Origin: an uncultured Bacteroidales bacterium
GTDB taxonomy: Bacteria; Bacteroidota; Bacteroidia; Bacteroidales; FEN-979
DNA length: 64,000 nt
Direction of reading: 5' to 3'
NCBI GenBank assembly: GCA_903837605.1
Contig: CAILVF010000076.1
Span: 1 to 64,000 of the forward strand
A program made the position numbers and the translations under genes. The notes beneath the pieces are model-generated. The model was not told the origin of the DNA. It ran no database searches and saw only the letters and a program-made list of their open reading frames with translations. Numbering within the stretch: position 1 is the stretch's first letter; each line of letters opens with the position of its first letter. Of the stretch, positions 1 to 64,000 are shown piece after piece.

Positions 1-884
1 CCGGCATTGGCAGCCGGGATCAAAATACCAATGTTTATGGAGGCCAGAAGAAGGGAGAATATCCAGGCATTGCCAAGCTGCCTGAATTTTATAAAAATGA
101 TGATTCCCATCATGTAAAAAAGCAGGCTGTTGAGAATAATAAGGCCGATCTCGGTATAATCCGAAAATTTGTGACGTCCTTTGAATGCACCATACGCCCC
201 CATGTATAAAAACATCAGGTAAAACAACCCTCCATAGACAAAGAACTCCCATGGCAAGGCGGCCTTTCCTCCCAGTATTACTTTCAGTGCCCACCATATG
301 AAAAAGAAACCCCAGCAAAGAAGGTAATTCCATTTCCCGGCCATCATGGAATGCAGCCTGTTTCCCGAGAAAAAGATCAATGCCGAAAAGATCAGCATCA
401 TCGGAAACAGAAAATGGATCTGCCATCCGTATTTCCTCGCCAGGATAAAAGCGAGGGCATAAAAAACAATGATGGCTATTCTTGGGATTTCTTTTCTGCG
501 GATGCGGATCGAGAATAACAGCAAGGCGGCGAAAAAGAGGGTGATAAGGCTGCAGAAAATAAACATCATTTTTATATCCCCGGGATTAAATGATGTTGCA
601 GAAGCGGTGACAGACGCTATGCTCACCGCAGCTGCCGGTGCAAGCCCGGAAGGCTGTACCGGTGTTTCATGCGATAAAAGCTGCTTTACAACAGTCCTGA
701 TTCTATCGAGGGAACTCACCGAATACCCTGCCACAACCATAATGAAGATAAAACCGATAACCTTCAGGAGATGCTTCGAGATGACCGATTCAATACGCCT
801 GTAAGGATTGGCCTTCCCTGAATGAGATGATCTGCCATGCTGCCTGTGCCTGTGCCTGGATGTCCCTTTTATGGGTTCTTCCAT
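1..884 (-). CDS. Multispan membrane protein, 3' part outside the window
   Basis: Reading the complement from an ATG at 884, the frame stays open to the window edge, giving 294 codons with the C-terminus missing. The N-terminus is basic and histidine-rich (RHRHRQHGR). About eight hydrophobic segments follow, including VIGFIFIMVVAGYSV, MFIFCSLITLFFAALLLF and WNYLLCWGFFFIWWALKV, so this is an integral inner-membrane protein. The dense, loop-poor helices recall DUF2339-type polytopic proteins, but I see no diagnostic motif and give no function. It diverges from yedK across a short A+T-rich gap. Confidence 0.6.
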   Translation of the reverse strand, partial: MEEPIKGTSRHRHRQHGRSSHSGKANPYRRIESVISKHLLKVIGFIFIMVVAGYSVSSLDRIRTVVKQLLSHETPVQPSGLAPAAAVSIASVTASATSFNPGDIKMMFIFCSLITLFFAALLLFSIRIRRKEIPRIAIIVFYALAFILARKYGWQIHFLFPMMLIFSALIFFSGNRLHSMMAGKWNYLLCWGFFFIWWALKVILGGKAALPWEFFVYGGLFYLMFLYMGAYGAFKGRHKFSDYTEIGLIILNSLLFYMMGIIIFIKFRQLGNAWIFSLLLASINIGILIPAANA

Positions 885-905
885 AATATCAGTCGGTTTG
901 GGAAT

Positions 906-932
906 CAAAAATAAAAAAATTTCCTAACTTTA
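906..932. promoter_or_regulatory. Divergent Bacteroidota -7 boxes
   Basis: The minus strand reads TATTTTTG at 913-906, an exact TAnnTTTG box about 22 nt before the leftward membrane gene. The plus strand reads TAACTTTA at 925-932, matching seven of eight positions about 20 nt before yedK. Neither has a TTG at the expected 17-19 nt, so this is a plausible but unproven divergent promoter region. Confidence 0.35.
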
Positions 933-951
933 AGCTGTTATTCTTTACGAC

Positions 952-1608
952 ATGTGCGGCAGGTATTCGTTTGCAGTGGTTGATGAACTTATAGAAGAAC
1001 GCTTTGGGGTGAGGGTGAGGACTGCCATTTACAAGGCCAGGTATAACTGTGCCCCCGGACAGGACCTGGCTGTGATCTCAAACCATACACCTGAGGAGCT
1101 CAGTTTCTTCCACTGGGGGCTTATTCCTTCCTGGGCCAGGGATAAGTCTATCGGCTACCAGCTTATCAATGCCCGGTCGGAGACCATTACCGAAAAACCT
1201 TCTTATAAAAATGCTTTCAGGAGCAGGCGCTGCCTGGTCCCGGCAACCGGCTTCTTTGAGTGGAAGAAGGACCGCGACAAGGATCCCTACCGCATCCTGA
1301 TGAAGGATGAAACACCGTTTGCCATGGCCGGGATTTGGGACCAGTGGACTACCGCCGACGGGGAGATCATACATTCGTTCTCGATACTTACCACATCTCC
1401 GAATGCAGTCATGAATGACATCCATGAAAGGATGCCGGTAATCCTTTCCCGGGCCGATGAGAAACGCTGGTTATCCCCCTTGCCGGAGTCAGAACTTATT
1501 GACCTCCTGAAACCTTATCCGGCAGAAAAAATGAAAGCATATAAAATTTCGAAGCTGGTGAATTCACCAAAAAACGATTCTGCTGAGATCCTTATTCCTG
1601 TATCATAA
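952..1608 (+). CDS. yedK: SRAP-domain DNA-protein crosslink protein (YedK/HMCES)
   Basis: A 218-residue SOS response-associated peptidase family protein. This family links covalently to abasic sites in single-stranded DNA through the N-terminal cysteine exposed after Met1 removal. The start MCGRY places Cys2 correctly. The other active-site residues are visible at the expected spacing: Asn73 in INARSE, Glu103 in TGFFEW and His158 in HERMP. These match the C2/N75/E105/H160 set of E. coli YedK with a constant two-residue offset. The length is typical. It converges on the LuxE-like gene, and the two stops overlap by 17 bp. No LexA operator was recognised upstream. Confidence 0.93.
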   Translation: MCGRYSFAVVDELIEERFGVRVRTAIYKARYNCAPGQDLAVISNHTPEELSFFHWGLIPSWARDKSIGYQLINARSETITEKPSYKNAFRSRRCLVPATGFFEWKKDRDKDPYRILMKDETPFAMAGIWDQWTTADGEIIHSFSILTTSPNAVMNDIHERMPVILSRADEKRWLSPLPESELIDLLKPYPAEKMKAYKISKLVNSPKNDSAEILIPVS

Positions 1609-2602
1609 GCGAACATCCCCTCAGATCGCTCGAATCAAACCTTCCCAGGACCTCAAAGCTGCCGTCATCATGAACCCTTCCCAGATCCTGGGTGGCCAGG
1701 AAACTGCAGGAATACAGATTGGCGAGGTCGATGATGCTGATCCCGCCGCTGCGGCCCAGGGCACAAAATGAAAACGGATCGTTCACTTCGCGTATCAGGA
1801 CCTTCATCCAGGGCGGGGTGCTGAATAAACCGGACCGGTTTGACCATGCTTGTGAAAGCAATTCCGTCATGCCATATTCAGAATGGATCTCCGCCTGGGA
1901 AAATGCTACTTTCAGCTTATCATGAAGTTCCGGTCGGGTGATCTCTTTCCGCCGGCCTTTCATGCCCCCGGTCTCCATGACAATAAGGCCGGGGTATTTT
2001 CCCGGAAATTTTTCGGCAAAATCAAGAAGGGCATAGGTAAGGCCGATAAGTATAGTTTTCCGGGATGCAGGCGCCGGTTCATCCAGGCGTTTTCGCAAGC
2101 CTGCAAAGTCATGGAGAAAGAAACCGTGAAGCCGGTGAGGGTTCTGCTGCATGAGTTTATTTATCATGTAAATGAGAGAGGAAGTCTTACTTTCTCCGGG
2201 TTTTGGAGTAAGAGACAAAAAGGTGTATTCCGCCGGATCCCCGTATGCAAGCGTAAACCCTTTGAGCAGGGAATCGTCATACATAGCGGGATCGGCCAGC
2301 AGGTGGCGGCTGCGGACCGATGCTGTTGTTCCGCTGCTCCTGAACTCCTTCAAGGCCTTCATGCCGGAACAGATTATCTCCCTCGATTTAAAAACCTCGA
2401 CCGGGATAAAGGGGATGTCTTCCGCCTGGCGCACATTGACCGGGTTGCGCGATAATGCATCGGAGAACTCCCGGTAAACCATACAGTTTTTATACTGGAA
2501 CCTGTAAACATCCAGGGCAAGTTCATTGAACCCGCAACCACCGGCCATGCTGAAGATCCTTTCCCTTAGATTTGCTGCGCTTATTTCGATCTCGCCGTTC
2601 AC
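1592..2602 (-). CDS. LuxE/PaaK-like acyl-adenylating protein
   Basis: A 336-residue acyl-protein synthetase of the LuxE type. Family members activate a carboxylic acid with ATP and pass it to a thiol or amine. Motifs are the P-loop-like SSGTT at 89-93, ETGGMKGR at 210-217 and SEYGMTEL at 241-248, corresponding to the adenylate-forming core. The start is GTG at 2602, inside the 5' side of the divergently read lipoprotein promoter, so the two genes share a very tight divergent region. There is no signal peptide, so it is cytoplasmic. The substrate is unknown. Bacteroidota homologues often sit near O-antigen or lipid genes, but no such neighbour is seen here. Confidence 0.75.
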   Translation of the reverse strand: MNGEIEISAANLRERIFSMAGGCGFNELALDVYRFQYKNCMVYREFSDALSRNPVNVRQAEDIPFIPVEVFKSREIICSGMKALKEFRSSGTTASVRSRHLLADPAMYDDSLLKGFTLAYGDPAEYTFLSLTPKPGESKTSSLIYMINKLMQQNPHRLHGFFLHDFAGLRKRLDEPAPASRKTILIGLTYALLDFAEKFPGKYPGLIVMETGGMKGRRKEITRPELHDKLKVAFSQAEIHSEYGMTELLSQAWSNRSGLFSTPPWMKVLIREVNDPFSFCALGRSGGISIIDLANLYSCSFLATQDLGRVHDDGSFEVLGRFDSSDLRGCSLMIQE

Positions 2603-2612
2603 GTATTTTCCC

Positions 2613-2620
2613 TATCTTTG
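2613..2620 (+). promoter_or_regulatory. Bacteroidota -7 box for lipoprotein-mrdA-rodA
   Basis: TATCTTTG is an exact TAnnTTTG match 36 nt before the ATG at 2656. No TTG is seen at the usual distance. It lies where transcription would start about 30 nt before the lipoprotein gene, which supports the downstream start chosen there. Confidence 0.55.
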
Positions 2621-2655
2621 CAGGGGTCCAAAGGTATCAAAAATTGAGGCATCCC

Positions 2656-3183
2656 ATGGTGGCAAAAGGGAAATTCAGCACAGCCGGTTTTTATTCTCTT
2701 CTGATTGCATTCTGCATCATCACATTCTCTTCCTGCATGAAAAGGGAATCTTATTCTGATATTCCGCAGATCGCGTTTGCCGGGTATGCGAATATGTTTG
2801 ACACTACGAGGATCGCGAAAAAAGGCATACTTACCATTTCATTCCAGGACGGGGACGGGGATATCGGCCTGCATACCTGGGATCTTTACCCTCCATTCGA
2901 CAGTACCAGCATTTATTTTTACAACTACTATATCGACCTGTATGAGAAAAAGAACGGCGTCTTTGTAAAGGACACCACCCTTTTCACTTCGCTTAATGCC
3001 CGCATCCCTTACCTTACGCCTGATGATCCCAACAAAGCCATCAAAGGGCTTATTGTCGATACCATCCCGTTGAACCCCAACCCGGTCTATGACACGATTC
3101 AATTTTCGATGTTCATTTATGACCGCGCCTTGCATAAAAGCAATGTGGTGTTCACCCCGGAGATTGTTGTCAGAAGGCCATAA
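2656..3183 (+). CDS. Small lipoprotein upstream of mrdA
   Basis: A 175-residue protein from the ATG at 2656. The frame is open further upstream to 2572, but that start would precede the -7 box and bury the signal peptide. From 2656 there is a classic lipoprotein signal: MVAKGK, a hydrophobic stretch, then TFSSC with the lipidated Cys27. The mature part (LTISFQDGDGDIG, then beta-rich sequence with several YD/FD motifs) resembles small Bacteroidota lipoproteins of unknown role. Its stop is 6 nt before mrdA, so it is probably co-transcribed with the elongasome genes. A link to peptidoglycan synthesis is inferred from position only. Confidence 0.75.
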   Translation: MVAKGKFSTAGFYSLLIAFCIITFSSCMKRESYSDIPQIAFAGYANMFDTTRIAKKGILTISFQDGDGDIGLHTWDLYPPFDSTSIYFYNYYIDLYEKKNGVFVKDTTLFTSLNARIPYLTPDDPNKAIKGLIVDTIPLNPNPVYDTIQFSMFIYDRALHKSNVVFTPEIVVRRP

Positions 3184-3189
3184 GCAGCT

Positions 3190-5055
3190 ATGGAGAGGGC
3201 ACTGGCTTACCGGAGGTTGATCATCATAGGAATATTCCTCACTGTCGGGCTGATTTTCGTTTTCAGGCTTTTTTATGTGCAGATCCTTGTCGACAAATAC
3301 ATACTTTCGGCCAATAACAACGTTCTCAGGTATATCACCCAGTACCCTGCAAGAGGGCTCATTTACGACCGTAACGGCAAGCTGCTGGTATACAACGAAG
3401 CGGCATACGATCTCATGGTCATTCCCAGGCAGGCCAGGAATGTCGACACCATGGAACTTTGCCGCCTGATCGGTATCGATAAGGATGAATTTATACGGCG
3501 GATGGAAAAGGCGCGCAATTATTCCCCATACCGCCAGTCTATTTTCGAATCCCAGATCACGCGCGAAAACTATGGGTTCCTTGAAGAGAAGCTGTTTCGT
3601 TTCCCGGGCTTCTTTGTCCAGTCGCGCACCTTGCGCAAATATACCTATTCCATTGCCGCTCATACTTTCGGATATATTGGGGAGGCCGGACCCGACGTCA
3701 TTGAATCAGATCCCTATTACAAATCGGGGGACTATATCGGGATCAACGGGATCGAGAAATCCTACGAAGACATCCTCAGGGGAGAGAAAGGACTTAAAAT
3801 CAGGGTAGTGGATGTTCTGAACCGTGACAAAGGCAGTTTCCAGGATGGCAAATATGACACCCTGGCCTATGCAGGTACCGACCTGTATTCCTCCATGGAT
3901 GAGGACCTTCAGGAATACGGGGAAAAACTTATGGCAGGAAAGAAAGGGAGCATAGTTGCCATCGAGCCATCCACCGGTGAGATCCTTTGCCTGGTCACTA
4001 GCCCCTCTTATGACCCAAACCTCCTTGTAGGAAACATCAGGAAAAAGAATTACAGGAGCCTGGTAATCGATACTGTTTACATGCCTTTATTCAACCGCGC
4101 ACTGATGGCTATGTACCCTCCGGGATCAACGTTCAAGCTTGTCGATGCCCTGGTAGGGCAGCAGGAAGGGGTTCTCTTCCCCACAACAACTTACAGCTGC
4201 CCGGGCGGGTTCAGTTTAGGCAACGGTAAAATGGTGGGCTGTCATTCTCATCCTTCGCCGCTCAACCTGATCGGTGCCATCCAGATCTCCTGTAATACCT
4301 ATTTCTGCAGGGTTTTCAGGTCTATTATCGATAACACTGTTTACACCAGCACCCGCCAGGCATATGAGAAGTGGAGAAAAGAAGTGATGAGTTTCGGACT
4401 GGGGAAGAAACTCGGGCTGGATGTGCCGGGAGAGGTCAACGGGAATATACCCACCCCGGCCTATTACGACAAGTATCATGGAAAAGACCGCTGGCACTCC
4501 ATGACAATCATCTCTCTGGGGATCGGGCAGGGAGAGATCGGTATCACTCCATTGCAGTTGGCCAACCTGGCAGCCACCATCAGCAACCGCGGCTGGTATT
4601 ATGTGCCTCATATTATCAGGGCCTTAGGAAAGAAGGATTCACTGAACCCCGGGTTCAGGGAGAAGAAGGTCACAGCCGTAAATACCGCTTATTTTGATAT
4701 TGTTGTTGAAGGGATGGCGGATGTGGTTTCGGAGGGAACCGCGCGGGCCTCGAAAATCGACAGTATTGATTTTTGCGGAAAGACCGGCACCGCACAGAAC
4801 CCTCACGGGAAGAACCATTCTATTTTTATTGCCTTTGCGCCGAAGCTTAATTCGAAGATAGCCATCTCGGTTGTTGTCGAGAATGCCGGTTATGGGGCAG
4901 AATGGGCAGCGCCGGTCGCCAGTCTTATGATAGAAAAGTATATCAGGCGGACCGTTAAAAGAAAAGAGCTGGAAGAACGCATCATGAATGCGGACCTTAT
5001 TCATGGAATAAATGTTAAAAATGAAAGCGGAAAAGGGCATTTTTTACCGGATTGA
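3190..5055 (+). CDS. mrdA: Penicillin-binding protein 2, elongation transpeptidase
   Basis: A 621-residue class B PBP that cross-links peptidoglycan during cell elongation as partner of RodA. An N-terminal membrane anchor (LIIIGIFLTVGLIFVFRLF) is followed by the dimerisation/pedestal region and the transpeptidase domain. Catalytic motifs are visible: S313-T-F-K316 (SxxK) after MYPPG, SCN in IQISCNTYF, and K531-T-G533 in FCGKTGTAQ. The length is standard. It overlaps rodA by 44 nt, implying translational coupling. The C-terminal tail after the KTG region is short and charged. Confidence 0.95.
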   Translation: MERALAYRRLIIIGIFLTVGLIFVFRLFYVQILVDKYILSANNNVLRYITQYPARGLIYDRNGKLLVYNEAAYDLMVIPRQARNVDTMELCRLIGIDKDEFIRRMEKARNYSPYRQSIFESQITRENYGFLEEKLFRFPGFFVQSRTLRKYTYSIAAHTFGYIGEAGPDVIESDPYYKSGDYIGINGIEKSYEDILRGEKGLKIRVVDVLNRDKGSFQDGKYDTLAYAGTDLYSSMDEDLQEYGEKLMAGKKGSIVAIEPSTGEILCLVTSPSYDPNLLVGNIRKKNYRSLVIDTVYMPLFNRALMAMYPPGSTFKLVDALVGQQEGVLFPTTTYSCPGGFSLGNGKMVGCHSHPSPLNLIGAIQISCNTYFCRVFRSIIDNTVYTSTRQAYEKWRKEVMSFGLGKKLGLDVPGEVNGNIPTPAYYDKYHGKDRWHSMTIISLGIGQGEIGITPLQLANLAATISNRGWYYVPHIIRALGKKDSLNPGFREKKVTAVNTAYFDIVVEGMADVVSEGTARASKIDSIDFCGKTGTAQNPHGKNHSIFIAFAPKLNSKIAISVVVENAGYGAEWAAPVASLMIEKYIRRTVKRKELEERIMNADLIHGINVKNESGKGHFLPD

Positions 5056-6280
5056 CTGGGTCATGGTCATCCTTTACCTGGCCCTTGTTCTCATGGGCTG
5101 GCTTAATATTTACGCTGCGGTATACAACGACAGCCACCAGCATATCACCGACATGCACCAGAAATACGGCAAGCAGATGATTTTCATTTTGGCATCACTG
5201 GTACTCGCTGTCACAATTATTATCATAGAACCGAAATTCTTCTCACAGTTCTCTTATTTTATCTACGGTTTTTTCCTTGCCATGCTCATCGTGGTGATCT
5301 TTGCCGGCCGGGAGATCGCAGGATCCAAATCATGGTTCGCGATAGGGGGTTTTGGCATCCAGCCTGCCGAATTCGCCAAAATGGCTACAGCCCTTGCCCT
5401 TGCGAAGTTCCTGGGTTCTCTCGACAGGAATATAAAAAACCCCCGACAGCTGGCGACAGCTGTATTGATCATCATACTGCCCGCTTTATGTATCCTTCTC
5501 GAACACGATACTGGTTCGGCCCTGGTCTTCATTTGCTTCGTGCTTGTTCTTTACCGGGCCGGGCTCACCGGGTATGTCCTCCTGGCCCTCATTGCCATGC
5601 CTGTGCTTGGAGTGCTTGCCCTTATTGTAAATAAATTCGTACTTATAGCTGCCTTGTTCGTAGTGTCGGTATTGTTATACCTGCGTTCTCAACGCCGGTT
5701 CAGGCAAATACTCATAATCCTTGCAATATTCCTGGCCTCGAGCGGTTTCGTTTTATCTGTCCATTATACGGTAAACCATATACTTGAACCTCACCAGAGA
5801 CAGAGGATCAATGTATTACTTGGCAGTAACACAGACCTGAAAGGCGCAGGTTATAATGTAAACCAATCCCTTATTGCAATCGGGTCGGGAAGGTTCTGGG
5901 GCAAGGGTTTTTTGCAGGGAACCCAAACCAAGTATAATTTCGTACCTGAACAAAGCACCGATTTTATCTTCTGTACTGTGGGCGAAGAACATGGCTTTGC
6001 AGGCTCTTTTATTGTAATTACCCTGTTTCTCTTACTGATGATCAGGATAGTGCTGAATGCCGAAAGGCAAAGATCAAAATTCAGCCGTTTGTACGGTTAC
6101 GGGGTGGCTTCATTATTTTTCATCCACTTTTCAATAAATATCGGGATGGCGCTCGGCCTCCTGCCGGTCATAGGTATTCCCCTGCCATTCTTCAGTTACG
6201 GGGGATCTTCACTCTGGGCTTTCACCATCCTCCTGTTCATTTTTATAAAACAGGATGCCCTGAGGTACGAACTGGTTTGA
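5012..6280 (+). CDS. rodA: RodA, SEDS peptidoglycan glycosyltransferase
   Basis: A 422-residue SEDS-family polytopic protein that polymerises lipid II for lateral wall growth with PBP2. It has about ten transmembrane helices. The conserved SEDS segments are present: QPAEFAKMATALALAKF in the first half, EHDTGSALVF, and in the second half GYNVNQSLIAIGSGRFWGKG, FIFCTVGEEHGFAG and GIPLPFFSYGGSSL. The start at 5012 is chosen, with a second in-frame ATG at 5021 equally possible; both lie within the mrdA 3' end. The stop is 42 nt before the end of a convergent gene. Confidence 0.95.
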   Translation: MLKMKAEKGIFYRIDWVMVILYLALVLMGWLNIYAAVYNDSHQHITDMHQKYGKQMIFILASLVLAVTIIIIEPKFFSQFSYFIYGFFLAMLIVVIFAGREIAGSKSWFAIGGFGIQPAEFAKMATALALAKFLGSLDRNIKNPRQLATAVLIIILPALCILLEHDTGSALVFICFVLVLYRAGLTGYVLLALIAMPVLGVLALIVNKFVLIAALFVVSVLLYLRSQRRFRQILIILAIFLASSGFVLSVHYTVNHILEPHQRQRINVLLGSNTDLKGAGYNVNQSLIAIGSGRFWGKGFLQGTQTKYNFVPEQSTDFIFCTVGEEHGFAGSFIVITLFLLLMIRIVLNAERQRSKFSRLYGYGVASLFFIHFSINIGMALGLLPVIGIPLPFFSYGGSSLWAFTILLFIFIKQDALRYELV

Positions 6281-6321
6281 AAACCGGGATTCTATAAGCC
6301 AGCCTTAGATGCGAGCCGGGA

Positions 6322-6750
6322 TCAGCCGCCTCCCGGCATGCCGGGCATACCGCTCTTCTGTCCTCCATGCTGGCGCTGCTGTTGCTGCATCTGACGGTTC
6401 TGGTTCTCCTGCATCTCTTTCAGCATTTCCGACATCATCAGGAGATACTGGTCAAACTTCTGGTCATCGTGAAGTATCTTTTTTATCTTTTCGTCACGGC
6501 TTTTGACCAGCAGTTCCATGATCTTTTCATTGCCCTCGGCATTGTACTTCTGGACGTCATCGAGAAGCTGGACAAATGCGCCGGCCACAGAATCCTTTTG
6601 CCCTTTGGTCATGGGGATCTTCTTCGCCAGGCGGTCAACGATTTCCCTTGCCCTCTCAGCGGGAGCGACCTCTTTCTTACTGTTGCTCTGTGCTTCGCCA
6701 GGCAGGCAGCTTGCGAAAAAGAGCAGGAACAATAGCAGATTTTTTTTCAT
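6322..6750 (-). CDS. Small secreted Spy/LTXXQ-like protein
   Basis: A 142-residue exported helical protein. The signal peptide MKKNLLLFLLFFASCLPGEAQS could be cut by signal peptidase I after GEA or lipidated at Cys15; both fit. The mature part is all-helical and charged, with a segment DEKIKKILHDDQKFDQYL that closely resembles DEKIRQVLTKDQFTKYQDL in the protein at 37362-38027. Both look like the LTxxQ repeat of periplasmic Spy/CpxP proteins. The tail is Gln/Met/Gly-rich (QMQQQQRQ, PGMPGGG), possibly metal-binding. It lies 11 nt downstream of the outer-membrane barrel gene and is probably co-transcribed. Confidence 0.6.
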   Translation of the reverse strand: MKKNLLLFLLFFASCLPGEAQSNSKKEVAPAERAREIVDRLAKKIPMTKGQKDSVAGAFVQLLDDVQKYNAEGNEKIMELLVKSRDEKIKKILHDDQKFDQYLLMMSEMLKEMQENQNRQMQQQQRQHGGQKSGMPGMPGGG

Positions 6751-6761
6751 AGGCTTAATCT

Positions 6762-8087
6762 TTAAAATACTTCCTGAGTCTGAACGTATAAACCCTTTGA
6801 CATATTGCCGATGCCAAAGTCGATTGCAATATTGGTACGGTCATGTTTGCCAACCATGATCCTGAGGCCCACACCGGCGGCCGGCTGGAAATATCCGAAA
6901 AGGGGAATGTTCATATCACGGCTGGAAGCAGCAGTGACATTGGTGAAAATAACACCTCCCAGGATATGTGAATGGGGCGAAATCGGGAAACGGTATTCCA
7001 TTTCTCCATATACAAAATCCTCTCCGCGGTACCTCCCTTGCGCATATCCCCTGCCCGATGAGTTCATCTGGTCATAACTGATGCTCATCAGGTCAAGGTA
7101 AGGCAGGGACCCGCTTACCAGGAAAGATCCGTACAGCCAGAATGCCAGAAGGTGTCTCGGGCAACGCTTTGAGAGGGGGATATATGTCCTGAATTCGGTC
7201 CATAATGTGGAACTGTTCCTGCTGCTGCCCAGCCATGTTGCATTGTAACGATAACTGACATTTACAAAAACACCCCTGTATGCATTGACCTGGTCATCCC
7301 TGGTATCATAAATAAAATTGGCGCTCAATCCTGATGTGATATAGCTGCCGGTATTAAAACCGTGCAGGCTGCTGTAGGCGAAATGAGGAGTATTATACAA
7401 GGTATCGTTTGTGATCAGCAGGTTCTCATCCTGGATATTGTAATGGAAATCAATATGGTATCCTAGGCCTACATTGATTGAAGGGGTCAGGCGCCTCGAT
7501 ATTACATTATAAAACCTTATCCAGTTGTAATCCATAGGATAAACACCATTCAGAGAGGGGTCAATGAGAACGGCCTTATACCCTGCGACAAGAGGTATTT
7601 CAGTCTGGTTATTAGTACTGAGGGAGTAGGTTGGAAGATTAAAAAGATAAAACCTCCAGTCGCTTTGCAGGAACCATTTGTTATGAGGAAAATAAATGTT
7701 GCCTTTATACTGTATAAAAAACTGCTGGTTCAGGGTATATAATGCGGAGGCCACCCCGGCCGACAGCTTGGTGTCCCCGGCTTTGCCCAGCTGGAGGGAA
7801 AACGACCCCCCTATTCCGAGCTGTAGGCTGGTAGCCGGATCATAGGCTATCAAAGGAATGGCAAAGAAACGGAAACGTTTGTCCTTCCTGGGATAGAAGG
7901 GGTTATCCCCTTTGAAGAACAGATCGATCAGGTCTTTCTGCTTACAGCATGTATCACATCTCCATGATTTTGTTTGATTGTCTGCGGATGCAGATTTCAG
8001 TGAATCTCCGGTATTCGGTGCGGCGCATCCGGGAAACGGGAAAAAAGTAAAAGCAAGCAATACAGATACAGTGAGGAACCTTGTCAT
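6762..8087 (-). CDS. Surface-antigen (BamA/TamA-type) outer-membrane barrel protein
   Basis: A 441-residue outer-membrane beta-barrel of the bacterial surface antigen (Omp85) type without obvious POTRA repeats. The start at 8087 is preferred over an upstream ATG because it overlaps the preceding stop as ATGA and exposes a good signal sequence, MTRFLTVSVLLAFTFFPFPGCA, with a possible lipobox at FPGC. A Cys pair (CDTCCKQKD) follows early in the mature part. The remainder alternates aromatic and polar residues. Near the C-terminus is the Omp85-like RGYAQGRYRGEDFVYGEMEYR, where RGY corresponds to the conserved loop motif. The role is unknown. Members lacking POTRA domains may act as porins or lipid-associated barrels rather than assembly factors. 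Confidence 0.72.
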   Translation of the reverse strand: MTRFLTVSVLLAFTFFPFPGCAAPNTGDSLKSASADNQTKSWRCDTCCKQKDLIDLFFKGDNPFYPRKDKRFRFFAIPLIAYDPATSLQLGIGGSFSLQLGKAGDTKLSAGVASALYTLNQQFFIQYKGNIYFPHNKWFLQSDWRFYLFNLPTYSLSTNNQTEIPLVAGYKAVLIDPSLNGVYPMDYNWIRFYNVISRRLTPSINVGLGYHIDFHYNIQDENLLITNDTLYNTPHFAYSSLHGFNTGSYITSGLSANFIYDTRDDQVNAYRGVFVNVSYRYNATWLGSSRNSSTLWTEFRTYIPLSKRCPRHLLAFWLYGSFLVSGSLPYLDLMSISYDQMNSSGRGYAQGRYRGEDFVYGEMEYRFPISPHSHILGGVIFTNVTAASSRDMNIPLFGYFQPAAGVGLRIMVGKHDRTNIAIDFGIGNMSKGLYVQTQEVF

Positions 8088-8917
8088 GGGACAATGGAGG
8101 AAATTGAAAACGGCAGCTGGCATTCGAGGAAATAAATATTCGTTTCATCTATCTGCCGGTATTCCCGGTACAGGCCGTCGGTGGTGGTGGTATTCGGAAG
8201 CGGGCTGAACCCGTCCATAAGACCTGCGCGTTTTAAAAACGTATTTTTATCAGCTGCTGAAGGGAAGTTGATCCTGGCAAAATACACATCCCTGTCGAAT
8301 GGCAGTATCACAACAAACATGGTGTTCCTTACCAGGGTAAACAGGTCCTGCCAGGGGATAGGCGAATGCTGCACACCGAGGACGCCTTTTGTACAATACG
8401 GATCACGTCCGAACCTCCTGATGAGATCCTGGATGAACACTGAAGGAAGCTGAAACAGGGTGTCGGGATTATTGCTCATGAATTTACGCGCCAGCAATGC
8501 AAAAAATCCTTTATCGCCTGGAGCCGGGACATCCGAAGTGATCCTGAGGTAAAACCGTCCGTAAGCTGCCTGGTAACCTGCGGGAGAGAAACAATCGAAG
8601 GAGGTGAGGGTGTCCCTCGTCTTGCATGAGGACAGGGAAACTGAATAGATACCATAGGCCGAACAGGGGTCGGCCATTTCGTATGCCTCAAAGATGATAT
8701 GCTCGCTCTGCCACCTGATATCCTGCACCAGCAGGCTGTTAAAACCGTATTCAAGAAAAACTTCACCGCTGCCTTTCTTATAATCCCTGAAATCCTGGCC
8801 GGTAAGATTCGAGGTATTGGAGATCAGCGCCTGGGGAACATCGTGGTCGTGAAGGGGGATCACCTGGGCCAGGAGGTGGATGGGGAGGATCAGAAAGATC
8901 AATAGGAAACGGTTCAT
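8084..8917 (-). CDS. Exported protein, DUF6599-like
   Basis: A 277-residue protein with signal peptide MNRFLLIFLILPIHLLAQ. The mature part contains EYGFNSLLVQDI, then IIFEAYEMADPCSAYGIYS, a pattern I associate with DUF6599 proteins (a conserved 'Y.f..l....y......e.Y.m.dp..A.G.ys' stretch). That assignment rests on memory of the pattern only. It heads a leftward operon with the outer-membrane barrel (ATGA overlap) and the Spy-like protein, and a well-placed promoter lies just upstream. Periplasmic location is predicted. The biochemical role is unknown. Confidence 0.6.
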   Translation of the reverse strand: MNRFLLIFLILPIHLLAQVIPLHDHDVPQALISNTSNLTGQDFRDYKKGSGEVFLEYGFNSLLVQDIRWQSEHIIFEAYEMADPCSAYGIYSVSLSSCKTRDTLTSFDCFSPAGYQAAYGRFYLRITSDVPAPGDKGFFALLARKFMSNNPDTLFQLPSVFIQDLIRRFGRDPYCTKGVLGVQHSPIPWQDLFTLVRNTMFVVILPFDRDVYFARINFPSAADKNTFLKRAGLMDGFSPLPNTTTTDGLYREYRQIDETNIYFLECQLPFSISSIVP

Positions 8918-8951
8918 AATTCTGCTGTTAATCTCATCGCATGCGTTGATA

Positions 8952-8979
8952 CAAATTTAATTATTTCGCCGATAGCAAA
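8952..8979 (-). promoter_or_regulatory. Promoter of the DUF6599-like/barrel operon
   Basis: On the minus strand the sequence has TTTG (8979-8976), a 16-nt spacer, and TAAATTTG (8959-8952), an exact TAnnTTTG box. The spacer is one base shorter than usual. The predicted start is about 28 nt before the ATG at 8917. Confidence 0.6.
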
Positions 8980-9018
8980 CCCGGGCTTTGAGTTTTATCT
9001 GTTATCCGGCAGATTTGA

Positions 9019-12000
9019 TCATTGCGTTATGACATCTGTGTCGGCGGGGATGTCGGGCCTGCCTGATTTTTTATCAAGGAGGCTTCTCCTGTAAACGAGG
9101 TGGATGATGAGTGGGAATACGATAAGGGTAAGAGCCGTGGCGCTAACCAGTCCGCCGATAACGACTATTGCCAGCGGTTTCTGGGTTTCGGAGCCTATCC
9201 CTGTCGAGACAGCGGCAGGCAGCAATCCGAACATTGCCATCAGGGCCGTCATAACGATAGGACGGATCCTTGATTCCACACCTCTCTTGATGGCTGTTTC
9301 ATAGGGCATCTTTGCCCGGAGGTTCTTTTTAATGACCATGGTCAGCAGCACCCCGTTTTGTATGCAGATCCCGAACAGGGCGATAAACCCTATGCCGGCT
9401 GAGATGCTGAAGTTCACCCCGGTCAACTGAAGGGCTGCAATTCCCCCTATAATTGCAAAGGGGACGTTGGTGAGGACAAGTCCGGCGTCAATCACATTTC
9501 CGAAAAGCATAAAGAGGACAAGGAAAATCATGAGAAGGCTGAACGGCACTACCTGGGCAAGCCTGGCCTGGGCCCTCTGCTGGTTCTCAAAGTCACCTGC
9601 CCATTTGATTTCGCTCCCCTTGGGAAGCTTAAGCACCTTCCCGACCTTCTGCTGTGCTTCATTGACGGTACTTCCCATATCTCTTCCGCGTACCGAGAAT
9701 TTAATTGCAATGAACCTTTGGTTTTCCTCCCTGAAGATCAAGAGGGGGCCTGTAACGTAGCGGATGGTCCCGAGTTCTTTCAGGGAAATGGGTTTCCCGT
9801 TCAGTCCCGGGACTTTCAGGTTCCCGATCTGCTGCTCGTTGGACCGGAATTTTTCCTGGTACCTGATCCGGATATCAAACCTGCGGTCGCCCTCATAAAA
9901 CTGTGTGGCGGCTTTTCCACCTATCGCCATCTCGATTACCGCCTGGCAGTCGGCTGTGGCAACCCCGTATTGGGCCATCTTGCGGTCGTCGAGTTCTATC
10001 CTGAGTTCAGGCTGACCTATATTCCTGATCACCCCCAGGTCTTCAATACCCTGAATCCTTCCCAGGACTTTATAAACAGTATCTGCATTGTCTTCGAGGA
10101 TGTTCAGGTCGTTACCGAAAATTTTCACGGCAATGGATCCTTTGACGCCCGAAACCGCCTCTTCCACATTATCCATGATAGGCTGGGAGAAATTGAAATT
10201 GATCCCGGGGAACACCTGCAGCTTTTTCTGCATTTCAGCAATGAGCTCCTCTTTTGATAAATGCCTCTTCCACATGTCTTTGGGGTAAAGATCTACATGG
10301 AATTCGGCATTGTAAAAACCTGTAGGGTCAGTTCCATCATTGGGGCGGCCGGTTTGTGAAAGCACCTGTTTTACTTCGGGGAAGCTGCGGAAGACCGCCC
10401 TCATCTGTTCGCTGAGTTTCACGGCAGCCTCAAGGGAAATGCTCAGCGGAAGGTTTGCCCGCACATAGATGGATCCTTCATTCAGCTGGGGAAGGAACTC
10501 GGTTCCCAGGAACTTAAAGGAGGCAAAGCCGCTCAGTACAAGAAATAAAGCAATTCCCAGGCTGATCTTTTTGTATTTATATGAGAGATTGAACACCCTC
10601 ATGACCATTTTCTCAATAAACTCAACAACAGGGTTGTGTTTCTCCCTTACGTTATGGTTGAGCATAAGCCTGATGAGCACCGGGACAAGGGTAAGGGTGA
10701 ATATCAATGCCCCGAGGAGTGCAAAGCCAAGGGTCCATGCCAGGGGGGAAAACATTTTGCCTTCGACCTTCTGAAAGGAAAAGATCGGCATGAGGCAAAG
10801 GATGATGATGAGCTTGGAAAAGAAAATAGCCCTGGCCATATCGGTGCCGGCATCGCGTATCAGCCCCGATTTGGAAAGAAGGTTAAACGCAGGCATCCCG
10901 ATTGCCCTCGCTTTCCTGTCAAAGACTACAAAAAGGCCTTCGACCATGACCACCGCCCCGTCGATGATGATTCCGAAGTCAATGGCGCCCATCGAAAGGA
11001 GGTTCGCCGACATGCCCATGAGGTGAAGACTGATAAAGGCAAACAGCAGGGCCAGCGGTATTATAACCGCCACTATCACGGTCGTCCTCCAGTCAGCCAT
11101 AAACAGGAACACGATGACGGTTACAAGTACAATGCCTTCGATCAGGTTATGCAGGACGGTACCGGTAGTGAAATGGATCAGTTCTTCCCTGTCGTAAAAG
11201 GGCACGATCTTAACATCGGAAGGAAGGATCTTCTCGTTCAGCTGCGCAATTTTGGCTTTCACCCCTTTGATCACCTTGCTGGGGTTTTCGCCTTTCCTCA
11301 TTACAATGATGCCTTCTACCGCATCGTTCGAAAGGTCACGTCCGACCTGTCCCAGCCGGGGCAGGCAGGTCTCGCGGACCTTTGCAACGTTTTTGACCAG
11401 GATAGGGACATCATGGATGTATTTCACAATGATGTTCTCCATATCCCTGATCCCTGTGATGAGGCCGATACCGCGGACCACATAAGCCTGGTTGTTTTTT
11501 TCAATGATATCCCCGCCAACATTGATATTGTTCTTGTTAACAGCCTGGTAAACATCCAGGGGCGAAATATCGTATTGCTCAAGCAGTAGGGGGTCAATAC
11601 TGATCTCATACGCCTTTACTTCCCCTCCGAAACTGACCACATCGGCAATACCGGGTACCGCCTTGAATTGGCGTTCCAGTACCCAGTCCTGTATGGTTTT
11701 AAGCTCCTTTACGCTGCGGTATTTACTGGAAAGGGTGTACCGGTAAATTTCACCTGTAGGGCCATACGGGGGTTCAACTTCGGGGTCCGCACCTTCGGGC
11801 AGAGTCACGTTTCCCAAGAGGTTATTGACCTGCTGGCGGGCAAAAGCATCCTTAATGTCATCCTCGAACATGATCGTAACAACAGAAAGACCGAAAAGCG
11901 TGATGGAACGCACATCTGTTTTTCCCTGGACTGAATTCATGGCGATCTCTAACGGGACTGTAACAAATTTTTCCACCTCCTCGGCACTGCGGCCAGGCCA

Positions 12001-12165
12001 CTGACTGATAATGATGACCCTGGTATTTGTCACATCCGGAAATGCTTCGATAGGGATGTCACGATAGCTGATTACACCAATCGCTACAATAACCAGGGTC
12101 GCGAAAAGAATGAAAAACTTATTTTTCAGCGAGAAGCCAAGTATCTGCCTGATGAATTTATTCAT
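9019..12165 (-). CDS. HME-RND heavy-metal efflux permease (CzcA/CusA family)
   Basis: A 1048-residue proton-driven inner-membrane pump of the heavy-metal RND class. It runs from an N-terminal helix with the conserved SYRDIPIEAFPDVTN through two porter loops to a final hydrophobic bundle. The TM4 proton-relay signature is intact: Asp396, Asp402 and Glu409 in IDFGIIIDGAVVMVE. Comparing from memory with CusA, the methionines of its Cu(I) site are not evident (the corresponding stretch reads DNVEEAVSGVKG). A divalent-cation (CzcA-like) substrate is therefore more likely than copper. It is the last gene of a TolC-adaptor-permease operon and starts 5 nt after the adaptor stop. Confidence 0.9.
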   Translation of the reverse strand: MNKFIRQILGFSLKNKFFILFATLVIVAIGVISYRDIPIEAFPDVTNTRVIIISQWPGRSAEEVEKFVTVPLEIAMNSVQGKTDVRSITLFGLSVVTIMFEDDIKDAFARQQVNNLLGNVTLPEGADPEVEPPYGPTGEIYRYTLSSKYRSVKELKTIQDWVLERQFKAVPGIADVVSFGGEVKAYEISIDPLLLEQYDISPLDVYQAVNKNNINVGGDIIEKNNQAYVVRGIGLITGIRDMENIIVKYIHDVPILVKNVAKVRETCLPRLGQVGRDLSNDAVEGIIVMRKGENPSKVIKGVKAKIAQLNEKILPSDVKIVPFYDREELIHFTTGTVLHNLIEGIVLVTVIVFLFMADWRTTVIVAVIIPLALLFAFISLHLMGMSANLLSMGAIDFGIIIDGAVVMVEGLFVVFDRKARAIGMPAFNLLSKSGLIRDAGTDMARAIFFSKLIIILCLMPIFSFQKVEGKMFSPLAWTLGFALLGALIFTLTLVPVLIRLMLNHNVREKHNPVVEFIEKMVMRVFNLSYKYKKISLGIALFLVLSGFASFKFLGTEFLPQLNEGSIYVRANLPLSISLEAAVKLSEQMRAVFRSFPEVKQVLSQTGRPNDGTDPTGFYNAEFHVDLYPKDMWKRHLSKEELIAEMQKKLQVFPGINFNFSQPIMDNVEEAVSGVKGSIAVKIFGNDLNILEDNADTVYKVLGRIQGIEDLGVIRNIGQPELRIELDDRKMAQYGVATADCQAVIEMAIGGKAATQFYEGDRRFDIRIRYQEKFRSNEQQIGNLKVPGLNGKPISLKELGTIRYVTGPLLIFREENQRFIAIKFSVRGRDMGSTVNEAQQKVGKVLKLPKGSEIKWAGDFENQQRAQARLAQVVPFSLLMIFLVLFMLFGNVIDAGLVLTNVPFAIIGGIAALQLTGVNFSISAGIGFIALFGICIQNGVLLTMVIKKNLRAKMPYETAIKRGVESRIRPIVMTALMAMFGLLPAAVSTGIGSETQKPLAIVVIGGLVSATALTLIVFPLIIHLVYRRSLLDKKSGRPDIPADTDVITQ

Positions 12166-12170
12166 ACCGC

Positions 12171-13271
12171 CTAACTGTTAAGGGCATTATAGACCACAAG
12201 TGCATTTTTGCAGACAACCTTTTCTCCTTCCTTAAGACCGGATTCTATGTAGGTTTTCCCTCCAACCGGGTGGTATACTTCGACTTCACGGGTTTCAATT
12301 TTCCCTTTGCCATGAAATACCATGACATAATTGCGGTTTCTATCAAAGATGATTGCTTCGGAAGGAATGCATGCCAGTTTAAGCTGCCCTTCATTATAAA
12401 AAACCGTGATGTTGGCAAACATTTCAGGCTTGAGCAGGTAATCGGGATTGGTAAGCTCAATGCGAACTTTCATCACTTTGGAAGCGGAGTCGATCACATT
12501 CATGATCCTTGATACCGTGCCGTTATAAACCTTGTCGGGATAACTTACCGTGGTCACATTTGCCTGGTAACCCGGCTGAACATCAGGGATGTCTGATTCA
12601 GTGACATTACCAACGGCCCAAACATACCGGAGATCGGCAATAGTGAAGATTGCATTCTGGGCATCTTCTAACCTGAAAATCATATTCTTCGTGGCATTGC
12701 GTTCAACAACTATACCGTCGATGGGAGACCTTACAGTATAACGTTTTGCCGATTCATCACCATAAATCGAGAGGATTTCCTTTATCCGCTGAAGCTCTCC
12801 CTGGGCCTTTAACAGTTCCTGCCGGGATGTGAGATTATCTTTTTCTGATGCAAGACCATTCCGGTACATTTCATTCGTGAGCTCAGCATTCTTTTTAGCG
12901 ATCTCATAATTCGAGGAAGCCGTAGTGAACTGGTTGGAGTATTCTGCTGTTTCTATACTGCGGATGGTCGCCAGTACCTGGCCTTTCCTGACGAAATCGC
13001 CCAGTTCGACATTCATAGACTCTACAATTCCCCCGCTCATGGAAGAGATTTTGGCAATGTGATTTTCGTCAAAGGTGATTTTTCCTGTCAACAGAATTTC
13101 GTTCCTGACTTCTTCCATTTTAACCGTATCGAGGCTGATAAGTTTGTTGAAGGCGTCGGCCAGGACCTCCTGGCTGTCGGGGTCGTTTTTCACTTCGCTT
13201 CCACCGCAGCCGTCAAAGAAGGCCGCTGCGAGCATTATCAGAAAGGTTGAGGCGTATTTAACTCTGTTCAT
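12171..13271 (-). CDS. RND periplasmic adaptor (CzcB/HlyD family)
   Basis: A 366-residue membrane-fusion lipoprotein bridging the RND pump and TolC. From the ATG at 13271 the sequence MNRVKYASTFLIMLAAAFFDGC gives a lipobox with Cys22. An alternative ATG at 13283 overlaps the TolC stop, but a GGTGAG ribosome-site-like motif just before 13271 favours the shorter form. Domain order is a first beta/lipoyl half-motif (GGIVESMNVELGDFVRKGQVL), an alpha-helical hairpin (SSNYEIAKKNAEL to QRIKEILSIYG), the second lipoyl half (RSPIDGIVVERNATKN), then a beta-barrel and membrane-proximal domain. It is co-transcribed with the flanking permease and outer-membrane factor. Confidence 0.88.
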   Translation of the reverse strand: MNRVKYASTFLIMLAAAFFDGCGGSEVKNDPDSQEVLADAFNKLISLDTVKMEEVRNEILLTGKITFDENHIAKISSMSGGIVESMNVELGDFVRKGQVLATIRSIETAEYSNQFTTASSNYEIAKKNAELTNEMYRNGLASEKDNLTSRQELLKAQGELQRIKEILSIYGDESAKRYTVRSPIDGIVVERNATKNMIFRLEDAQNAIFTIADLRYVWAVGNVTESDIPDVQPGYQANVTTVSYPDKVYNGTVSRIMNVIDSASKVMKVRIELTNPDYLLKPEMFANITVFYNEGQLKLACIPSEAIIFDRNRNYVMVFHGKGKIETREVEVYHPVGGKTYIESGLKEGEKVVCKNALVVYNALNS

Positions 13272-13276
13272 TGTTC

Positions 13277-14578
13277 TCACCATTTAATATTCCTTCCAAC
13301 GACATAATTCAGATTCTCAATCGCGTTGATCCTGTCATTCCCGAGCTGCAGCAACTGTAGCCTTGATTCTTTATAGGACTCATACAGGTCGAGGAATTCG
13401 AGCAGGCCAATCTCCCGTTTTAAGTAACTTTCCTCCGCCTTCTGGATTATCCGGTTGAAATCATCACTGAATGCTGTATCGATACTCCTGTATACCCTGT
13501 CGATCTCAGACAGTTTTTTGTAGCTTTCATTCAGGTCATTGTATATCTGCACACTGTAATTCCTGTAATCGGCCTGAGTTTCAGCTATCCTTGACCTGGC
13601 TGCAAGGATATTTCCCCTGTTCCTGTCCCAGAACGGCATATTGAAAGATAAGCCGATGTAATTGTAATTATGTATAAAAGAACCGTTCTGGTCCCATCCC
13701 AGCGACACAGTCGGATCGGGGATATTGAACAGCCGCTGGTAAACCAGGTCGGTTTCGGCATATTTCATTTTCTGTTCATAGATCAGGAGGTCATACCTGT
13801 TCCTGGCTGCTGTGTCGGCAAGGGCCTGCAAGGTATACCTTCCCATGGCAAAATCACGGAAGGCCTGCAAATCAGGAACAGGAAGTATAAAGTGGGTGGT
13901 TTTATCGTTTATGAGCACTTTGAGGGTATTCTGGTTTTCTGACAGCTTTGAATGGATGTCAAGCCTTTCGCTTTCCATCGAAAGAAGGAGAGCTTTGATC
14001 CTCACAACTTCTTTAAGGGCGATTAGCCCTTTGGGATATAGCTGGTCGTATCCTCTGACAATCTCCTTCAGCCTGCTGATCTCAGTATCGTAAACCCGCA
14101 TTTGTTCAATCAGGTAATATGTATTGTAAAATGCCGACCTTAACTGGACTTTCAGTGACCTCATCAGGTCAAAATACTGGTACTTTGCAATTTCTGCAGT
14201 CGTACGGGCCATGGAGACAAGTTTTGACCTTTTGCTTCCTATTACAATCAGCTGCTGAACCTGGGCCGATGCTTCACTGCTGTCGCCGATCTCAAAAAAT
14301 GTTTTGCGCTGGGGGTTGTATAAGACATGTTCGAAGTTCATGACAGGCTGGTCCCAGATCTTTGCCTGTTTTATATAGGCTTCATTCTCGGTAATGTTAT
14401 ACTTTTGCGAAAGAAGCAGGAGGTTGCTGTCGAGAAACTGTTTCTCGAATTGAGGCAGGGTGTAGAAGAGGGTATCTCCTTTCATCAACAATGGCTTCGT
14501 ACCCTCGCTCTGGGAGGCTGAGAGCAACGGAAGGATAAGAGCCGGAAGTAAAAAAATCAGGTTCCTGAGGCGAAGCAT
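13277..14578 (-). CDS. TolC-family outer-membrane efflux protein (CzcC-like)
   Basis: A 433-residue outer-membrane factor. The frame extends upstream to 14641, but the ATG at 14578 yields a proper signal peptide, MLRLRNLIFLLPALILPLLS, so that start is used. Long amphipathic helices alternate with short strand segments, as expected for the two TolC structural repeats (LKVQLRSAFYNTYYLIEQM; RYDLLIYEQKMKYAETDL). The passage VSLGWDQNGSFIHNYNYIG is the typical strand region after the first helical pair. It is the first gene of a complete tripartite efflux operon. There is no regulator in the operon. Confidence 0.88.
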   Translation of the reverse strand: MLRLRNLIFLLPALILPLLSASQSEGTKPLLMKGDTLFYTLPQFEKQFLDSNLLLLSQKYNITENEAYIKQAKIWDQPVMNFEHVLYNPQRKTFFEIGDSSEASAQVQQLIVIGSKRSKLVSMARTTAEIAKYQYFDLMRSLKVQLRSAFYNTYYLIEQMRVYDTEISRLKEIVRGYDQLYPKGLIALKEVVRIKALLLSMESERLDIHSKLSENQNTLKVLINDKTTHFILPVPDLQAFRDFAMGRYTLQALADTAARNRYDLLIYEQKMKYAETDLVYQRLFNIPDPTVSLGWDQNGSFIHNYNYIGLSFNMPFWDRNRGNILAARSRIAETQADYRNYSVQIYNDLNESYKKLSEIDRVYRSIDTAFSDDFNRIIQKAEESYLKREIGLLEFLDLYESYKESRLQLLQLGNDRINAIENLNYVVGRNIKW

Positions 14579-14675
14579 GCTTGAACAATATAGAATACTT
14601 CTAAACTGATCCGATAACCGCTTATTGCAAAAGAAATACATTCTTTATAAAAAATTAACGGCAAGATAATCAATA

Positions 14676-15854
14676 ATGATGCTTGATACAAGCCCGGTAA
14701 AAGAAACTACAGTGCTCATTGGCGTGGCAACACGTAGCCAGGACCTGGAGCGGACCATGGAATATCTTGAAGAGCTGGCTTTCCTTGTTGATACTGCAGG
14801 GGGCATAGTTTTAAAAAAATTCTTCCAGAAGATGGAATACCCTGATCCGAGAACCTATCTCGGCAGCGGAAAACTTGAGGAAGTGCGTGCATATATTGAA
14901 TCTCACAAGGCGGATATGGCTGTATTTGACGATGAACTTACACCAAGCCAGACCAGGAATATTGAAAGGGAACTGAAATGCCGGATTATCGACAGGAGCA
15001 ACCTTATCCTCGACATCTTTGCAAAGCGGGCAAAAACGGCTAATGCCAAGACCCAGGTTGAACTGGCTCAATATGAATACCTGCTTCCCAGGCTAACCCG
15101 CCGCTGGACCCATCTTGAAAAGCAGAGGGGGGGAATCGGATTAAGGGGGCCAGGTGAGCAGGAAATCGAGACCGACCGAAGGGAAATACGCTACAGGATA
15201 TCTCTTCTGAAAGAAAAACTGAAAGAGATCGACAAGCAGAAAACAACCCAGAGAAAACACAGGCGCGACATGATACGCGCGGCTCTTGTAGGTTATACCA
15301 ATGTAGGGAAATCAACCATCATGAACCTCCTGAGCAAATCGGATGTTTTTGCCGAGAACAAACTGTTTGCGACCCTCGATACCACGGTGCGCAAGGTGGT
15401 TATCGACAACCAGCCTTTCCTTTTAAGCGATACCGTGGGATTTATCAGGAAACTCCCCCATACCCTCATCGATTCTTTCAAGTCGACACTTGACGAGGTG
15501 AGGGAAGCCGATATCCTGATCCACGTGGCCGACATCAGCCATCCCGATCACGAGGAACAGATCAATGTGGTTAAACAAACCCTCACAGATATCAAAGCAT
15601 CTGACAAACCGGTAATGATGCTGTTTAATAAGATCGACGCATACCGTTTCGAAGAAAAGGATGCCGATGACCTGGGGCCGGTAACAAGGAAAAACCTCAA
15701 CCTGGAAGAACTTGAAAAAATATGGGTGGCCAAAGGTGATACGGTTTCACTTTTCATTTCGGCAACCGAAAAGCTTCATGTTGATACACTTAGGGAAGCC
15801 CTGTTTCAGCAGGTGAGGAAGATCGCCCGGCAGAGATGGCCGGAGAGGAAGTAG
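14676..15854 (+). CDS. hflX: GTPase HflX
   Basis: A 392-residue ribosome-associated GTPase that splits or rescues stalled ribosomes. It has an N-terminal HflX domain (GGIVLKKFFQKM, YLGSGKLEEVR), the linker motif GIGLRGPGEQEIETDRR, and a G domain with G1 GYTNVGKS at 206-213, G3 DTVGF at 252-256 and G4 NKID at 318-321. The length and motif order match the family well. ATG codons at 14676 and 14679 are both possible starts. The gene is divergent from the efflux operon and stands alone. A short G-rich tract follows its stop. Confidence 0.95.
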   Translation: MMLDTSPVKETTVLIGVATRSQDLERTMEYLEELAFLVDTAGGIVLKKFFQKMEYPDPRTYLGSGKLEEVRAYIESHKADMAVFDDELTPSQTRNIERELKCRIIDRSNLILDIFAKRAKTANAKTQVELAQYEYLLPRLTRRWTHLEKQRGGIGLRGPGEQEIETDRREIRYRISLLKEKLKEIDKQKTTQRKHRRDMIRAALVGYTNVGKSTIMNLLSKSDVFAENKLFATLDTTVRKVVIDNQPFLLSDTVGFIRKLPHTLIDSFKSTLDEVREADILIHVADISHPDHEEQINVVKQTLTDIKASDKPVMMLFNKIDAYRFEEKDADDLGPVTRKNLNLEELEKIWVAKGDTVSLFISATEKLHVDTLREALFQQVRKIARQRWPERK

Positions 15855-15860
15855 GCCCTG

Positions 15861-15892
15861 GGGGGATAGCGGGATGTGGGATACCGGGATCC
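15861..15892 (+). repeat. Short degenerate GGGAT tract after hflX
   Basis: Four GGGAT pentamers begin at 15863, 15871, 15878 and 15886, spaced 7-8 nt apart, starting a few bases after the hflX stop. The spacing resembles the 7-bp G-rich arrays at 34192 and 35568, so this may be a decayed relative. The function is unknown. Confidence 0.35.
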
Positions 15893-15944
15893 TTCACGTT
15901 CACATCCGCAGAAAAAAAATCTTGAAAATTCTTCAATTTTTTCA

Positions 15945-15972
15945 TTGCGAGCTGCAAAAAGATGTATATTTG
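15945..15972 (+). promoter_or_regulatory. Consensus Bacteroidota promoter of the cupin gene
   Basis: TTG at 15945-15947, a 17-nt spacer and TATATTTG at 15965-15972 form a full match to the Bacteroidota primary sigma promoter. The predicted start is about 35 nt before the ATG at 16015. Confidence 0.8.
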
Positions 15973-16014
15973 CGCATTCAAGTACCTAATTATCTATTAT
16001 AAATTTTTATTGCT

Positions 16015-16344
16015 ATGGAAAAGAACATTTTTGACCCGGGATCAACATTCCGGTTTCCCGAAAGCGTGGAATACTCCACCGACGGGATAGTAAGCAAACG
16101 GGTGATAGACCGGCCGGTTGGCACGGTGACCCTGTTCGCTTTTGACAAAGGACAGAGGCTGAGCACCCATTCGGCGCCTTTTGACGCCATGGCTCAGGTG
16201 ATCGAAGGCCAGGCCGAGATCGTGATCGACAACAAACCCAACCAGCTTGGAGAGGGTGACACTATCGTGATGCCGGCAGGCATACCCCATGCGGTCAACG
16301 CGACTGAAAAATTCAAGATGGTATTAACAATGATAAAAGGATAA
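16015..16344 (+). CDS. Single-domain cupin protein
   Basis: A 109-residue cytoplasmic cupin. The two cupin motifs are recognisable: THSAPFDAMAQVIEGQAEI (with the first metal-ligand region around the TH and the Gln) and GDTIVMPAGIPHAVNA (with the second-motif His in PHAV). Such small cupins bind a metal and often sense or detoxify small molecules; nothing here fixes the substrate. In related bacteria this type of cupin precedes DUF438/hemerythrin-like genes. Here the remnant of such a gene starts 4 nt after the stop, which supports an original two-gene operon. Confidence 0.85.
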   Translation: MEKNIFDPGSTFRFPESVEYSTDGIVSKRVIDRPVGTVTLFAFDKGQRLSTHSAPFDAMAQVIEGQAEIVIDNKPNQLGEGDTIVMPAGIPHAVNATEKFKMVLTMIKG

Positions 16345-16348
16345 GGCC

Positions 16349-16453
16349 ATGAGTGAACTGATAAACAATTCTTCTGAAAGAAAGGCCATGCTTAAACACA
16401 TGATACTTGAGCTTCACGAGGGCAGGGCTCCTGAAGAAGTGACCGCAACCTGA
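16349..16453 (+). pseudogene. Truncated DUF438-domain gene
   Basis: An ATG 4 nt after the cupin stop opens a 34-codon frame that begins MSELINNSSERKAML and continues HMILELHEGRAPEEV before reaching TGA. This strongly resembles the N-terminal helix of DUF438 proteins (the usual start is MSELINNS..RK..LK..I..LHEG...E.V), which normally continue for hundreds of residues with hemerythrin and PAS domains. Here nothing similar follows, and the convergent lipase-like gene ends 8 nt downstream. I infer a 3' deletion, with the stub left behind. A functional micro-protein cannot be excluded. Confidence 0.6.
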
Positions 16454-16461
16454 AGCCTGTT

Positions 16462-17829
16462 CTATTTCAGATGTTGCTGTATCCAAAGAGTGCCTTCGTA
16501 AAAGGCCCGGGTGGCTACGGTGACATGGACCGTTTGGCCTTCTTTGGGTTCGACGGCGGGCCATTCGACATATTCGATGTTGTTAATTCCCAGCTGGTTA
16601 AACACCTGGCGGGCAGCGACCATATTGCCAAACGGCACGCAATCATCATTCTTACAATGCCAGATCAGCATTTTCGACTTAGGGGTCCAACCGACGTAGG
16701 AGTTATTTTCATACAGCATTCTGTATGCTGAGCTGTTCTTATCCTGGAGAGCTTCAAGAAAAGCCGGGGTAAACACTTCCTTCAACACCTTGCTTGATGG
16801 CATGATACTGTTGACCTTGGCATTGTCGTAGAATCCGTTGGCGTATTTCGGGATGTCGGCACGGTAAGGTTCCTTAAGCATCACATTGTAATCAAACACC
16901 GAAGGGTAGATGGCATTGTAGCCAACCAGCATCATGGGCAGGAAGTAAGGAACGGGGAAAGGATCATTGCTTAGCATCACATTCAGCATGGTCCCCGAAA
17001 GGTCATATGGGCCATCCATGCATACCACCCCTGAAAGGTTTACATTCCTTGCTTCAAGCTCCCTCGCGGCTGCCATGGTAACGAATCCGCCCTCAGAATA
17101 CCCGTAAATGAAGGTTTGCTTGTTCCAGTTGACATATGTGTTGTTTGCAGCACAACTGAAATATTCCTCGGCAGCTTCAACCATATCGGCCGTTGCATTC
17201 CCCAGGCGGTCGTTGATGCAGTACGGGTGGACTTCCGATGTGTCGAACCCCATTCCCTGGTAGTCAGGCATTATAATAATCCAGCCGTAGTAGGCAGCCA
17301 TGAGATCTGCCACAGCCATTTCAGGGAAATTCTCCCAGTCGCTCCATTGAGCATATTTCCATTGGGAAGGGCCGTATTTTTTCATCAGCTGGGTACCGTG
17401 GTTGAAAGAAATTATCGGGCCTGAAAGTGTTTTTACCGGCGACCAGGGATAAATCAGCAATCCTGAAAGCTGCACTTCGTTCCCGTTATTGTCGGTTGAA
17501 CGGTAACTGACCGCTTCATGATAGATTAGAGCCGCACCATTACCCTGTGTGGAACCGGCACTTTTCATCCTTATCTGATCAAACAGGTCCCGGTAATCAA
17601 ACACAGCGGGATCATCGGCGATCAGGCTCATTTTATTAATAATTTCCTGTTTGGAGATGGAAGTTGAGGAAAGGATCTCGAACCTTCCCGGCTCCATAGG
17701 TGTGCAGGGCGGGTAAGGATAAATTTTCTTATACGTGCAGGAAGAGATCAGTCCTGAAGCAAGAATTAATACGGCAACCAGAACTGTAAGTCCTATTGTG
17801 ATTTTATGATGCTTTGAAATGCCCTTCAT
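16462..17829 (-). CDS. Secretory lipase-like alpha/beta-hydrolase lipoprotein
   Basis: A 455-residue exported hydrolase. The signal MKGISKHHKI plus a hydrophobic stretch ends in LISSC, with lipidated Cys31. The catalytic elbow is GYSEGG at 243-248 with Ser245 as nucleophile. A following KNDDCVP supplies a candidate Asp, and VHVTVATRAF near the C-terminus supplies the His. The fold and order resemble the LIP family of secretory lipases (esterases acting on acyl esters). It probably sits in the periplasm or on the surface. It is monocistronic, and its 3' end abuts the broken DUF438 gene. Confidence 0.78.
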   Translation of the reverse strand: MKGISKHHKITIGLTVLVAVLILASGLISSCTYKKIYPYPPCTPMEPGRFEILSSTSISKQEIINKMSLIADDPAVFDYRDLFDQIRMKSAGSTQGNGAALIYHEAVSYRSTDNNGNEVQLSGLLIYPWSPVKTLSGPIISFNHGTQLMKKYGPSQWKYAQWSDWENFPEMAVADLMAAYYGWIIIMPDYQGMGFDTSEVHPYCINDRLGNATADMVEAAEEYFSCAANNTYVNWNKQTFIYGYSEGGFVTMAAARELEARNVNLSGVVCMDGPYDLSGTMLNVMLSNDPFPVPYFLPMMLVGYNAIYPSVFDYNVMLKEPYRADIPKYANGFYDNAKVNSIMPSSKVLKEVFTPAFLEALQDKNSSAYRMLYENNSYVGWTPKSKMLIWHCKNDDCVPFGNMVAARQVFNQLGINNIEYVEWPAVEPKEGQTVHVTVATRAFYEGTLWIQQHLK

Positions 17830-17855
17830 GGCTTCAAAATTCGTTTGTACGATTA

Positions 17856-17863
17856 CAAAGTTA
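17856..17863 (-). promoter_or_regulatory. -7 box of the lipase-like gene
   Basis: On the minus strand TAACTTTG (17863-17856) is an exact TAnnTTTG match 26 nt before the ATG at 17829. The upstream element is weak (GTG at a 20-nt spacing). Confidence 0.5.
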
Positions 17864-17927
17864 ATATCTTAACTGGTAAAAAACACAGTAATGAAATTTA
17901 ATTTGTTCCTGATCCGAAGAACCAGGT

Positions 17928-19121
17928 CTAATCCACGCAACCCGCCCCCTTGCCTACATTCATTTGTGAAAGCACGTAGTATGCCCCTTTGACCACGACC
18001 TTGTAATTTGCGGGGAGTTTGCCCAGGGGGGTCACCTCCGAATACCCTCCGTTAGTGACGCCTTTCTTGACCTCGATCACTGTAAAGGCTACTTCGGCCG
18101 GGTGTTTTTGCATGGCGGGATCCATGATGAATATCAGGTCCTTCCCTTTGTCACGGATCACGGCCGATTCGGGGATCACCACGGCATCGGCGTTCCCGGT
18201 CTCAATAAGTCCGTTCACATACATGCCCGGGACAAGTTCATGTTTTTCGGTCCCCAGGAGTTCGGCATGGGCATTCACCGTACGGGAATCGTTCTCAAAC
18301 TCCTTGCCAATGCTGAAGATCCTGGCGCCCATCACGAGTTCGGGCATATTTGTAAAGGTGATGTTGACGTGCTGGCCCGGCTTTACTTTTGCAAGGTCTT
18401 TTTCATAGATCATCAGGTCAACGTGCAGGTGGCTGTTGTCGATCACGGTGAGCAGTTCCTTTTGCGGTTCCGCAAAAGTCCCGGTATTGACCATGATCTT
18501 TCCCACGTAGCCATCAATAGGCGACCTGAGCTGGAAGGATCTCTGCAGAGATGAAGGCGAAAGGTCTTTCACCTGCACATTCAGCAGCTGCAGCTGGTCT
18601 TCAAGCGAAGCCAGCCTTGCCTTTTCCCCCTCGTATTTTGCTTCGGCCTCCTGGAAGGCTTTCTGGGAGGCAATGTTATCCTTTGCCAGTTCTTTCTGCC
18701 GTTCGTACTCCTTCCTCGAAAAAAGGATATTGCTTCCGGCCACCAGGTAGTCTTCCTGAAGTTTCAGAAAATCGGGATGGGCCAGGTCTATCAGGGCCTG
18801 TCCCTGGTGAACGAAATCGCCTTCCCTTACAAGGACGGCCTTCACCACCCCTCCCATGAAGGTTGAGACCTGGGCTTTGTTCTGGGGAGGCACATGGAGG
18901 TAGCCGTTCACCCTTAATACGTCACGGAGGTTCCTCATTTCAAAATCCCCGAATTGAATGCCTGTCTTTGTGACCTGTAGTTTGGTCAACTCCACCACGC
19001 TGCCCGCGGCTTCGGTTTCTGCCGGTTTTACTTCCGTTATTGAAGCATTCCCTGCAGGGTTCTGCTTGCATGAACCAAGCAGGATGATTGCTGTCAGACC
19101 TGTAATAAATACTGTTTTCAT
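17928..19121 (-). CDS. RND periplasmic adaptor (CzcB/CusB family)
   Basis: A 397-residue membrane-fusion lipoprotein with signal MKTVFITGLTAIILLGSC and Cys18. The order is lipoyl half-motif (GGVVKAVLVREGDFVHQGQAL), helical hairpin (DYLVAGSNILFSRKEYERQ to KARLASLEDQLQLL), second lipoyl half (RSPIDGYVGKIMVNTG), beta-barrel and membrane-proximal domain. It starts 9 nt after the stop of the RND-TolC fusion gene and is its obvious partner. No Met/His-rich metal-chaperone extension as in CusB or SilB is seen. It is last in the operon DUF6660, permease-TolC, adaptor. Confidence 0.88.
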   Translation of the reverse strand: MKTVFITGLTAIILLGSCKQNPAGNASITEVKPAETEAAGSVVELTKLQVTKTGIQFGDFEMRNLRDVLRVNGYLHVPPQNKAQVSTFMGGVVKAVLVREGDFVHQGQALIDLAHPDFLKLQEDYLVAGSNILFSRKEYERQKELAKDNIASQKAFQEAEAKYEGEKARLASLEDQLQLLNVQVKDLSPSSLQRSFQLRSPIDGYVGKIMVNTGTFAEPQKELLTVIDNSHLHVDLMIYEKDLAKVKPGQHVNITFTNMPELVMGARIFSIGKEFENDSRTVNAHAELLGTEKHELVPGMYVNGLIETGNADAVVIPESAVIRDKGKDLIFIMDPAMQKHPAEVAFTVIEVKKGVTNGGYSEVTPLGKLPANYKVVVKGAYYVLSQMNVGKGAGCVD

Positions 19122-19130
19122 ATTTGTGAT

Positions 19131-22100
19131 TTATTCGTTTTTACCCCTTATCAGCTGAATGGCCGAAACGGTATTAAAATATTGTTTCTGTATGTCGAGG
19201 TAGCTGCACCTGATCTCAAGGGCTGTTTCTATCAGTTTAAGGTACTCCGGATAGGCGATCTCCCCTGCGGCCATGCTTTTCCCCGCATTGGCAATCATCA
19301 GGCTACTGTGGGGGACAGCCGTATTCCCGTAATACAGCAGCATTTCCCTTTCGACCCTGAAGCGGCTGAGGAAGGAAGCATACTCGGCTTCAATCTCATT
19401 TTTCTGCTGGAGGTATTTCTGTTCGCTAATCCTTCGTTCAATCAGGGCCGCCTTGATCTTATATCCCTGTGCCCCGAAGAATACAGGGATTGACAATCCG
19501 GCGGAAACTCCCGAAAACCGGTAGGAACGTGAAAAGCTTTGTTCGGCCCCGTCAATGATCTGTGTGCCGATAAGGCTTTTGTTGAAATACCCTACCGAGA
19601 TATCCGGAAGGAGTTTTGATTGTTCGAGTTTCACCCTGCTGCCGGCGACAATAGTTTGCTGCTGCATCAGGTCGAGGGCGGGATTCCCCGCAAACAGGCT
19701 GGTATCGGGGCTTAAGGTGCAGAGGCCTGAAAGCGAAACCGAGGTATCGGGGAGCAGGGTTCCTCTGAAATTCATGACAGCCCTTAGCTTCCTTAGCCCG
19801 GACTGCCACTGTGCTTCGTTTTTCCTGAGCTGGTAATGCACCTGCATACGTGCAGCCTGGGCTTCCATTTTTTCAAGCGAGCCTGTCTCACCGGCCCTGA
19901 AGCGTTTATCCCCCGCCGTTTCCAGCAAAGCATACAAGCTGTCCCTCGTGCGGATCAGTTTCCTTTCGGCATTCAGGCAAAGCAGGTCAAAATACAGCAT
20001 CCTCACCTCGAATATAAGTTCATTCCTGGCCTGGGCAAGTTTGAACGACGCAGCCTGCGACTGTAATTTTGCTATTTGTTTCTGGCGGATGTAAACTGTT
20101 GGGAACTCAATGTTCTGCCTTATGTTGAATTCATCATCATTATTGATGCTGTTGCTTTGCCCGTAAATCACTCCCAGTTCTGCCTTTGGTATATCAATGG
20201 CCGCCGGTTTCCCCGCTTCAAAATAATCCTTTTCAAGAGCCACCGCTTTTACCGAAGGGCTGAGTGCCAGGGCCGAGTCTATGCATTGTTTCAGGCTCAT
20301 CACAGGGGGCCCTTGCTGTGCCCTGAGCCCCGATGCCGGTATGATCAGCAGAAAGGCCAGTATTGGTATTATGACTGCGGATTTCCTTTTCCCGGGTCTC
20401 CATCCCGACCCCAGAAGTGCGTAAATCGCAGGCAGGATGATCAGTGTAAGGATGGTGGCCGTGATCAGTCCGCCGAAAACAACCGTCGCCAAAGGCCTCT
20501 GGACCTCCGATCCGGTGGCCCTGGAGATGGCCATGGGCAGGAAACCCAGGGAGGCAACCGAAGCGGTCATCAGAACAGGCCGTAACCTCATCCTGGTGCC
20601 TTTAATGATACGTTCACTGATATCTGAAATGCCTTCATCCCTCAGCTGGTTAAAACTGCTGATGAGGACGATGCCGTTAAGCACGGCCACGCCGAAGAGG
20701 GCGATGAAACCCACCCCTGCCGAGACGCTGAACGGTATCCCCCTTATATACAAGGCAAACACCCCTCCTATTGCGGCAAAAGGAACCACTGAGAACACCA
20801 GTAGTGTTTCCTTCACCGATCTGAACGTCATGAACAGCAGTACGAGTATCAGGAAAAGGGCGACCGGCACTGCAATGGCAAGCCGCTTCTTGGCTTCCAC
20901 AAGGTTCTCAAACTGTCCGCCGTAAGTCACATAATAACCCGGGGGGAGTTTAAGATCCTTATCCACAACCTTACTAATATCGGTTATCAGCGATTCCACA
21001 TCCCTGTTCCTGACATTGATCCCTATGGTGATCCTCCTCTTCCCGTCGTCCCTTGCAATCTGCTGGGGGCCGTCCTCAAACTGCACATCAGCCAGCTGTT
21101 CCAGTGGTATCTGCTGGCCCGAGGGCAGGGAGACAAACAGTTTACGCACATCTTCTATAGAGTTACGGTGATCCTGGTCGAGACGCACAACAAGTTCAAA
21201 ACGTTTCTCGCCTTCATACACAGTCCCGGCCGGCTCGCCTGCGAAAGCCGTTTTCACCGCCTTGTTGAGGTCCCTGATATCAAGCCCGTCGGCCGATATG
21301 CGGTCGCGGTTATAACGCACTATGATCTGGGGCAGGCCAACCACCTGCTCCACTTTCATGTCACCAATTCCCGGAACCTTATTGATGAGGCCTGCAAGTT
21401 TTTCGGCTTCCGTTGAAAGGGTGTCCATATTATCGCCGAAGATTTTCACCGCCACATCCGACCTTATTCCCGTCATCAGTTCATTGAAGCGGGCCTCGAT
21501 AGGCTGCATGAACTCATAGCTGACGCCGGGGATCCCCGAAAGTTTCTCCTTCATCTTTTCGACCAGTTCATCCCTGGTTGAAGCCGATACCCATTCTTTC
21601 TTGTCTTTCAGGCATACAACCATGTCGGCCGATTCCATGGGGGTTGGATCGGTGGGGATCTCTCCCACTCCAATTTTGGCTACCACATCCTTTACTTCAG
21701 GGAATTCCTTTTTCAGGATATCGGCAACCTGCTGGTAAGTCTCAATGCTCTGCGAAAGCGAGCTTCCGCTTTGTATCTTGGGCAGTACAAGGAGGTCGCC
21801 TTCTTCCAGGGCCGGGGCAAAAACAGCATCTATATTCAGGAACATGATCAGTGCAACGACAAAAATCATTACAGAAGCGATGATCACGCTGAGCTTGTAG
21901 TTAAGGGTAAATCGTATCACCGGGTCATACACTTTATGGCAGAACCTCATGATGTGATCGGAAATATTAATCCTGTGTTTTGTATTCCGGCTGAGAAAGA
22001 GTGACGACATCATCGGCACGTAGGTGAGTGAAAGGATGAAAGCCCCGAGTACGGCGAACATCACGGTCTCGGCCATGGGTTTGAACATCTTTCCTTCTAT

Positions 22101-23513
22101 CCCCGAGAGGGAGATCACAGGAAGGTAAACAATGAGGATTATGATCTGCCCGAATGTCGCCGAACGCATCATTTTTTTTGCCGATATTCCAACTTCCAGG
22201 TCCATTTGTTCACGGCTTAACCTGCTGATGCCATGTTCATGGTGATGGCTGAGGAAAAGCCGGTAGACCACGCTTTCGACGATGATCACGGCCCCGTCGA
22301 CGATGATCCCGAAATCGATGGCACCCAGCGACATCAGGTTACCTGAAACGCCTGCGAGGACCATCATGATGATGGCAAACAGCATGGCAAGCGGGATCAC
22401 CGATGCCACGATCAGTCCGGCCCTTAAGTTGCCGATCAGGAGTGTGAGGACAAAGATCACTATAAGTCCGCCCAGCAGAAGGTTCCTCGTTACCGTGCTG
22501 ATCGTTTTATCAATCAGTTTGGTACGGTCTATAAAGGAATCGATATATACTCCCTCGGGCAGGGCTTTCCCGATCAGGGTGATCTTGTCTTTAACCCTTT
22601 TTATGACTTCCACCGAATTCTCTCCCTTGAGCATCATCACCATCCCCCCGGTGGCTTCTCCTTTTTCGGCTTCGACAACAGCCCCGTACCTGTTGGCATG
22701 TCCGAACCTTACCTTCCCCACATCCCTTATCAATACAGGAACATTGTTTACCGTTTTAATGGCGATTTTCTCAATATCGTCGAGACTATGGACAAACCCT
22801 ATGCCCCTGATGAAGTAGGCATACGGTTTCTGATCAAGGTAGGCAGCACCTGTGTTTTCATTGTTCTTTTCGAGGGCGGCGAAGATCTCGCTGATCGAGA
22901 TGCCCATGCTGTGCAGGCGGTTGGGGTCAAGGGCCACTTCGTACTGTTTGATATAGCCCCCCAGGGAACTTACTTCTGCAACACCTTTGGTACCCAGCAG
23001 CTGTCGTTTCACGATCCAGTCCTGTATGGTACGCAGGTCGCTGAGGGAATAGCGTGATTCGTAACCCGGTTTCACTTTGACGAGGTACTGGTATATTTCT
23101 CCCAGTCCCGTGCTGATGGGTGCCATCTCCGGTTCACCAACCCCTGCCGGGATCTGTTTTTCGGCATCCCTGAGTTTCTCGCTGATCTGCTGCCGGGCCC
23201 TGTAAATATCCACGTTTTCGTTGAACACTACCGTTACCACCGAAAGTCCGAAACGGCTGACGCTCCTGAGCTCGACCACATCGGGGATGGTGGCAACAGC
23301 CTTTTCTATGGGATAACTGATGAGTTGTTCCACTTCCGATGAGGCCAGGGTAGGTGCAATCGTGATGACCTGCACCTGGTTGTTGGTGATGTCGGGGATA
23401 GCATCGAGCTGCAGGTGGAACATGGAATAGACGCCGGTAATGACCAGCAGGACGGTCATTATACCAATGGCGATCTTATTCCTTATGGAAAAATCTATGA
23501 TTCGGTCAAACAT
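19131..23513 (-). CDS. HME-RND efflux permease fused to a TolC-family protein
   Basis: A 1460-residue fusion. Residues 1 to about 1035 are a CzcA-type permease with the TM4 relay Asp400/Asp406/Glu413 in IDFGIIVDGAVIIVE and the CzcA-like porter stretch EARFNELMTGIRSDVAVKI. From about 1040 the chain reads KRKSAVIIPILAFLLIIPAS then GLRAQQ, a complete signal-peptide-like segment. The rest, about 1065-1460, is a TolC outer-membrane factor (SLKQCIDSALALSPSVKAV; helices up to YLDIQKQYFNTVSAI). The topology is sensible: the permease C-terminus is cytoplasmic and the internal signal would carry the TolC part across. Such fusions occur in Bacteroidota. Substrate is probably divalent metal, by resemblance to CzcA. 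Confidence 0.9.
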   Translation of the reverse strand: MFDRIIDFSIRNKIAIGIMTVLLVITGVYSMFHLQLDAIPDITNNQVQVITIAPTLASSEVEQLISYPIEKAVATIPDVVELRSVSRFGLSVVTVVFNENVDIYRARQQISEKLRDAEKQIPAGVGEPEMAPISTGLGEIYQYLVKVKPGYESRYSLSDLRTIQDWIVKRQLLGTKGVAEVSSLGGYIKQYEVALDPNRLHSMGISISEIFAALEKNNENTGAAYLDQKPYAYFIRGIGFVHSLDDIEKIAIKTVNNVPVLIRDVGKVRFGHANRYGAVVEAEKGEATGGMVMMLKGENSVEVIKRVKDKITLIGKALPEGVYIDSFIDRTKLIDKTISTVTRNLLLGGLIVIFVLTLLIGNLRAGLIVASVIPLAMLFAIIMMVLAGVSGNLMSLGAIDFGIIVDGAVIIVESVVYRLFLSHHHEHGISRLSREQMDLEVGISAKKMMRSATFGQIIILIVYLPVISLSGIEGKMFKPMAETVMFAVLGAFILSLTYVPMMSSLFLSRNTKHRINISDHIMRFCHKVYDPVIRFTLNYKLSVIIASVMIFVVALIMFLNIDAVFAPALEEGDLLVLPKIQSGSSLSQSIETYQQVADILKKEFPEVKDVVAKIGVGEIPTDPTPMESADMVVCLKDKKEWVSASTRDELVEKMKEKLSGIPGVSYEFMQPIEARFNELMTGIRSDVAVKIFGDNMDTLSTEAEKLAGLINKVPGIGDMKVEQVVGLPQIIVRYNRDRISADGLDIRDLNKAVKTAFAGEPAGTVYEGEKRFELVVRLDQDHRNSIEDVRKLFVSLPSGQQIPLEQLADVQFEDGPQQIARDDGKRRITIGINVRNRDVESLITDISKVVDKDLKLPPGYYVTYGGQFENLVEAKKRLAIAVPVALFLILVLLFMTFRSVKETLLVFSVVPFAAIGGVFALYIRGIPFSVSAGVGFIALFGVAVLNGIVLISSFNQLRDEGISDISERIIKGTRMRLRPVLMTASVASLGFLPMAISRATGSEVQRPLATVVFGGLITATILTLIILPAIYALLGSGWRPGKRKSAVIIPILAFLLIIPASGLRAQQGPPVMSLKQCIDSALALSPSVKAVALEKDYFEAGKPAAIDIPKAELGVIYGQSNSINNDDEFNIRQNIEFPTVYIRQKQIAKLQSQAASFKLAQARNELIFEVRMLYFDLLCLNAERKLIRTRDSLYALLETAGDKRFRAGETGSLEKMEAQAARMQVHYQLRKNEAQWQSGLRKLRAVMNFRGTLLPDTSVSLSGLCTLSPDTSLFAGNPALDLMQQQTIVAGSRVKLEQSKLLPDISVGYFNKSLIGTQIIDGAEQSFSRSYRFSGVSAGLSIPVFFGAQGYKIKAALIERRISEQKYLQQKNEIEAEYASFLSRFRVEREMLLYYGNTAVPHSSLMIANAGKSMAAGEIAYPEYLKLIETALEIRCSYLDIQKQYFNTVSAIQLIRGKNE

Positions 23514-23734
23514 GGTATGGGTGTTGTAAATTTCGTTATGATCGTGATGGTCGTAATGGTCGTGATGTTATTGTAGCGAGCATTTTACACAAGCCGCATC
23601 AGGTGAACGAAGAGAACCGTAGCGGCGGTGTAAATATGCGAGCGAAAGCAGCGTTGTAAATATGCGAACGAAAGCAGCGTTGTAAAGATGCGAGCGAAAG
23701 CAGCGTTGTAAAGATGCGAACGCCATAACGTTTA
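23514..23734. other. Repeat-filled gap between efflux permease and DUF6660 genes
   Basis: This 221-nt intergenic stretch carries CGTGAT/GTCGTGATG copies near 23538-23562 and a 26-bp tandem repeat described separately. Inverted ATCACG copies lie at its far edge and run into the DUF6660 3' end. No separate gene or promoter is evident. Transcription from DUF6660 would pass through it into the permease gene. Confidence 0.5.
23625..23728. repeat. 26-bp tandem repeat, four copies
   Basis: Four adjacent 26-bp units start at 23625, 23651, 23677 and 23703. The core is GTTGTAAAGATGCGAGCGAA, with copy-to-copy changes at a few positions (T/G in TAAATATG or TAAAGATG, G/A in GCGAGC or GCGAAC); the last copy diverges at its 3' end. 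The units are contiguous without spacers, so this is a minisatellite and not a CRISPR. Confidence 0.85.
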
Positions 23735-24073
23735 TCACGCTATCACGTTCATCACGACTTTCGGCGGCTGCCAGAAAGGGATTGGGATCTCCTGGATCTT
23801 TCCTGAAGATAAAGTGTTGATGGTATTTATGCAAACCCGGGAAGGTTCTGCAAGAACGATGGTTCCCTGTGTAAGTACATTAACCTGGCAGCAGTTGCAA
23901 ACGCAGAAAGGGCTGCAGCAGTCGATGTCGCTATGCTGGGAGGATCTTGAATTCAAAGGGCAGAGGCTTATATCGCCCGGCTGCCGGTGCCCGCAATTAT
24001 CGGCAATATCGGCACATGGCAGGGTGGTAAGGAATGCGATATATAATGCCAGTATGATCCTCAGGGCCTTCAT
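23735..24073 (-). CDS. DUF6660-family small Cys-rich exported protein
   Basis: A 112-residue protein from the ATG at 24073. The frame is open further upstream, but that region holds the promoter and terminator. The signal peptide is MKALRIILALYIAFLTTLPCAD. The mature part is Cys-rich, with CCSPFCVCNCCQVNV near the middle, matching the DUF6660 pattern (C.PFC.C.CC) found beside metal-efflux genes. The C-terminal WQPPK looks like the usual family end; the extra residues VVMNVIA after it are encoded by the ATCACG repeat. It is first in the operon with the RND-TolC fusion and adaptor. A periplasmic metal-binding role is inferred from the cysteines and position. Confidence 0.7.
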   Translation of the reverse strand: MKALRIILALYIAFLTTLPCADIADNCGHRQPGDISLCPLNSRSSQHSDIDCCSPFCVCNCCQVNVLTQGTIVLAEPSRVCINTINTLSSGKIQEIPIPFWQPPKVVMNVIA

Positions 24074-24094
24074 GATAAACAATAATATCTTTTG

Positions 24095-24102
24095 CAAATA
24101 TA
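24095..24102 (-). promoter_or_regulatory. -7 box of the DUF6660/RND operon
   Basis: On the minus strand TATATTTG (24102-24095) matches TAnnTTTG exactly, 22 nt before the ATG at 24073. A GTG at a 19-nt spacing is a weak -33 element. Confidence 0.55.
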
Positions 24103-24141
24103 GGTAAATTGTTAATTCCTTCACAGACACTGCCCAGGCAT

Positions 24142-24177
24142 AAAAAAAGGAGGCCCCAAAAACGGGCCTCCTTTTTT
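24142..24177 (-). terminator. Intrinsic terminator of the giant surface-protein gene
   Basis: A GC-rich stem GGAGGCCC/GGGCCTCC with a short A-rich loop is flanked by A and T runs on both sides. It lies about 20 nt past the TAA of the leftward 2998-codon gene and would also work in the opposite direction. It separates that gene from the metal-efflux operon promoter. Confidence 0.85.
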
Positions 24178-24195
24178 GAATCAAAACGGAATTGA

Positions 24196-27100
24196 TTATT
24201 TCCTGATCACAAGTTTTAAGATCCTTGCGTTGTCTTTTCCGTCCTGTTGATATTTGACTTTCACCATATACACACCTTCGGCGATATCCGTGACATCCAT
24301 TACCTGGGCGTGTTTTCCAACTGCATCGGAAGTAGCCTCATGCTGACGGAGGATTTGTCCGTAAACATTCAGGATCTCAACCGATACCACGCTGGCCTGG
24401 GTCAGCTGGTACTCGATGGTAACCTGGGCCTGGGCCGGGTTCGGATACACCGAAACCATGGTGAGGGCGTTATTTTCACTTACCCCCGTATGGCTGGTTT
24501 TAAGAACAGGTGCGGTCAGTGTTACATCAGGTATCACCTGTCCGACGCCATCGGCAAGTTCCGATTCGCCGTTCAGACTTAAGGTCATAACCTCTGAACC
24601 CAGTGATTGAGCTGCTTTCATGTGAAGCGTAATCAATGCTTCCCCCGATTGCAGCATCAATGGTTCAAGTTCCGACCAGGCGATTCTCAATTCATTGCCT
24701 GCAGCCTTGAACATCAGGTTACCCTGTTTGATGGTTACATTGGTTATACTGAGGTTATCCGAAGGATAGTTCAGAACAAGTGAAACAGCACCAAGACCGG
24801 CAGCCTGCTGTATTCTCACAGGCACATCGAATTCCTGGCCGGCGGTGATTATCATTTCGCCGTCCTGTACCAGGCTTACCAGTGATTGAGCTGATTTTCC
24901 GGGTGCGGGAATATTCGATCCGTTAACATCGCCTACAACCAGTCCGTAGAAATTCTGGGTCACGGCAACTCCGGCAACAATGATGGTGTCTCCGCCAATT
25001 GTTTCTTTGGCAAAGGTCCAGTCTCCGCGGTCGAAATAATTATCCAGGTTCGAGAACCTTCTCTTGATCTTAACAGCATCGGTACCATTGATGGAGTTGC
25101 TTAAGTTCACGTCTGCTGCGAGTAACCTGACCGGTTCTGTTAACAGTTCAAGTCCTGCAAAATGACGTTGTACTTTGACAGCATCCGTAGCATTTACACT
25201 CTGCCATGGTTTGCCTGTATGAGCACTGATAGTATATGTGCCGTTAGGCTTACCTGTAAACAGGTAGGCTCCGGTCAGGTCAGTGCGGGTTGAGTCAACC
25301 TTGATACTGTTCAACTTGAGAATTACCCAAACAGAATCCAGAGGTGTATATACAGTGTTGTTATACTGGAACAAGCCGCTGATATTCACCCCGAAGGTGA
25401 TGTAGAGATTCGGAGATTCCAGTCCGTTACCACAGCCATTCGTTGCATGCACACTCATATTTCCAGGTGTGGCTGAAGCCGAGTAATTCACTGTAATGGC
25501 ATTTGTATTAGCCCCTGTTGCGATTGTGCCGCCGGTTGGGAGTGTCCACACATAACCTGTTGCATTAAGAACAGGTACAATTGAATATGCAACCCCTGTC
25601 TGGCCCTGTTGTACGATTGTCGGACCTGTAATGGTACCAGCATCAGCCGGTTTTGGATTTACAAGTACCGGGTATGATGCCGGCGGTACAGCAATACATC
25701 CGAAGGAATTTTCATAGTTGGCATATACGGTCATGTTGCCTGACCAGTTCCAGGTCACTGTGATCTGGTTGGTTCCCTGGCCGGCCGTAATTATGCCACC
25801 TTCAGAAACAGCCCATGTGTAACCTGCTTTTCCTGATTCAGTAGTGTAGGTAACACCCGTAGTACCCACGCAGAGCTCATTAACCCCTGAAATTGTGGGA
25901 GAAGACATCGGGTTAACCGTGACGGCAAAGTCGGGTGATACGTCACCATTGCCGATGGGGTTTGTTCCATAGACATTGATCACACCCGAAACTGCTGTTC
26001 CACTATAGTTCACCGTGATAGAGTTTGTGTTACTTCCGGTAGCTATGGTTGCGCCTGTAGGCAGAGACCAAACATATCCCGTGGCATTCAAAACAGGTGC
26101 AACGGAATAAGCTACTCCATACTGGCCCTGGCAAACCGGTGTAACCCCGGTAATTGTACCTGCAGGTCCCGGGATGTTCGTTACCGAAACATTTTTAACT
26201 GTGGGTGCAGAAGCAGTACAGGAACTGGAATTGGTATAATTTACGCTGACAGTTTGAGGACCGGCTGTATTGAAGGTTACCGTTATAGTATGATCCGAAG
26301 CGGTACCACCGGCAGTAATTGTAACCCCGGCGGAAACTGCCCAGGTATAGCCTGTCATTCCTGTCTCGGTCGAATATACCACCCCTGATGAGTTAACCAC
26401 AACGGTGCCCGGGCCTGTAATAGTCGGAACCGGTTTAGCGTTAACCTGAACAGGATAAGAAGTCGGTGTAACAGCAGAACAACCGTTTACATCGCTGTAA
26501 TTTACACTTACAGTCTGGCTTCCGGCTGTAGTCCAGCTTACCGTAATATCCTTGGTGCCTTCGCCAGCAGTGATTGTACCACCTGCAGAGACTGACCAGA
26601 GATATCCGGTCATACCGGCTTCAGTCGAATAAACGAAACCTGTTGCCGGACCGCAAAGCAGATTGGTGCCTGTTATTATCGGAGTGGGTGTGGTATGAAC
26701 GCCAACGCTCTTTGATGCCGGGGCAGCCGGTGTACAACCATTGGCGTCGATATAAGTAACAGTTATCGTTTTCGCTCCGGTTGTTGTCCATTGAACAGTT
26801 ATATCATTGGTTCCTGCACCTGCAGTGACAGTCCCGCCTGTTGAAACGGTCCAGTCATAAGTAGACATTCCTGCTTCGGTGCTGTAATGATTATCAGAAG
26901 AAGGAATACCGCAGATCAGTTCCGCGCCTGTAATGGTTGCAACTGGTAAAGCATGAACCATAACCGGATGGCTTGAAGGTGTAGTCGGAGTACAGCCATC
27001 AACACTGGTGTACGAAACTGTAACCGACTTTGTTCCTGCCGTACTCCAGGTCACGGTTATATCACTGGTGCCGTCACCGGCTGTAATTGCACCACCTGCT

Positions 27101-30100
27101 GAAACTGTCCAGATGTAACCCGTCATACCAGCTTCAGTAGTATAATGATTCCCTGCTGATGGAATCCCGCAAATAGCAATGGGACCTGTAATTGTTGGTA
27201 CCGGTACAGCAAAGACTGAAACATTTTTAACTGTAGGGGTTAAAGGTGAGCATCCGTTCGTGTTGAAATAAGTTACACTGACGGTTTGAGCTCCTAATGC
27301 ATTCCAGCTGACAGTGATCTGATTTGTTCCGCTTCCTGCAGTGATTGACCCGCCTGCAGAAACCGTCCACGAATAGCCGGTCATACCGCTTTCGGTTGTA
27401 TAGGTAACTCCTGTTGTCAGACCGCATAAAGAAGCGAGACCTGTAATTGTAGGAACAGGAACACTGAACTCATAAGATCCGATATCCGGGGGATTTCCTC
27501 TTGTTACACCTGCAAAATCGGTTGTGATCCCCGAAACAGCAACTCCTGCGTTATTTAAAGCTGCCTGGCAGGTGTGGAAATCTGTAGATGATACAAACTG
27601 AGGATCAACGTTTACTGAGTTGGCATCTCCACCTGTAGCAGTTTTCCATGCTGCCATGGTTAGCTGGTCGGCTGCACTATAATATCCAAGTGGGCCGGCA
27701 ACAGAATAGAGATCATTGTTGTTGGAATTCCAAACACCTGTTGAACTTACATAAGCACTATAGTGTTTCCCTGTGCCACCGGCAACCCTCGTATTGGCGA
27801 AAATATTGTTTCTAAGGGTATAATAGGCTGCAACACTACGATAATAAGCATATGTGCTAGAAGTACCAGTCGCAGCTCCGCTGACATAAACATCATTATA
27901 TGAAAGATTAAAAAATGCGGTGGAATATGAATTATCATAACATCCGTAAATAACCGGGTTGGTAGCCAATCCTCCGTCAATTGATACAAGGTTGTTTGAG
28001 TATTCATTTGTCACGCCAGTTGCACCATAAATATATATCCCATAAATAGATGGAGTTTGTCCGGCATTTGTGGAGGAAATACTGACAATCCTGTTCTTTT
28101 TAACATTGGCTGAATAAACATATATCCCTCTGAAAGTAGGAGATCCAGTTGTTCCAGTTAATGAAATGTTCCCGACAATATTATTCTCAATTGCGTTTGA
28201 AGGATTTGAAGAACCACAATATAAACCATAGAGTGTGCCTGTTCCGGCATATGTAATAGCTCCGGCCGTGGTATTGCTTCCTATAATGTTGGGGCTTGTT
28301 GTTCCAACTTTGAGAAGGCCAGTAGAAACATACAGGAAATAAAAACTTCCGGCATTTGTAGTACTGGTGTAACTAATACCGGAGACCAGATTTCCCTGTA
28401 TATAACTTGGTGCAATTGCCGAAGGAGTTACATAAATTCCATACAACCCACCGGTTCCTAAACAGGATATTGAAGTGGGCACCGTAGAACTCCCGACAAC
28501 ATTATTTAACACATTAAGAACACCGGCAGTAATATAAATTCCATAAAACGATGCGGAACCAACATTGGTGAGGTTGAAATTCTGTACCGTATTATTGGCG
28601 ATAGTTGAGGGTGTAACTACACCAAGAGTTGCATAGATCCCATAAATGGTATTTGTTGTGGAATTGGTCCATGCAGTACCGGCGCAAAGCGGAGACTGCC
28701 CCCCAAAATAATTATTGCTGATTGTATGGTTATTCATACCCCCAAGCAAATAAATACAGTACTGTGTGGCAGTAGAAGCCGTAGCTGAATTATAATAGAA
28801 ACTGTTTCCCGTAATAACTGCTCCATCGGCAACGCTACTTAAATATAACCCGTAATTGATGAAGTTGTAAATGTTATTATTAAGTATCCTCAGGGAATTT
28901 GTTACAGTGCTGTTGTAAATACCTGCATACACTCTCCCTGCTGTTCCTGCCGTTGCATCCCGAATATCATTCCCGTTAATTTCAACGCTATTGACGCCTG
29001 TACTGCCGATGTTCACGGCTCCGTAACTGGTACCAGTTCCATTATTTTCGATAGTACAGTTTTTAAGGAAGCAGGATTGCGAACCCCCATTAAATTGAAT
29101 GGTAGGTCCGGTATTGGCCGTAGTAGCATTTGTATTCCTGAAAGTCAGCAACTTACTCGTTCCGCCATCAATTGTAAGACGGCTTGCCCCGTTTGTTCTG
29201 ATCATGGCAACGCCCGTGGCAACTGCTGTTCCACTGATAGTGCGTAAAGTGCTGGCATCTGGTTTTATTGTTAGAGTATAGTTTGATCCGGCTGGATCTT
29301 CAGCCCAGGTATTTAATGCAATGGTACCGGGTTCAATAAGATCGGCAGTAATATTGATTATTGTATTACCAGAAAGAACACCCTGGTTTATAATATCAAA
29401 TGCACCGCCTGTGGCAGTCAAAGTTGCATATGTTCCCGGGACATTGATGGTCGTAGGAATAGAGTTTGCAACAATGGTATACTGCTGAAGATTTGCCTGG
29501 GTGGGATTTACACTGATATTCTGTACCTGTGGATTTGCACTGGCGCCAGCCATCAGAATACCGGAACTCAAATTGTTTGCATCATCCTGTGCAACGACAA
29601 AATACTGGATGATGTCGGCTGCTGCCACAGGAGCCTGTAATAATGAATAATCGATGGTAAAACTAAAGGGGCTTGCTGAATTACTGGCAACCACATATTT
29701 CCACCCGTTATTTGCGGATGTGTTCCCGGTGAAAGCATAGGCATCTCCGAATTTTTTGTAATAAAGTCTTGGCAGATTGGCTCCGGTGGATACTCCCACA
29801 TTATCAGTAATAGTAGCCCAGCTGGTAAGTACCCTCGAAGTGGCAACCACGCCGTTTCCAATGGGGACATAAGTAATATTCGGGCCGTCAACGTCGGCAG
29901 ATAAAGTAAAATTCCCTGCATCTGCTCCGATATCCGGAGGGGTGAGGCCGCTCCTGGCAGATCCGTCAAAATCCTCGGTTACGTTTGGAAGCACAATTCC
30001 GGCAGCTTCAATGGGTGTTGAACTTTGAACATGAAGATCAGCTGTTGAAGATGTACCTGCCGGAGCAACAAAATTCGGATCTGAGTTACCGCTTGCCATT

Positions 30101-33100
30101 TCTGTTCCTGTAGCGCCTTTATATGCTGCAAAAGTGGCCTGGTCCGCAGAATTAAAGTATCCGAAAGTCCCTCCGGTTGCACCATTTGCCAGGATCAGGT
30201 TATAGTTGCTGGTAACACCCAAAGGTTTAAATAAGGTTCCGGCGATCTTTATCCCGTAATGCTTTCCGGTTGCACCTCCTGAACGTGCGTTAACGAATAT
30301 ATTGTCCATGCAAACTCTCGGGGTCGAAAGGGAAGGAGTCATAACGCTGTTGAAAGCATAAGTGCTTCCTGTTGTTCCTGCAGGTGCGCCACCAATATAT
30401 ACACTATTGTTAAGCACACTATCGACTGTTGCACTGCTTTCATAAATACCGTTAATGATACAGTTTGAAGTGTTGGCCGACCCATCAGGATTAATACCGA
30501 GTTGGATCATGTTATTTTTTACCGTAACATATGTGCCTCCATTAAGCATATAAAAACCATTAACCTGGGCGGTAGCACTTGAAGTCGAAAGCCCTACGTT
30601 ATGAACGAAATTTTTCTCAACCAGCAAGGTTCCGGCTGTATGACCAAGAACCAAACCATTAATCCCCACTGCTGCTGTTGCTGCAGTATTGGTAAGATTA
30701 TAGATTTTATTAGAACGGATGATTGCCCCCTGAACTGAGTTTGCGGAGTATATCCCAACCACGGCAGCAAGTCCAGCAATGGTTGTATTTGTGGAATTTG
30801 TAATAAGATCCCTGATCGTATTTCCGCTAATTAAATTCGGTACGGATGTGCCACTATTATATATACCGAATGAGTATGAGGTGGAATGTGAACTAAGGTT
30901 TGTAAGGTTGGCGACAGTATTGTTTGTTACATTACACACTCCCGCTCCTACAGGCACAAAATACAATCCTTGAAGGAATGCGGGCGGAAATGTCATAGAT
31001 GGAGTTTGTATGCTGTTAGCTGTAGTGAGACTTCCGATCAGGTTTCCACTTACGTTGATAGTACCGTTTTGAACAGCAGGCGTTACGTTAATCCCTCTTA
31101 CAGTAATGCCATAAGTGGAAGTTGAAGCCGTTGCGCCACTAACAGTGACAGAACCGAAAACATTATTCATAATATTCCCTGCCATCCCGGTGAAATAAAT
31201 CCCACCATAGAATGATGTAAAAGCGCCGTTTCCAACGTTAATTGTAATAGATCCTGTTCCTGTGGCTGAACCTATAATATTGGGTGTAACATCCCCTATA
31301 TTTTGAATGCCGACTGAAGAAATTATCCCAACGAATCGTATAGAGCCGCTTGATGCCGAGCTGGTAAACATGGAAATATTTGCAATAGTATTTCCCTGGA
31401 CGGAACTGGGATTATTTGGAAGTGCCCCGGTTGCGAAATCTATACCATAAATACCATTGGCTATGGTAGGAGGAGTGCCATTCCCGTTAAGGGTCCAGGG
31501 GGTTCCGCCACAATTGGGGGCCGAACCTCCAATATAATTATTTGTAATTGTATATCCGTCTCCGCTACCAACATAGATCCCAAAGAATGTATTGGCAAGA
31601 GTGGGACTTTGGGTATTTACCATGTAGATACTATTCCCGCTTACAGTCCAGGTTGAAGCACCAAACATCCCAATCCCCAATGGGGTGCCACCAATAGTCG
31701 GAGCAAAGAAATCATGGATCAGACAGTTTGATACCGTGTTGTTTCGGTTGTATAAAGCAGGAGTTGCAGAACCTGAAGAATAGATGGCCTGCATCGGGTT
31801 GGAAACACCATCCCTGATTTCGCAGTTATCGATCAGGTTATAGTTGTTACCCGAAGTTCCAGTTGTAGAAGCAAATGTGAAGGTGCCATTGGAATACGTA
31901 TTACAAGCGCCTTTTGCAATAACATACTGGAAAGTATTGTAAGATGCTCCGTTAACGAACTGTACTGCATAACCTGTAGTGGATGAGTTTTCAATCACCA
32001 GGTCTTTTGTGCTGCCGGTGGCATTTACCCTACCGTCAAATGTAACATAAGTTGCGCCATTCAAATTAAGTGTACCAGTAGTGTTACTACTTGTAATGGA
32101 AAGTCCGGTGACTGAAGGATAGACAGTCACTTTTTTCGTTGAACCTGTGCCGGCAATAGCATTAACGGTAATTGGAAATGTTTCAACCGATGACACATAA
32201 GCTGACTGAAGGATTAGGTTAACCGAACAAGAAATTCCATTGGCGGTAAGATCAGCAAAAGCATCTGTAAGTGACAGATAATTACCAGTAGGTCCTACCG
32301 TTTTATCACCGCAGATAGGTTCAGGGGGAAGTGTTGTTTGTGATCCTGTCAGATAAGCAGATTCAGCGTCAGCATATGATACAACTCTAAAATAATATGT
32401 TACACCTGCTATTAAACCTGTAACTGGCTGAGTATATGGCGTTCCTGTTGTTGGAATGGATGTGGATGCAATATCTGTACCAACCTGGGTGTAGGTAACC
32501 TGGTCGGTTGATTTGTAAACCCTGAAACCGACTTCATTTGTTGAATTGTCAACCCAGCCAACTGTTATACTTGATTTTCCAACAGCTGAAGTAGTAAAAG
32601 TTATCGGAGGAGCTGGAATAACAGGATTAATTACCCTGAATTCATCTACCCCAATATCGGTTACACCATAGTCTGAAGTTGCAGTAAGTTTAATTTTAGT
32701 TGTCACCGAATTTCCCGGAAGGGTTATGGTATATTCGGTCCAGGCAGCTGCAACACCTAAAGCAGTTCTCAAAGCTGTAGACCAGGTTGTTCCTCCATCA
32801 TTTGAAGAATATATATTCAATACGTCTGTACCACTGGTGTTAATGTAGTAAAACTTAACCACTACCACACCTGCTGTATAGGCTGAAAGGTCAATGACAG
32901 GCGAAATAAAATCTCCCGTTGTTCCTGTGGATGCATCATAAGTATGAAATCTGGCAGAGTGAAGAGTTGAATTGGCTCCTGCAGGTGTATAGGAACCAGT
33001 TGCGCTGGTCCAGCCTGTCGTATAGTCATCACGATGCCATTGATTATCGGCAGGAGTTAAAGTGCCACTCCAGGCAGGGCTCAAAGTTGATGGAATCGTC

Positions 33101-33192
33101 CATGCAGCCTCGAAATTCTGCGTAAAAATTGTTTGTCCGATCCCTGTTAAAGCAAACAGGATTGCAAACGTAAAAAGTAAAAACTTTTTCAT
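24196..33192 (-). CDS. Giant T9SS-secreted beta-helix surface protein with PKD-like repeats
   Basis: A 2998-residue secreted protein. The order is signal peptide MKKFLLFTFAILFALTGIGQ; a jelly-roll-like domain (about 20-190); a fibronectin type III domain (195-290); a long right-handed beta-helix region (290-1100) of N/G/S/T-rich turns such as NNTVSNCLIHDF; an intervening beta domain (1100-1245); a second beta-helix region (1245-1905); eight PKD-like repeats of about 85 residues (1911-2597); a carboxypeptidase-regulatory-like plus dockerin-like stretch (2600-2765, NATDAVKVQRHF and INGTDAVKIKRRF, GDVNGSN); a cohesin-like domain (2768-2895); and a T9SS sorting domain (2905-2998, VSVYPNPAQAQVTIEY and ending ILKLVIRK). 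It is monocistronic with its own promoter and terminator. It is likely a surface adhesin or polysaccharide-binding protein; no catalytic residues are identified. Confidence 0.85.
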   Translation of the reverse strand: MKKFLLFTFAILFALTGIGQTIFTQNFEAAWTIPSTLSPAWSGTLTPADNQWHRDDYTTGWTSATGSYTPAGANSTLHSARFHTYDASTGTTGDFISPVIDLSAYTAGVVVVKFYYINTSGTDVLNIYSSNDGGTTWSTALRTALGVAAAWTEYTITLPGNSVTTKIKLTATSDYGVTDIGVDEFRVINPVIPAPPITFTTSAVGKSSITVGWVDNSTNEVGFRVYKSTDQVTYTQVGTDIASTSIPTTGTPYTQPVTGLIAGVTYYFRVVSYADAESAYLTGSQTTLPPEPICGDKTVGPTGNYLSLTDAFADLTANGISCSVNLILQSAYVSSVETFPITVNAIAGTGSTKKVTVYPSVTGLSITSSNTTGTLNLNGATYVTFDGRVNATGSTKDLVIENSSTTGYAVQFVNGASYNTFQYVIAKGACNTYSNGTFTFASTTGTSGNNYNLIDNCEIRDGVSNPMQAIYSSGSATPALYNRNNTVSNCLIHDFFAPTIGGTPLGIGMFGASTWTVSGNSIYMVNTQSPTLANTFFGIYVGSGDGYTITNNYIGGSAPNCGGTPWTLNGNGTPPTIANGIYGIDFATGALPNNPSSVQGNTIANISMFTSSASSGSIRFVGIISSVGIQNIGDVTPNIIGSATGTGSITINVGNGAFTSFYGGIYFTGMAGNIMNNVFGSVTVSGATASTSTYGITVRGINVTPAVQNGTINVSGNLIGSLTTANSIQTPSMTFPPAFLQGLYFVPVGAGVCNVTNNTVANLTNLSSHSTSYSFGIYNSGTSVPNLISGNTIRDLITNSTNTTIAGLAAVVGIYSANSVQGAIIRSNKIYNLTNTAATAAVGINGLVLGHTAGTLLVEKNFVHNVGLSTSSATAQVNGFYMLNGGTYVTVKNNMIQLGINPDGSANTSNCIINGIYESSATVDSVLNNSVYIGGAPAGTTGSTYAFNSVMTPSLSTPRVCMDNIFVNARSGGATGKHYGIKIAGTLFKPLGVTSNYNLILANGATGGTFGYFNSADQATFAAYKGATGTEMASGNSDPNFVAPAGTSSTADLHVQSSTPIEAAGIVLPNVTEDFDGSARSGLTPPDIGADAGNFTLSADVDGPNITYVPIGNGVVATSRVLTSWATITDNVGVSTGANLPRLYYKKFGDAYAFTGNTSANNGWKYVVASNSASPFSFTIDYSLLQAPVAAADIIQYFVVAQDDANNLSSGILMAGASANPQVQNISVNPTQANLQQYTIVANSIPTTINVPGTYATLTATGGAFDIINQGVLSGNTIINITADLIEPGTIALNTWAEDPAGSNYTLTIKPDASTLRTISGTAVATGVAMIRTNGASRLTIDGGTSKLLTFRNTNATTANTGPTIQFNGGSQSCFLKNCTIENNGTGTSYGAVNIGSTGVNSVEINGNDIRDATAGTAGRVYAGIYNSTVTNSLRILNNNIYNFINYGLYLSSVADGAVITGNSFYYNSATASTATQYCIYLLGGMNNHTISNNYFGGQSPLCAGTAWTNSTTNTIYGIYATLGVVTPSTIANNTVQNFNLTNVGSASFYGIYITAGVLNVLNNVVGSSTVPTSISCLGTGGLYGIYVTPSAIAPSYIQGNLVSGISYTSTTNAGSFYFLYVSTGLLKVGTTSPNIIGSNTTAGAITYAGTGTLYGLYCGSSNPSNAIENNIVGNISLTGTTGSPTFRGIYVYSANVKKNRIVSISSTNAGQTPSIYGIYIYGATGVTNEYSNNLVSIDGGLATNPVIYGCYDNSYSTAFFNLSYNDVYVSGAATGTSSTYAYYRSVAAYYTLRNNIFANTRVAGGTGKHYSAYVSSTGVWNSNNNDLYSVAGPLGYYSAADQLTMAAWKTATGGDANSVNVDPQFVSSTDFHTCQAALNNAGVAVSGITTDFAGVTRGNPPDIGSYEFSVPVPTITGLASLCGLTTGVTYTTESGMTGYSWTVSAGGSITAGSGTNQITVSWNALGAQTVSVTYFNTNGCSPLTPTVKNVSVFAVPVPTITGPIAICGIPSAGNHYTTEAGMTGYIWTVSAGGAITAGDGTSDITVTWSTAGTKSVTVSYTSVDGCTPTTPSSHPVMVHALPVATITGAELICGIPSSDNHYSTEAGMSTYDWTVSTGGTVTAGAGTNDITVQWTTTGAKTITVTYIDANGCTPAAPASKSVGVHTTPTPIITGTNLLCGPATGFVYSTEAGMTGYLWSVSAGGTITAGEGTKDITVSWTTAGSQTVSVNYSDVNGCSAVTPTSYPVQVNAKPVPTITGPGTVVVNSSGVVYSTETGMTGYTWAVSAGVTITAGGTASDHTITVTFNTAGPQTVSVNYTNSSSCTASAPTVKNVSVTNIPGPAGTITGVTPVCQGQYGVAYSVAPVLNATGYVWSLPTGATIATGSNTNSITVNYSGTAVSGVINVYGTNPIGNGDVSPDFAVTVNPMSSPTISGVNELCVGTTGVTYTTESGKAGYTWAVSEGGIITAGQGTNQITVTWNWSGNMTVYANYENSFGCIAVPPASYPVLVNPKPADAGTITGPTIVQQGQTGVAYSIVPVLNATGYVWTLPTGGTIATGANTNAITVNYSASATPGNMSVHATNGCGNGLESPNLYITFGVNISGLFQYNNTVYTPLDSVWVILKLNSIKVDSTRTDLTGAYLFTGKPNGTYTISAHTGKPWQSVNATDAVKVQRHFAGLELLTEPVRLLAADVNLSNSINGTDAVKIKRRFSNLDNYFDRGDWTFAKETIGGDTIIVAGVAVTQNFYGLVVGDVNGSNIPAPGKSAQSLVSLVQDGEMIITAGQEFDVPVRIQQAAGLGAVSLVLNYPSDNLSITNVTIKQGNLMFKAAGNELRIAWSELEPLMLQSGEALITLHMKAAQSLGSEVMTLSLNGESELADGVGQVIPDVTLTAPVLKTSHTGVSENNALTMVSVYPNPAQAQVTIEYQLTQASVVSVEILNVYGQILRQHEATSDAVGKHAQVMDVTDIAEGVYMVKVKYQQDGKDNARILKLVIRK
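25400..27461 (-). repeat. Eight PKD-like coding repeats of about 255 bp
   Basis: Inside the giant gene eight successive units encode about 85 residues each. Five or six share TEAGMTGY.WTVSAGG, ITAG.GT..ITV.W and an NGC near the end. Units 6 and 8 form a divergent subtype (YSVAPVLNATGYVW and YSIVPVLNATGYVW). The near-identity of neighbouring units makes the tract prone to unit gain or loss. Confidence 0.8.
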
Positions 33193-33224
33193 AAATAATG
33201 GTTTTGGTTAATGATGTTGATTTT

Positions 33225-33279
33225 TGGAATATAATATTTTTGTATGTATTCCAGACCTGAGGAGTGATGGGGAATCACT
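33225..33279 (-). promoter_or_regulatory. Two short stem-loops in the giant gene's leader
   Basis: Between the promoter and the ATG at 33192 the leader is about 155 nt and contains AGTGAT/ATCACT (33263-33279, 5-nt loop) and TGGAATA/TATTCCA (33225-33253, 15-nt loop). They could be mRNA-stability or control structures. I do not recognise a known riboswitch. Confidence 0.3.
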
Positions 33280-33355
33280 AGAGACAATACTTTCCTTAGG
33301 TTCTGCATGCTAGAATCTATATTAATTCAAGAAGCGTAGGGATATTTCCTTGCCT

Positions 33356-33383
33356 CAAATATAACAAATTCATAGAAAGTCAA
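33356..33383 (-). promoter_or_regulatory. Consensus promoter of the giant surface-protein gene
   Basis: On the minus strand TTG (33383-33381), a 17-nt spacer and TATATTTG (33363-33356) form a full Bacteroidota promoter. The predicted start leaves an unusually long leader of about 155 nt. Confidence 0.8.
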
Positions 33384-33479
33384 GGAATTATTAATAAAAA
33401 TTAACAATTTAGATTAATTTTAATGTGGCTTCCGCAAGTTCCTGAATTACACGGCATCAAATAGCTAAACGAAAACGAT

Positions 33480-34058
33480 TTGCCTGAAGAGAACCTCATA
33501 GAAAGACTTAAAGCCGGTGATCAGCAGGCTTACGGGGAACTGCTTGAACTGTATTCCGACAAAGCCTATAATGCAGCGCTCTCCCTGCTTCAGAACAGGG
33601 AGGATGCTGAAGATATCACCCAGGAGGTCTTTGCCGAGGTGTTCCAGTCCATTAGGGGTTTCAGGGGACAATCCAGGCTTTCGACCTGGATTTATAGGAT
33701 CGCTGTGACCAAATCCCTTGAACTCATCCGAAGCAGGAGCAGGAGCAAACGCTCTGGGATCATTCTCAGCCTTTTCGGAAGGGAAGACCAGTTCCATATT
33801 TCAAACAATGAGCCTTTCTACCATCCGGGTATCAGCCTTGAACACAAGGAAATGTCGGCCATACTGTTCGATGCCATCCGCAAACTACCAGTAAACCAGA
33901 GAACTGCCTTTACCCTTAATAAAATGGAAAACCTGAACTATGCCGAACTGGCCGAAGTGATGAACCTCTCAATCCCTTCGGTGGAATCCCTCCTGTTTAG
34001 AGCCAAACAAAAACTCAGGGAACTGCTCGGAAATTACTATGAACAAAACATGAAATAA
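33480..34058 (+). CDS. ECF-type RNA polymerase sigma factor
   Basis: A 192-residue sigma-70 family protein of the extracytoplasmic-function class. Region 2 is at about 10-75 (ELLELYSDKAYNAALSLL, NREDAEDITQEVFAEVFQ, then STWIYRIAVTKSLELI). Region 4 is at about 130-185 (LPVNQRTAFTLNKMENLNY, ELAEVMNLSIPSVESLLFRA). The start codon is TTG at 33480, because an in-frame stop lies 18 nt upstream and no ATG serves. It leads a cluster with a membrane anti-sigma factor and Spy/CnrX-like periplasmic proteins, the layout of cnr-type metal or envelope stress systems. Its target promoter is unknown. Confidence 0.88.
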   Translation: MPEENLIERLKAGDQQAYGELLELYSDKAYNAALSLLQNREDAEDITQEVFAEVFQSIRGFRGQSRLSTWIYRIAVTKSLELIRSRSRSKRSGIILSLFGREDQFHISNNEPFYHPGISLEHKEMSAILFDAIRKLPVNQRTAFTLNKMENLNYAELAEVMNLSIPSVESLLFRAKQKLRELLGNYYEQNMK

Positions 34059-34093
34059 GCGCAAGTTTTTCAGAAATATAACATCAAAGAGAC

Positions 34094-34468
34094 ATGAAAG
34101 CAAAGGAACAATTTACCGATGATGTGATGAGGAGCCTGGATGGAGCCAATCGTGCCAGGTTGAGCCCGGGCATGAGGGAGAAGATCCTGATGGGGAGCGG
34201 GGAGCGGGGAGCGGGGAGCAGGGAGCAGGGAGCAGGGAGCGGGGAGCGGGGAGCGGGGAGCAGGGAGCAGGGAGCAGGGAGCGGGGAGCAGGGAATGGGT
34301 TCTGTGTCATTCAGCCTGGTATGGAAGATTGCCGCTATCGTCCTTTTGCTTGTCAGCCTGAATGTTTTCACCATGGTGCACTTCAGCAAATCAACAGTGA
34401 GCAGTTCGAATACCACCAAATCGGTTGCCGTTGAATATTTTTCATATATAAACCATTATAATCTTTAA
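34094..34468 (+). CDS. Membrane anti-sigma factor with repeat-encoded linker
   Basis: A 124-residue single-pass protein placed as the anti-sigma partner of the upstream ECF factor. The cytoplasmic part starts MKAKEQFTDDVMRSLDGANR, a pattern seen in small Bacteroidota anti-sigma-like proteins preceding Spy-like sensors. The membrane helix is VWKIAAIVLLLVSLNVFTMV, followed by a short periplasmic tail. Between them residues about 34-67 are a low-complexity Gly/Ser/Glu/Arg/Gln linker encoded by a 7-bp tandem repeat. Any change of one or two repeat units would shift the frame and remove the membrane helix. Assignment rests on position and general form; no zinc anti-sigma motif is present. Confidence 0.62.
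   Translation: MKAKEQFTDDVMRSLDGANRARLSPGMREKILMGSGERGAGSREQGAGSGERGAGSREQGAGSGEQGMGSVSFSLVWKIAAIVLLLVSLNVFTMVHFSKSTVSSSNTTKSVAVEYFSYINHYNL
34192..34289 (+). repeat. Intragenic 7-bp G-rich tandem repeat, 14 units
   Basis: Fourteen contiguous heptamers, each GGGGAGC or AGGGAGC, occupy 34192-34289, followed by one degenerate unit. From the second unit the variants alternate in a 42-bp higher-order pattern, three G-type then three A-type, repeated twice. 42 bp is divisible by three, so higher-order changes keep frame while single-unit changes do not. The runs of three or four G every 7 nt could form G-quadruplexes on the coding strand. Confidence 0.92.
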
Positions 34469-34471
34469 GAT

Positions 34472-34993
34472 ATGAAGAACGCCGGACTATATAAGATCAT
34501 TATCATCATCCTGGTGGTTTTAAACCTCTGCACCCTCGCCTTCATGTGGTTTAACAGGCCAGGCAGGGAAAGGACTGAGCAAAACGCGGGAGCTGCAGCC
34601 ACTTTCCTGATCAAAGAATTAGGCTTGTCGGATGCACAACAAGTTCAATACCAGGAACTAAGGCACCAACACAGGGAAATGCTGGATAAACTCGACGCAC
34701 ATGACAGGGAGCTGCACAAACGCTTTTTCGACCTTCTTTTACTTGAGAAGGCTGATAGCGTTAGTATGGAAGCCCTGGCCGATTCCATAGCTGCGAACAG
34801 GAAACAGATGGAGATTGTTACCTACGACCACTTTTTCAGAATCAATAAAATCCTGAACCCCGAACAGCAGAAGAAATTCACACTTATCTTCCGGGACGTA
34901 ATGCAGATGGTATTGCCGCCTCCGCCCCCGCCACCCGGTCAGCTTCCACCTCCACCTCCGCCTCCACCGCCCTCACCGGCTCCAAAAAATTAA
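34472..34993 (+). CDS. CnrX/Spy-like membrane-anchored periplasmic sensor
   Basis: A 173-residue protein with an uncleaved N-terminal anchor (LYKIIIIILVVLNLCTLAFMWF) and a helical periplasmic domain with the Spy/CpxP-type features FLIKELGLSDAQQVQYQEL and LNPEQQKKFTLIFRDVM (LTxxQ-like). Between them is a long helical hairpin. The C-terminus is a poly-proline tail (runs of seven and nine Pro). In CnrX-type systems this kind of domain senses metals and relays to the anti-sigma factor. It starts 3 nt after the anti-sigma stop, consistent with one operon. No obvious His/Met sensing cluster beyond the HQHREM segment is seen. Confidence 0.7.
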   Translation: MKNAGLYKIIIIILVVLNLCTLAFMWFNRPGRERTEQNAGAAATFLIKELGLSDAQQVQYQELRHQHREMLDKLDAHDRELHKRFFDLLLLEKADSVSMEALADSIAANRKQMEIVTYDHFFRINKILNPEQQKKFTLIFRDVMQMVLPPPPPPPGQLPPPPPPPPPSPAPKN

Positions 34994-35023
34994 AGATTAA
35001 AAGACATTTAAAGATCAGAAACC

Positions 35024-35563
35024 ATGAAAACACAAGCCCGTATAATCAACAAGGTCATCCTCATGCTGATAGCCGGTATGTTCGCGATGACGGCCACAGC
35101 CCAGAATATACATCAGGACATGTCAGGAAGCAAAACTGCACATACGCAGAATACCCCAACCGCACCAACAGAACCTGCCGTATTGCCTGCTCCTCCATTA
35201 CCCCCTTCACCGCCGCCGCCGCCTGCCATGGAAGAAATGAATGAACACCCTCCTATGCTCGACTTGCCTGATCTCACTCCCGACCAGCTGGACAAGATCA
35301 AAAAGTGCGACCTGAAACATATTTCGGAAATGACTCCCCTTAAAAACCAGATGCGTGAAAAAAATGCCAGGCTTTCGACCATTCTAATAACTATGCCATT
35401 TGACCAGAAACAGGCCGACCAGCTTGCCGATGAGATTGGGAAAACAGCTGCCTCCATATTAAAAGCCCTCATCCGCCATGACCAGGAACTCAGGAGCATG
35501 CTCACCCCCGACCAGCAGGTGATCTTCGACTCCAGGCCAAAGCCCTGGCTGAGACACAGGTAG
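35024..35563 (+). CDS. Spy/CpxP-like periplasmic protein
   Basis: A 179-residue exported protein with signal peptide MKTQARIINKVILMLIAGMF then AMTATAQ. A proline-rich N-terminal linker (LPPSPPPPPAMEEM) is followed by two LTxxQ motifs, LTPDQLDKIKK and LTPDQQVIFDSRP, separated by a long charged helical pair. That is the defining layout of Spy/CpxP periplasmic chaperone or sensor proteins. It is the fourth gene in the sigma/anti-sigma cluster, 30 nt after the CnrX-like gene. A role in buffering envelope stress or metal is inferred. A 7-bp repeat array begins 4 nt after its stop. Confidence 0.75.
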   Translation: MKTQARIINKVILMLIAGMFAMTATAQNIHQDMSGSKTAHTQNTPTAPTEPAVLPAPPLPPSPPPPPAMEEMNEHPPMLDLPDLTPDQLDKIKKCDLKHISEMTPLKNQMREKNARLSTILITMPFDQKQADQLADEIGKTAASILKALIRHDQELRSMLTPDQQVIFDSRPKPWLRHR

Positions 35564-35567
35564 CCGT

Positions 35568-35630
35568 GAGCGGGGAACGGGGAACGGGGAGCGGGGAACG
35601 GGGAACGGGGAGCGGGGAACGGGGAACGGG
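35568..35630 (+). repeat. Intergenic 7-bp G-rich tandem repeat, nine units
   Basis: Nine contiguous heptamers, GAGCGGG or GAACGGG, run from 35568 to 35630, with a clean 21-bp period (one GAG then two GAA, three times). A degenerate continuation reaches about 35645. It is a rotated form of the GGGGAGC heptamer in the anti-sigma gene 1.3 kb upstream, with a G-to-A variant at a different position. Confidence 0.9.
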
Positions 35631-35705
35631 AAGAAGGGAGCGGGTGAATTGTTAATGAAAAAATAAGCCGCTTACAGCTTTAACCTCTCTTATAATTAAT
35701 TATAT

Positions 35706-35750
35706 AAATCCCGGCCAAATCATAAAACCTGATTGGCCGGGATTTTTTTT
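35706..35750 (+). terminator. Intrinsic terminator of the sigma-factor cluster
   Basis: A stem of AAATCCCGGCCAA and TTGGCCGGGATTT encloses a 14-nt loop and is followed by a T run. It closes the ECF sigma/anti-sigma/Spy operon, about 145 nt past the last stop. Confidence 0.88.
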
Positions 35751-35804
35751 CACAGGTAAAACTTAAGGTTCTGCATATATAAGACCCTGTTTTATTGATC
35801 CCTT

Positions 35805-35835
35805 TTGTTTTCAGCCGGGTTTGGTTTTATGTTTG
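35805..35835 (+). promoter_or_regulatory. Candidate promoter of the 449-residue lipoprotein gene
   Basis: TATGTTTG at 35828-35835 is an exact -7 box. A TTG at 35805-35807 stands 20 nt upstream, slightly longer than the usual spacing. The leader to the ATG at 35930 is about 88 nt. Confidence 0.5.
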
Positions 35836-35929
35836 CTGAAGTTCCTGGTAAACATAAACCATAAAAGCATGAAACAGCAATACCCTGAAGAACAATAAAC
35901 CAAATCGTTTCACTTTAAAACAGGGAATT

Positions 35930-37279
35930 ATGAAAACACTTGAAGAGAACAACAGGAAAGTAAGGGAACAGGCTTATGTAAGCATCAAACCGGCCGGTAT
36001 CATCAGGATTAAGAGGAACAGGGCTTTTGGTATCACATCAATAATCGTGGCGATTGCATTTTCATCGATTTTCGCTGCCTGTAAAAAGGATACGGCCGAC
36101 AGCATTATCACACCAGAGGCAAATTCGGCTGACCAGTACACTATCACCCAGGCAATCTCGGATGAAGCCCAGAGAAACACCATTGCATTTGACGGACTGG
36201 CATTCCTGACGGGATGTTTGGGTTCACAATCATTTCTGCCCCCGGGAAAGGTTGCCGACTATAGCGGGTTTCAATGTCTCCGCGACAATGACCCCACCAA
36301 ACTCGGGCATAATACAAGTTTCGTAACCATCATCGCGTTCAATGTACTGCATATCCTCACCACCGATCAGATTACCATGTATGTTGAACGGGCACAGAAC
36401 CAGATTGACCAGATTAACCAGTTTGCTTTTAAGCGCTACCCTTTGCTCAAGGCTTTCAGGAGGTTAAAGGATGGCGATATCCCAACGGGAGCGAGCGGGC
36501 TGAGCAAAGATGCCGTGATGAGCTATGCCGCTGAATTATACCAGCTTGACGGGCAGATCAGTTACGACCGCGCAAAATTGTTTGGAAGGGTGATAGGTTC
36601 ATTCAGCAGCGATCAAAAGGCAAAAATGGATGCTTTAAAAGCGCTTAATGGGGTGGCTCATTGGGACAGCACTTTATCCAATCCGCTCCAGGGGCTTAAC
36701 CTGCCCCAGGATGTCAATGTCGCAGTGATGACGTATGCAAGTGAGATGTATGCATGGTATGCAGGTTCGGTTTCTTCGGATGTGTATTTCTGTCCTGAAA
36801 GGCATGGTACCTACTTCGGTTCCTTCTACCTGAAAGACTGGCCGGCCATGGGCAACCCCAATTACACTATTGATGAAACGCTTACTTCCAGCGCCGGCCA
36901 GAACTTCCTTGCCATTCTTACCACGGCCCAGGCGGACCTTGTGAAAGGCATCGTTGACCTCCAGCGCAGCGCGCTCATGGAACTGGTTGCAAAACGGGAA
37001 GCCGTTTCATCGGAGCTGCGTAAATTCCTTGCATCTTCCACGGCCGATTCTTCCTCGGTAATTGCTCTTTCGCAACGGTATGGGGAACTTGACGGGGAGA
37101 TCAGTTACTACTATGCAACAACGTTCACCCAGGTATACAATAGCCTTTCGGCCGAACAGAAAACAAAACTTACCGCACTTGCCTCCCAATTAGGGTATAT
37201 TTCCCCTTCAGGCGGGTTCCAGTATTCCCAGCCGGTTGCAATGCCCGAAATAATCAATACTGATTTCATGTTCAAATAA
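35930..37279 (+). CDS. Lipoprotein with internally repeated Spy-like helical units
   Basis: A 449-residue protein I cannot assign to a named family. An unusually long basic N-terminal region (about 30 residues) precedes the hydrophobic stretch and lipobox SIFAAC. The mature protein contains a duplicated unit: YAAELYQLDGQISYDRAKLF then SSDQKAKMDALKAL in the middle, and SQRYGELDGEISYYYATTF then SAEQKTKLTALAS near the C-terminus. Each pairs an ELDGxIS helix with an LTxxQ-like SxxQKxKxxAL helix. This suggests two Spy/CpxP-type modules in one chain. It lies between the sigma cluster and LytSR. It is probably periplasmic, with a role in envelope or metal homeostasis inferred from motif and context only. 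Confidence 0.6.
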   Translation: MKTLEENNRKVREQAYVSIKPAGIIRIKRNRAFGITSIIVAIAFSSIFAACKKDTADSIITPEANSADQYTITQAISDEAQRNTIAFDGLAFLTGCLGSQSFLPPGKVADYSGFQCLRDNDPTKLGHNTSFVTIIAFNVLHILTTDQITMYVERAQNQIDQINQFAFKRYPLLKAFRRLKDGDIPTGASGLSKDAVMSYAAELYQLDGQISYDRAKLFGRVIGSFSSDQKAKMDALKALNGVAHWDSTLSNPLQGLNLPQDVNVAVMTYASEMYAWYAGSVSSDVYFCPERHGTYFGSFYLKDWPAMGNPNYTIDETLTSSAGQNFLAILTTAQADLVKGIVDLQRSALMELVAKREAVSSELRKFLASSTADSSSVIALSQRYGELDGEISYYYATTFTQVYNSLSAEQKTKLTALASQLGYISPSGGFQYSQPVAMPEIINTDFMFK

Positions 37280-37287
37280 TTAATTTT

Positions 37288-37330
37288 GTAGTTCCGGCGG
37301 GTTTGAAATTTTCAAACCCGCCGGAACTAC
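37288..37330. repeat. Perfect 43-nt palindrome
   Basis: Two 21-nt arms separated by a single base form a perfect inverted repeat; each arm contains TAGTTCCGGCGGGTTTGAAA. It sits 8 nt after the lipoprotein stop. There is no T run after it, so it is atypical as an intrinsic terminator. It may act as a transcript-end hairpin, a protein site or a REP-like element. Confidence 0.85.
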
Positions 37331-37361
37331 ACATTTTCAAAACAATTTAAATACAGGTATT

Positions 37362-38027
37362 ATGAAACTCCTGATTGCAGTAAAAAAAACGACTGGCGTT
37401 ATGCTTGTCATAATGGTAATCCTTCTCACCCAGGGAAAAGGATTGTGCCAGGACAATAAAAACCCATCAGCAAAACCACAGGAAAATCACCAGGCCCCGA
37501 CCCCCGAACAAAAGGGAACAATAAAAACCATATTATTGAAATATAAGGCCTCAACGTTAACGGCGGCTGATGCCAAAGCTATTCATGAGCAGTTCAGGGC
37601 GGCAGGGATACACGACGGTCCCGAAACCAGGGAGTGCATCCTGGCGTCAGGATTTGATCCTGAAAAGCTGAGGACCCTTGATCCCCCTAAATCGCCCGAT
37701 AATAACGGGAGACCTAATCCGCCCACAACGGAAGAAAAGATGAAAATGGTACAGGAAAAAATCATCAAACCGCTGGGTCTCAATGCTGCTCAGAGTGCAA
37801 CTGTAACCAACGCATTTAAAGATTTCTTCACTGCCGCCGGGAACCTTATGAAAACCCAGGCTAACCCCCAGGTACCTCTTGAAAAATCAAAGATCGATCC
37901 CCTGGAAAAAGCAAGGGATGAAAAAATCAGGCAGGTCCTGACAAAAGATCAGTTTACGAAATACCAGGACCTGGAAAAAGCTTCCAGACCGCCGAGACCC
38001 AATGGCCCTGAGCCGAAAAAGAACTGA
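37362..38027 (+). CDS. Exported Spy-like protein upstream of LytSR
   Basis: A 221-residue protein with signal peptide MKLLIAVKKTTGVMLVIMVI then LLTQGKGLCQ. The N-terminal third has TPEQKGTIKTILLKYKASTL (an EF-hand-free helical segment). A Pro/Asn-rich hinge follows, then a Spy-type C-terminal part with IKPLGLNAAQSATVTNAF and DEKIRQVLTKDQFTKYQDL. The latter is nearly the same motif as in the protein at 6322-6750. The end is Pro-rich. It may be a periplasmic sensor partner of the histidine kinase 50 nt downstream, which is inferred from adjacency. Confidence 0.6.
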   Translation: MKLLIAVKKTTGVMLVIMVILLTQGKGLCQDNKNPSAKPQENHQAPTPEQKGTIKTILLKYKASTLTAADAKAIHEQFRAAGIHDGPETRECILASGFDPEKLRTLDPPKSPDNNGRPNPPTTEEKMKMVQEKIIKPLGLNAAQSATVTNAFKDFFTAAGNLMKTQANPQVPLEKSKIDPLEKARDEKIRQVLTKDQFTKYQDLEKASRPPRPNGPEPKKN

Positions 38028-38047
38028 CAAAAATTCAAACACCTGAA

Positions 38048-38055
38048 TATCTTTG
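38048..38055 (+). promoter_or_regulatory. -7 box upstream of the LytS-like kinase gene
   Basis: TATCTTTG is an exact TAnnTTTG match 23 nt before the ATG at 38078, in the short gap after the Spy-like gene. No TTG is found at the expected distance. It may be a second, kinase-specific promoter. Confidence 0.45.
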
Positions 38056-38077
38056 TACAAGGGATCGCTTTTATTAA

Positions 38078-39202
38078 ATGGCAACCAGTATGAATTCCCG
38101 CAATAAAAAGATACTATTCACCGAGATCGCCCTGGTCATACTTATATGGCTGGTGTTACTGATCACTCCCATACTCTTCAGGGAGGACAATAACAACCCC
38201 CTGTGGAGAAGCATCGCAAACCAGCTTGAAATTCTTGTCCCGCTTTCAGTTCTGTTCCTTATCAACAGGTTTATCCTGGTCCCGAAACTTCTTTTTAAAA
38301 GGAAGCCCGGGCTTTTTATTATCTCGGTATTAGGGGTGATCTTATTACTTACGCTTGTGTCCTATGCTTATGATGTGAACAATAACAAGACCCGGCCTCC
38401 AAAGGAGATACGGGCCGATGACCAGATGCAGCCGCCCCGGGATAATCCCCCTCCGGGTGAAGCCCCCCGGCCACAACCTCCGCAAACCGGGAAACGTCAA
38501 CCGAGGCCTGTCCCTCCCTTTGCCAATTTCCTGATATTTTCCTTCCTGATCGTAGGTTTTGACACAGGTTTGCGCTCGGGCCTCCGCTGGATTGTGGCTG
38601 AAAACGAGAAGGTGAAACTCGAAAAAGAAAACGTATCCAACCAGCTGGCTTTGCTTAAGACCCAGATCAGTCCGCATTTTTTTATGAATACCCTGAATAA
38701 TATCCATTCCCTGGTCGATACGAATGCCGAAGAAGCAAAGGAGGCTATCATCAAACTCTCGAAGATGATGCGTTATCTGCTCTATGAGACCGAAACCGAG
38801 CAAACGACTTTAAAAAAAGAGGTGGAATTCCTTGAGAGCTATATCAACCTCATGAAATTACGGTTCAGTGATAAAGTCAGGATAAGCCTGAATCTGCCGG
38901 CTGTGATCCCCGATGCCTCCATACCTCCGTTCCTGTTCACCTCATTTATTGAAAATGCATTCAAACACGGGGTGAGCTACAAGAGTGAATCGTTTATCAC
39001 CATTGACCTGATCCCCGGGAAAGACCGGCTTCTGTTCGTTTCAAAAAACACTAAGACCGAAAAAACCCGGATGAATGAATTTTCGGGCATAGGGGTTGAA
39101 AATACAAGGAAACGCCTCGACCTGCTTTATGGGAATGAGTATCACCTGGATATTATCGACAATGAAGACCTGTATACCGTAAACCTGTCAATACCCCTAT
39201 GA
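38078..39202 (+). CDS. LytS/YehU-type sensor histidine kinase
   Basis: A 374-residue membrane kinase. Four hydrophobic segments (about 12-31, 52-70, 78-98 and 150-165) are interrupted by a Pro-rich loop at 105-147 (many PP pairs, PPRDNPPPGEAPRPQPP). A coiled-coil (ENEKVKLEKENVSNQLALL) leads to the phospho-acceptor motif with His200 in TQISPHFFMNTLNNIHSL, then a HATPase region (PPFLFTSFIENAFKHGVSY, with the N box) and GIGVENTRKRLDLLYG. This is the His_kinase class that pairs with LytTR regulators. Its stop overlaps the regulator start as ATGA. The ligand is unknown. The Pro-rich loop echoes the Pro-rich tails of the neighbouring Spy-like proteins. Confidence 0.9.
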   Translation: MATSMNSRNKKILFTEIALVILIWLVLLITPILFREDNNNPLWRSIANQLEILVPLSVLFLINRFILVPKLLFKRKPGLFIISVLGVILLLTLVSYAYDVNNNKTRPPKEIRADDQMQPPRDNPPPGEAPRPQPPQTGKRQPRPVPPFANFLIFSFLIVGFDTGLRSGLRWIVAENEKVKLEKENVSNQLALLKTQISPHFFMNTLNNIHSLVDTNAEEAKEAIIKLSKMMRYLLYETETEQTTLKKEVEFLESYINLMKLRFSDKVRISLNLPAVIPDASIPPFLFTSFIENAFKHGVSYKSESFITIDLIPGKDRLLFVSKNTKTEKTRMNEFSGIGVENTRKRLDLLYGNEYHLDIIDNEDLYTVNLSIPL

Positions 39203-39915
39203 TCCGATGCATTGCAATAGATGACGAACCCCTGGCCCTCAAGCAGATTGCAGGGTATATAAAAAAGACCCCATTCCTTGAACTCTCGGGTTTATGCGAA
39301 AGCGCCTCGCAGGCTATGGAATTAATGGAAAATACTATCGTTGACCTCATGTTTGTTGATGTCAACATGCCTGATCTGAACGGATTAGATTTTGTGAAAA
39401 CCCTGGAAGACCCTCCTAAAATTGTTTTTGTAACCGCATATGGTGAATACGCCCTGGAAGGGTTCAGGGTTGATGCTGTCGATTACCTTTTAAAACCAGT
39501 AGGATACCCTGATTTTCTCAAGTCGGCCAATAAAGTTAAATCCTGGTTCGATGCGCGCCAGCTTCCGCCTGCGGAAGTCAGGAGTAATAAGGATTTCCTT
39601 TTTATTAAATCGGAATATAAGATCCTCAGGATAAACTTCGACGACATCAAATACATAGAAGCGATGAGTGAATATGTAAGAATCCATCTCATCAACTCCA
39701 AACCTGTAATGACACAGCTGAGCATGAAATCTATCGAGGAGAAGCTGCCTGAAGACCGGTTCATGAGGGTACACAGGTCGTTTATCATCAACCTGTCGAA
39801 GATCTCTGTTATAGAAAGGAACAGGATAGTGTTTGACGGATCTGTTTATATTCCTGTAAGCGATCAGTATAAAAGCAGGTTTCAGGCTTATATTGATAAA
39901 AATTTTCTGGCCTGA
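39199..39915 (+). CDS. LytTR-family response regulator
   Basis: A 238-residue two-component regulator. The receiver domain (1-120) has the acidic pair in IAIDDEP, phospho-acceptor Asp54 in MFVDVNMPDLNG and the conserved Lys in DYLLKPV. The LytTR DNA-binding domain (about 135-235) has FLFIKSEYKILRINFDDIKY, FMRVHRSFIINLSKI and FDGSVYIPVSDQYKSRF. It is translationally coupled to the LytS-like kinase by an ATGA overlap. Likely targets are nearby envelope genes, but no LytTR direct-repeat operator was recognised. It is followed 65 nt later by the beta-glucan locus regulator. Confidence 0.93.
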   Translation: MIRCIAIDDEPLALKQIAGYIKKTPFLELSGLCESASQAMELMENTIVDLMFVDVNMPDLNGLDFVKTLEDPPKIVFVTAYGEYALEGFRVDAVDYLLKPVGYPDFLKSANKVKSWFDARQLPPAEVRSNKDFLFIKSEYKILRINFDDIKYIEAMSEYVRIHLINSKPVMTQLSMKSIEEKLPEDRFMRVHRSFIINLSKISVIERNRIVFDGSVYIPVSDQYKSRFQAYIDKNFLA

Positions 39916-39980
39916 TCATTTTCAGGTTATAACATTAATCCGGATTGGGCAGTTTTGCGAAGGTGAGAAAAAGAAATACT

Positions 39981-42878
39981 ATGCATTTTAAAGTAATAAG
40001 GATATTCCTGATCATTTGGCTGGCTTCAGTAATTAATCAGGATATATGTGCAAATGCCCTTTATTACGGCTTACCCAGAATATTGAATTTTTCGCGATTA
40101 CAATATGGAGGTGGAATTCAAAGCTGGTCGTTTGCTGAAACAGATAATGGATTACTGTATTTTGCCAATAATCTCGGGCTTCTCGAATATAATGGAACAA
40201 ATTGGTCATTATATAAATCCATTAATGCTGTTAACCGGGCTGCTTGTGCCGATGGCAACAGGATCTATGTGGGAGCCTTTAATGATTTTGGGTTTTATGA
40301 TGAAAATGAAAGAGGTATTTTACAATATCATTCCCTTACCCATTTGATCAAGGGTAAGATTGGAGATTTTGATGAAATATGGAAGATATATAAAACAAGT
40401 TTCGGAATTGTTTTTCAATCATTTAAGGCGATATTTATTTACCAAAACGGCAAAATAGACATCATTTATCCACCTTCGAATTTTCACTTTTCATATTATG
40501 TTAATGGCATTTTATGGATATATGATGAACTGCACGGGCTTATGCAGTATAAGGATGGGAAAGTGGTGACAGTGCCTGGTGGCGATTACTTTAGCGGGAC
40601 ACAAATATGGTCAATATTACCTTTGAATGATGGTGAAATTATTATTGGCACCGCTACTAACGGCCTGTTTCGCTATAACGGCCGGAATGTAATTCCCTGG
40701 GGTTCAAAAATAAATGAGCAACTGAAAAAGTATCAGCTCTATTCGGCAAAGAGGCTGAAAAACAATTATTTCGCTTTTGGCACAATTCAACATGGTTTAA
40801 TCGTTTCCGATTCGGCCGGGAACCTTATTTTTGAAATGAACAAGGAGCGCGGGATGCAGAATAATACGGTTTTAGGAATTGGCCAGGATTATAAAGGTAA
40901 TATCTGGTTATGCCTCGATAACGGCATTTCCATGATCGAATTTGGTTCGCCTGTTTCTTTTTTACAAAATTATTTTGACATAGGAACCGGCTACGCATCA
41001 GCTAAATTTGGAGATAATATTTACCTGGGTACTAATCAGGGACTTTTCTATATCCAGGGAAAAGATTTTATTGATCCTTCAAAAACAAAGTCCGCTTTTA
41101 AATTGATTGAAGGGACCGAAGGGCAGGTGTGGAACCTCTCAGTGATTGATAATACGCTATTTTGCGGTCATAATAACGGAGTATTTCAGGTTAAGGGCAA
41201 TAAAGCTATTAAAATCTCTTCTGTGCCGGGCACGTGGAATTTTTTGAAAATAAATAATACCGGGCTCATCCTGGTTGGTACTTATACTGGTCTTTGTGTT
41301 TTAGAAAACCATGGTGGTTTATGGCACTTAAGAAATATAATGAATGGATTTACCGAGTCATCCCGTTTTGTTCAATATGATCAAATTGGCAATATCTGGG
41401 TCAGTCAAACGTATAAAGGTATTTTCAAAATAAAACATGATAGCTCATGGAGAAATGTACTGGAAGTAAAACTTTTTAATTCAAAAAACGGTCTGCCTTC
41501 CGATCAGTCAAATCTATTATTCAATATTCAGTCAGAAATATTAGTTGCAACGGAGAAAGGAATCTGCAAATTCAATAACAGGACACAGAAATTTGAGAAC
41601 GATGTAAAATATTCACCTTATTTTGACAATGGGATACAGGTTGATTATCTGTACCAGGATTCAGAGAAAAATCTGTGGTTCTCGGCCAATAAACGATTAG
41701 GCGTTTTACGCTTGCAGGAAGATGGTTCCTTTAAAAAGATTACGATTCCATTCTTAAGCCTTGTAAATCTTACTCTCCGAACTTTTGAGAATATCCAGGA
41801 ATTGGACCAGGATAATGTTCTTATTGGCATTGAAGGGGGGTTTGCAAATTATGTTTCGAAAAATAACATGGATTACTCTAAACCTTGTACAATCTATATA
41901 AGCGATCTCATGTCACTTGATACCACCGAAGGCATATACAGATATAACGGGAAGGAGTCAGGTCAGACTATAATACCAGCCTTTAAGTATAAAAATAACA
42001 GTATATCCATTTCCTTTGCAGCAAATAATTTTATGCCTTCTGAAATTGGTTTTCAGTATAAACTGGCAGGTTTTGATAAAAATTGGTCTGAATGGACAAC
42101 CCAGAATTTTAAAGAATATACAAATCTGCCTGATGGACAATACAGGTTTATGCTTCGTGCCCGCAACAATGACCTGACGGCTCCTTCTGAACTGTCTTTC
42201 AAATTCATTGTTCTTGCACCCTGGTATCGTTCAGTTTATGCCTGGATGATTTATTTCTTGCTGCTAATTTTTCTTATTTACCTGGGGAGAAGATATTTAT
42301 TTTATAGAATTGAAAAATCACGCCTTGCTGAGAACCTGAAACAAAAGGAAAAATATCTTAGCCGTGAGCTGAAATTAAAGGAAGAGGCACTTATTGCCGA
42401 GAAAGAAATGCAAAGACTTCGTAACGAGACTTTAAACCTTAAAATGATCCATAAGGAAAAAGAGCTTGCTAATTCAACAATGCTTTTAATTAAAAAGAAT
42501 GACATCCTGAAACAATTGCAAAGCGATCTGAGGGATGTAAATTCAAATGTTGTAAATGAAGTGACAAAAAACAGCATAAACAGCATTTTAAGGCGGATTG
42601 ATAAGGAAATTGATAATCAAAAACAATGGAAAGTATTTGACATCCATGTTGACCAGGTATATGAAGAACTGTTCAAAAAATTAAAGGAAAGCATTCCTGA
42701 TCTCTCGCCCCGCGAATTAAGATTATGTGCTTACCTTCGGATGAATATTTCAAGTAAGGAGATAGCAACTCTCATGAATATAAGTGAACGTGGTGTGGAA
42801 ATCAGCCGTTACCGGATACGGAAAAAACTTGGGCTGGATCACGGGGCTAACCTCACAGAATTTATAATGGGCCTTTAA
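39981..42878 (+). CDS. Membrane one-component regulator: propeller, Y_Y_Y, LuxR-type HTH
   Basis: A 965-residue protein from the ATG at 39981, which gives the signal MHFKVIRIFLIIWLASVI. A TTG at 39945 in the same frame is less likely. The periplasmic part is a two-component-regulator propeller (repeats such as FAETDNGLLYFANNLGLLEY, QDYKGNIWLCLDNGISMIEF, and DSEKNLWFSANKRLGVL) ending in a Y_Y_Y domain (FQYKLAGFDKNWSEWTTQNF). A membrane helix lies at about 749-775 (WMIYFLLLIFLIYLG), then a long coiled-coil, then a C-terminal LuxR-type HTH (SPRELRLCAYLRMNISSKEI, SERGVEISRYRIRKKLGL). There is no kinase or receiver domain, so DNA binding must occur from the membrane or after processing. It lies at the head of the beta-glucan locus and probably senses glucan oligosaccharides. 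Confidence 0.85.
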   Translation: MHFKVIRIFLIIWLASVINQDICANALYYGLPRILNFSRLQYGGGIQSWSFAETDNGLLYFANNLGLLEYNGTNWSLYKSINAVNRAACADGNRIYVGAFNDFGFYDENERGILQYHSLTHLIKGKIGDFDEIWKIYKTSFGIVFQSFKAIFIYQNGKIDIIYPPSNFHFSYYVNGILWIYDELHGLMQYKDGKVVTVPGGDYFSGTQIWSILPLNDGEIIIGTATNGLFRYNGRNVIPWGSKINEQLKKYQLYSAKRLKNNYFAFGTIQHGLIVSDSAGNLIFEMNKERGMQNNTVLGIGQDYKGNIWLCLDNGISMIEFGSPVSFLQNYFDIGTGYASAKFGDNIYLGTNQGLFYIQGKDFIDPSKTKSAFKLIEGTEGQVWNLSVIDNTLFCGHNNGVFQVKGNKAIKISSVPGTWNFLKINNTGLILVGTYTGLCVLENHGGLWHLRNIMNGFTESSRFVQYDQIGNIWVSQTYKGIFKIKHDSSWRNVLEVKLFNSKNGLPSDQSNLLFNIQSEILVATEKGICKFNNRTQKFENDVKYSPYFDNGIQVDYLYQDSEKNLWFSANKRLGVLRLQEDGSFKKITIPFLSLVNLTLRTFENIQELDQDNVLIGIEGGFANYVSKNNMDYSKPCTIYISDLMSLDTTEGIYRYNGKESGQTIIPAFKYKNNSISISFAANNFMPSEIGFQYKLAGFDKNWSEWTTQNFKEYTNLPDGQYRFMLRARNNDLTAPSELSFKFIVLAPWYRSVYAWMIYFLLLIFLIYLGRRYLFYRIEKSRLAENLKQKEKYLSRELKLKEEALIAEKEMQRLRNETLNLKMIHKEKELANSTMLLIKKNDILKQLQSDLRDVNSNVVNEVTKNSINSILRRIDKEIDNQKQWKVFDIHVDQVYEELFKKLKESIPDLSPRELRLCAYLRMNISSKEIATLMNISERGVEISRYRIRKKLGLDHGANLTEFIMGL

Positions 42879-43152
42879 TTTGATGGCTGATAGTAGTTTC
42901 GCTCCTGAATAGTCCTCCGGATCTCTTCTCCTGCCTCTTACTCAACATGCGTGACCGGGTCACGTACCTTGAGAGATTTCTACACAGATCCACAAACAAC
43001 AACAATTATCTGATAATCATTCATATGCGAAATTTATGATGTACTATTTATGTAGTAGCCAGGATGCTGTTGCTGTATTTTTGATGCACCTGAAAATTTT
43101 TAATTACTTGAATAGTAGGTTATGTTTGCTTTGTAAATCAAACCATTAACCT
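42879..43152 (+). promoter_or_regulatory. Control region of the beta-glucan locus
   Basis: This 274-nt gap holds a perfect 15-nt palindrome at 42950-42964 (CGTGACC, G, GGTCACG), a candidate operator, and an exact -7 box TATGTTTG at 43121-43128 placing a start about 20 nt before the phosphorylase gene. The -33 position reads TTT instead of TTG, as expected of an activator-dependent promoter. Nothing else gene-like is visible here. Confidence 0.5.
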
Positions 43153-46100
43153 TTGAAAAATCAGAAATCAATTTATTTAGGGAATTCTCAGATAAAATTC
43201 CACGGGGCAATGGTTGAAGGCCAATTTGTGGAAATCGAAAACGAAAAATTTTACAAAATCAGCAACTGCAACCAGATGCCTGATTTCTTTATGACCATTG
43301 TGAGTGATTCCGATCACTGGATGTTTATATCAAGTAACGGCTCGCTTTCAGCCGGAAGGAAAGATATTAACAATGCGCTGTTTCCCTATTATACCGTTGA
43401 TAAAATTCACGATTACCGGGACATCACCGGAAGCAAAACCTGCCTGCTGGTAACTACAGGTGAGAAAACCTATTTATGGGAACCCTTTACCCCTGAGTCG
43501 GAAAAAATATATTCGGTGCAAAGGAATCTCTATAAGAGTATTTATGGCAATAAAATAATTTTCGAGGAGATTAATGAGGATTTAGGGGTAGGGTTTCAAT
43601 ATGGTTGGTATAACAGCGAAAAATTTGGGTTTATAAAGAAATCGGTCGTAAGCAATCAAAATAAAGCTAATGTAACTATAGATGTCCTGGATGGGATTAA
43701 GAACATCCTGCCAAATGATATCCGTTTTGATTTCCAGAACTCTTTCAGCAACCTGCTTGATGCATATAAAAAGAGCGAGTTGATTAGTGATTCCAGGCTG
43801 GGTTTGTACATGTTGAGTTCTATCCCGGTCGACAAGGCAGAACCCAGTGAATCCCTAAAAGCAACTACTGTTTGGTTGTGCGGTTTTAATAAAGATGCCA
43901 AAATCCTTCTTTCCGATCACCAGGTTGAAAACTTCAAAACGGGTTTGCAGGTGGAAGAAGAAATTGATATCAGGGCAGCCCGGGGCGCTTACTATGTGAA
44001 TACACGTTTGGAACTGGCCGGTAATGACAAGGAATCATGGATGATAGTTGCAGAAATAAACCAGGACAGCAGTAGCGTTGCAAATCTTGAGCTCGAAATA
44101 AAAACCAACAGGAATATTGAAAAGCTTGTCAGTGCTGATATCGACAAAGGAACAGATAACCTGAAGCGGATTGTATCCAAAGCAGATGGAATGCAGACTG
44201 GAAATGAAGAGTTATGCTTTGCCCGCCATTTCTCGAACACACTTTTCAATATAATGAGGGGTGGAGTTTTCATTGACAATTATACCATAAATACAACTGA
44301 CTTTAAACTCTTTGCCTGGCAATTTAATAAAGGGGTGAGCAATACCTTCAGGACATGGTTTGAACAGCTTCCTGCTGAAATTAATTATCCGGACCTGATG
44401 GCTTTAGCCGAAAATACTGCAAATCCAGACCTGGTCAGGATCTGCTATGAGTATCTGCCGCTGACATTTAGCCGCAGGCATGGCGACCCCAGCCGTCCAT
44501 GGAACCAGTTCTCCATTGAAACAAAAAATGAAGACGGCTCTGTAAAATTGAATTACCAGGGGAATTGGCGGGATATTTTTCAAAACTGGGAGGCGTTAAG
44601 CCTTTCTTTTCCCGGATTCCTGGAAAGTATGATCAGCAAATTCGTAAATGCAACCACTGCTGATGGGTACAATCCATACCGCATTACACGTGAAGGTATC
44701 GACTGGGAATGTCCCGATCAGCACGATCCATGGGCCTATATTGGTTATTGGGGGGATCACCAGGTTATTTATCTTCAGAAATTCCTTGAATTGTCAAATG
44801 AATTTCATCCCGGGAGGCTCGACATCCTGTTGCAAAAAAACGTATTTGCCTATGCCAATGTGCCTTACCGTATAAAGCCGTATTGCGAAATCGTTAAAAA
44901 TCCGAAAGATACCATCGTGTTTGATTTCGCTTTGAATGATACAATTAAGGGGATGGTTGAAAAAACCGGTGCGGATGGACGATTGTTAACAGGCAACGAC
45001 GGTGATATCTACAGAGTTAACCTTACAGAAAAGATTCTCGTTTCATTACTCGCCAAATTATGCAATTTTATCCCTGAGGCCGGCATATGGCTGAATACCC
45101 AGCGTCCCGAATGGAATGATGCAAACAATGCCCTTGTCGGAAACGGCGTTTCAATGGTAACGCTGTATTATTTGAGGCGCTCACTTAAGTTCTGGTCCGA
45201 CAGGTTTGATGGATCTCATCTTCATGAAATAAGCATCTCGGAGGAAGTGGCAAAATTATTCGATGCGGTATTTTCATTATTTGCCCGCAACACCACGCTT
45301 ATCCAAACCGGGTTTTCTGATGCCGATCGTAAGCGCTTTGCTGATGCACTTGGTGAAGCAGCAACGGAATACAGGAATGCCATTTACAAGAATTCATTTT
45401 CCGGTTCAAAAAAAACTGTGCCGGTTACCACCCTGGCTGAATTTGCAAAACTCAGCGCAGCTTACATTGATCAATCTATAAAAGTAAACAAACGTGCCGA
45501 CGGTCTTTACCATGCGTATAATCTGATATCCATTTCTGAAAAAGGGATCTCAATCAGGCATTTGTACGAAATGCTCGAAGGGCAAGTGGCAGTTTTAAGT
45601 GCAGGATATTTATCGGCACAGGAAAGTCTTGATGTGCTTAATTCTTTGAAATGGAGCGATTTGTTCCGTCGTGATCAGTATAGTTACCTGCTTTATCCCG
45701 ACAGGCAATTGCCCCGGTTCGTTGAAAAGAATAATATTCCTGCCGGCAAGGTAAAAGAATCAAAATTGCTCAGCAAACTGGTTGATGGCAACGATTCGTC
45801 CATATTAAGCAGGGACAATTCTGGAAACTTCCATTTTAATGGCAGATTCAGGAATGCTTCGGTTTTGGAGGATGCTTTGAATCAGTTGGATGCTGCTGCT
45901 TATTCGTCTCTCGTTGCCGGGGAGAAAGAAAAGGTTCTGGAAATTTTCGAAGAGATTTTCGACCACCAGTCGTTTACAGGACGTTCGGGAACGTTTTATG
46001 GTTATGAAGGCCTTGGGAGCATTTACTGGCATATGGTTTCCAAATTGTTGCTTGCTGTCCAGGAATGTTATTTCACGGGAATAAAAAAAGGAGCTGACCC

Positions 46101-46653
46101 TGTTGTTCTTGGTAAAATCAAAGATCACTATTATGAAATAAAGGCAGGGATAGGATTGTACAAGTCGCCAGAATTATATGGTGCTTTTCCAACAGATGCT
46201 TATTCACATACGCCGGGAAATTCGGGAGCCCGGCAACCTGGTATGACCGGGCAGGTGAAAGAGGATTTTCTTTCGCGGATGGGGGAACTTGGAATCCATA
46301 TTGAAGAAGGGAAAATAGAATTTCAGCCTTCATTATTAAATCCAGAAGAGTTATTGAAACATGAAAGCGTGTATGAGTATTATGGGCTGCAAGGTGAAAA
46401 GCAGCAAATTTCGCTTAAAGCCGGGCAGTTGGGCTTCACGTTTTGCCAGGTTCCAATAATATACACAGCTTCCGGCGAAGATAAAACCATATTAAGATTC
46501 CGAGACGGAAAGGAAATTTCAATCCCGGGGAAAACAATCGAAAAAGAAATATCTGCCAAAATATTTCAGCGCAGCGGGGAACTGGCGCGGGTAGATGTGT
46601 TAATCAGGCATCTTGTTGATTTGCCAAATTCTGAAACTAAAGTAAACGAATAA
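43153..46653 (+). CDS. Probable GH149-type beta-1,3-oligoglucan phosphorylase
   Basis: A 1166-residue cytoplasmic protein with no signal peptide. The central and C-terminal parts look like an (alpha/alpha)6 barrel of the GH94/GH149 phosphorylase type: RPWNQFSIETKNEDGS, then DPWAYIGYWGDHQVIYLQKF (about 525-545) and PEWNDANNALVGNG with E653-W-N-D656. The size (about 1100 residues, larger than GH94) and the neighbours (GH17, GH16, GH30) point to GH149, which converts beta-1,3-oligoglucans plus phosphate to glucose-1-phosphate. This family call is from pattern and context; GH94 or GH161 are alternatives. The only available start near the promoter is TTG at 43153, as an in-frame stop lies just upstream. 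It heads the locus. Confidence 0.62.
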   Translation: MKNQKSIYLGNSQIKFHGAMVEGQFVEIENEKFYKISNCNQMPDFFMTIVSDSDHWMFISSNGSLSAGRKDINNALFPYYTVDKIHDYRDITGSKTCLLVTTGEKTYLWEPFTPESEKIYSVQRNLYKSIYGNKIIFEEINEDLGVGFQYGWYNSEKFGFIKKSVVSNQNKANVTIDVLDGIKNILPNDIRFDFQNSFSNLLDAYKKSELISDSRLGLYMLSSIPVDKAEPSESLKATTVWLCGFNKDAKILLSDHQVENFKTGLQVEEEIDIRAARGAYYVNTRLELAGNDKESWMIVAEINQDSSSVANLELEIKTNRNIEKLVSADIDKGTDNLKRIVSKADGMQTGNEELCFARHFSNTLFNIMRGGVFIDNYTINTTDFKLFAWQFNKGVSNTFRTWFEQLPAEINYPDLMALAENTANPDLVRICYEYLPLTFSRRHGDPSRPWNQFSIETKNEDGSVKLNYQGNWRDIFQNWEALSLSFPGFLESMISKFVNATTADGYNPYRITREGIDWECPDQHDPWAYIGYWGDHQVIYLQKFLELSNEFHPGRLDILLQKNVFAYANVPYRIKPYCEIVKNPKDTIVFDFALNDTIKGMVEKTGADGRLLTGNDGDIYRVNLTEKILVSLLAKLCNFIPEAGIWLNTQRPEWNDANNALVGNGVSMVTLYYLRRSLKFWSDRFDGSHLHEISISEEVAKLFDAVFSLFARNTTLIQTGFSDADRKRFADALGEAATEYRNAIYKNSFSGSKKTVPVTTLAEFAKLSAAYIDQSIKVNKRADGLYHAYNLISISEKGISIRHLYEMLEGQVAVLSAGYLSAQESLDVLNSLKWSDLFRRDQYSYLLYPDRQLPRFVEKNNIPAGKVKESKLLSKLVDGNDSSILSRDNSGNFHFNGRFRNASVLEDALNQLDAAAYSSLVAGEKEKVLEIFEEIFDHQSFTGRSGTFYGYEGLGSIYWHMVSKLLLAVQECYFTGIKKGADPVVLGKIKDHYYEIKAGIGLYKSPELYGAFPTDAYSHTPGNSGARQPGMTGQVKEDFLSRMGELGIHIEEGKIEFQPSLLNPEELLKHESVYEYYGLQGEKQQISLKAGQLGFTFCQVPIIYTASGEDKTILRFRDGKEISIPGKTIEKEISAKIFQRSGELARVDVLIRHLVDLPNSETKVNE

Positions 46654-46662
46654 ATTTACCGA

Positions 46663-47580
46663 ATGAATTTTTTTACAACATTTGGTCTTGCTCAAGGGAA
46701 AGCACTATGCTACTCAGGATACAGGCATGGGCAAAGCCCTGATTCGGGTGTGTATCCCACTTATACACAGATAAAGGAAGATTTGCTCATACTGCAGAAA
46801 CATTGTGCATACATCCGTTTATACGATTGCAGCTTGCATGCCGAAACAGTCCTGAAAGTCATCGACCAGGAAAAACTGGACCTCAAAGTTATGCTTGGTG
46901 CCTTTATCGGTGCTGAATTGAATAATTTCGGTTGTCCATGGGGGACCATCTTTACTGAAGAGGAACTGAAAAAAAATACAAGACACAACCTGGAGGAAAT
47001 CAGGAAACTCATCAAACTGGCTAATCAATATCCTGACATTATTTTTTCACTTTCGGCAGGCAATGAAGCTACCGTTGACTGGACCGATCATTATGTTTCG
47101 GTTGAAAAAGTGATCAGATATGTGAAGATGATTAAAAAGGGAGCCAAACAGCCCGTTACTTTCTGCGAAAGTTATGTCCCCTGGTATGACAAACTGAAAC
47201 GCCTGGTTGATGAAATCGATTTTATTTCCATTCACTCCTACCCGATTTGGGAGTATAAGCATATTCATGAAGCCATGGGATATACTAAACAGAACTACCA
47301 GGGCATTGCTGACAGATATCCCGATAAGCCCGTCGCAATTACCGAGGCAGGCTGGGCAACCAATTCAAGTGGGCGCGGCATAAATCCCGAAAACGCAAGC
47401 GAGGAATTCCAGGCGATATATTATAACGACCTGATTGAGTGGAGCGAAAAAGAAGGTATTATGACTTTTATTTTTGAGGCTTTCGATGAGCCCTGGAAAG
47501 GTTCTCCTGAAGCTCTTGAACCTGAAAAACACTGGGGTTTGTTTACGGTGGACCGAAAGCCTAAAAAAGTATTTCAATAA
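46663..47580 (+). CDS. GH17 beta-1,3-glucanase, no signal peptide
   Basis: A 305-residue TIM-barrel glycosidase of family GH17. Acid/base Glu135 lies in FSLSAGNEATVDW and nucleophile Glu228 in VAITEAGWAT. Conserved IRLYDC near residue 51 and the closing FEAFDEPWKG with HWGLFTVDRK fit bacterial exo-type GH17 enzymes. The N-terminus (MNFFTTFGLAQGKALCYSGY) lacks a credible signal peptide, so a cytoplasmic location is likely. It may trim imported beta-1,3-glucooligosaccharides or rearrange them by transglycosylation, ahead of the phosphorylase encoded 9 nt upstream. Confidence 0.85.
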   Translation: MNFFTTFGLAQGKALCYSGYRHGQSPDSGVYPTYTQIKEDLLILQKHCAYIRLYDCSLHAETVLKVIDQEKLDLKVMLGAFIGAELNNFGCPWGTIFTEEELKKNTRHNLEEIRKLIKLANQYPDIIFSLSAGNEATVDWTDHYVSVEKVIRYVKMIKKGAKQPVTFCESYVPWYDKLKRLVDEIDFISIHSYPIWEYKHIHEAMGYTKQNYQGIADRYPDKPVAITEAGWATNSSGRGINPENASEEFQAIYYNDLIEWSEKEGIMTFIFEAFDEPWKGSPEALEPEKHWGLFTVDRKPKKVFQ

Positions 47581-47662
47581 AAATGTGCCCTGAAAAATGG
47601 CAAACAAAAATAATCCGATGGTTCCCATATTAATCTAATACTAATTTTAAAAATCGACCTCA

Positions 47663-49114
47663 ATGGAGCATTACAAAACAAAGCCGGAAGATGTTGTGCC
47701 GATTGGACAGAAGCTGGCCTTTGGCGCAGGCAGTTTAGCAAATCAATTATTCCCTGCAGCTGTCGGAGCATATATGGGAGCGGTTGTAATTATTTTTGGG
47801 ATGGACCCTTATTTAGCGGGTATCCTATCTGCAATACCCCGCTTCCTGGATGCAATCCTCGATCCGGTAATGGGTTACATCTCTGACAATACACGTTCGC
47901 GGTGGGGACGCCGGAAACCCTATATTTTCATAGGGTCTATCGTTACCAGTCTCCTTTTCATTCTTATGTGGCAATTATTTATCGGACATTCTCAAATGTT
48001 CAATTTTTGGTATATCCTTATTATTTCATTATTGTTCTACATCGGTTTGACTGTTTTCGCAGCACCACTTATTGGTCTTGGATACGAATTGACACCAGAT
48101 TATAATGAACGTACCCGTTTAATGGCCGTTTCCCAATTTCTAGGCCAGTTTGCATGGATGATCTCACCATGGTTTTTATATATTATTTATAATTTTTATG
48201 GTAAAGAACCCCATTTGGCAGCTGCAGGTTCCCGGCATTTGGCTATTTACATTGGGTTTTTATGCCTGATACTTGGTGTTTTACCGGCCTTATTCTGCAA
48301 AGAAATAGATCAGACCAATATATCCGGTCAATCAAAATTATCACTAAAGAATCTTGCTGAAAACATGAAACATTTCTTTAAAGGATTTGCAGAAACCGTT
48401 AAAAATGTGCCTTTTTTACGTCTTTGCGGGGCTACGTTTTGCGTGTTTAATGGTTTTCAGTTAATTGCATCCTTCAGCGTATTTATCATTATGTATTATG
48501 TTTTCCCAAAAGGGCAGGAGGTTCAGGATATTTCAACTCTGTGGATTGGATTGTTTGGTACCGTAAGTTCATTTGCTACGGCATTTTTAGTCATTCCAAT
48601 CATCACTTTTATGTCGGGTAAAATAGGTAAAAGAAATGCCTTCATTATTTCCATATTAATCTCAACAGTAGGTTATATTTTGAAATGGTGGGCATTTCAA
48701 TATGCCATAGAAACACACTGGTTAATGTTTGTACCGCTTCCTTTCATTTCGTTTGGAATAGGTGGTTTATTCACCCTGATGATGTCAATGACTGCCGATG
48801 TATGCGACTATGATGAATTGAAAAACGGGATGCCCAGAAAAGAAGCTACATTTGGTGCAATTTACTGGTGGATGGTAAAACTTGGAACTTCTCTTGCTGT
48901 TTTGTTTGGCGGATTTGTTCTTAGTGGAGTCGGATTTGACCCTGCACTTCCTGTCCAAACTATGGATACTCTTACGAAACTCCGTCTTGCAGATATCATT
49001 ATTCCGGTAGTTACCGGGCTATTAGCGATCCTGATCATGTGGAACTATGATATTACCGAAAAAAGGGCACGTGAAATACGAAATACATTAGTTGAACGCA
49101 GGGGTGAGTTATAA
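47663..49114 (+). CDS. MFS/GPH-family sugar:cation symporter
   Basis: A 483-residue inner-membrane transporter with about twelve hydrophobic segments. The glycoside-pentoside-hexuronide (MelB-like) loop is clear: DPVMGYISDNTRSRWGRRKP after helix 2, with an Asp-rich cation-binding region (FLDAILDPVMG). A second-half motif GGLFTLMMSMTADVCDYDEL is typical of GPH carriers. It sits between two GH17 genes in the beta-glucan locus. It most likely imports gluco-oligosaccharides or glucose released in the periplasm. No ABC or PTS transporter is present in the locus. Confidence 0.9.
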   Translation: MEHYKTKPEDVVPIGQKLAFGAGSLANQLFPAAVGAYMGAVVIIFGMDPYLAGILSAIPRFLDAILDPVMGYISDNTRSRWGRRKPYIFIGSIVTSLLFILMWQLFIGHSQMFNFWYILIISLLFYIGLTVFAAPLIGLGYELTPDYNERTRLMAVSQFLGQFAWMISPWFLYIIYNFYGKEPHLAAAGSRHLAIYIGFLCLILGVLPALFCKEIDQTNISGQSKLSLKNLAENMKHFFKGFAETVKNVPFLRLCGATFCVFNGFQLIASFSVFIIMYYVFPKGQEVQDISTLWIGLFGTVSSFATAFLVIPIITFMSGKIGKRNAFIISILISTVGYILKWWAFQYAIETHWLMFVPLPFISFGIGGLFTLMMSMTADVCDYDELKNGMPRKEATFGAIYWWMVKLGTSLAVLFGGFVLSGVGFDPALPVQTMDTLTKLRLADIIIPVVTGLLAILIMWNYDITEKRAREIRNTLVERRGEL

Positions 49115-49158
49115 TCCGGAGGGCCCGACTGTTTATTAATATCTTTAAATTAAGAGAT

Positions 49159-50046
49159 ATGTCAGCAAGAGAAGAAAAAATTATGGCTTTGGCAGGAGTT
49201 GATTTTGCCAATAAAACCAAAGAAGAATTACAGGATCTGTTCAGAAAAGTTTTGAATGGAGGGACGCACGGACTCTGTTTCAGTCCTTACGAAGAAGGGC
49301 AAAAGCCGGGGAATGTACTTTCTGAAAATCAAATAAGAAGAAGAATGGAGATAATAAAACCTTACACAAAATGGGTTCGTTCTTTTTCCTGTATCGAAGG
49401 CAATGAGTTGATTCCGAAAATTGCAAAAGAATTTGGCATTAAAACCTTAGTTGGCGCCTGGTTAGGTAAAGAGGTTGACAAAAATGAACAGGAAATCGCC
49501 GAACTGATCAAATTAGCAAAAGATGGCTATGTCGATATTGCTGCCGTTGGCAATGAAGTATTATATCGTCATGATTTGACCGAGATTAAACTTCTGGATT
49601 ATATTTATAAGGTAAAAGCAGCGATTCCAGAGGTACCCGTTGGTTATGTTGATGCATATTATGAATTTTCGATGCGTCCTAAAATCACGGAGGCATGCGA
49701 TGTTATTTTAGCAAACTGTTATCCATTCTGGGAATGCTGCCACATTGATTATTCATTGATGTATATGAAAACAATGTTTTACCAGGCTCTGCAAGCAGGC
49801 GGAGGCCTTAAGCATGTGATTATTTCAGAAACCGGGTGGCCAAGCCAGGGAGAAGATTATAAAGGAGCGATGCCTTCTATGGAAAATGCAATGAAATATT
49901 TTATCAATACCCAATTATGGTCAAAAGAAGAAGATGTTGATATTTTTTACTTTACTTCGTTTGACGAATCATGGAAAGTTGGTGCCGAAGGCGATGTTGG
50001 AGCTTTCTGGGGAATTTGGGATAAAAATGAAAACATCAAATATTGA
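49159..50046 (+). CDS. Second GH17 glycosidase, no signal peptide
   Basis: A 295-residue GH17 protein distinct from the one at 46663. Acid/base Glu133 lies in DIAAVGNEVLYR and nucleophile Glu224 in HVIISETGWPS. The SETGWPS form is closer to plant and fungal GH17 motifs than the TEAGWAT form of the other. The closing YFTSFDESWKVGAEGDVGAF fits the family's last strand. There is no signal peptide (MSAREEKIMALAGVDFANKT), so it is probably cytoplasmic. Two different GH17s in one locus suggest division of labour, for example by linkage position or chain length. Confidence 0.85.
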   Translation: MSAREEKIMALAGVDFANKTKEELQDLFRKVLNGGTHGLCFSPYEEGQKPGNVLSENQIRRRMEIIKPYTKWVRSFSCIEGNELIPKIAKEFGIKTLVGAWLGKEVDKNEQEIAELIKLAKDGYVDIAAVGNEVLYRHDLTEIKLLDYIYKVKAAIPEVPVGYVDAYYEFSMRPKITEACDVILANCYPFWECCHIDYSLMYMKTMFYQALQAGGGLKHVIISETGWPSQGEDYKGAMPSMENAMKYFINTQLWSKEEDVDIFYFTSFDESWKVGAEGDVGAFWGIWDKNENIKY

Positions 50047-50145
50047 TACGGATAGAGCTGAAATCAAAGCAAATAATGAAAGAATGTAATAGTAACTGAT
50101 TCAAATCGCAAAAAGGCAGGTATTAACCCATTAAATAATAATAAT

Positions 50146-53100
50146 ATGAAAAAAGCTTTTCTCGCATTTGTTCTTTTCTTGTTTATGACAACTAATATTT
50201 TTGCGCAGGCTGACAAAGTAACTGTTGTTAATAGCAATAAAGGATTTAAGCTATTTGTCAATGGTAACAATTTTATGATTAATGGCATGAATTGGGATTA
50301 CTTTCCAATTGGTACTAATTATACATATAGTTTGTGGAAGCAACCTGATGATTACATTAAAACCGCACTTGATATGGAGATGCCCTTGTTAAAGAACATG
50401 GGGGTAAATGCCATTCGTGTATATGTTGGCATTCAGCCAAAGTGGATTAAGTATATCTACGAGAAATATGGTATTTACACAATGATAAATCATTCTTTCG
50501 GGAGATATGGCCTGACATTGAAGGGCACATGGTTCCCGAATACTGATTATTCTGATTCACGTGTGCACGACCTGCTTTTGAAGGAAGTAACCCAGATGGT
50601 AGAAGATTATAAAAATACCCCGGGTTTACTCGTGTATTTATTAGGGAATGAAAACAATTACGGACTTTTCTGGAGGGGAGCCGAAACGGAAGATATTCCC
50701 CTGGAGCAAAGAAAATCCACAACTGATGCCAAAGCATTGTATAAACTTTTTAACGAAGCGGCCCTGGCAATGAAAACTATCGATAATTCGCATCCGGTAG
50801 CAATATGCAATGGAGATTTACTTTTCCTGAATATTATTTCTGAGGAATGCAAGGATATTGACATCCTTGGCTGTAATATGTATCGCGGTGTTTCATTTAC
50901 AGACGCATTTCAAAAAACAAAAGAAGTATTGAAAAAACCGATCATGTTTACCGAGTTTGGCGCTGATGCCTTTAATGTAATCAGCAATGCGGAAGATCAG
51001 CAATCCCAGGCATACTATTTGACAAACAACTGGAAGGAAATTTATGAAAATGCAGCGGGTATTGGTAAAGCCGGAAACTGTATCGGCGGATTTACTTTTC
51101 AATTCAGCGATGGATGGTGGAAATATAAGCAAACCGAAAATCTAAACATACATGACACACATGCATCCTGGTCCAACGGAGGGTACAACGATTATACGCC
51201 GGGAGAAGATAATATGAATGAGGAGTGGTTCGGTATATGTGCAAAAGGTCAAACAGATGAAAGGGGCCATTATCAATTATATCCCCGGGCTGCATATTAT
51301 GCATTACAACAAGCTCACCAGATAAATCCGTTTGCCAATAATGTAACAGCCGATTCAATAACCAGGTATTTTTCAAATATAAAGTTAGTAAACGAAGTTC
51401 TAAAAGCCAGGGGGGATAATGCTTCTTTGATTACTGAAATAGCAAAAAAGATTAATATTAATGTAAGGGCTGAAATAACAACTTTCAGTACCGGCGGCGA
51501 TAAAATTACTACGCCGAAAGAAAAAGACGCTAAGGCTATAACGCAGACTTATCCCAGTTTTCTTGGTTTTGACCATATGGAGTCCTTTTATATTGGCGTT
51601 GAAGCGAAGCCTACCGAAAATATAAAAGCAAATGTATCTTTCAATATTCTCGGGCATGTAGCTGAAAATCCAATTGATGAAATATTTTATGAAAATCACG
51701 GCCGTCCTCAGACGGTAGAAACTAATCAGGGTCCTTATGCCATACCCTCAATAAATCGAATACAAGTATATAATTTCGATTTTACCTGGAACAACAAGTG
51801 GTTTAATCTTACAAGTTTTTACCGTACAGGGCATTATCACTGGGGATACGAAGGTGACCTTTTCGGATTATATCCGGAGGCAAATTATGGACCAAACATT
51901 GATATTTACAATGGAGACGCACCTTTTGGTTTTGAATTCGAAGGTAAAAAAGCATTGGATGGATTAAAAGTTGCTTTTGGTCCTGAGCTTTGGTGGGGCG
52001 CCAATCCGGCAGTGTTGGTAAAATACAGCCGAAAACTGGGAATCTTTACCTTAACCGGAATATATCATGAAGATTTAGCCCAAAATACGGCAGCACAGAG
52101 TTCCTATGCCATCCCTACTCCTCAAAACCGCAGAGCTTTACTTGACGTAAAAGCAAATTTTGGAAAAGTTGTTCTCGATCTTGGTGGTTTATGGTCAGGT
52201 CAGCCAAGAAACGGCGAAACCTTTCAGTTAGTTGACGGTAGCCCGGGAAATTACATAGTATACCAGGACAAAATAACATGGAAGGACAACTGGGGGGGGA
52301 AAGCTAAAATAACCTTTTCTTCAGGGCCAGTCAACGTTTATGCTCAGGGAGCGGTGATGGGACTGGTTGCCAGTGGCGGAGCAGATTATACCAAAACTTT
52401 TACCGGATGGCGTCTTAAAGATTGCGGAAGCGGCAACCAGTATAATTTTTTAATGGGCATGACCTATACAATAGGTGATTTTCAGATAGCACCGAATTTC
52501 TTATGGCAAAAACCAATTGTAGGACCGATATCAAGCGATGTCCCAGCTCCGGGGAGGCCGAGAAATATAGTTGATGACCCGTTTGCCGTAAGGCAAAACA
52601 GGCAAACCACGGCTGGTGAACTTCTAATTGCCTATGATCCTACACCCGGCACCTGGATGTGGGCATGGGATAATGACGAGATGGAAGATGCTCCGTTTGC
52701 AATCAGTGCCGATTTTGTGTATCGTCATCTGCCTACAACCCAGGATGCTGCAATAGGTATTATGGCAAATGGACGCACACTTTTTGCTTTTCCCGGCGCA
52801 CCGCCAGCACATGATTTATGGGAGGTCAGTTCAAGGATTGTATCAAAAGTTACCCGCGACTTTGGATTTATATTAAATCTTTATGGGGGTACGGGCCAGG
52901 CCAATGGAAGTGACGGAAGATTAATCAGCCGTTTTGGAACTGATATAAGACTGGTTTACAAAAAACTCAAACTGATCTCTGCTGTTAAAGTTAATGATTG
53001 GGGACCTTACGATTATGATCGTGACTTTAACTTAACTTACCCTCTGCAGTTAATGGCCGATCTGTCATACTCTGTTTCAAAGCGCAAATGGTTTATTCTG

Positions 53101-53283
53101 CCGGAAACAAAAGTGGGAATGCGTTGTACATGGCGAAGCCTTGACCAGTATTCACCACGATATTGCCCTGTTAAAATGCTGGATGGTTCGGGCAATTGGG
53201 TGCCTGACCCCACCGCAGTAGGATATGGAAATGGCGATGAATGGGAAATCAGATTTTACCTTCACTTTAATTTCGGCAAATAA
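50146..53283 (+). CDS. TIM-barrel glycosidase fused to predicted outer-membrane beta-barrel
   Basis: A 1045-residue exported protein with signal MKKAFLAFVLFLFMTTNIFA then Q. Residues about 25-395 form a clan GH-A TIM barrel related to GH2/GH5 catalytic domains: GMNWDYFPIG, MGVNAIRVYVG, acid/base Glu169 in YLLGNENNYGLFW and nucleophile Glu270 in IMFTEFGADAF. After a helical stretch (about 400-450), residues about 475-1045 are beta-rich with alternating aromatic and polar residues and many Tyr/Trp-bordered strands (SFYIGVEAKPTENIKANVSF, FNLTSFYRTGHYHWGYEGDL). The chain ends with WEIRFYLHFNFGK, like the last strand of an outer-membrane barrel. The predicted result is a glycosidase tethered to its own porin-like barrel. 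The substrate is inferred as beta-glucan from the locus. Confidence 0.75.
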   Translation: MKKAFLAFVLFLFMTTNIFAQADKVTVVNSNKGFKLFVNGNNFMINGMNWDYFPIGTNYTYSLWKQPDDYIKTALDMEMPLLKNMGVNAIRVYVGIQPKWIKYIYEKYGIYTMINHSFGRYGLTLKGTWFPNTDYSDSRVHDLLLKEVTQMVEDYKNTPGLLVYLLGNENNYGLFWRGAETEDIPLEQRKSTTDAKALYKLFNEAALAMKTIDNSHPVAICNGDLLFLNIISEECKDIDILGCNMYRGVSFTDAFQKTKEVLKKPIMFTEFGADAFNVISNAEDQQSQAYYLTNNWKEIYENAAGIGKAGNCIGGFTFQFSDGWWKYKQTENLNIHDTHASWSNGGYNDYTPGEDNMNEEWFGICAKGQTDERGHYQLYPRAAYYALQQAHQINPFANNVTADSITRYFSNIKLVNEVLKARGDNASLITEIAKKININVRAEITTFSTGGDKITTPKEKDAKAITQTYPSFLGFDHMESFYIGVEAKPTENIKANVSFNILGHVAENPIDEIFYENHGRPQTVETNQGPYAIPSINRIQVYNFDFTWNNKWFNLTSFYRTGHYHWGYEGDLFGLYPEANYGPNIDIYNGDAPFGFEFEGKKALDGLKVAFGPELWWGANPAVLVKYSRKLGIFTLTGIYHEDLAQNTAAQSSYAIPTPQNRRALLDVKANFGKVVLDLGGLWSGQPRNGETFQLVDGSPGNYIVYQDKITWKDNWGGKAKITFSSGPVNVYAQGAVMGLVASGGADYTKTFTGWRLKDCGSGNQYNFLMGMTYTIGDFQIAPNFLWQKPIVGPISSDVPAPGRPRNIVDDPFAVRQNRQTTAGELLIAYDPTPGTWMWAWDNDEMEDAPFAISADFVYRHLPTTQDAAIGIMANGRTLFAFPGAPPAHDLWEVSSRIVSKVTRDFGFILNLYGGTGQANGSDGRLISRFGTDIRLVYKKLKLISAVKVNDWGPYDYDRDFNLTYPLQLMADLSYSVSKRKWFILPETKVGMRCTWRSLDQYSPRYCPVKMLDGSGNWVPDPTAVGYGNGDEWEIRFYLHFNFGK

Positions 53284-53299
53284 TTAAAATTTGATAAAG

Positions 53300-55165
53300 A
53301 TGAAAAATTTAAAATCAATCTGTTCAATAACTGCTCTGGTAACAATTCTGCTAGTAGCAGTCAGCTGTGAAAGAAAATTCGATGGATTAAAGTTGGCAAC
53401 CTATCCGACTACAGCCGATGTTTTCAACGATGGATTCAGTTCAGGTTTGTATTATGCAGCCTATGGAACCTCAAAAGTAACAGCGTTTAGCGTAGATTAC
53501 AGTGTAAAATATTCAGGAACGTGTTCAATGAAATTTGAAGTTCCTGATGCAGGAGACCCTGATGGTTCGTATGCAGGCGGAGTTTTTGGTTCAAATCCTG
53601 CCCGCGACCTGTCAGGATACACTGTGCTTACTTTTTGGGCAAAAGCATCTCAACCTGTAACCATCAACATTTTGGGCTTCGGTAATGACATGGGGGCATC
53701 AAAATACCAGGTTTCTCTGACAAATTTAGCCATTAACTCAAATTGGATGGAATATTACATCCCAATTCCCAATCCATCCTTGCTTACGCAGGAAAGAGGC
53801 CAGTTTTTTTACGCGGCAACACCTCAGGATGGAAGAGGTTATACATTCTGGATCGATGATCTTAAGTTTGAAGCGTTGGGAACAATTGCGCATTCAGAAT
53901 TTGGAATTTTTAACGGAGCTGATACGGTTGTAAACAATGTTCAAGCTGGTGATAACATTACAATAGGTGGCTTGTATGCTACATTTAACCTGCCTACCGG
54001 CATAAATGAAGAAGTTAATTTGACGGCTTCCTATTTCACATTTTCCTCCTCCAATACGACAGTAGCTACAGTAGATTCTTTGGGAATTGTGCATATAGCG
54101 GATAGTGGCTCGGCTGTGATTACGGCGAAAGTTGGGAATGTGGCTGCGAACGGTTCATTAACAATTCATTCAACAGGCAAACCGGTTGGACCCGCCACAC
54201 CTCCCCCAACTCCTACCTTCAGCAGTGATAAGGTAATTTCGTTATACAGTAACGCCTATACAAATGTCCCGGTAGATACCTGGAATGCTCACTGGCAATA
54301 TTCAACAGCAGAAAATCAGTTTATTAAAATACAGGGGGACGATATAATACTTTATCAAAAACTTAATTTCGTCGGGATAGAGTTTACGTCACATACAATT
54401 GATGCCAGTGCCATGACTTATTTCCATCTGGATATCTGGACCCCAAATCCTACAACCAATAAAACTTTTAAAATCAAGTTGGTTGATTTCGGTTTAGACG
54501 GTGTGGTGGGCGGCTCTGATAATTCCGAATCCGAGGTTACTATTGCCAGTCCCCCCCTGGCCACTCAACAATGGATAAGCCTGGATATTCCATTTTTAAG
54601 TTTCTCGGGATTGAATAGCAGAAAGCATTTGGCACAATTGGTTCTTTCAGGCGACTTACCTGATATTTATTTAGATAATGTATTTTTCTATAATAACGGG
54701 ACCCCTCCGCCTGCACCAACTACCGCAGCTCCTACTCCGACTTTCAGCCCGGCAGATGTTCTCTCTGTTTTTAGTGATGCTTATACCAACCTTCCCGGAA
54801 CAGACTTAAATCCTAACTGGGGTCAAACTACTGTCTTTTCCCAGATTCTTATCCAAGGAAACAACACCATTAAATATGCGGGATTAAATTATCAGGGAAT
54901 CCAGCTGGGCAGCAATCAGAATCTTACTTCAATGAGTTATCTGCATCTGGATTTCTGGTCATCCTTTTCAACTTCACTTAAAGTTTACCTGATCAGTCCA
55001 GGACCCGTTGAAACACCTTATACTTTAACAGTTCCCACCTCAGGTTGGTCTTCCGTGGATATTCCATTATCTTCTTTTGCACCCGTGGATTTAACGAATG
55101 TATTCCAATTTAAATTTGAGGGGAATGGAGATGTTTTTGTAAACAATATCTTATTCCACAAATAA
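53300..55165 (+). CDS. Multi-domain glycan-binding lipoprotein
   Basis: A 621-residue lipoprotein from the ATG at 53300, with signal MKNLKSICSITALVTILLVA then VSC (Cys23). It carries three beta-sandwich modules of carbohydrate-binding-module type: about 30-195 (FNDGFSSGLYYAAYGTSKVT, FWAKASQPVTINILGFG), about 300-460 (VISLYSNAYTNVPVDTWNAH) and about 485-620 (VLSVFSDAYTNLPGTDLNPN). A BIG2-like Ig domain lies between (FTFSSSNTTVATVDSLGIVH). The last two modules are clear internal duplicates separated by Pro/Thr linkers (GPATPPPTPTFS and PTTAAPTPTFS). There is no catalytic site. It is likely the surface glycan-binding protein of this locus and starts 17 nt after the fusion-enzyme stop. Confidence 0.8.
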   Translation: MKNLKSICSITALVTILLVAVSCERKFDGLKLATYPTTADVFNDGFSSGLYYAAYGTSKVTAFSVDYSVKYSGTCSMKFEVPDAGDPDGSYAGGVFGSNPARDLSGYTVLTFWAKASQPVTINILGFGNDMGASKYQVSLTNLAINSNWMEYYIPIPNPSLLTQERGQFFYAATPQDGRGYTFWIDDLKFEALGTIAHSEFGIFNGADTVVNNVQAGDNITIGGLYATFNLPTGINEEVNLTASYFTFSSSNTTVATVDSLGIVHIADSGSAVITAKVGNVAANGSLTIHSTGKPVGPATPPPTPTFSSDKVISLYSNAYTNVPVDTWNAHWQYSTAENQFIKIQGDDIILYQKLNFVGIEFTSHTIDASAMTYFHLDIWTPNPTTNKTFKIKLVDFGLDGVVGGSDNSESEVTIASPPLATQQWISLDIPFLSFSGLNSRKHLAQLVLSGDLPDIYLDNVFFYNNGTPPPAPTTAAPTPTFSPADVLSVFSDAYTNLPGTDLNPNWGQTTVFSQILIQGNNTIKYAGLNYQGIQLGSNQNLTSMSYLHLDFWSSFSTSLKVYLISPGPVETPYTLTVPTSGWSSVDIPLSSFAPVDLTNVFQFKFEGNGDVFVNNILFHK

Positions 55166-55205
55166 ATTTTAATGCATTTTATGTCATACATTAAAAATTA
55201 ATTTT

Positions 55206-56048
55206 ATGAAAAATTTAATTATAAAAATAGTCCCGGCAGCCATATTTTCATTATTGCTTATTACACTTTTCGGATGTCAGAAAGATAATGTCCAAAAAAT
55301 TGATCAACGGAATTGGCAGCTGGTGTGGAGTGATGATTTCAATGGTTCAGCAGGGACGTCGCCTGATCCCTCGAAATGGGGATTTGATATAGGAAACGGT
55401 CCGAATCACGACGGTTGGGGCAATGCAGAACTGGAATACTACACAAATCGTCCGGCTAATGCGAGCTTAGACGGCAACGGTAATTTAGTGATCACTGCCA
55501 GAGAAGAGTCATATTCCGGTTCAGGTTTTACTTCGGCCCGTATTAAAACCTTAGGATTACTTGATCAAACCTACGGACGTTTTGAAGCCCGCCTTAAAAC
55601 GCCCTGGGGACCTGGAATCTGGCCGGCATTCTGGTTACTTGGCTCCAATGTAGATTCTCTGGGATGGCCTCAATCTGGCGAAATTGATATCATGGAACTT
55701 CGTGGACAGAAACCCAACATTATAAATGGCACAGTGCATGGCCCCGGATATTCAGGAGCTGCAGGAATTACAAAAAGTTTTGCCTTCGAGAATGACAGAT
55801 TTGATGTTAACTACCATGTGTTTGCTGTTGAATGGGGAGCAGATTTTATAGATTTCTTTGTTGACAGCACACTATATCAAGAAATTACTCCCGGCAAGGT
55901 AACCGGAAACTGGGTTTTTAATCATCCTTTCTATATTATTCTGAATGTCGCTGTTGGTGGTAACTATGTTGGGTTCCCTTCAAGCCTGACTCCTTTCCCT
56001 CAAACAATGATTATTGATTATGTAAAAGTTTACAAGGAAGCAGATTAA
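55206..56048 (+). CDS. GH16 laminarinase lipoprotein (endo-beta-1,3-glucanase)
   Basis: A 280-residue secreted enzyme with signal MKNLIIKIVPAAIFSLLLIT then LFGC (Cys24 lipidated). It has the GH16 jelly-roll with WSDDFNGSAGTSPDPSKWGF, WGNAELEYYTNRPANASLDG, then the catalytic motif Glu159-Ile-Asp161-Ile-Met-Glu164 in SGEIDIMELRG. The extra Met between Asp and the second Glu (ExDxxE) is the laminarinase type, as opposed to the ExDxE lichenase/agarase type. It ends with the conserved NVAVGGNYVGFPSSLTPFP and MIIDYVKVYK. It probably sits on the outer surface and cuts laminarin-like chains. Confidence 0.93.
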   Translation: MKNLIIKIVPAAIFSLLLITLFGCQKDNVQKIDQRNWQLVWSDDFNGSAGTSPDPSKWGFDIGNGPNHDGWGNAELEYYTNRPANASLDGNGNLVITAREESYSGSGFTSARIKTLGLLDQTYGRFEARLKTPWGPGIWPAFWLLGSNVDSLGWPQSGEIDIMELRGQKPNIINGTVHGPGYSGAAGITKSFAFENDRFDVNYHVFAVEWGADFIDFFVDSTLYQEITPGKVTGNWVFNHPFYIILNVAVGGNYVGFPSSLTPFPQTMIIDYVKVYKEAD

Positions 56049-56055
56049 AACGAGA

Positions 56056-57546
56056 ATGAAAAGATTGGAATTTTACCTGGCCAGTTCTCTTATGATCATT
56101 TTAACGGGTTGCGATGCACAGCAAAATAAACTAACTGTTGATGTCTTTGAAACTTCTGCAAATGGCAATAAACTCAAAAGAATTACTGAATTTCCTGCCG
56201 CAAGCGAAGCTGTATCCATTCAGTTGTTACCTGGAAATAAATTTCAAACCATCACCGGATTTGGAGGGTCGTTCACTGAGGCCTCTGCTTATTTGTTAAA
56301 CAAATTAAGCAAGAAAAACCGTGATCTGATTTTAGATGCTTATTTTGGGACTAGAGGAGCCAGGTATTCCTTAACCCGCACGCATATCAATTCCTGCGAT
56401 TTTTCATTGGGCAATTATTCATATGCACCTGTAAAAGGAGACAAGGAATTGGAACATTTTTCAATAGACGAGGACCGTGACGATATAATTCCCATGATCA
56501 GGGATGCAATGACCCATTCTGAAGACGGATTTAAGATCATCGCTTCCCCATGGACGGCGCCGCCGTGGATGAAAGATAATAACGAATGGAGGGGAGGAAA
56601 ATTACTGCCGGAATACTATGATTGCTGGGCTTTGTTCTTCTCAAAATATATTAATGAATATAAAAAAGAAGGTATTGATATCTGGGGATTAACCGTCGAG
56701 AATGAACCCCTGGGGAATGGCAGCAATTGGGAGAGCATGCTCTATTCACCTGAAGAAATGGTGGATTTTGTAAAAAACCATCTTGGTCCCAAACTGAAAG
56801 CCGATGGACAGCATGTAAAAGTGCTGGCTTATGACCAGAATCGCGGAGAAGAGTTGGAACGATGGGCAAAAGTGATTTATAAAGATGAACCTTCATCACA
56901 GTACTTCGACGGTTTTGCGGTTCACTGGTATGCTAGTACATTCGACTGGTTTCCCGAATCATTGAATTTTACGCATAATATGGCTCCCGGTAAGCATCTT
57001 ATTCAATCGGAAGCTTGTGTTGATGCAGAAGTGCCTCATTGGCTGGATGACAAATGGTACTGGTCGGAAGAAGCAACTGACTGGGGATGGGATTGGGCAC
57101 CTGCGGATCAGAAAAAGCTTCATCCTAAATATGTTCCTGTATACCGTTATGCCAGAGATATTATCGGTTGTCTGAATAGCTGGGTAGATGGTTGGGTAGA
57201 CTGGAACATGGTTTTAGACAGGCAGGGCGGCCCCAACTGGTTTAAAAACTGGTGTGTTGCACCTGTAATAGTCGATCCTGAGAAGGATGAAGTCTACTTC
57301 ACACCCTTGTATTATATTCTGGCTCACTTTAGTAAATATATCCGGCCCGGGGCTGTACGAATCGGATTTGAAAACACGGACCCGTCATTAATGCTGACTG
57401 CAGCCCTGAATCCTGACGGATCCATTGCTGTCGTTATCTTAAACATGAATTCAGAATTAAAAAACATAAACCTTTCACTCGGTAATCGTACAGTTAAATT
57501 GCAGATAAGTGCTCAGGCAATACAAACGATTGTAGTTTTGCAGTAA
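56056..57546 (+). CDS. GH30 beta-glucanase lipoprotein (probable beta-1,6-glucanase)
   Basis: A 496-residue secreted enzyme with signal MKRLEFYLASSLMIILTGC (Cys19). It is a GH30 subfamily-type protein with a TIM barrel plus a beta-sandwich side domain. ITGFGGSFTEASAYLLNKL and SLTRTHINSCDFSLGNYSY are characteristic. Acid/base Glu217 lies in LTVENEPLG and nucleophile Glu319 in LIQSEACVD. SPWTAPPWMKDNNEWRGG and the C-terminal ILNMNSELKNINL complete the family pattern. In beta-1,3/1,6-glucan loci, GH30 removes beta-1,6 branches or cleaves pustulan-like stretches, complementing GH16. It starts 7 nt after GH16. Confidence 0.92.
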   Translation: MKRLEFYLASSLMIILTGCDAQQNKLTVDVFETSANGNKLKRITEFPAASEAVSIQLLPGNKFQTITGFGGSFTEASAYLLNKLSKKNRDLILDAYFGTRGARYSLTRTHINSCDFSLGNYSYAPVKGDKELEHFSIDEDRDDIIPMIRDAMTHSEDGFKIIASPWTAPPWMKDNNEWRGGKLLPEYYDCWALFFSKYINEYKKEGIDIWGLTVENEPLGNGSNWESMLYSPEEMVDFVKNHLGPKLKADGQHVKVLAYDQNRGEELERWAKVIYKDEPSSQYFDGFAVHWYASTFDWFPESLNFTHNMAPGKHLIQSEACVDAEVPHWLDDKWYWSEEATDWGWDWAPADQKKLHPKYVPVYRYARDIIGCLNSWVDGWVDWNMVLDRQGGPNWFKNWCVAPVIVDPEKDEVYFTPLYYILAHFSKYIRPGAVRIGFENTDPSLMLTAALNPDGSIAVVILNMNSELKNINLSLGNRTVKLQISAQAIQTIVVLQ

Positions 57547-57556
57547 CATAGTGCGT

Positions 57557-58387
57557 ATGGCAAATAAAGCTCTTTTCCTCTGCCTTATATCGTTTATTTC
57601 GGTTTTTGTTTCCTGCAGGCAGTCCGGTCAGCCCGAACCGGTATCAACGGGGGACCTCTATTTCTCGGGGTATTACTGGAATTTTAAGAACAGCAATGAC
57701 ACTCCTGTAGGCCCGGGGCCTAACCGGTTTACAAGCAAATACAATAACATCTTCCTGGATGCCGGGAGCAGCCTTCATCTGAAGATCGTAAAAAACAATA
57801 GCCAATGGTATTGCAGCGAACTTGCCTCCGTTAAAACATTTGGTTACGGCACATACATTTTCACAACCGCAAGCGATCTCACAACCATGAACGAAAGGGT
57901 CGTTTTAGGCTTGTTCACCTGGAATAATTATTCGTTCCAGACACAGGCAAACAGTGAGATCGACATAGAGTTCGCCCGCTGGAACGTTGCCAGCGATACC
58001 CTGCTGGCCAGCTATAGCGTACAGCCTGTTTGGGGCGACAATCCAATTCCTTACCTTGAAAGGACCAGGAAGCCCCGGATGAAGGCAAGCAGGCTTAAAA
58101 GTACCTGCACCCATGTATTCAGGTGGACCCCGGGCCTGGTAAGCTGGGTATCATACAGTGGTGGCAGTTACCCGGGAACAGACACCCTTGCATTCTGGTC
58201 GTTCGACAGCTCCAACCCCTCAAGGTCCAAGATGGAAGGAGGTAAAATATCCAACCCGATCGTGATCCCTACCCCCGAAGACAGCACGAATGTGCGCTTT
58301 AACCTGTGGCTCATGAACGGTCTGCCGCCTTCGGATAACAAGGAATTTGAGGTCGTGATAAAGTCTTTCAGGTTTATTCCCTTATAA
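57557..58387 (+). CDS. GH16-like lipoprotein with ExDxE motif
   Basis: A 276-residue secreted protein from the ATG at 57557 (a GTG at 57551 is also in frame). The signal is MANKALFLCLISFISVFVSC, with Cys20. A jelly-roll of concanavalin/GH16 type is suggested by LHLKIVKNNSQWYCSELASV, YGTYIFTTASDLTTMNERV and the motif Glu134-Ile-Asp136-Ile-Glu138-Phe in NSEIDIEFARW. This ExDxE form differs from the laminarinase motif of the other GH16 here. The latter half (HVFRWTPGLVSWVSYSGG) is compatible with the family. Base composition is visibly more G+C-rich than the preceding genes, so it may belong to the older chromosomal background. Confidence 0.72.
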   Translation: MANKALFLCLISFISVFVSCRQSGQPEPVSTGDLYFSGYYWNFKNSNDTPVGPGPNRFTSKYNNIFLDAGSSLHLKIVKNNSQWYCSELASVKTFGYGTYIFTTASDLTTMNERVVLGLFTWNNYSFQTQANSEIDIEFARWNVASDTLLASYSVQPVWGDNPIPYLERTRKPRMKASRLKSTCTHVFRWTPGLVSWVSYSGGSYPGTDTLAFWSFDSSNPSRSKMEGGKISNPIVIPTPEDSTNVRFNLWLMNGLPPSDNKEFEVVIKSFRFIPL

Positions 58388-58454
58388 TTTATCAGGGTAA
58401 ACCGGCATTCCGGTGTATTTTCTTTGTACAATATATTTTCACAATAAATTTTTC

Positions 58455-60092
58455 ATGCGATCTATATTTATAATTGCGCTTCTTGCCGGGTATTGTTTTG
58501 CCTGGGACACATCATCCGCACAAAACTTTAATGAAATCCTCGGCCGGCCAACAGCATCATCAGTCACAATAAGTATTTTATGTGATCAGCAAACCGAAGT
58601 TTACTGGGAGTACGGCAGTGCTCCGGCCACATATTCAGCAAGCACTGCCATTTCGCTTGCCCTTAAGGACACTGCACTTGAAGCCGGCATAACAGGCCTG
58701 GCGGCTGATGCAAAATATTATTACAGGACACGTTACCGGCCCCGGGGCGCTACCGGCTCTTTTCTTGCCGGTCCTGAACGCACCTTCCATACGCAAAGGG
58801 CGAAAGGCAGTACGTTTACGTTTACCATAGAATCGGATGAGCATTTATGCGACAAAAAAGGCGTTCGCAGCATCTTCAGGATCTGCCTCGACAACCAGGC
58901 AAAGGATAATCCTGATTTCATGTTTTCTCTCGGCGACAATTTCGGGGGAGACCATAATCCATTGGACATTACTTCACAGGAGGTGGATTCCCTGCATAAA
59001 ATGTACAGGCCATTCTGGGGGAACATCTGTCACTCCGTCCCCTTATTTATCTGCCTTGGGAACCATGAAGGCGAAAACGATTTTTACCTGGCGAAGAACC
59101 CTCCTGAAAATATTGCTGTTTACAGTACCTTATGGCGGAAGTTCTATTACCCGAATCCCTATCCGGACGACTTTTACAGCGGGAATACCGATGTTGAGCC
59201 ATACGGCATTGGCAATCCGGAGAACTACTATGCTTTCACCTGGGGTGATGCATTATTCGTAGTTCTGGATGTGTACCGCAACCAGTGTGATTCCTCTGCA
59301 AAGCCTAAAAACTGGGACTGGTCACTGGGCCTTCCTCAGTACACCTGGCTTAAAAATACGCTTGAAAGCAGCACAGCCAAATACAAATTTGTGTTCGCGC
59401 ATCATACACGCGGAGAAGGAAGAGGCGGGATAAACACCGCCCGGTATTTTGAATGGGGAGGATATGAAGCCGATGGCATCACATGGGGATTCTCAGCAAA
59501 ACGTCCAGGCTGGGAAAAACCCATCCACCAGCTATTTGTCGATAACGGCGTGAATATCTTTTTCCAGGGGCACGACCACCTGTTCGCCCATGAAGAACTC
59601 GACGGGGTGATTTACCAGGAAGTGCCCATGCCAGGCGATTCAACCTATGAGATAGGGATGCTTGCAAACGCCGGCGCCTATGTTTCCGATACACTTAACG
59701 GGACCGGTCATTTAAGGGTTACAGTTTCTCCAACTTGTGTGAAGGCGGATTATATTCGTGCGTACCTGCCGGCCGATACCCTTGATGGCGTTCATCATAA
59801 CCGGGAACTTGCTTTCAGCTACACTATCGGCACCTGCCAGTCGGGGATCAGCGACCAGGCTGAGAAAGCTGCAGTTATTGTTTACCCAAACCCGGCCCAA
59901 AACAGGATCAATGTTAAAATAAGCGGGGAACCAGCACCATTTCGACTCGGCATATTTAATACGCTGGGTCAACCGCTTCTGCAAACGCTGTCGGGTTATA
60001 TTGATGTAAGCAGCATCCGGAACGGCATTTACTTTTTACATATCAGGACTTCAAATTCAGAAGTAACAAAAAAAATTATCATTAACCGGTAA
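58455..60092 (+). CDS. T9SS-secreted metallophosphoesterase
   Basis: A 545-residue protein from the ATG at 58455; an upstream ATG at 58413 is less likely because it spoils the signal MRSIFIIALLAGYCFAWD. A fibronectin-like N-terminal domain (FNEILGRPTASSVTISILCD) precedes a calcineurin-like phosphoesterase domain of purple-acid-phosphatase type: D128-E-H130, GDN at 160-162, GNHE at 202-205, AHHTRGEG and FQGHDHLFAHEE. The C-terminus is a T9SS sorting domain (VIVYPNPAQNRINVKI to KIIINR). It hydrolyses phosphate esters outside the cell, with substrate unknown. Its closest relative in the window is the gene at 62017. Confidence 0.87.
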   Translation: MRSIFIIALLAGYCFAWDTSSAQNFNEILGRPTASSVTISILCDQQTEVYWEYGSAPATYSASTAISLALKDTALEAGITGLAADAKYYYRTRYRPRGATGSFLAGPERTFHTQRAKGSTFTFTIESDEHLCDKKGVRSIFRICLDNQAKDNPDFMFSLGDNFGGDHNPLDITSQEVDSLHKMYRPFWGNICHSVPLFICLGNHEGENDFYLAKNPPENIAVYSTLWRKFYYPNPYPDDFYSGNTDVEPYGIGNPENYYAFTWGDALFVVLDVYRNQCDSSAKPKNWDWSLGLPQYTWLKNTLESSTAKYKFVFAHHTRGEGRGGINTARYFEWGGYEADGITWGFSAKRPGWEKPIHQLFVDNGVNIFFQGHDHLFAHEELDGVIYQEVPMPGDSTYEIGMLANAGAYVSDTLNGTGHLRVTVSPTCVKADYIRAYLPADTLDGVHHNRELAFSYTIGTCQSGISDQAEKAAVIVYPNPAQNRINVKISGEPAPFRLGIFNTLGQPLLQTLSGYIDVSSIRNGIYFLHIRTSNSEVTKKIIINR

Positions 60093-60232
60093 ATGACGAT
60101 GGGGGATCCCTTCAATCTCCGGCTGAATAAATTCAGGATTCCACAGATTAAAATTCAGGGTTCATTGATTACATTTTGAAAGCGGGCTCCATGAAAATAT
60201 TTTTGTTCCCGGTTAAATTAAACAAACAGATC

Positions 60233-62020
60233 ATGAAAAATATTCTTTTCCTCGCCGGGTTGCTGCTTTTGAAACTCAGCCTGTTTTCCCAGGAATCATT
60301 TTTAGTCAAGACCGAGACCAGGTACTGGGATCATTCTAGGACTTATGACGGTTACACTCTTTTCGGTACGAGGGGGACCTCCTACCTGATCGATTTTGAA
60401 GGTCATGTGATCCACACCTGGAATATCGGGACAAATCCGCGTTTTACCGAGGCCGGGACATTGCTAGATGCCGTTGGCGGCAATCCCAGCAACCAGAATG
60501 CCTGGAAGGAACTTGACTGGAGCGGCAATGTTCTATGGCAATACACCGAATCACGTTCCAATTATCACGGGCACCATGACTTTGCCAAAATATTCAACCC
60601 GAAGCTGGGGGATTCAACGTTCATTTATATAGCAAATAAAGACCTTACGGCCCAGCAGTGCCTCGATGCAGGTTGCGACCCGGGTAACAATTATAACGGC
60701 GCACAGATGGATGCGGTGGTGGAGGTGAACAGGCAGGGCACGGTCATATGGGAATGGTGGTTTTTCAACCACGTGGTCCAGGATATTGACCCCACTAAAT
60801 CCACCTATGGTGTAATTGCAAATACACCCGGGAGGATAAACCTGAATATACGCGGGAATCCTGTTAAAAGCGACTGGCTGCATTGTAATGCCCTTGACTA
60901 TAACCAGGATCTCGATTTGCTGGTTGTTAACTCGGTACACGGGGAATTCTATGTAGTTGATCATGGCAATACCTTTATCACAAATGATCCAACCGGCAGT
61001 ATTGCGCTTGCCGCCACTACAGCCGGTGACTTTTTATACAGGTTTGGTGATCCTGCTAAATACGACCAGGGGGATCCCCCGTCGGTGGAAGATAATTGGG
61101 AGAAAGCAACTGCCGGAAACAAACAGATTGGAGGCGCCCATGATATCCAATGGATAAAACCGGGACTTCCCGGGGCCGGGCATTTTATGGTCTTCAGCAA
61201 TGCAGAAAACCTCTTTGAATTGACCCCGCAATCATATATTGTCGAAATAAACCCCTATTTGAATTCAGCAGGCACCAATACCGGGCATTTTGTCAACCCT
61301 CCCGATGCAGGTTATAACATTATAAGTTCGCCTGATAACAACCTGATGAAGGAGAAAAAGAATGTATCGAAGCAGATCGTATGGATGTTTTCAAGCAAGA
61401 ATAACACCTCGTTTTACAGCACGATAGGGTCAAGCGCCCAAAGGCTGCCAAACGGGAATACACTCGTATGCTCGATGAATGACGGCCATTTCTTCGAAAT
61501 TGCACCCCTCGACACGGCCCTGGTTTGGGAATATATCAATCCGATGACCAGGGATGGTATAAAGAAAATCAAAACTGACCATTATCCCACCTACAACGGT
61601 GTTTTCAGGGCTTATCGCTATGCCGCAGACCATCCGGCGCTGGCAGGCCATGATCTTACCCCCGGCCCAACCATGACCGGTTCCCCGCCTGATTACTATA
61701 CCCCGGATGATATCACCGCAATACAAGATCAGCCAATTGTTGAACCAGCCGATAAACTGAACCAGAATTATCCCAATCCTTTTTCTTACGGCACAACCAT
61801 AGAATTCGAAATTGCAGAACCGGCCGGGGTAAGCGTGTTAATATATGATTTGTCGGGCATCCGGGTAAAATCACTCGTCAATGAGTTTTGCAGCAGCGGA
61901 AAGTATTCCCGTTACTGGGACGGCACCAATGATAACGGGATGCGGGTGCCGGGCGGGATGTATTTTTATATCCTCAAAGCCGATAACCGTAAACTCTCCA
62001 AAAAAATGATCCATCTATGA
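60233..62020 (+). CDS. T9SS-secreted arylsulfotransferase-like protein
   Basis: A 595-residue protein from the ATG at 60233, which leaves a clean signal MKNILFLAGLLLLKLSLFSQ. The core is a beta-propeller of the arylsulfotransferase (ASST) type: GTSYLIDFEGHVIHTWNIG, WKELDWSGNVLWQYTESRS, NYHGHHDFAKIF, VVEVNRQGTVIWEWWFFNHV, DWLHCNALDYNQDLDLLVV, GAHDIQWIKPGLPGAGHFMV and SAQRLPNGNTLVCSMNDGHF. The HHD and HCNA His residues are candidates for the sulfo-transfer site. The C-terminus is a T9SS sorting domain (KLNQNYPNPFSYGTTIEFEI to KKMIHL). It lies between two phosphoesterase paralogues and overlaps the second by ATGA. Confidence 0.85.
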   Translation: MKNILFLAGLLLLKLSLFSQESFLVKTETRYWDHSRTYDGYTLFGTRGTSYLIDFEGHVIHTWNIGTNPRFTEAGTLLDAVGGNPSNQNAWKELDWSGNVLWQYTESRSNYHGHHDFAKIFNPKLGDSTFIYIANKDLTAQQCLDAGCDPGNNYNGAQMDAVVEVNRQGTVIWEWWFFNHVVQDIDPTKSTYGVIANTPGRINLNIRGNPVKSDWLHCNALDYNQDLDLLVVNSVHGEFYVVDHGNTFITNDPTGSIALAATTAGDFLYRFGDPAKYDQGDPPSVEDNWEKATAGNKQIGGAHDIQWIKPGLPGAGHFMVFSNAENLFELTPQSYIVEINPYLNSAGTNTGHFVNPPDAGYNIISSPDNNLMKEKKNVSKQIVWMFSSKNNTSFYSTIGSSAQRLPNGNTLVCSMNDGHFFEIAPLDTALVWEYINPMTRDGIKKIKTDHYPTYNGVFRAYRYAADHPALAGHDLTPGPTMTGSPPDYYTPDDITAIQDQPIVEPADKLNQNYPNPFSYGTTIEFEIAEPAGVSVLIYDLSGIRVKSLVNEFCSSGKYSRYWDGTNDNGMRVPGGMYFYILKADNRKLSKKMIHL

Positions 62021-63678
62021 AACTGACCTGGCTTGCTGTTTTATTGTTCACTGCATATTCAACCCTGGCCCCGGCACAAACATTCTCCGAGATATTGGGC
62101 CGGCCCACAAATTCTTCAGTCACCATGAGCATATTGTTTGACCGGAAGGCTGATGTTTACTGGGAATATGGTACAAACCCCGGGGAGTATGCGATGAACA
62201 CTGCAAGCTATACCACGGCTTCTGACACGGCATTCCAGGCAGACTTCATCAATCTGTTGCCCGATCATAAATACTTTTACAGGACAAGATACCGCCAGGC
62301 CGGAACCACAGGTCCCTTTCTCGAAGGCCCCGAACATTTCTTTCATACCATGAGGATCCCTGGAAGCACTTTCAGTTTTGCCATTGAAGCGGACCCTCAT
62401 ATGGATACCAACTCGAATCCTGCCTCGTATAGTCTGACCCTGCAGAATATCCTTTTGGCAAAACCTGATTTTCTTATCGATCTCGGGGATATCTTCATGA
62501 GTGAGAAACTTCCTTCACCCACCCAGGCAAATATTACCGCCCGCCACCTGCTCTACAGGCCTTATTTAGGCGCAACCTGCAATTCCGTGCCGCTTTACCT
62601 GGTAATAGGCAATCATGAAGGGGAAAATGGCTGGCAACTTGATGGAACACCCAATAGCCTTCCTGTCCTGGCTTCCAATACCAGGAAACTGTTTTACCCT
62701 AATCCCATACCAGGTTCATTTTATTCAGGAGACAGCATTTCAGAGAATTATGTAGGCCTTCGGCAGAACTATTATGCCTGGGAATGGGGGAACGCCTTAT
62801 TCATTGTTCTTGACCCCTACTGGTATACCACGAGCAAACCCGATTGGGGCTGGACGCTTGGGGAGGCCCAGTACAACTGGTTCAGTCAGGTTATTTCCGG
62901 CAGTAATGCAAAATTCAAATTCGTTTTCTGCCACCAGCTGGTCGGGGGTAACGGAAATGATGGCCGGGGCGGGACAGAGTTTGCAGGATTTTTTGAAATG
63001 GGAGGAAGGAATAAAGATTCTTCCTGGGGATTCGGCAACTACCGGCCCGGCTGGGAAAAAACAATTCATGAATTGATGGTTGAGAACCGCGCAAACGTTT
63101 TCTTCCACGGCCATGACCATTGTTATGCAAAGCAGGAACTTGACGGGATAGTGTACCAGGAAGTCCCCCAGCCATCCTCAAAAAATATTACAAATATTAC
63201 AGGCAGCCAGTACGGCTATGTGGATGGTGTTCTGATGCCCAGCCGGGGCTATATCCTGGTCACCATGACCGATTCCAGCGCAAAGGTTGATTATATAAGG
63301 ACTTACCTGCCTAATGAAGAAAACTCCGGCCATAAAAACGGGGAGCTGGCATATTCCTATACACTTAAGCCATCGCCGGCGGGTGTCAATGAAACAGCAG
63401 GATCCCCGGGTGCGATCGAACTGTATCAAAATTATCCCAATCCTTTCAATGAAGCGACAAACATCAAATATATGCTGCTGAATCCGGGCCATGTGCGGCT
63501 CTGTGTTTTTGACACGTATGGAAGGGAACTGCTGACCCTGGCCGACCACTATCAGCAGGCAGGAACATATACCATCCTCCTGGATCCGGGGCAATTGCCA
63601 TCCGCCGGTGGAATATATTTTTACAGGATTACACTGGATAATGAAACCCGGACAATGAAAATGATTTGTATCAAATAA
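62017..63678 (+). CDS. Second T9SS-secreted metallophosphoesterase
   Basis: A 553-residue paralogue of the protein at 58455, sharing SEILGRPTNSSVTMSILFD at the N-terminus and the same domain order. The signal is MKLTWLAVLLFTAYSTLAPAQ. The metal-binding motifs are ADPHMD, DLGDIF, GNHEGENG, FCHQLVGG and FHGHDHCYAKQE. The C-terminal sorting domain begins LYQNYPNPFNEATNIKYM and ends TMKMICIK. Its start overlaps the arylsulfotransferase stop (ATGA), implying coupled translation. Differences include PHMDTNSNPA in place of EHLCDKKGVR, so the two may prefer different substrates. Confidence 0.87.
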   Translation: MKLTWLAVLLFTAYSTLAPAQTFSEILGRPTNSSVTMSILFDRKADVYWEYGTNPGEYAMNTASYTTASDTAFQADFINLLPDHKYFYRTRYRQAGTTGPFLEGPEHFFHTMRIPGSTFSFAIEADPHMDTNSNPASYSLTLQNILLAKPDFLIDLGDIFMSEKLPSPTQANITARHLLYRPYLGATCNSVPLYLVIGNHEGENGWQLDGTPNSLPVLASNTRKLFYPNPIPGSFYSGDSISENYVGLRQNYYAWEWGNALFIVLDPYWYTTSKPDWGWTLGEAQYNWFSQVISGSNAKFKFVFCHQLVGGNGNDGRGGTEFAGFFEMGGRNKDSSWGFGNYRPGWEKTIHELMVENRANVFFHGHDHCYAKQELDGIVYQEVPQPSSKNITNITGSQYGYVDGVLMPSRGYILVTMTDSSAKVDYIRTYLPNEENSGHKNGELAYSYTLKPSPAGVNETAGSPGAIELYQNYPNPFNEATNIKYMLLNPGHVRLCVFDTYGRELLTLADHYQQAGTYTILLDPGQLPSAGGIYFYRITLDNETRTMKMICIK

Positions 63679-63685
63679 CACTGCC

Positions 63686-64000
63686 ATGATAAATCTCAGC
63701 CGAAAACTTATTATTATTTGCGTGATTGTCTGCGGATGGCATTCCGCGTCAGAAGCACAGAAGCTCCTGAAATTCAAACTTCCCGATTCAGGCCAGACCG
63801 GGAGTAACACTTCAACGGCAGGGGAGGATTCCGACTTCCTGATCAACCCTCCTTCGTTGACTGATAACGGGGACGGCACCATAACCGATAACAATACCGG
63901 GCTTATGTGGCAGAAGACCGACGGTGGAGAGATGATCTTTGAAAATGCAGGTCCGTATTGCACCGGACTCAGCCTTGGCGGGCATACCGACTGGAGGCTC
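63686..64000 (+). CDS. DUF1566 (Lcl) domain protein, 3' end beyond window
   Basis: The visible 105 codons begin MINLSRKLIIICVIVCGWHS then ASEAQ, a signal peptide. They continue to LTDNGDGTITDNNTGLMWQK, the hallmark of DUF1566/Lcl C-type-lectin-like surface domains, and GLSLGGHTDWRL at the window edge. It starts 8 nt after the phosphoesterase stop and is probably in the same operon. The rest, including any T9SS domain, is not seen. Confidence 0.8.
   Translation, partial: MINLSRKLIIICVIVCGWHSASEAQKLLKFKLPDSGQTGSNTSTAGEDSDFLINPPSLTDNGDGTITDNNTGLMWQKTDGGEMIFENAGPYCTGLSLGGHTDWRL

Follow-up and report, generated by a model that had tools for sequence, protein, structure and literature searches.

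The window (the whole 64,000-nucleotide stretch of DNA analysed here) carries a frame of 1045 aa without interruption at positions 50146..53283, on the forward strand like all features described below, in which a clan GH-A glycosidase domain is followed in the same chain by a predicted outer-membrane β-barrel. We consider it reasonably probable that the product is an outer-membrane channel for β-1,3-glucan oligosaccharides which carries its own periplasmic glycosidase and replaces SusC/SusD in its locus; the pore function, the side of the enzyme, the substrate and the order of the steps are what we infer from the data below. The chain comprises a signal peptide of the SPase I type, without a lipobox by eye (residues 1-20; 50146..50205), the catalytic domain (residues ~21-413; 50206..51384), a linker helix delimited by conservation and the model (residues ~414-435; 51385..51450) and the putative barrel of about 22 strands (residues 436-1045; 51451..53280). 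The ORF, Pfam and the structural models thus confirm the original prediction of one chain with a signal peptide, a GH-A barrel and a β-rich remainder; this last part had been placed from residue 475 with a length of about 570 residues, and is indeed present, but starts at about residue 436 and is about 610 residues long. That a single chain unites the enzyme with the predicted barrel, and that its gene lies in a glucan locus, is supported.

A scan of genome contigs gave at least 576 confirmed relatives, from which 80 loci were kept. The full-length alignment contains 75 sequences, i.e., the window protein and 74 of the 80 (the six others being partial, frame-broken or near copies), with 63-86% identity to the window protein. 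Purifying selection acts on both halves, four pairs giving dN/dS values of 0.05-0.17. These relatives, the loci kept and the dN/dS values rule out a chance ORF or an assembly fusion; an assembly artefact is likewise ruled out by the barrel's presence in a single ORF of more than 1000 aa in 33 of 395 sampled Bacteroidota genomes. The barrel profile matched 36 of these genomes in all, the other three matches being one broken copy, one remnant and one weak match. With the enzyme profile, 47 of the 395 genomes were recovered: 33 with fused, eight with standalone (one of which runs off its contig), two with truncated or broken (L152, L153) and four with distant copies. The same 33 genomes carry both profiles in ORFs of the same size, and no intact barrel without the enzyme was found among the 395. 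Of 296 Bacteroidota genomes searched with a full-length profile, 41 matched, and in 28 of these the match was long and spanned both halves. Judging from these profile searches, the fusion family is conserved and occurs widely among Bacteroidota.

Clan GH-A enzymes have a (β/α)8 barrel with the acid/base Glu after strand 4, in an NE motif, and the nucleophile Glu after strand 7. The N-terminal domain was assigned to this clan by Pfam, structure search and profile alignment, and its predicted acid/base E169 (GNE motif; 50650..50652) and nucleophile E270 (TEFG motif; 50953..50955) were located from the alignments. Both residues, singled out in the original prediction, have been kept in the homologues: they are invariant in all 75 aligned full-length fused proteins, window included, and in a 13-row alignment with four standalone relatives. 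In the profile search proposed for this domain, the Pfam GH2 TIM-barrel model PF02836 matches residues 75-280 with 33.1 bits (cut-off 21). In GH2 enzymes the TIM barrel is preceded, at the N-terminus, by sugar-binding and Ig-like domains; here only the generic TIM model matches and the catalytic domain directly follows the signal peptide, with no such domains ahead, and GH2 membership was rejected. In an alignment of the profile with PDB sequences, E169 and E270 coincide with the GNE and TE(F/W)G motifs of GH158 enzymes, a marginal match in which two GH158 sequences reach whole-profile E-values of 4.7e-4 and 0.0049, and best single stretches of 0.075 and 0.028, neither passing 0.01. Foldseek with the full-length model ranks GH158(Pro) first, followed by GH2 enzymes and, from rank 13, TonB-dependent transporters; in VIA-align, over 277-299 residues, a GH5 mannanase (Z 25.6) ties with GH158(Pro) (Z 25.2-25.4). 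Among the families listed by these structure searches, GH158 and GH5 thus contain the closest enzymes of solved structure. Like the fusion, the GH158 endo-β-1,3-glucanases (BuGH158, 6pal; GH158(Pro), 9oro series; VIA Z 23.9-25.4) have a GH-A barrel with the aligned Glu pair and a β-1,3-glucan context; unlike it, their solved chains consist of 404-424 residues with no membrane barrel, and the sequence similarity is marginal. The domain is thus, by alignment and model, a predicted clan GH-A retaining glycosidase with acid/base and nucleophile Glu in place, and probably a glucan-cutting one.

The β-rich C-terminal part has no Pfam match above the cut-off, either in the window protein or in 78 members of the family; a weak DUF6882 match under the cut-off in nine of the 78 was ignored, and four matches of the barrel profile to PDB sequences (lectins and a deacetylase, E-values of at least 0.075) were treated as chance. 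Structure prediction of this part alone by AlphaFold2 yielded a barrel-like model of long anti-parallel hairpins (pLDDT 80.9, pTM 0.79); at full length the values are 73.7 and only 0.57, so that the arrangement of the two domains is not predicted. The alignments behind the models are shallow, with rows 62-88% identical to the window protein. In a Foldseek search with the barrel alone, 49 of the 50 PDB matches listed are named outer-membrane barrel proteins, including TonB-dependent transporters, MOMP, AlgE, Occ porins, OmpF, OmpT and OmpU; the remaining entry, 9j9n, carries the description of an artificial Zn metalloprotein. Normalised by query length, the TM-scores against the PDB barrels are low, at 0.17-0.38. 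VIA-align gave Z 17.0 over 280 residues for AlgE, about 14-16 for Occ porins and 13.4 over 378 residues for the SusC of BT1762-1763, and aligned ushers over 1-614.

From the DSSP string of the model we assigned 22 transmembrane strands, reading the hairpins 522-533, 594-611 and 692-709 as loop hairpins; 24 or more strands are possible. Hydrophobicity alternates between inward and outward positions of the 22 strands (1.34 versus 0.68 in shuffles, with none of 5000 reaching the observed value), whereas the strands of the GH domain, given the same treatment, show no alternation (2804 of 5000 shuffles). Inward positions, richest in N, T, G and K, are more conserved than outward positions, richest in F, L, V, I and Y, in 19 of the 22 strands (0.818 versus 0.714, Wilcoxon p 0.003); both tests use strands taken from the model. 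The fold matches and the amphipathic pattern agree with the barrel assignment made by eye, and the C-terminal part is best described as a predicted outer-membrane β-barrel of about 22 strands. Lacking a plug domain, such a barrel would leave a wide opening if its loops did not close the lumen. The longest loop on the modelled extracellular side (residues 560-621; 51823..52008; conservation 0.88), which is rich in aromatic residues, is a candidate constriction or glycan contact, and the longest turn on the modelled periplasmic side (residues 831-851; 52636..52698; conservation 0.83) is a candidate docking site for the enzyme.

The neighbouring genes supply most of a β-glucan pathway. Upstream lie a SusR-like regulator with Reg_prop, Y_Y_Y and GerE domain matches (39945..42878), a GH149 β-1,3-glucan phosphorylase (43153..46653; NCBIfam NF058639, 1714.7 bits against a cut-off of 1150), two GH17-like enzymes identified by domain matches (46663..47580 and 49159..50046) and, between these, a GPH-type inner-membrane sugar symporter, also from domain matches (47663..49114); by eye, no signal peptide was recognised in the phosphorylase, the GH17-like enzymes or the symporter. 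The fusion is followed by a partner lipoprotein (53300..55165) with a conserved N-terminal region, a Big_2-like domain and tandem binding-module-like repeats, by a laminarinase-like GH16 lipoprotein (55206..56048) and by a GH30 lipoprotein (56056..57546), the last two assigned from domain matches and lipoboxes seen by eye. The best NCBIfam match of the GH30 is an endo-1,6-β-glucanase model, far under its cut-off (269.8 versus 700 bits). In the partner lipoprotein the lipobox Cys is invariant in 16 aligned sequences, and six matches of its profile to the PDB all fall in the Ig-like stretch (profile positions ~248-304). Since the GH149, the GH17s and the symporter lack signal peptides and the GH16 and GH30 are lipoprotein-like, the fused domain is the likeliest periplasmic enzyme of the cluster.

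This arrangement recurs across the family. Among 92 fused loci, a lipoprotein lies directly 3' of the fusion in 85 of the 86 where 800 or more bases of sequence were available (the exception being L149), and a GH16 gene no further than 6 kb away in 72 of the 73 that offer 6 kb of sequence. In the 80 loci kept, many of them cut by contig ends, the lipoprotein was counted in 78, GH16 in 70, GH149 in 45 and SusC/SusD in one. In the window, the 13 ORFs scanned from 39.9 to 63.7 kb include no SusC or SusD and no outer-membrane transporter besides the candidate fusion; SusD (PF07980) was not found on this contig, and the SusD matches of the genome lie at five other loci. Having no SusC/SusD pair in the part scanned, the locus would not count as a canonical PUL.

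The side of the membrane on which the enzyme lies can be read from the model. Even-to-odd strand connections are 2-3 residues long in eight of ten cases (2-3, 4-5, 6-7, 8-9, 10-11, 12-13, 16-17 and 18-19), the exceptions being 14-15 (21 residues) and 20-21 (12 residues); odd-to-even connections are 7-62 residues long, several of them highly conserved. This pattern puts both ends of the barrel on the short-turn side. As the short turns of known outer-membrane barrels are periplasmic, and the enzyme is joined at the start of strand 1, the modelled topology makes it most likely that the enzyme sits beneath the pore, facing the periplasm. The original prediction had the enzyme tethered to a pore, with products passing straight into the periplasm; the tethering in one chain and the glucan setting stand, but an enzyme outside the cell feeding the pore, as it implied, runs against this topology.

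An enzyme on the outside would fit an autotransporter-like protein, which displays the enzyme on the surface via the barrel, with helix 414-435 in the lumen and the barrel as a secretion or anchoring device. The order of N-terminal enzyme, helix and C-terminal barrel is indeed that of the classical enzyme autotransporters (such as EstA), and part of the linker, KARGD(K/N) (KARGD, then mostly KAAL), is strongly conserved in fused proteins; as it is degenerate in standalone proteins, the same pattern is expected of a barrel-docking element. However, type Va autotransporters have a C-terminal translocator of 12 strands and about 300 residues, whereas the modelled barrel has some 22 strands over 614 residues, and no autotransporter translocator of Pfam matches any of 78 barrels at E 0.1, on which grounds membership of that type was rejected. 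The conserved polar lumen and the long outer loops also argue against a secretion device. The standalone enzymes give evidence on both sides. By eye, seven of the ten copies with a visible N-terminus are lipoprotein-like (five of 11 in a pattern scan, L139 being without an N-terminus), and these may face outwards; four copies (L133, L134, L138 and L152) begin with an ordinary SPase I signal peptide, have neither a lipid anchor (judged by eye) nor a long C-terminal extension, and thus look periplasmic. In the fused ORFs, read from stop to stop, the lipobox pattern is missing from the first 75 residues in 90 of 92. Taken together, we regard surface display as unlikely.

Some lineages manage without the barrel. 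In a tree of 51 rows, with 40 fused proteins, a set reduced from 93 by sampling the 80 kept loci at one in three, and 11 standalone ones, the two states need at least four changes, and the standalone rows sit inside fused groups. Beyond its stop, the standalone copy L152 retains a decayed barrel stretch whose match extends as far as residue 486; weak matches continue for 20 and 8 codons past the stop in L131 and L135, respectively, and L153 is a broken fusion. The nested position of the standalone copies and the remnant in L152 indicate that the barrel can be dropped, and repeated barrel loss is the likely direction of change, providing a source of natural comparisons. A barrel so dispensable in some lineages might be a mere membrane anchor that keeps the enzyme near the outer membrane while oligosaccharides enter by other transporters, for which the SusD matches elsewhere in the genome would offer a route. 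We find this improbable: anchoring needs neither 22 strands nor a conserved 62-residue loop, inward residues are more conserved than lipid-facing ones, and the 13 ORFs scanned hold no second outer-membrane transporter. That the protein derives from a TonB-dependent transporter in which the GH domain took the plug's place, and still works with TonB, is highly improbable: the first Foldseek matches of the barrel are such transporters, which have 22 strands, and the enzyme occupies the position of the plug, but there is no Plug or TonB_dep_Rec Pfam match (window and 78 members), sequence identity is about 10% or less, and DKVTVV after the signal peptide, the only stretch that we likened by eye to a TonB box, falls on the first strand of the GH fold in the alignment and was therefore set aside. 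With the plug absent and an enzyme ahead of the barrel, membership of the TonB-dependent transporters or SusC was rejected.

The preferred reading, a channel that replaces SusC/SusD, bears on the distribution of these genes. SusC and/or SusD occur near four of 92 fused copies (L013, L141, L143 and L144) as against five of 11 standalone copies (Fisher p 5e-4), absence at the other fused loci being judged on flanks of at most ~8-17 kb, many of them cut by contig ends. Of the standalone loci, L129 has SusC only and L136 SusD only, and four of the 11 stretches are shorter than 10 kb. Among the 12 fused loci that were added to the 80, chosen from phylum and family searches, three have SusC/SusD, all in one family. 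The barrel-less L134 belongs to family f6, where three fused relatives have SusC/SusD beside the fusion. The SusC/SusD state changes only twice on the tree, and the contrast is not independent of ancestry; an ancestry-aware test with four usable pairs had no power and gave no significance, which weakens the contrast as proof of replacement. The SusC and SusD profiles, of 12-13 rows each, were grown from matches among the same loci; in the window's own genome, each of the five SusD loci yields both genes with these profiles, but those loci had also fed them.

In the proposed mechanism, the GH16 and GH30 enzymes, assumed to be outward-facing lipoproteins, would cut the glucan into oligosaccharides at the surface, where the adjacent lipoprotein would bind it in place of SusD or SGBPs. 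The oligosaccharides would then pass through the plug-less barrel of about 22 strands, with its large extracellular-side loops and polar, conserved lumen, and the GH-A domain, at the periplasmic end of strand 1, would cut them as they leave the pore. Such exit cleavage would keep uptake downhill and trim the products for the inner-membrane symporter, after whose import step the cytoplasmic GH17 and GH149 enzymes would complete the breakdown. The fusion and lipoprotein would in this way take over the SusC/SusD role in the locus. Tentatively, we also propose a hydrolysis-coupled importer in which the enzyme takes the place of a gate or plug of the barrel, and net uptake results from cutting the incoming glucan chain where the pore opens into the periplasm, with no need of TonB and the proton-motive force; this would be a second, SusC/SusD-free solution for polysaccharide import across Bacteroidota.

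SusC/SusD pairs, whose uptake is TonB-driven, are a common marker for finding glycan-uptake loci in Bacteroidota. If the proposal is true, enzyme-pore fusion loci, mostly without SusC/SusD nearby, escape surveys based on that pair, and laminarin-type glucans have an additional import route. The fusion makes it testable whether hydrolysis at a pore exit can replace energised transport. Among the literature matches listed, which left preprints (bioRxiv) and most subscription journals outside their scope, we found no enzyme-porin fusion of this kind described in titles or the starts of abstracts.

Like SusC/SusD and the TonB-dependent transporters, the fusion combines a predicted barrel of about 22 strands with a putative surface lipoprotein as partner in a glycan uptake locus; unlike them, it has no plug, no SusD-type partner and an enzyme in N-terminal position. 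The predicted barrel fold is shared with OprD/Occ, LamB, chitoporin and AlgE (Z ~13-17), and as a passive, substrate-specific channel the modelled protein would resemble the substrate-specific porins; these and AlgE have 16-18 strands and no fused enzyme, and come from other phyla. Type Va enzyme autotransporters such as EstA share with the modelled protein the layout of an N-terminal enzyme and a C-terminal outer-membrane barrel, but with 12 strands, an enzyme outside the cell and no role as nutrient transporter. According to PMC11345257, laminarin loci of other flavobacteria contain a GH2 with GH17 and binding-module proteins; that GH2 could be a protein of the fusion family. In Cytophaga hutchinsonii, chu_1276-1280 is described as an atypical cellulose locus without SusC/SusD, in which a predicted TonB-transporter-like barrel occurs with binding proteins (PMC12016534); by this description it resembles the present locus in having a predicted barrel and binding proteins without SusC/SusD, and differs in its substrate, cellulose, and in that the endoglucanase is a separate gene. 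Formosa FbGH17B, an MFS transporter fused to a GH17 laminarin enzyme (PMC6246565), likewise unites a transporter and a laminarin enzyme in one chain; there the fusion is described for the inner membrane and involves GH17, whereas in the window the GPH symporter and the GH17s are separate genes and the glycosidase is joined to the predicted outer-membrane barrel.

At one related locus (L152:2166-3620), a decayed barrel fragment lies just past the stop codon of a standalone glycoside hydrolase gene and is, judging from its sequence, a fossil of the GH-barrel fusion. At another (L153:1328-3201), the fused gene is interrupted by stops and a change of frame, and its match stops at residue 636; either decay or an assembly error may account for this breakage. 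Fused loci also occur on contigs labelled candidate division KSB1 (L042) and Thermoanaerobaculia (L028), which may reflect transfer beyond the Bacteroidota or, alternatively, misbinning of the contigs.

The partner lipoprotein, encoded directly downstream of the fusion (53300-55165), ranges from about 450 to 1185 aa across the window and the loci L002-L081, the difference in length being the count of C-terminal tandem repeats that resemble binding modules. A further lipoprotein-like ORF (57551-58387; 278 aa) gave no Pfam match at an E-value of 0.01. Inspection of its sequence revealed an EIDIE stretch resembling the GH16 catalytic motif, and the product may be a divergent GH16-like protein. 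Downstream of the locus, three proteins with T9SS-type C-terminal domains are encoded (58413-63678), i.e., two metallophosphoesterases and one arylsulfotransferase-like protein.

The SusC/SusD pair, the usual outer-membrane glycan importer of Bacteroidota, adjoins the fusion in loci L141, L143 and L144, all from a single bacterial family (f6), which also holds their barrel-less sister, L134.
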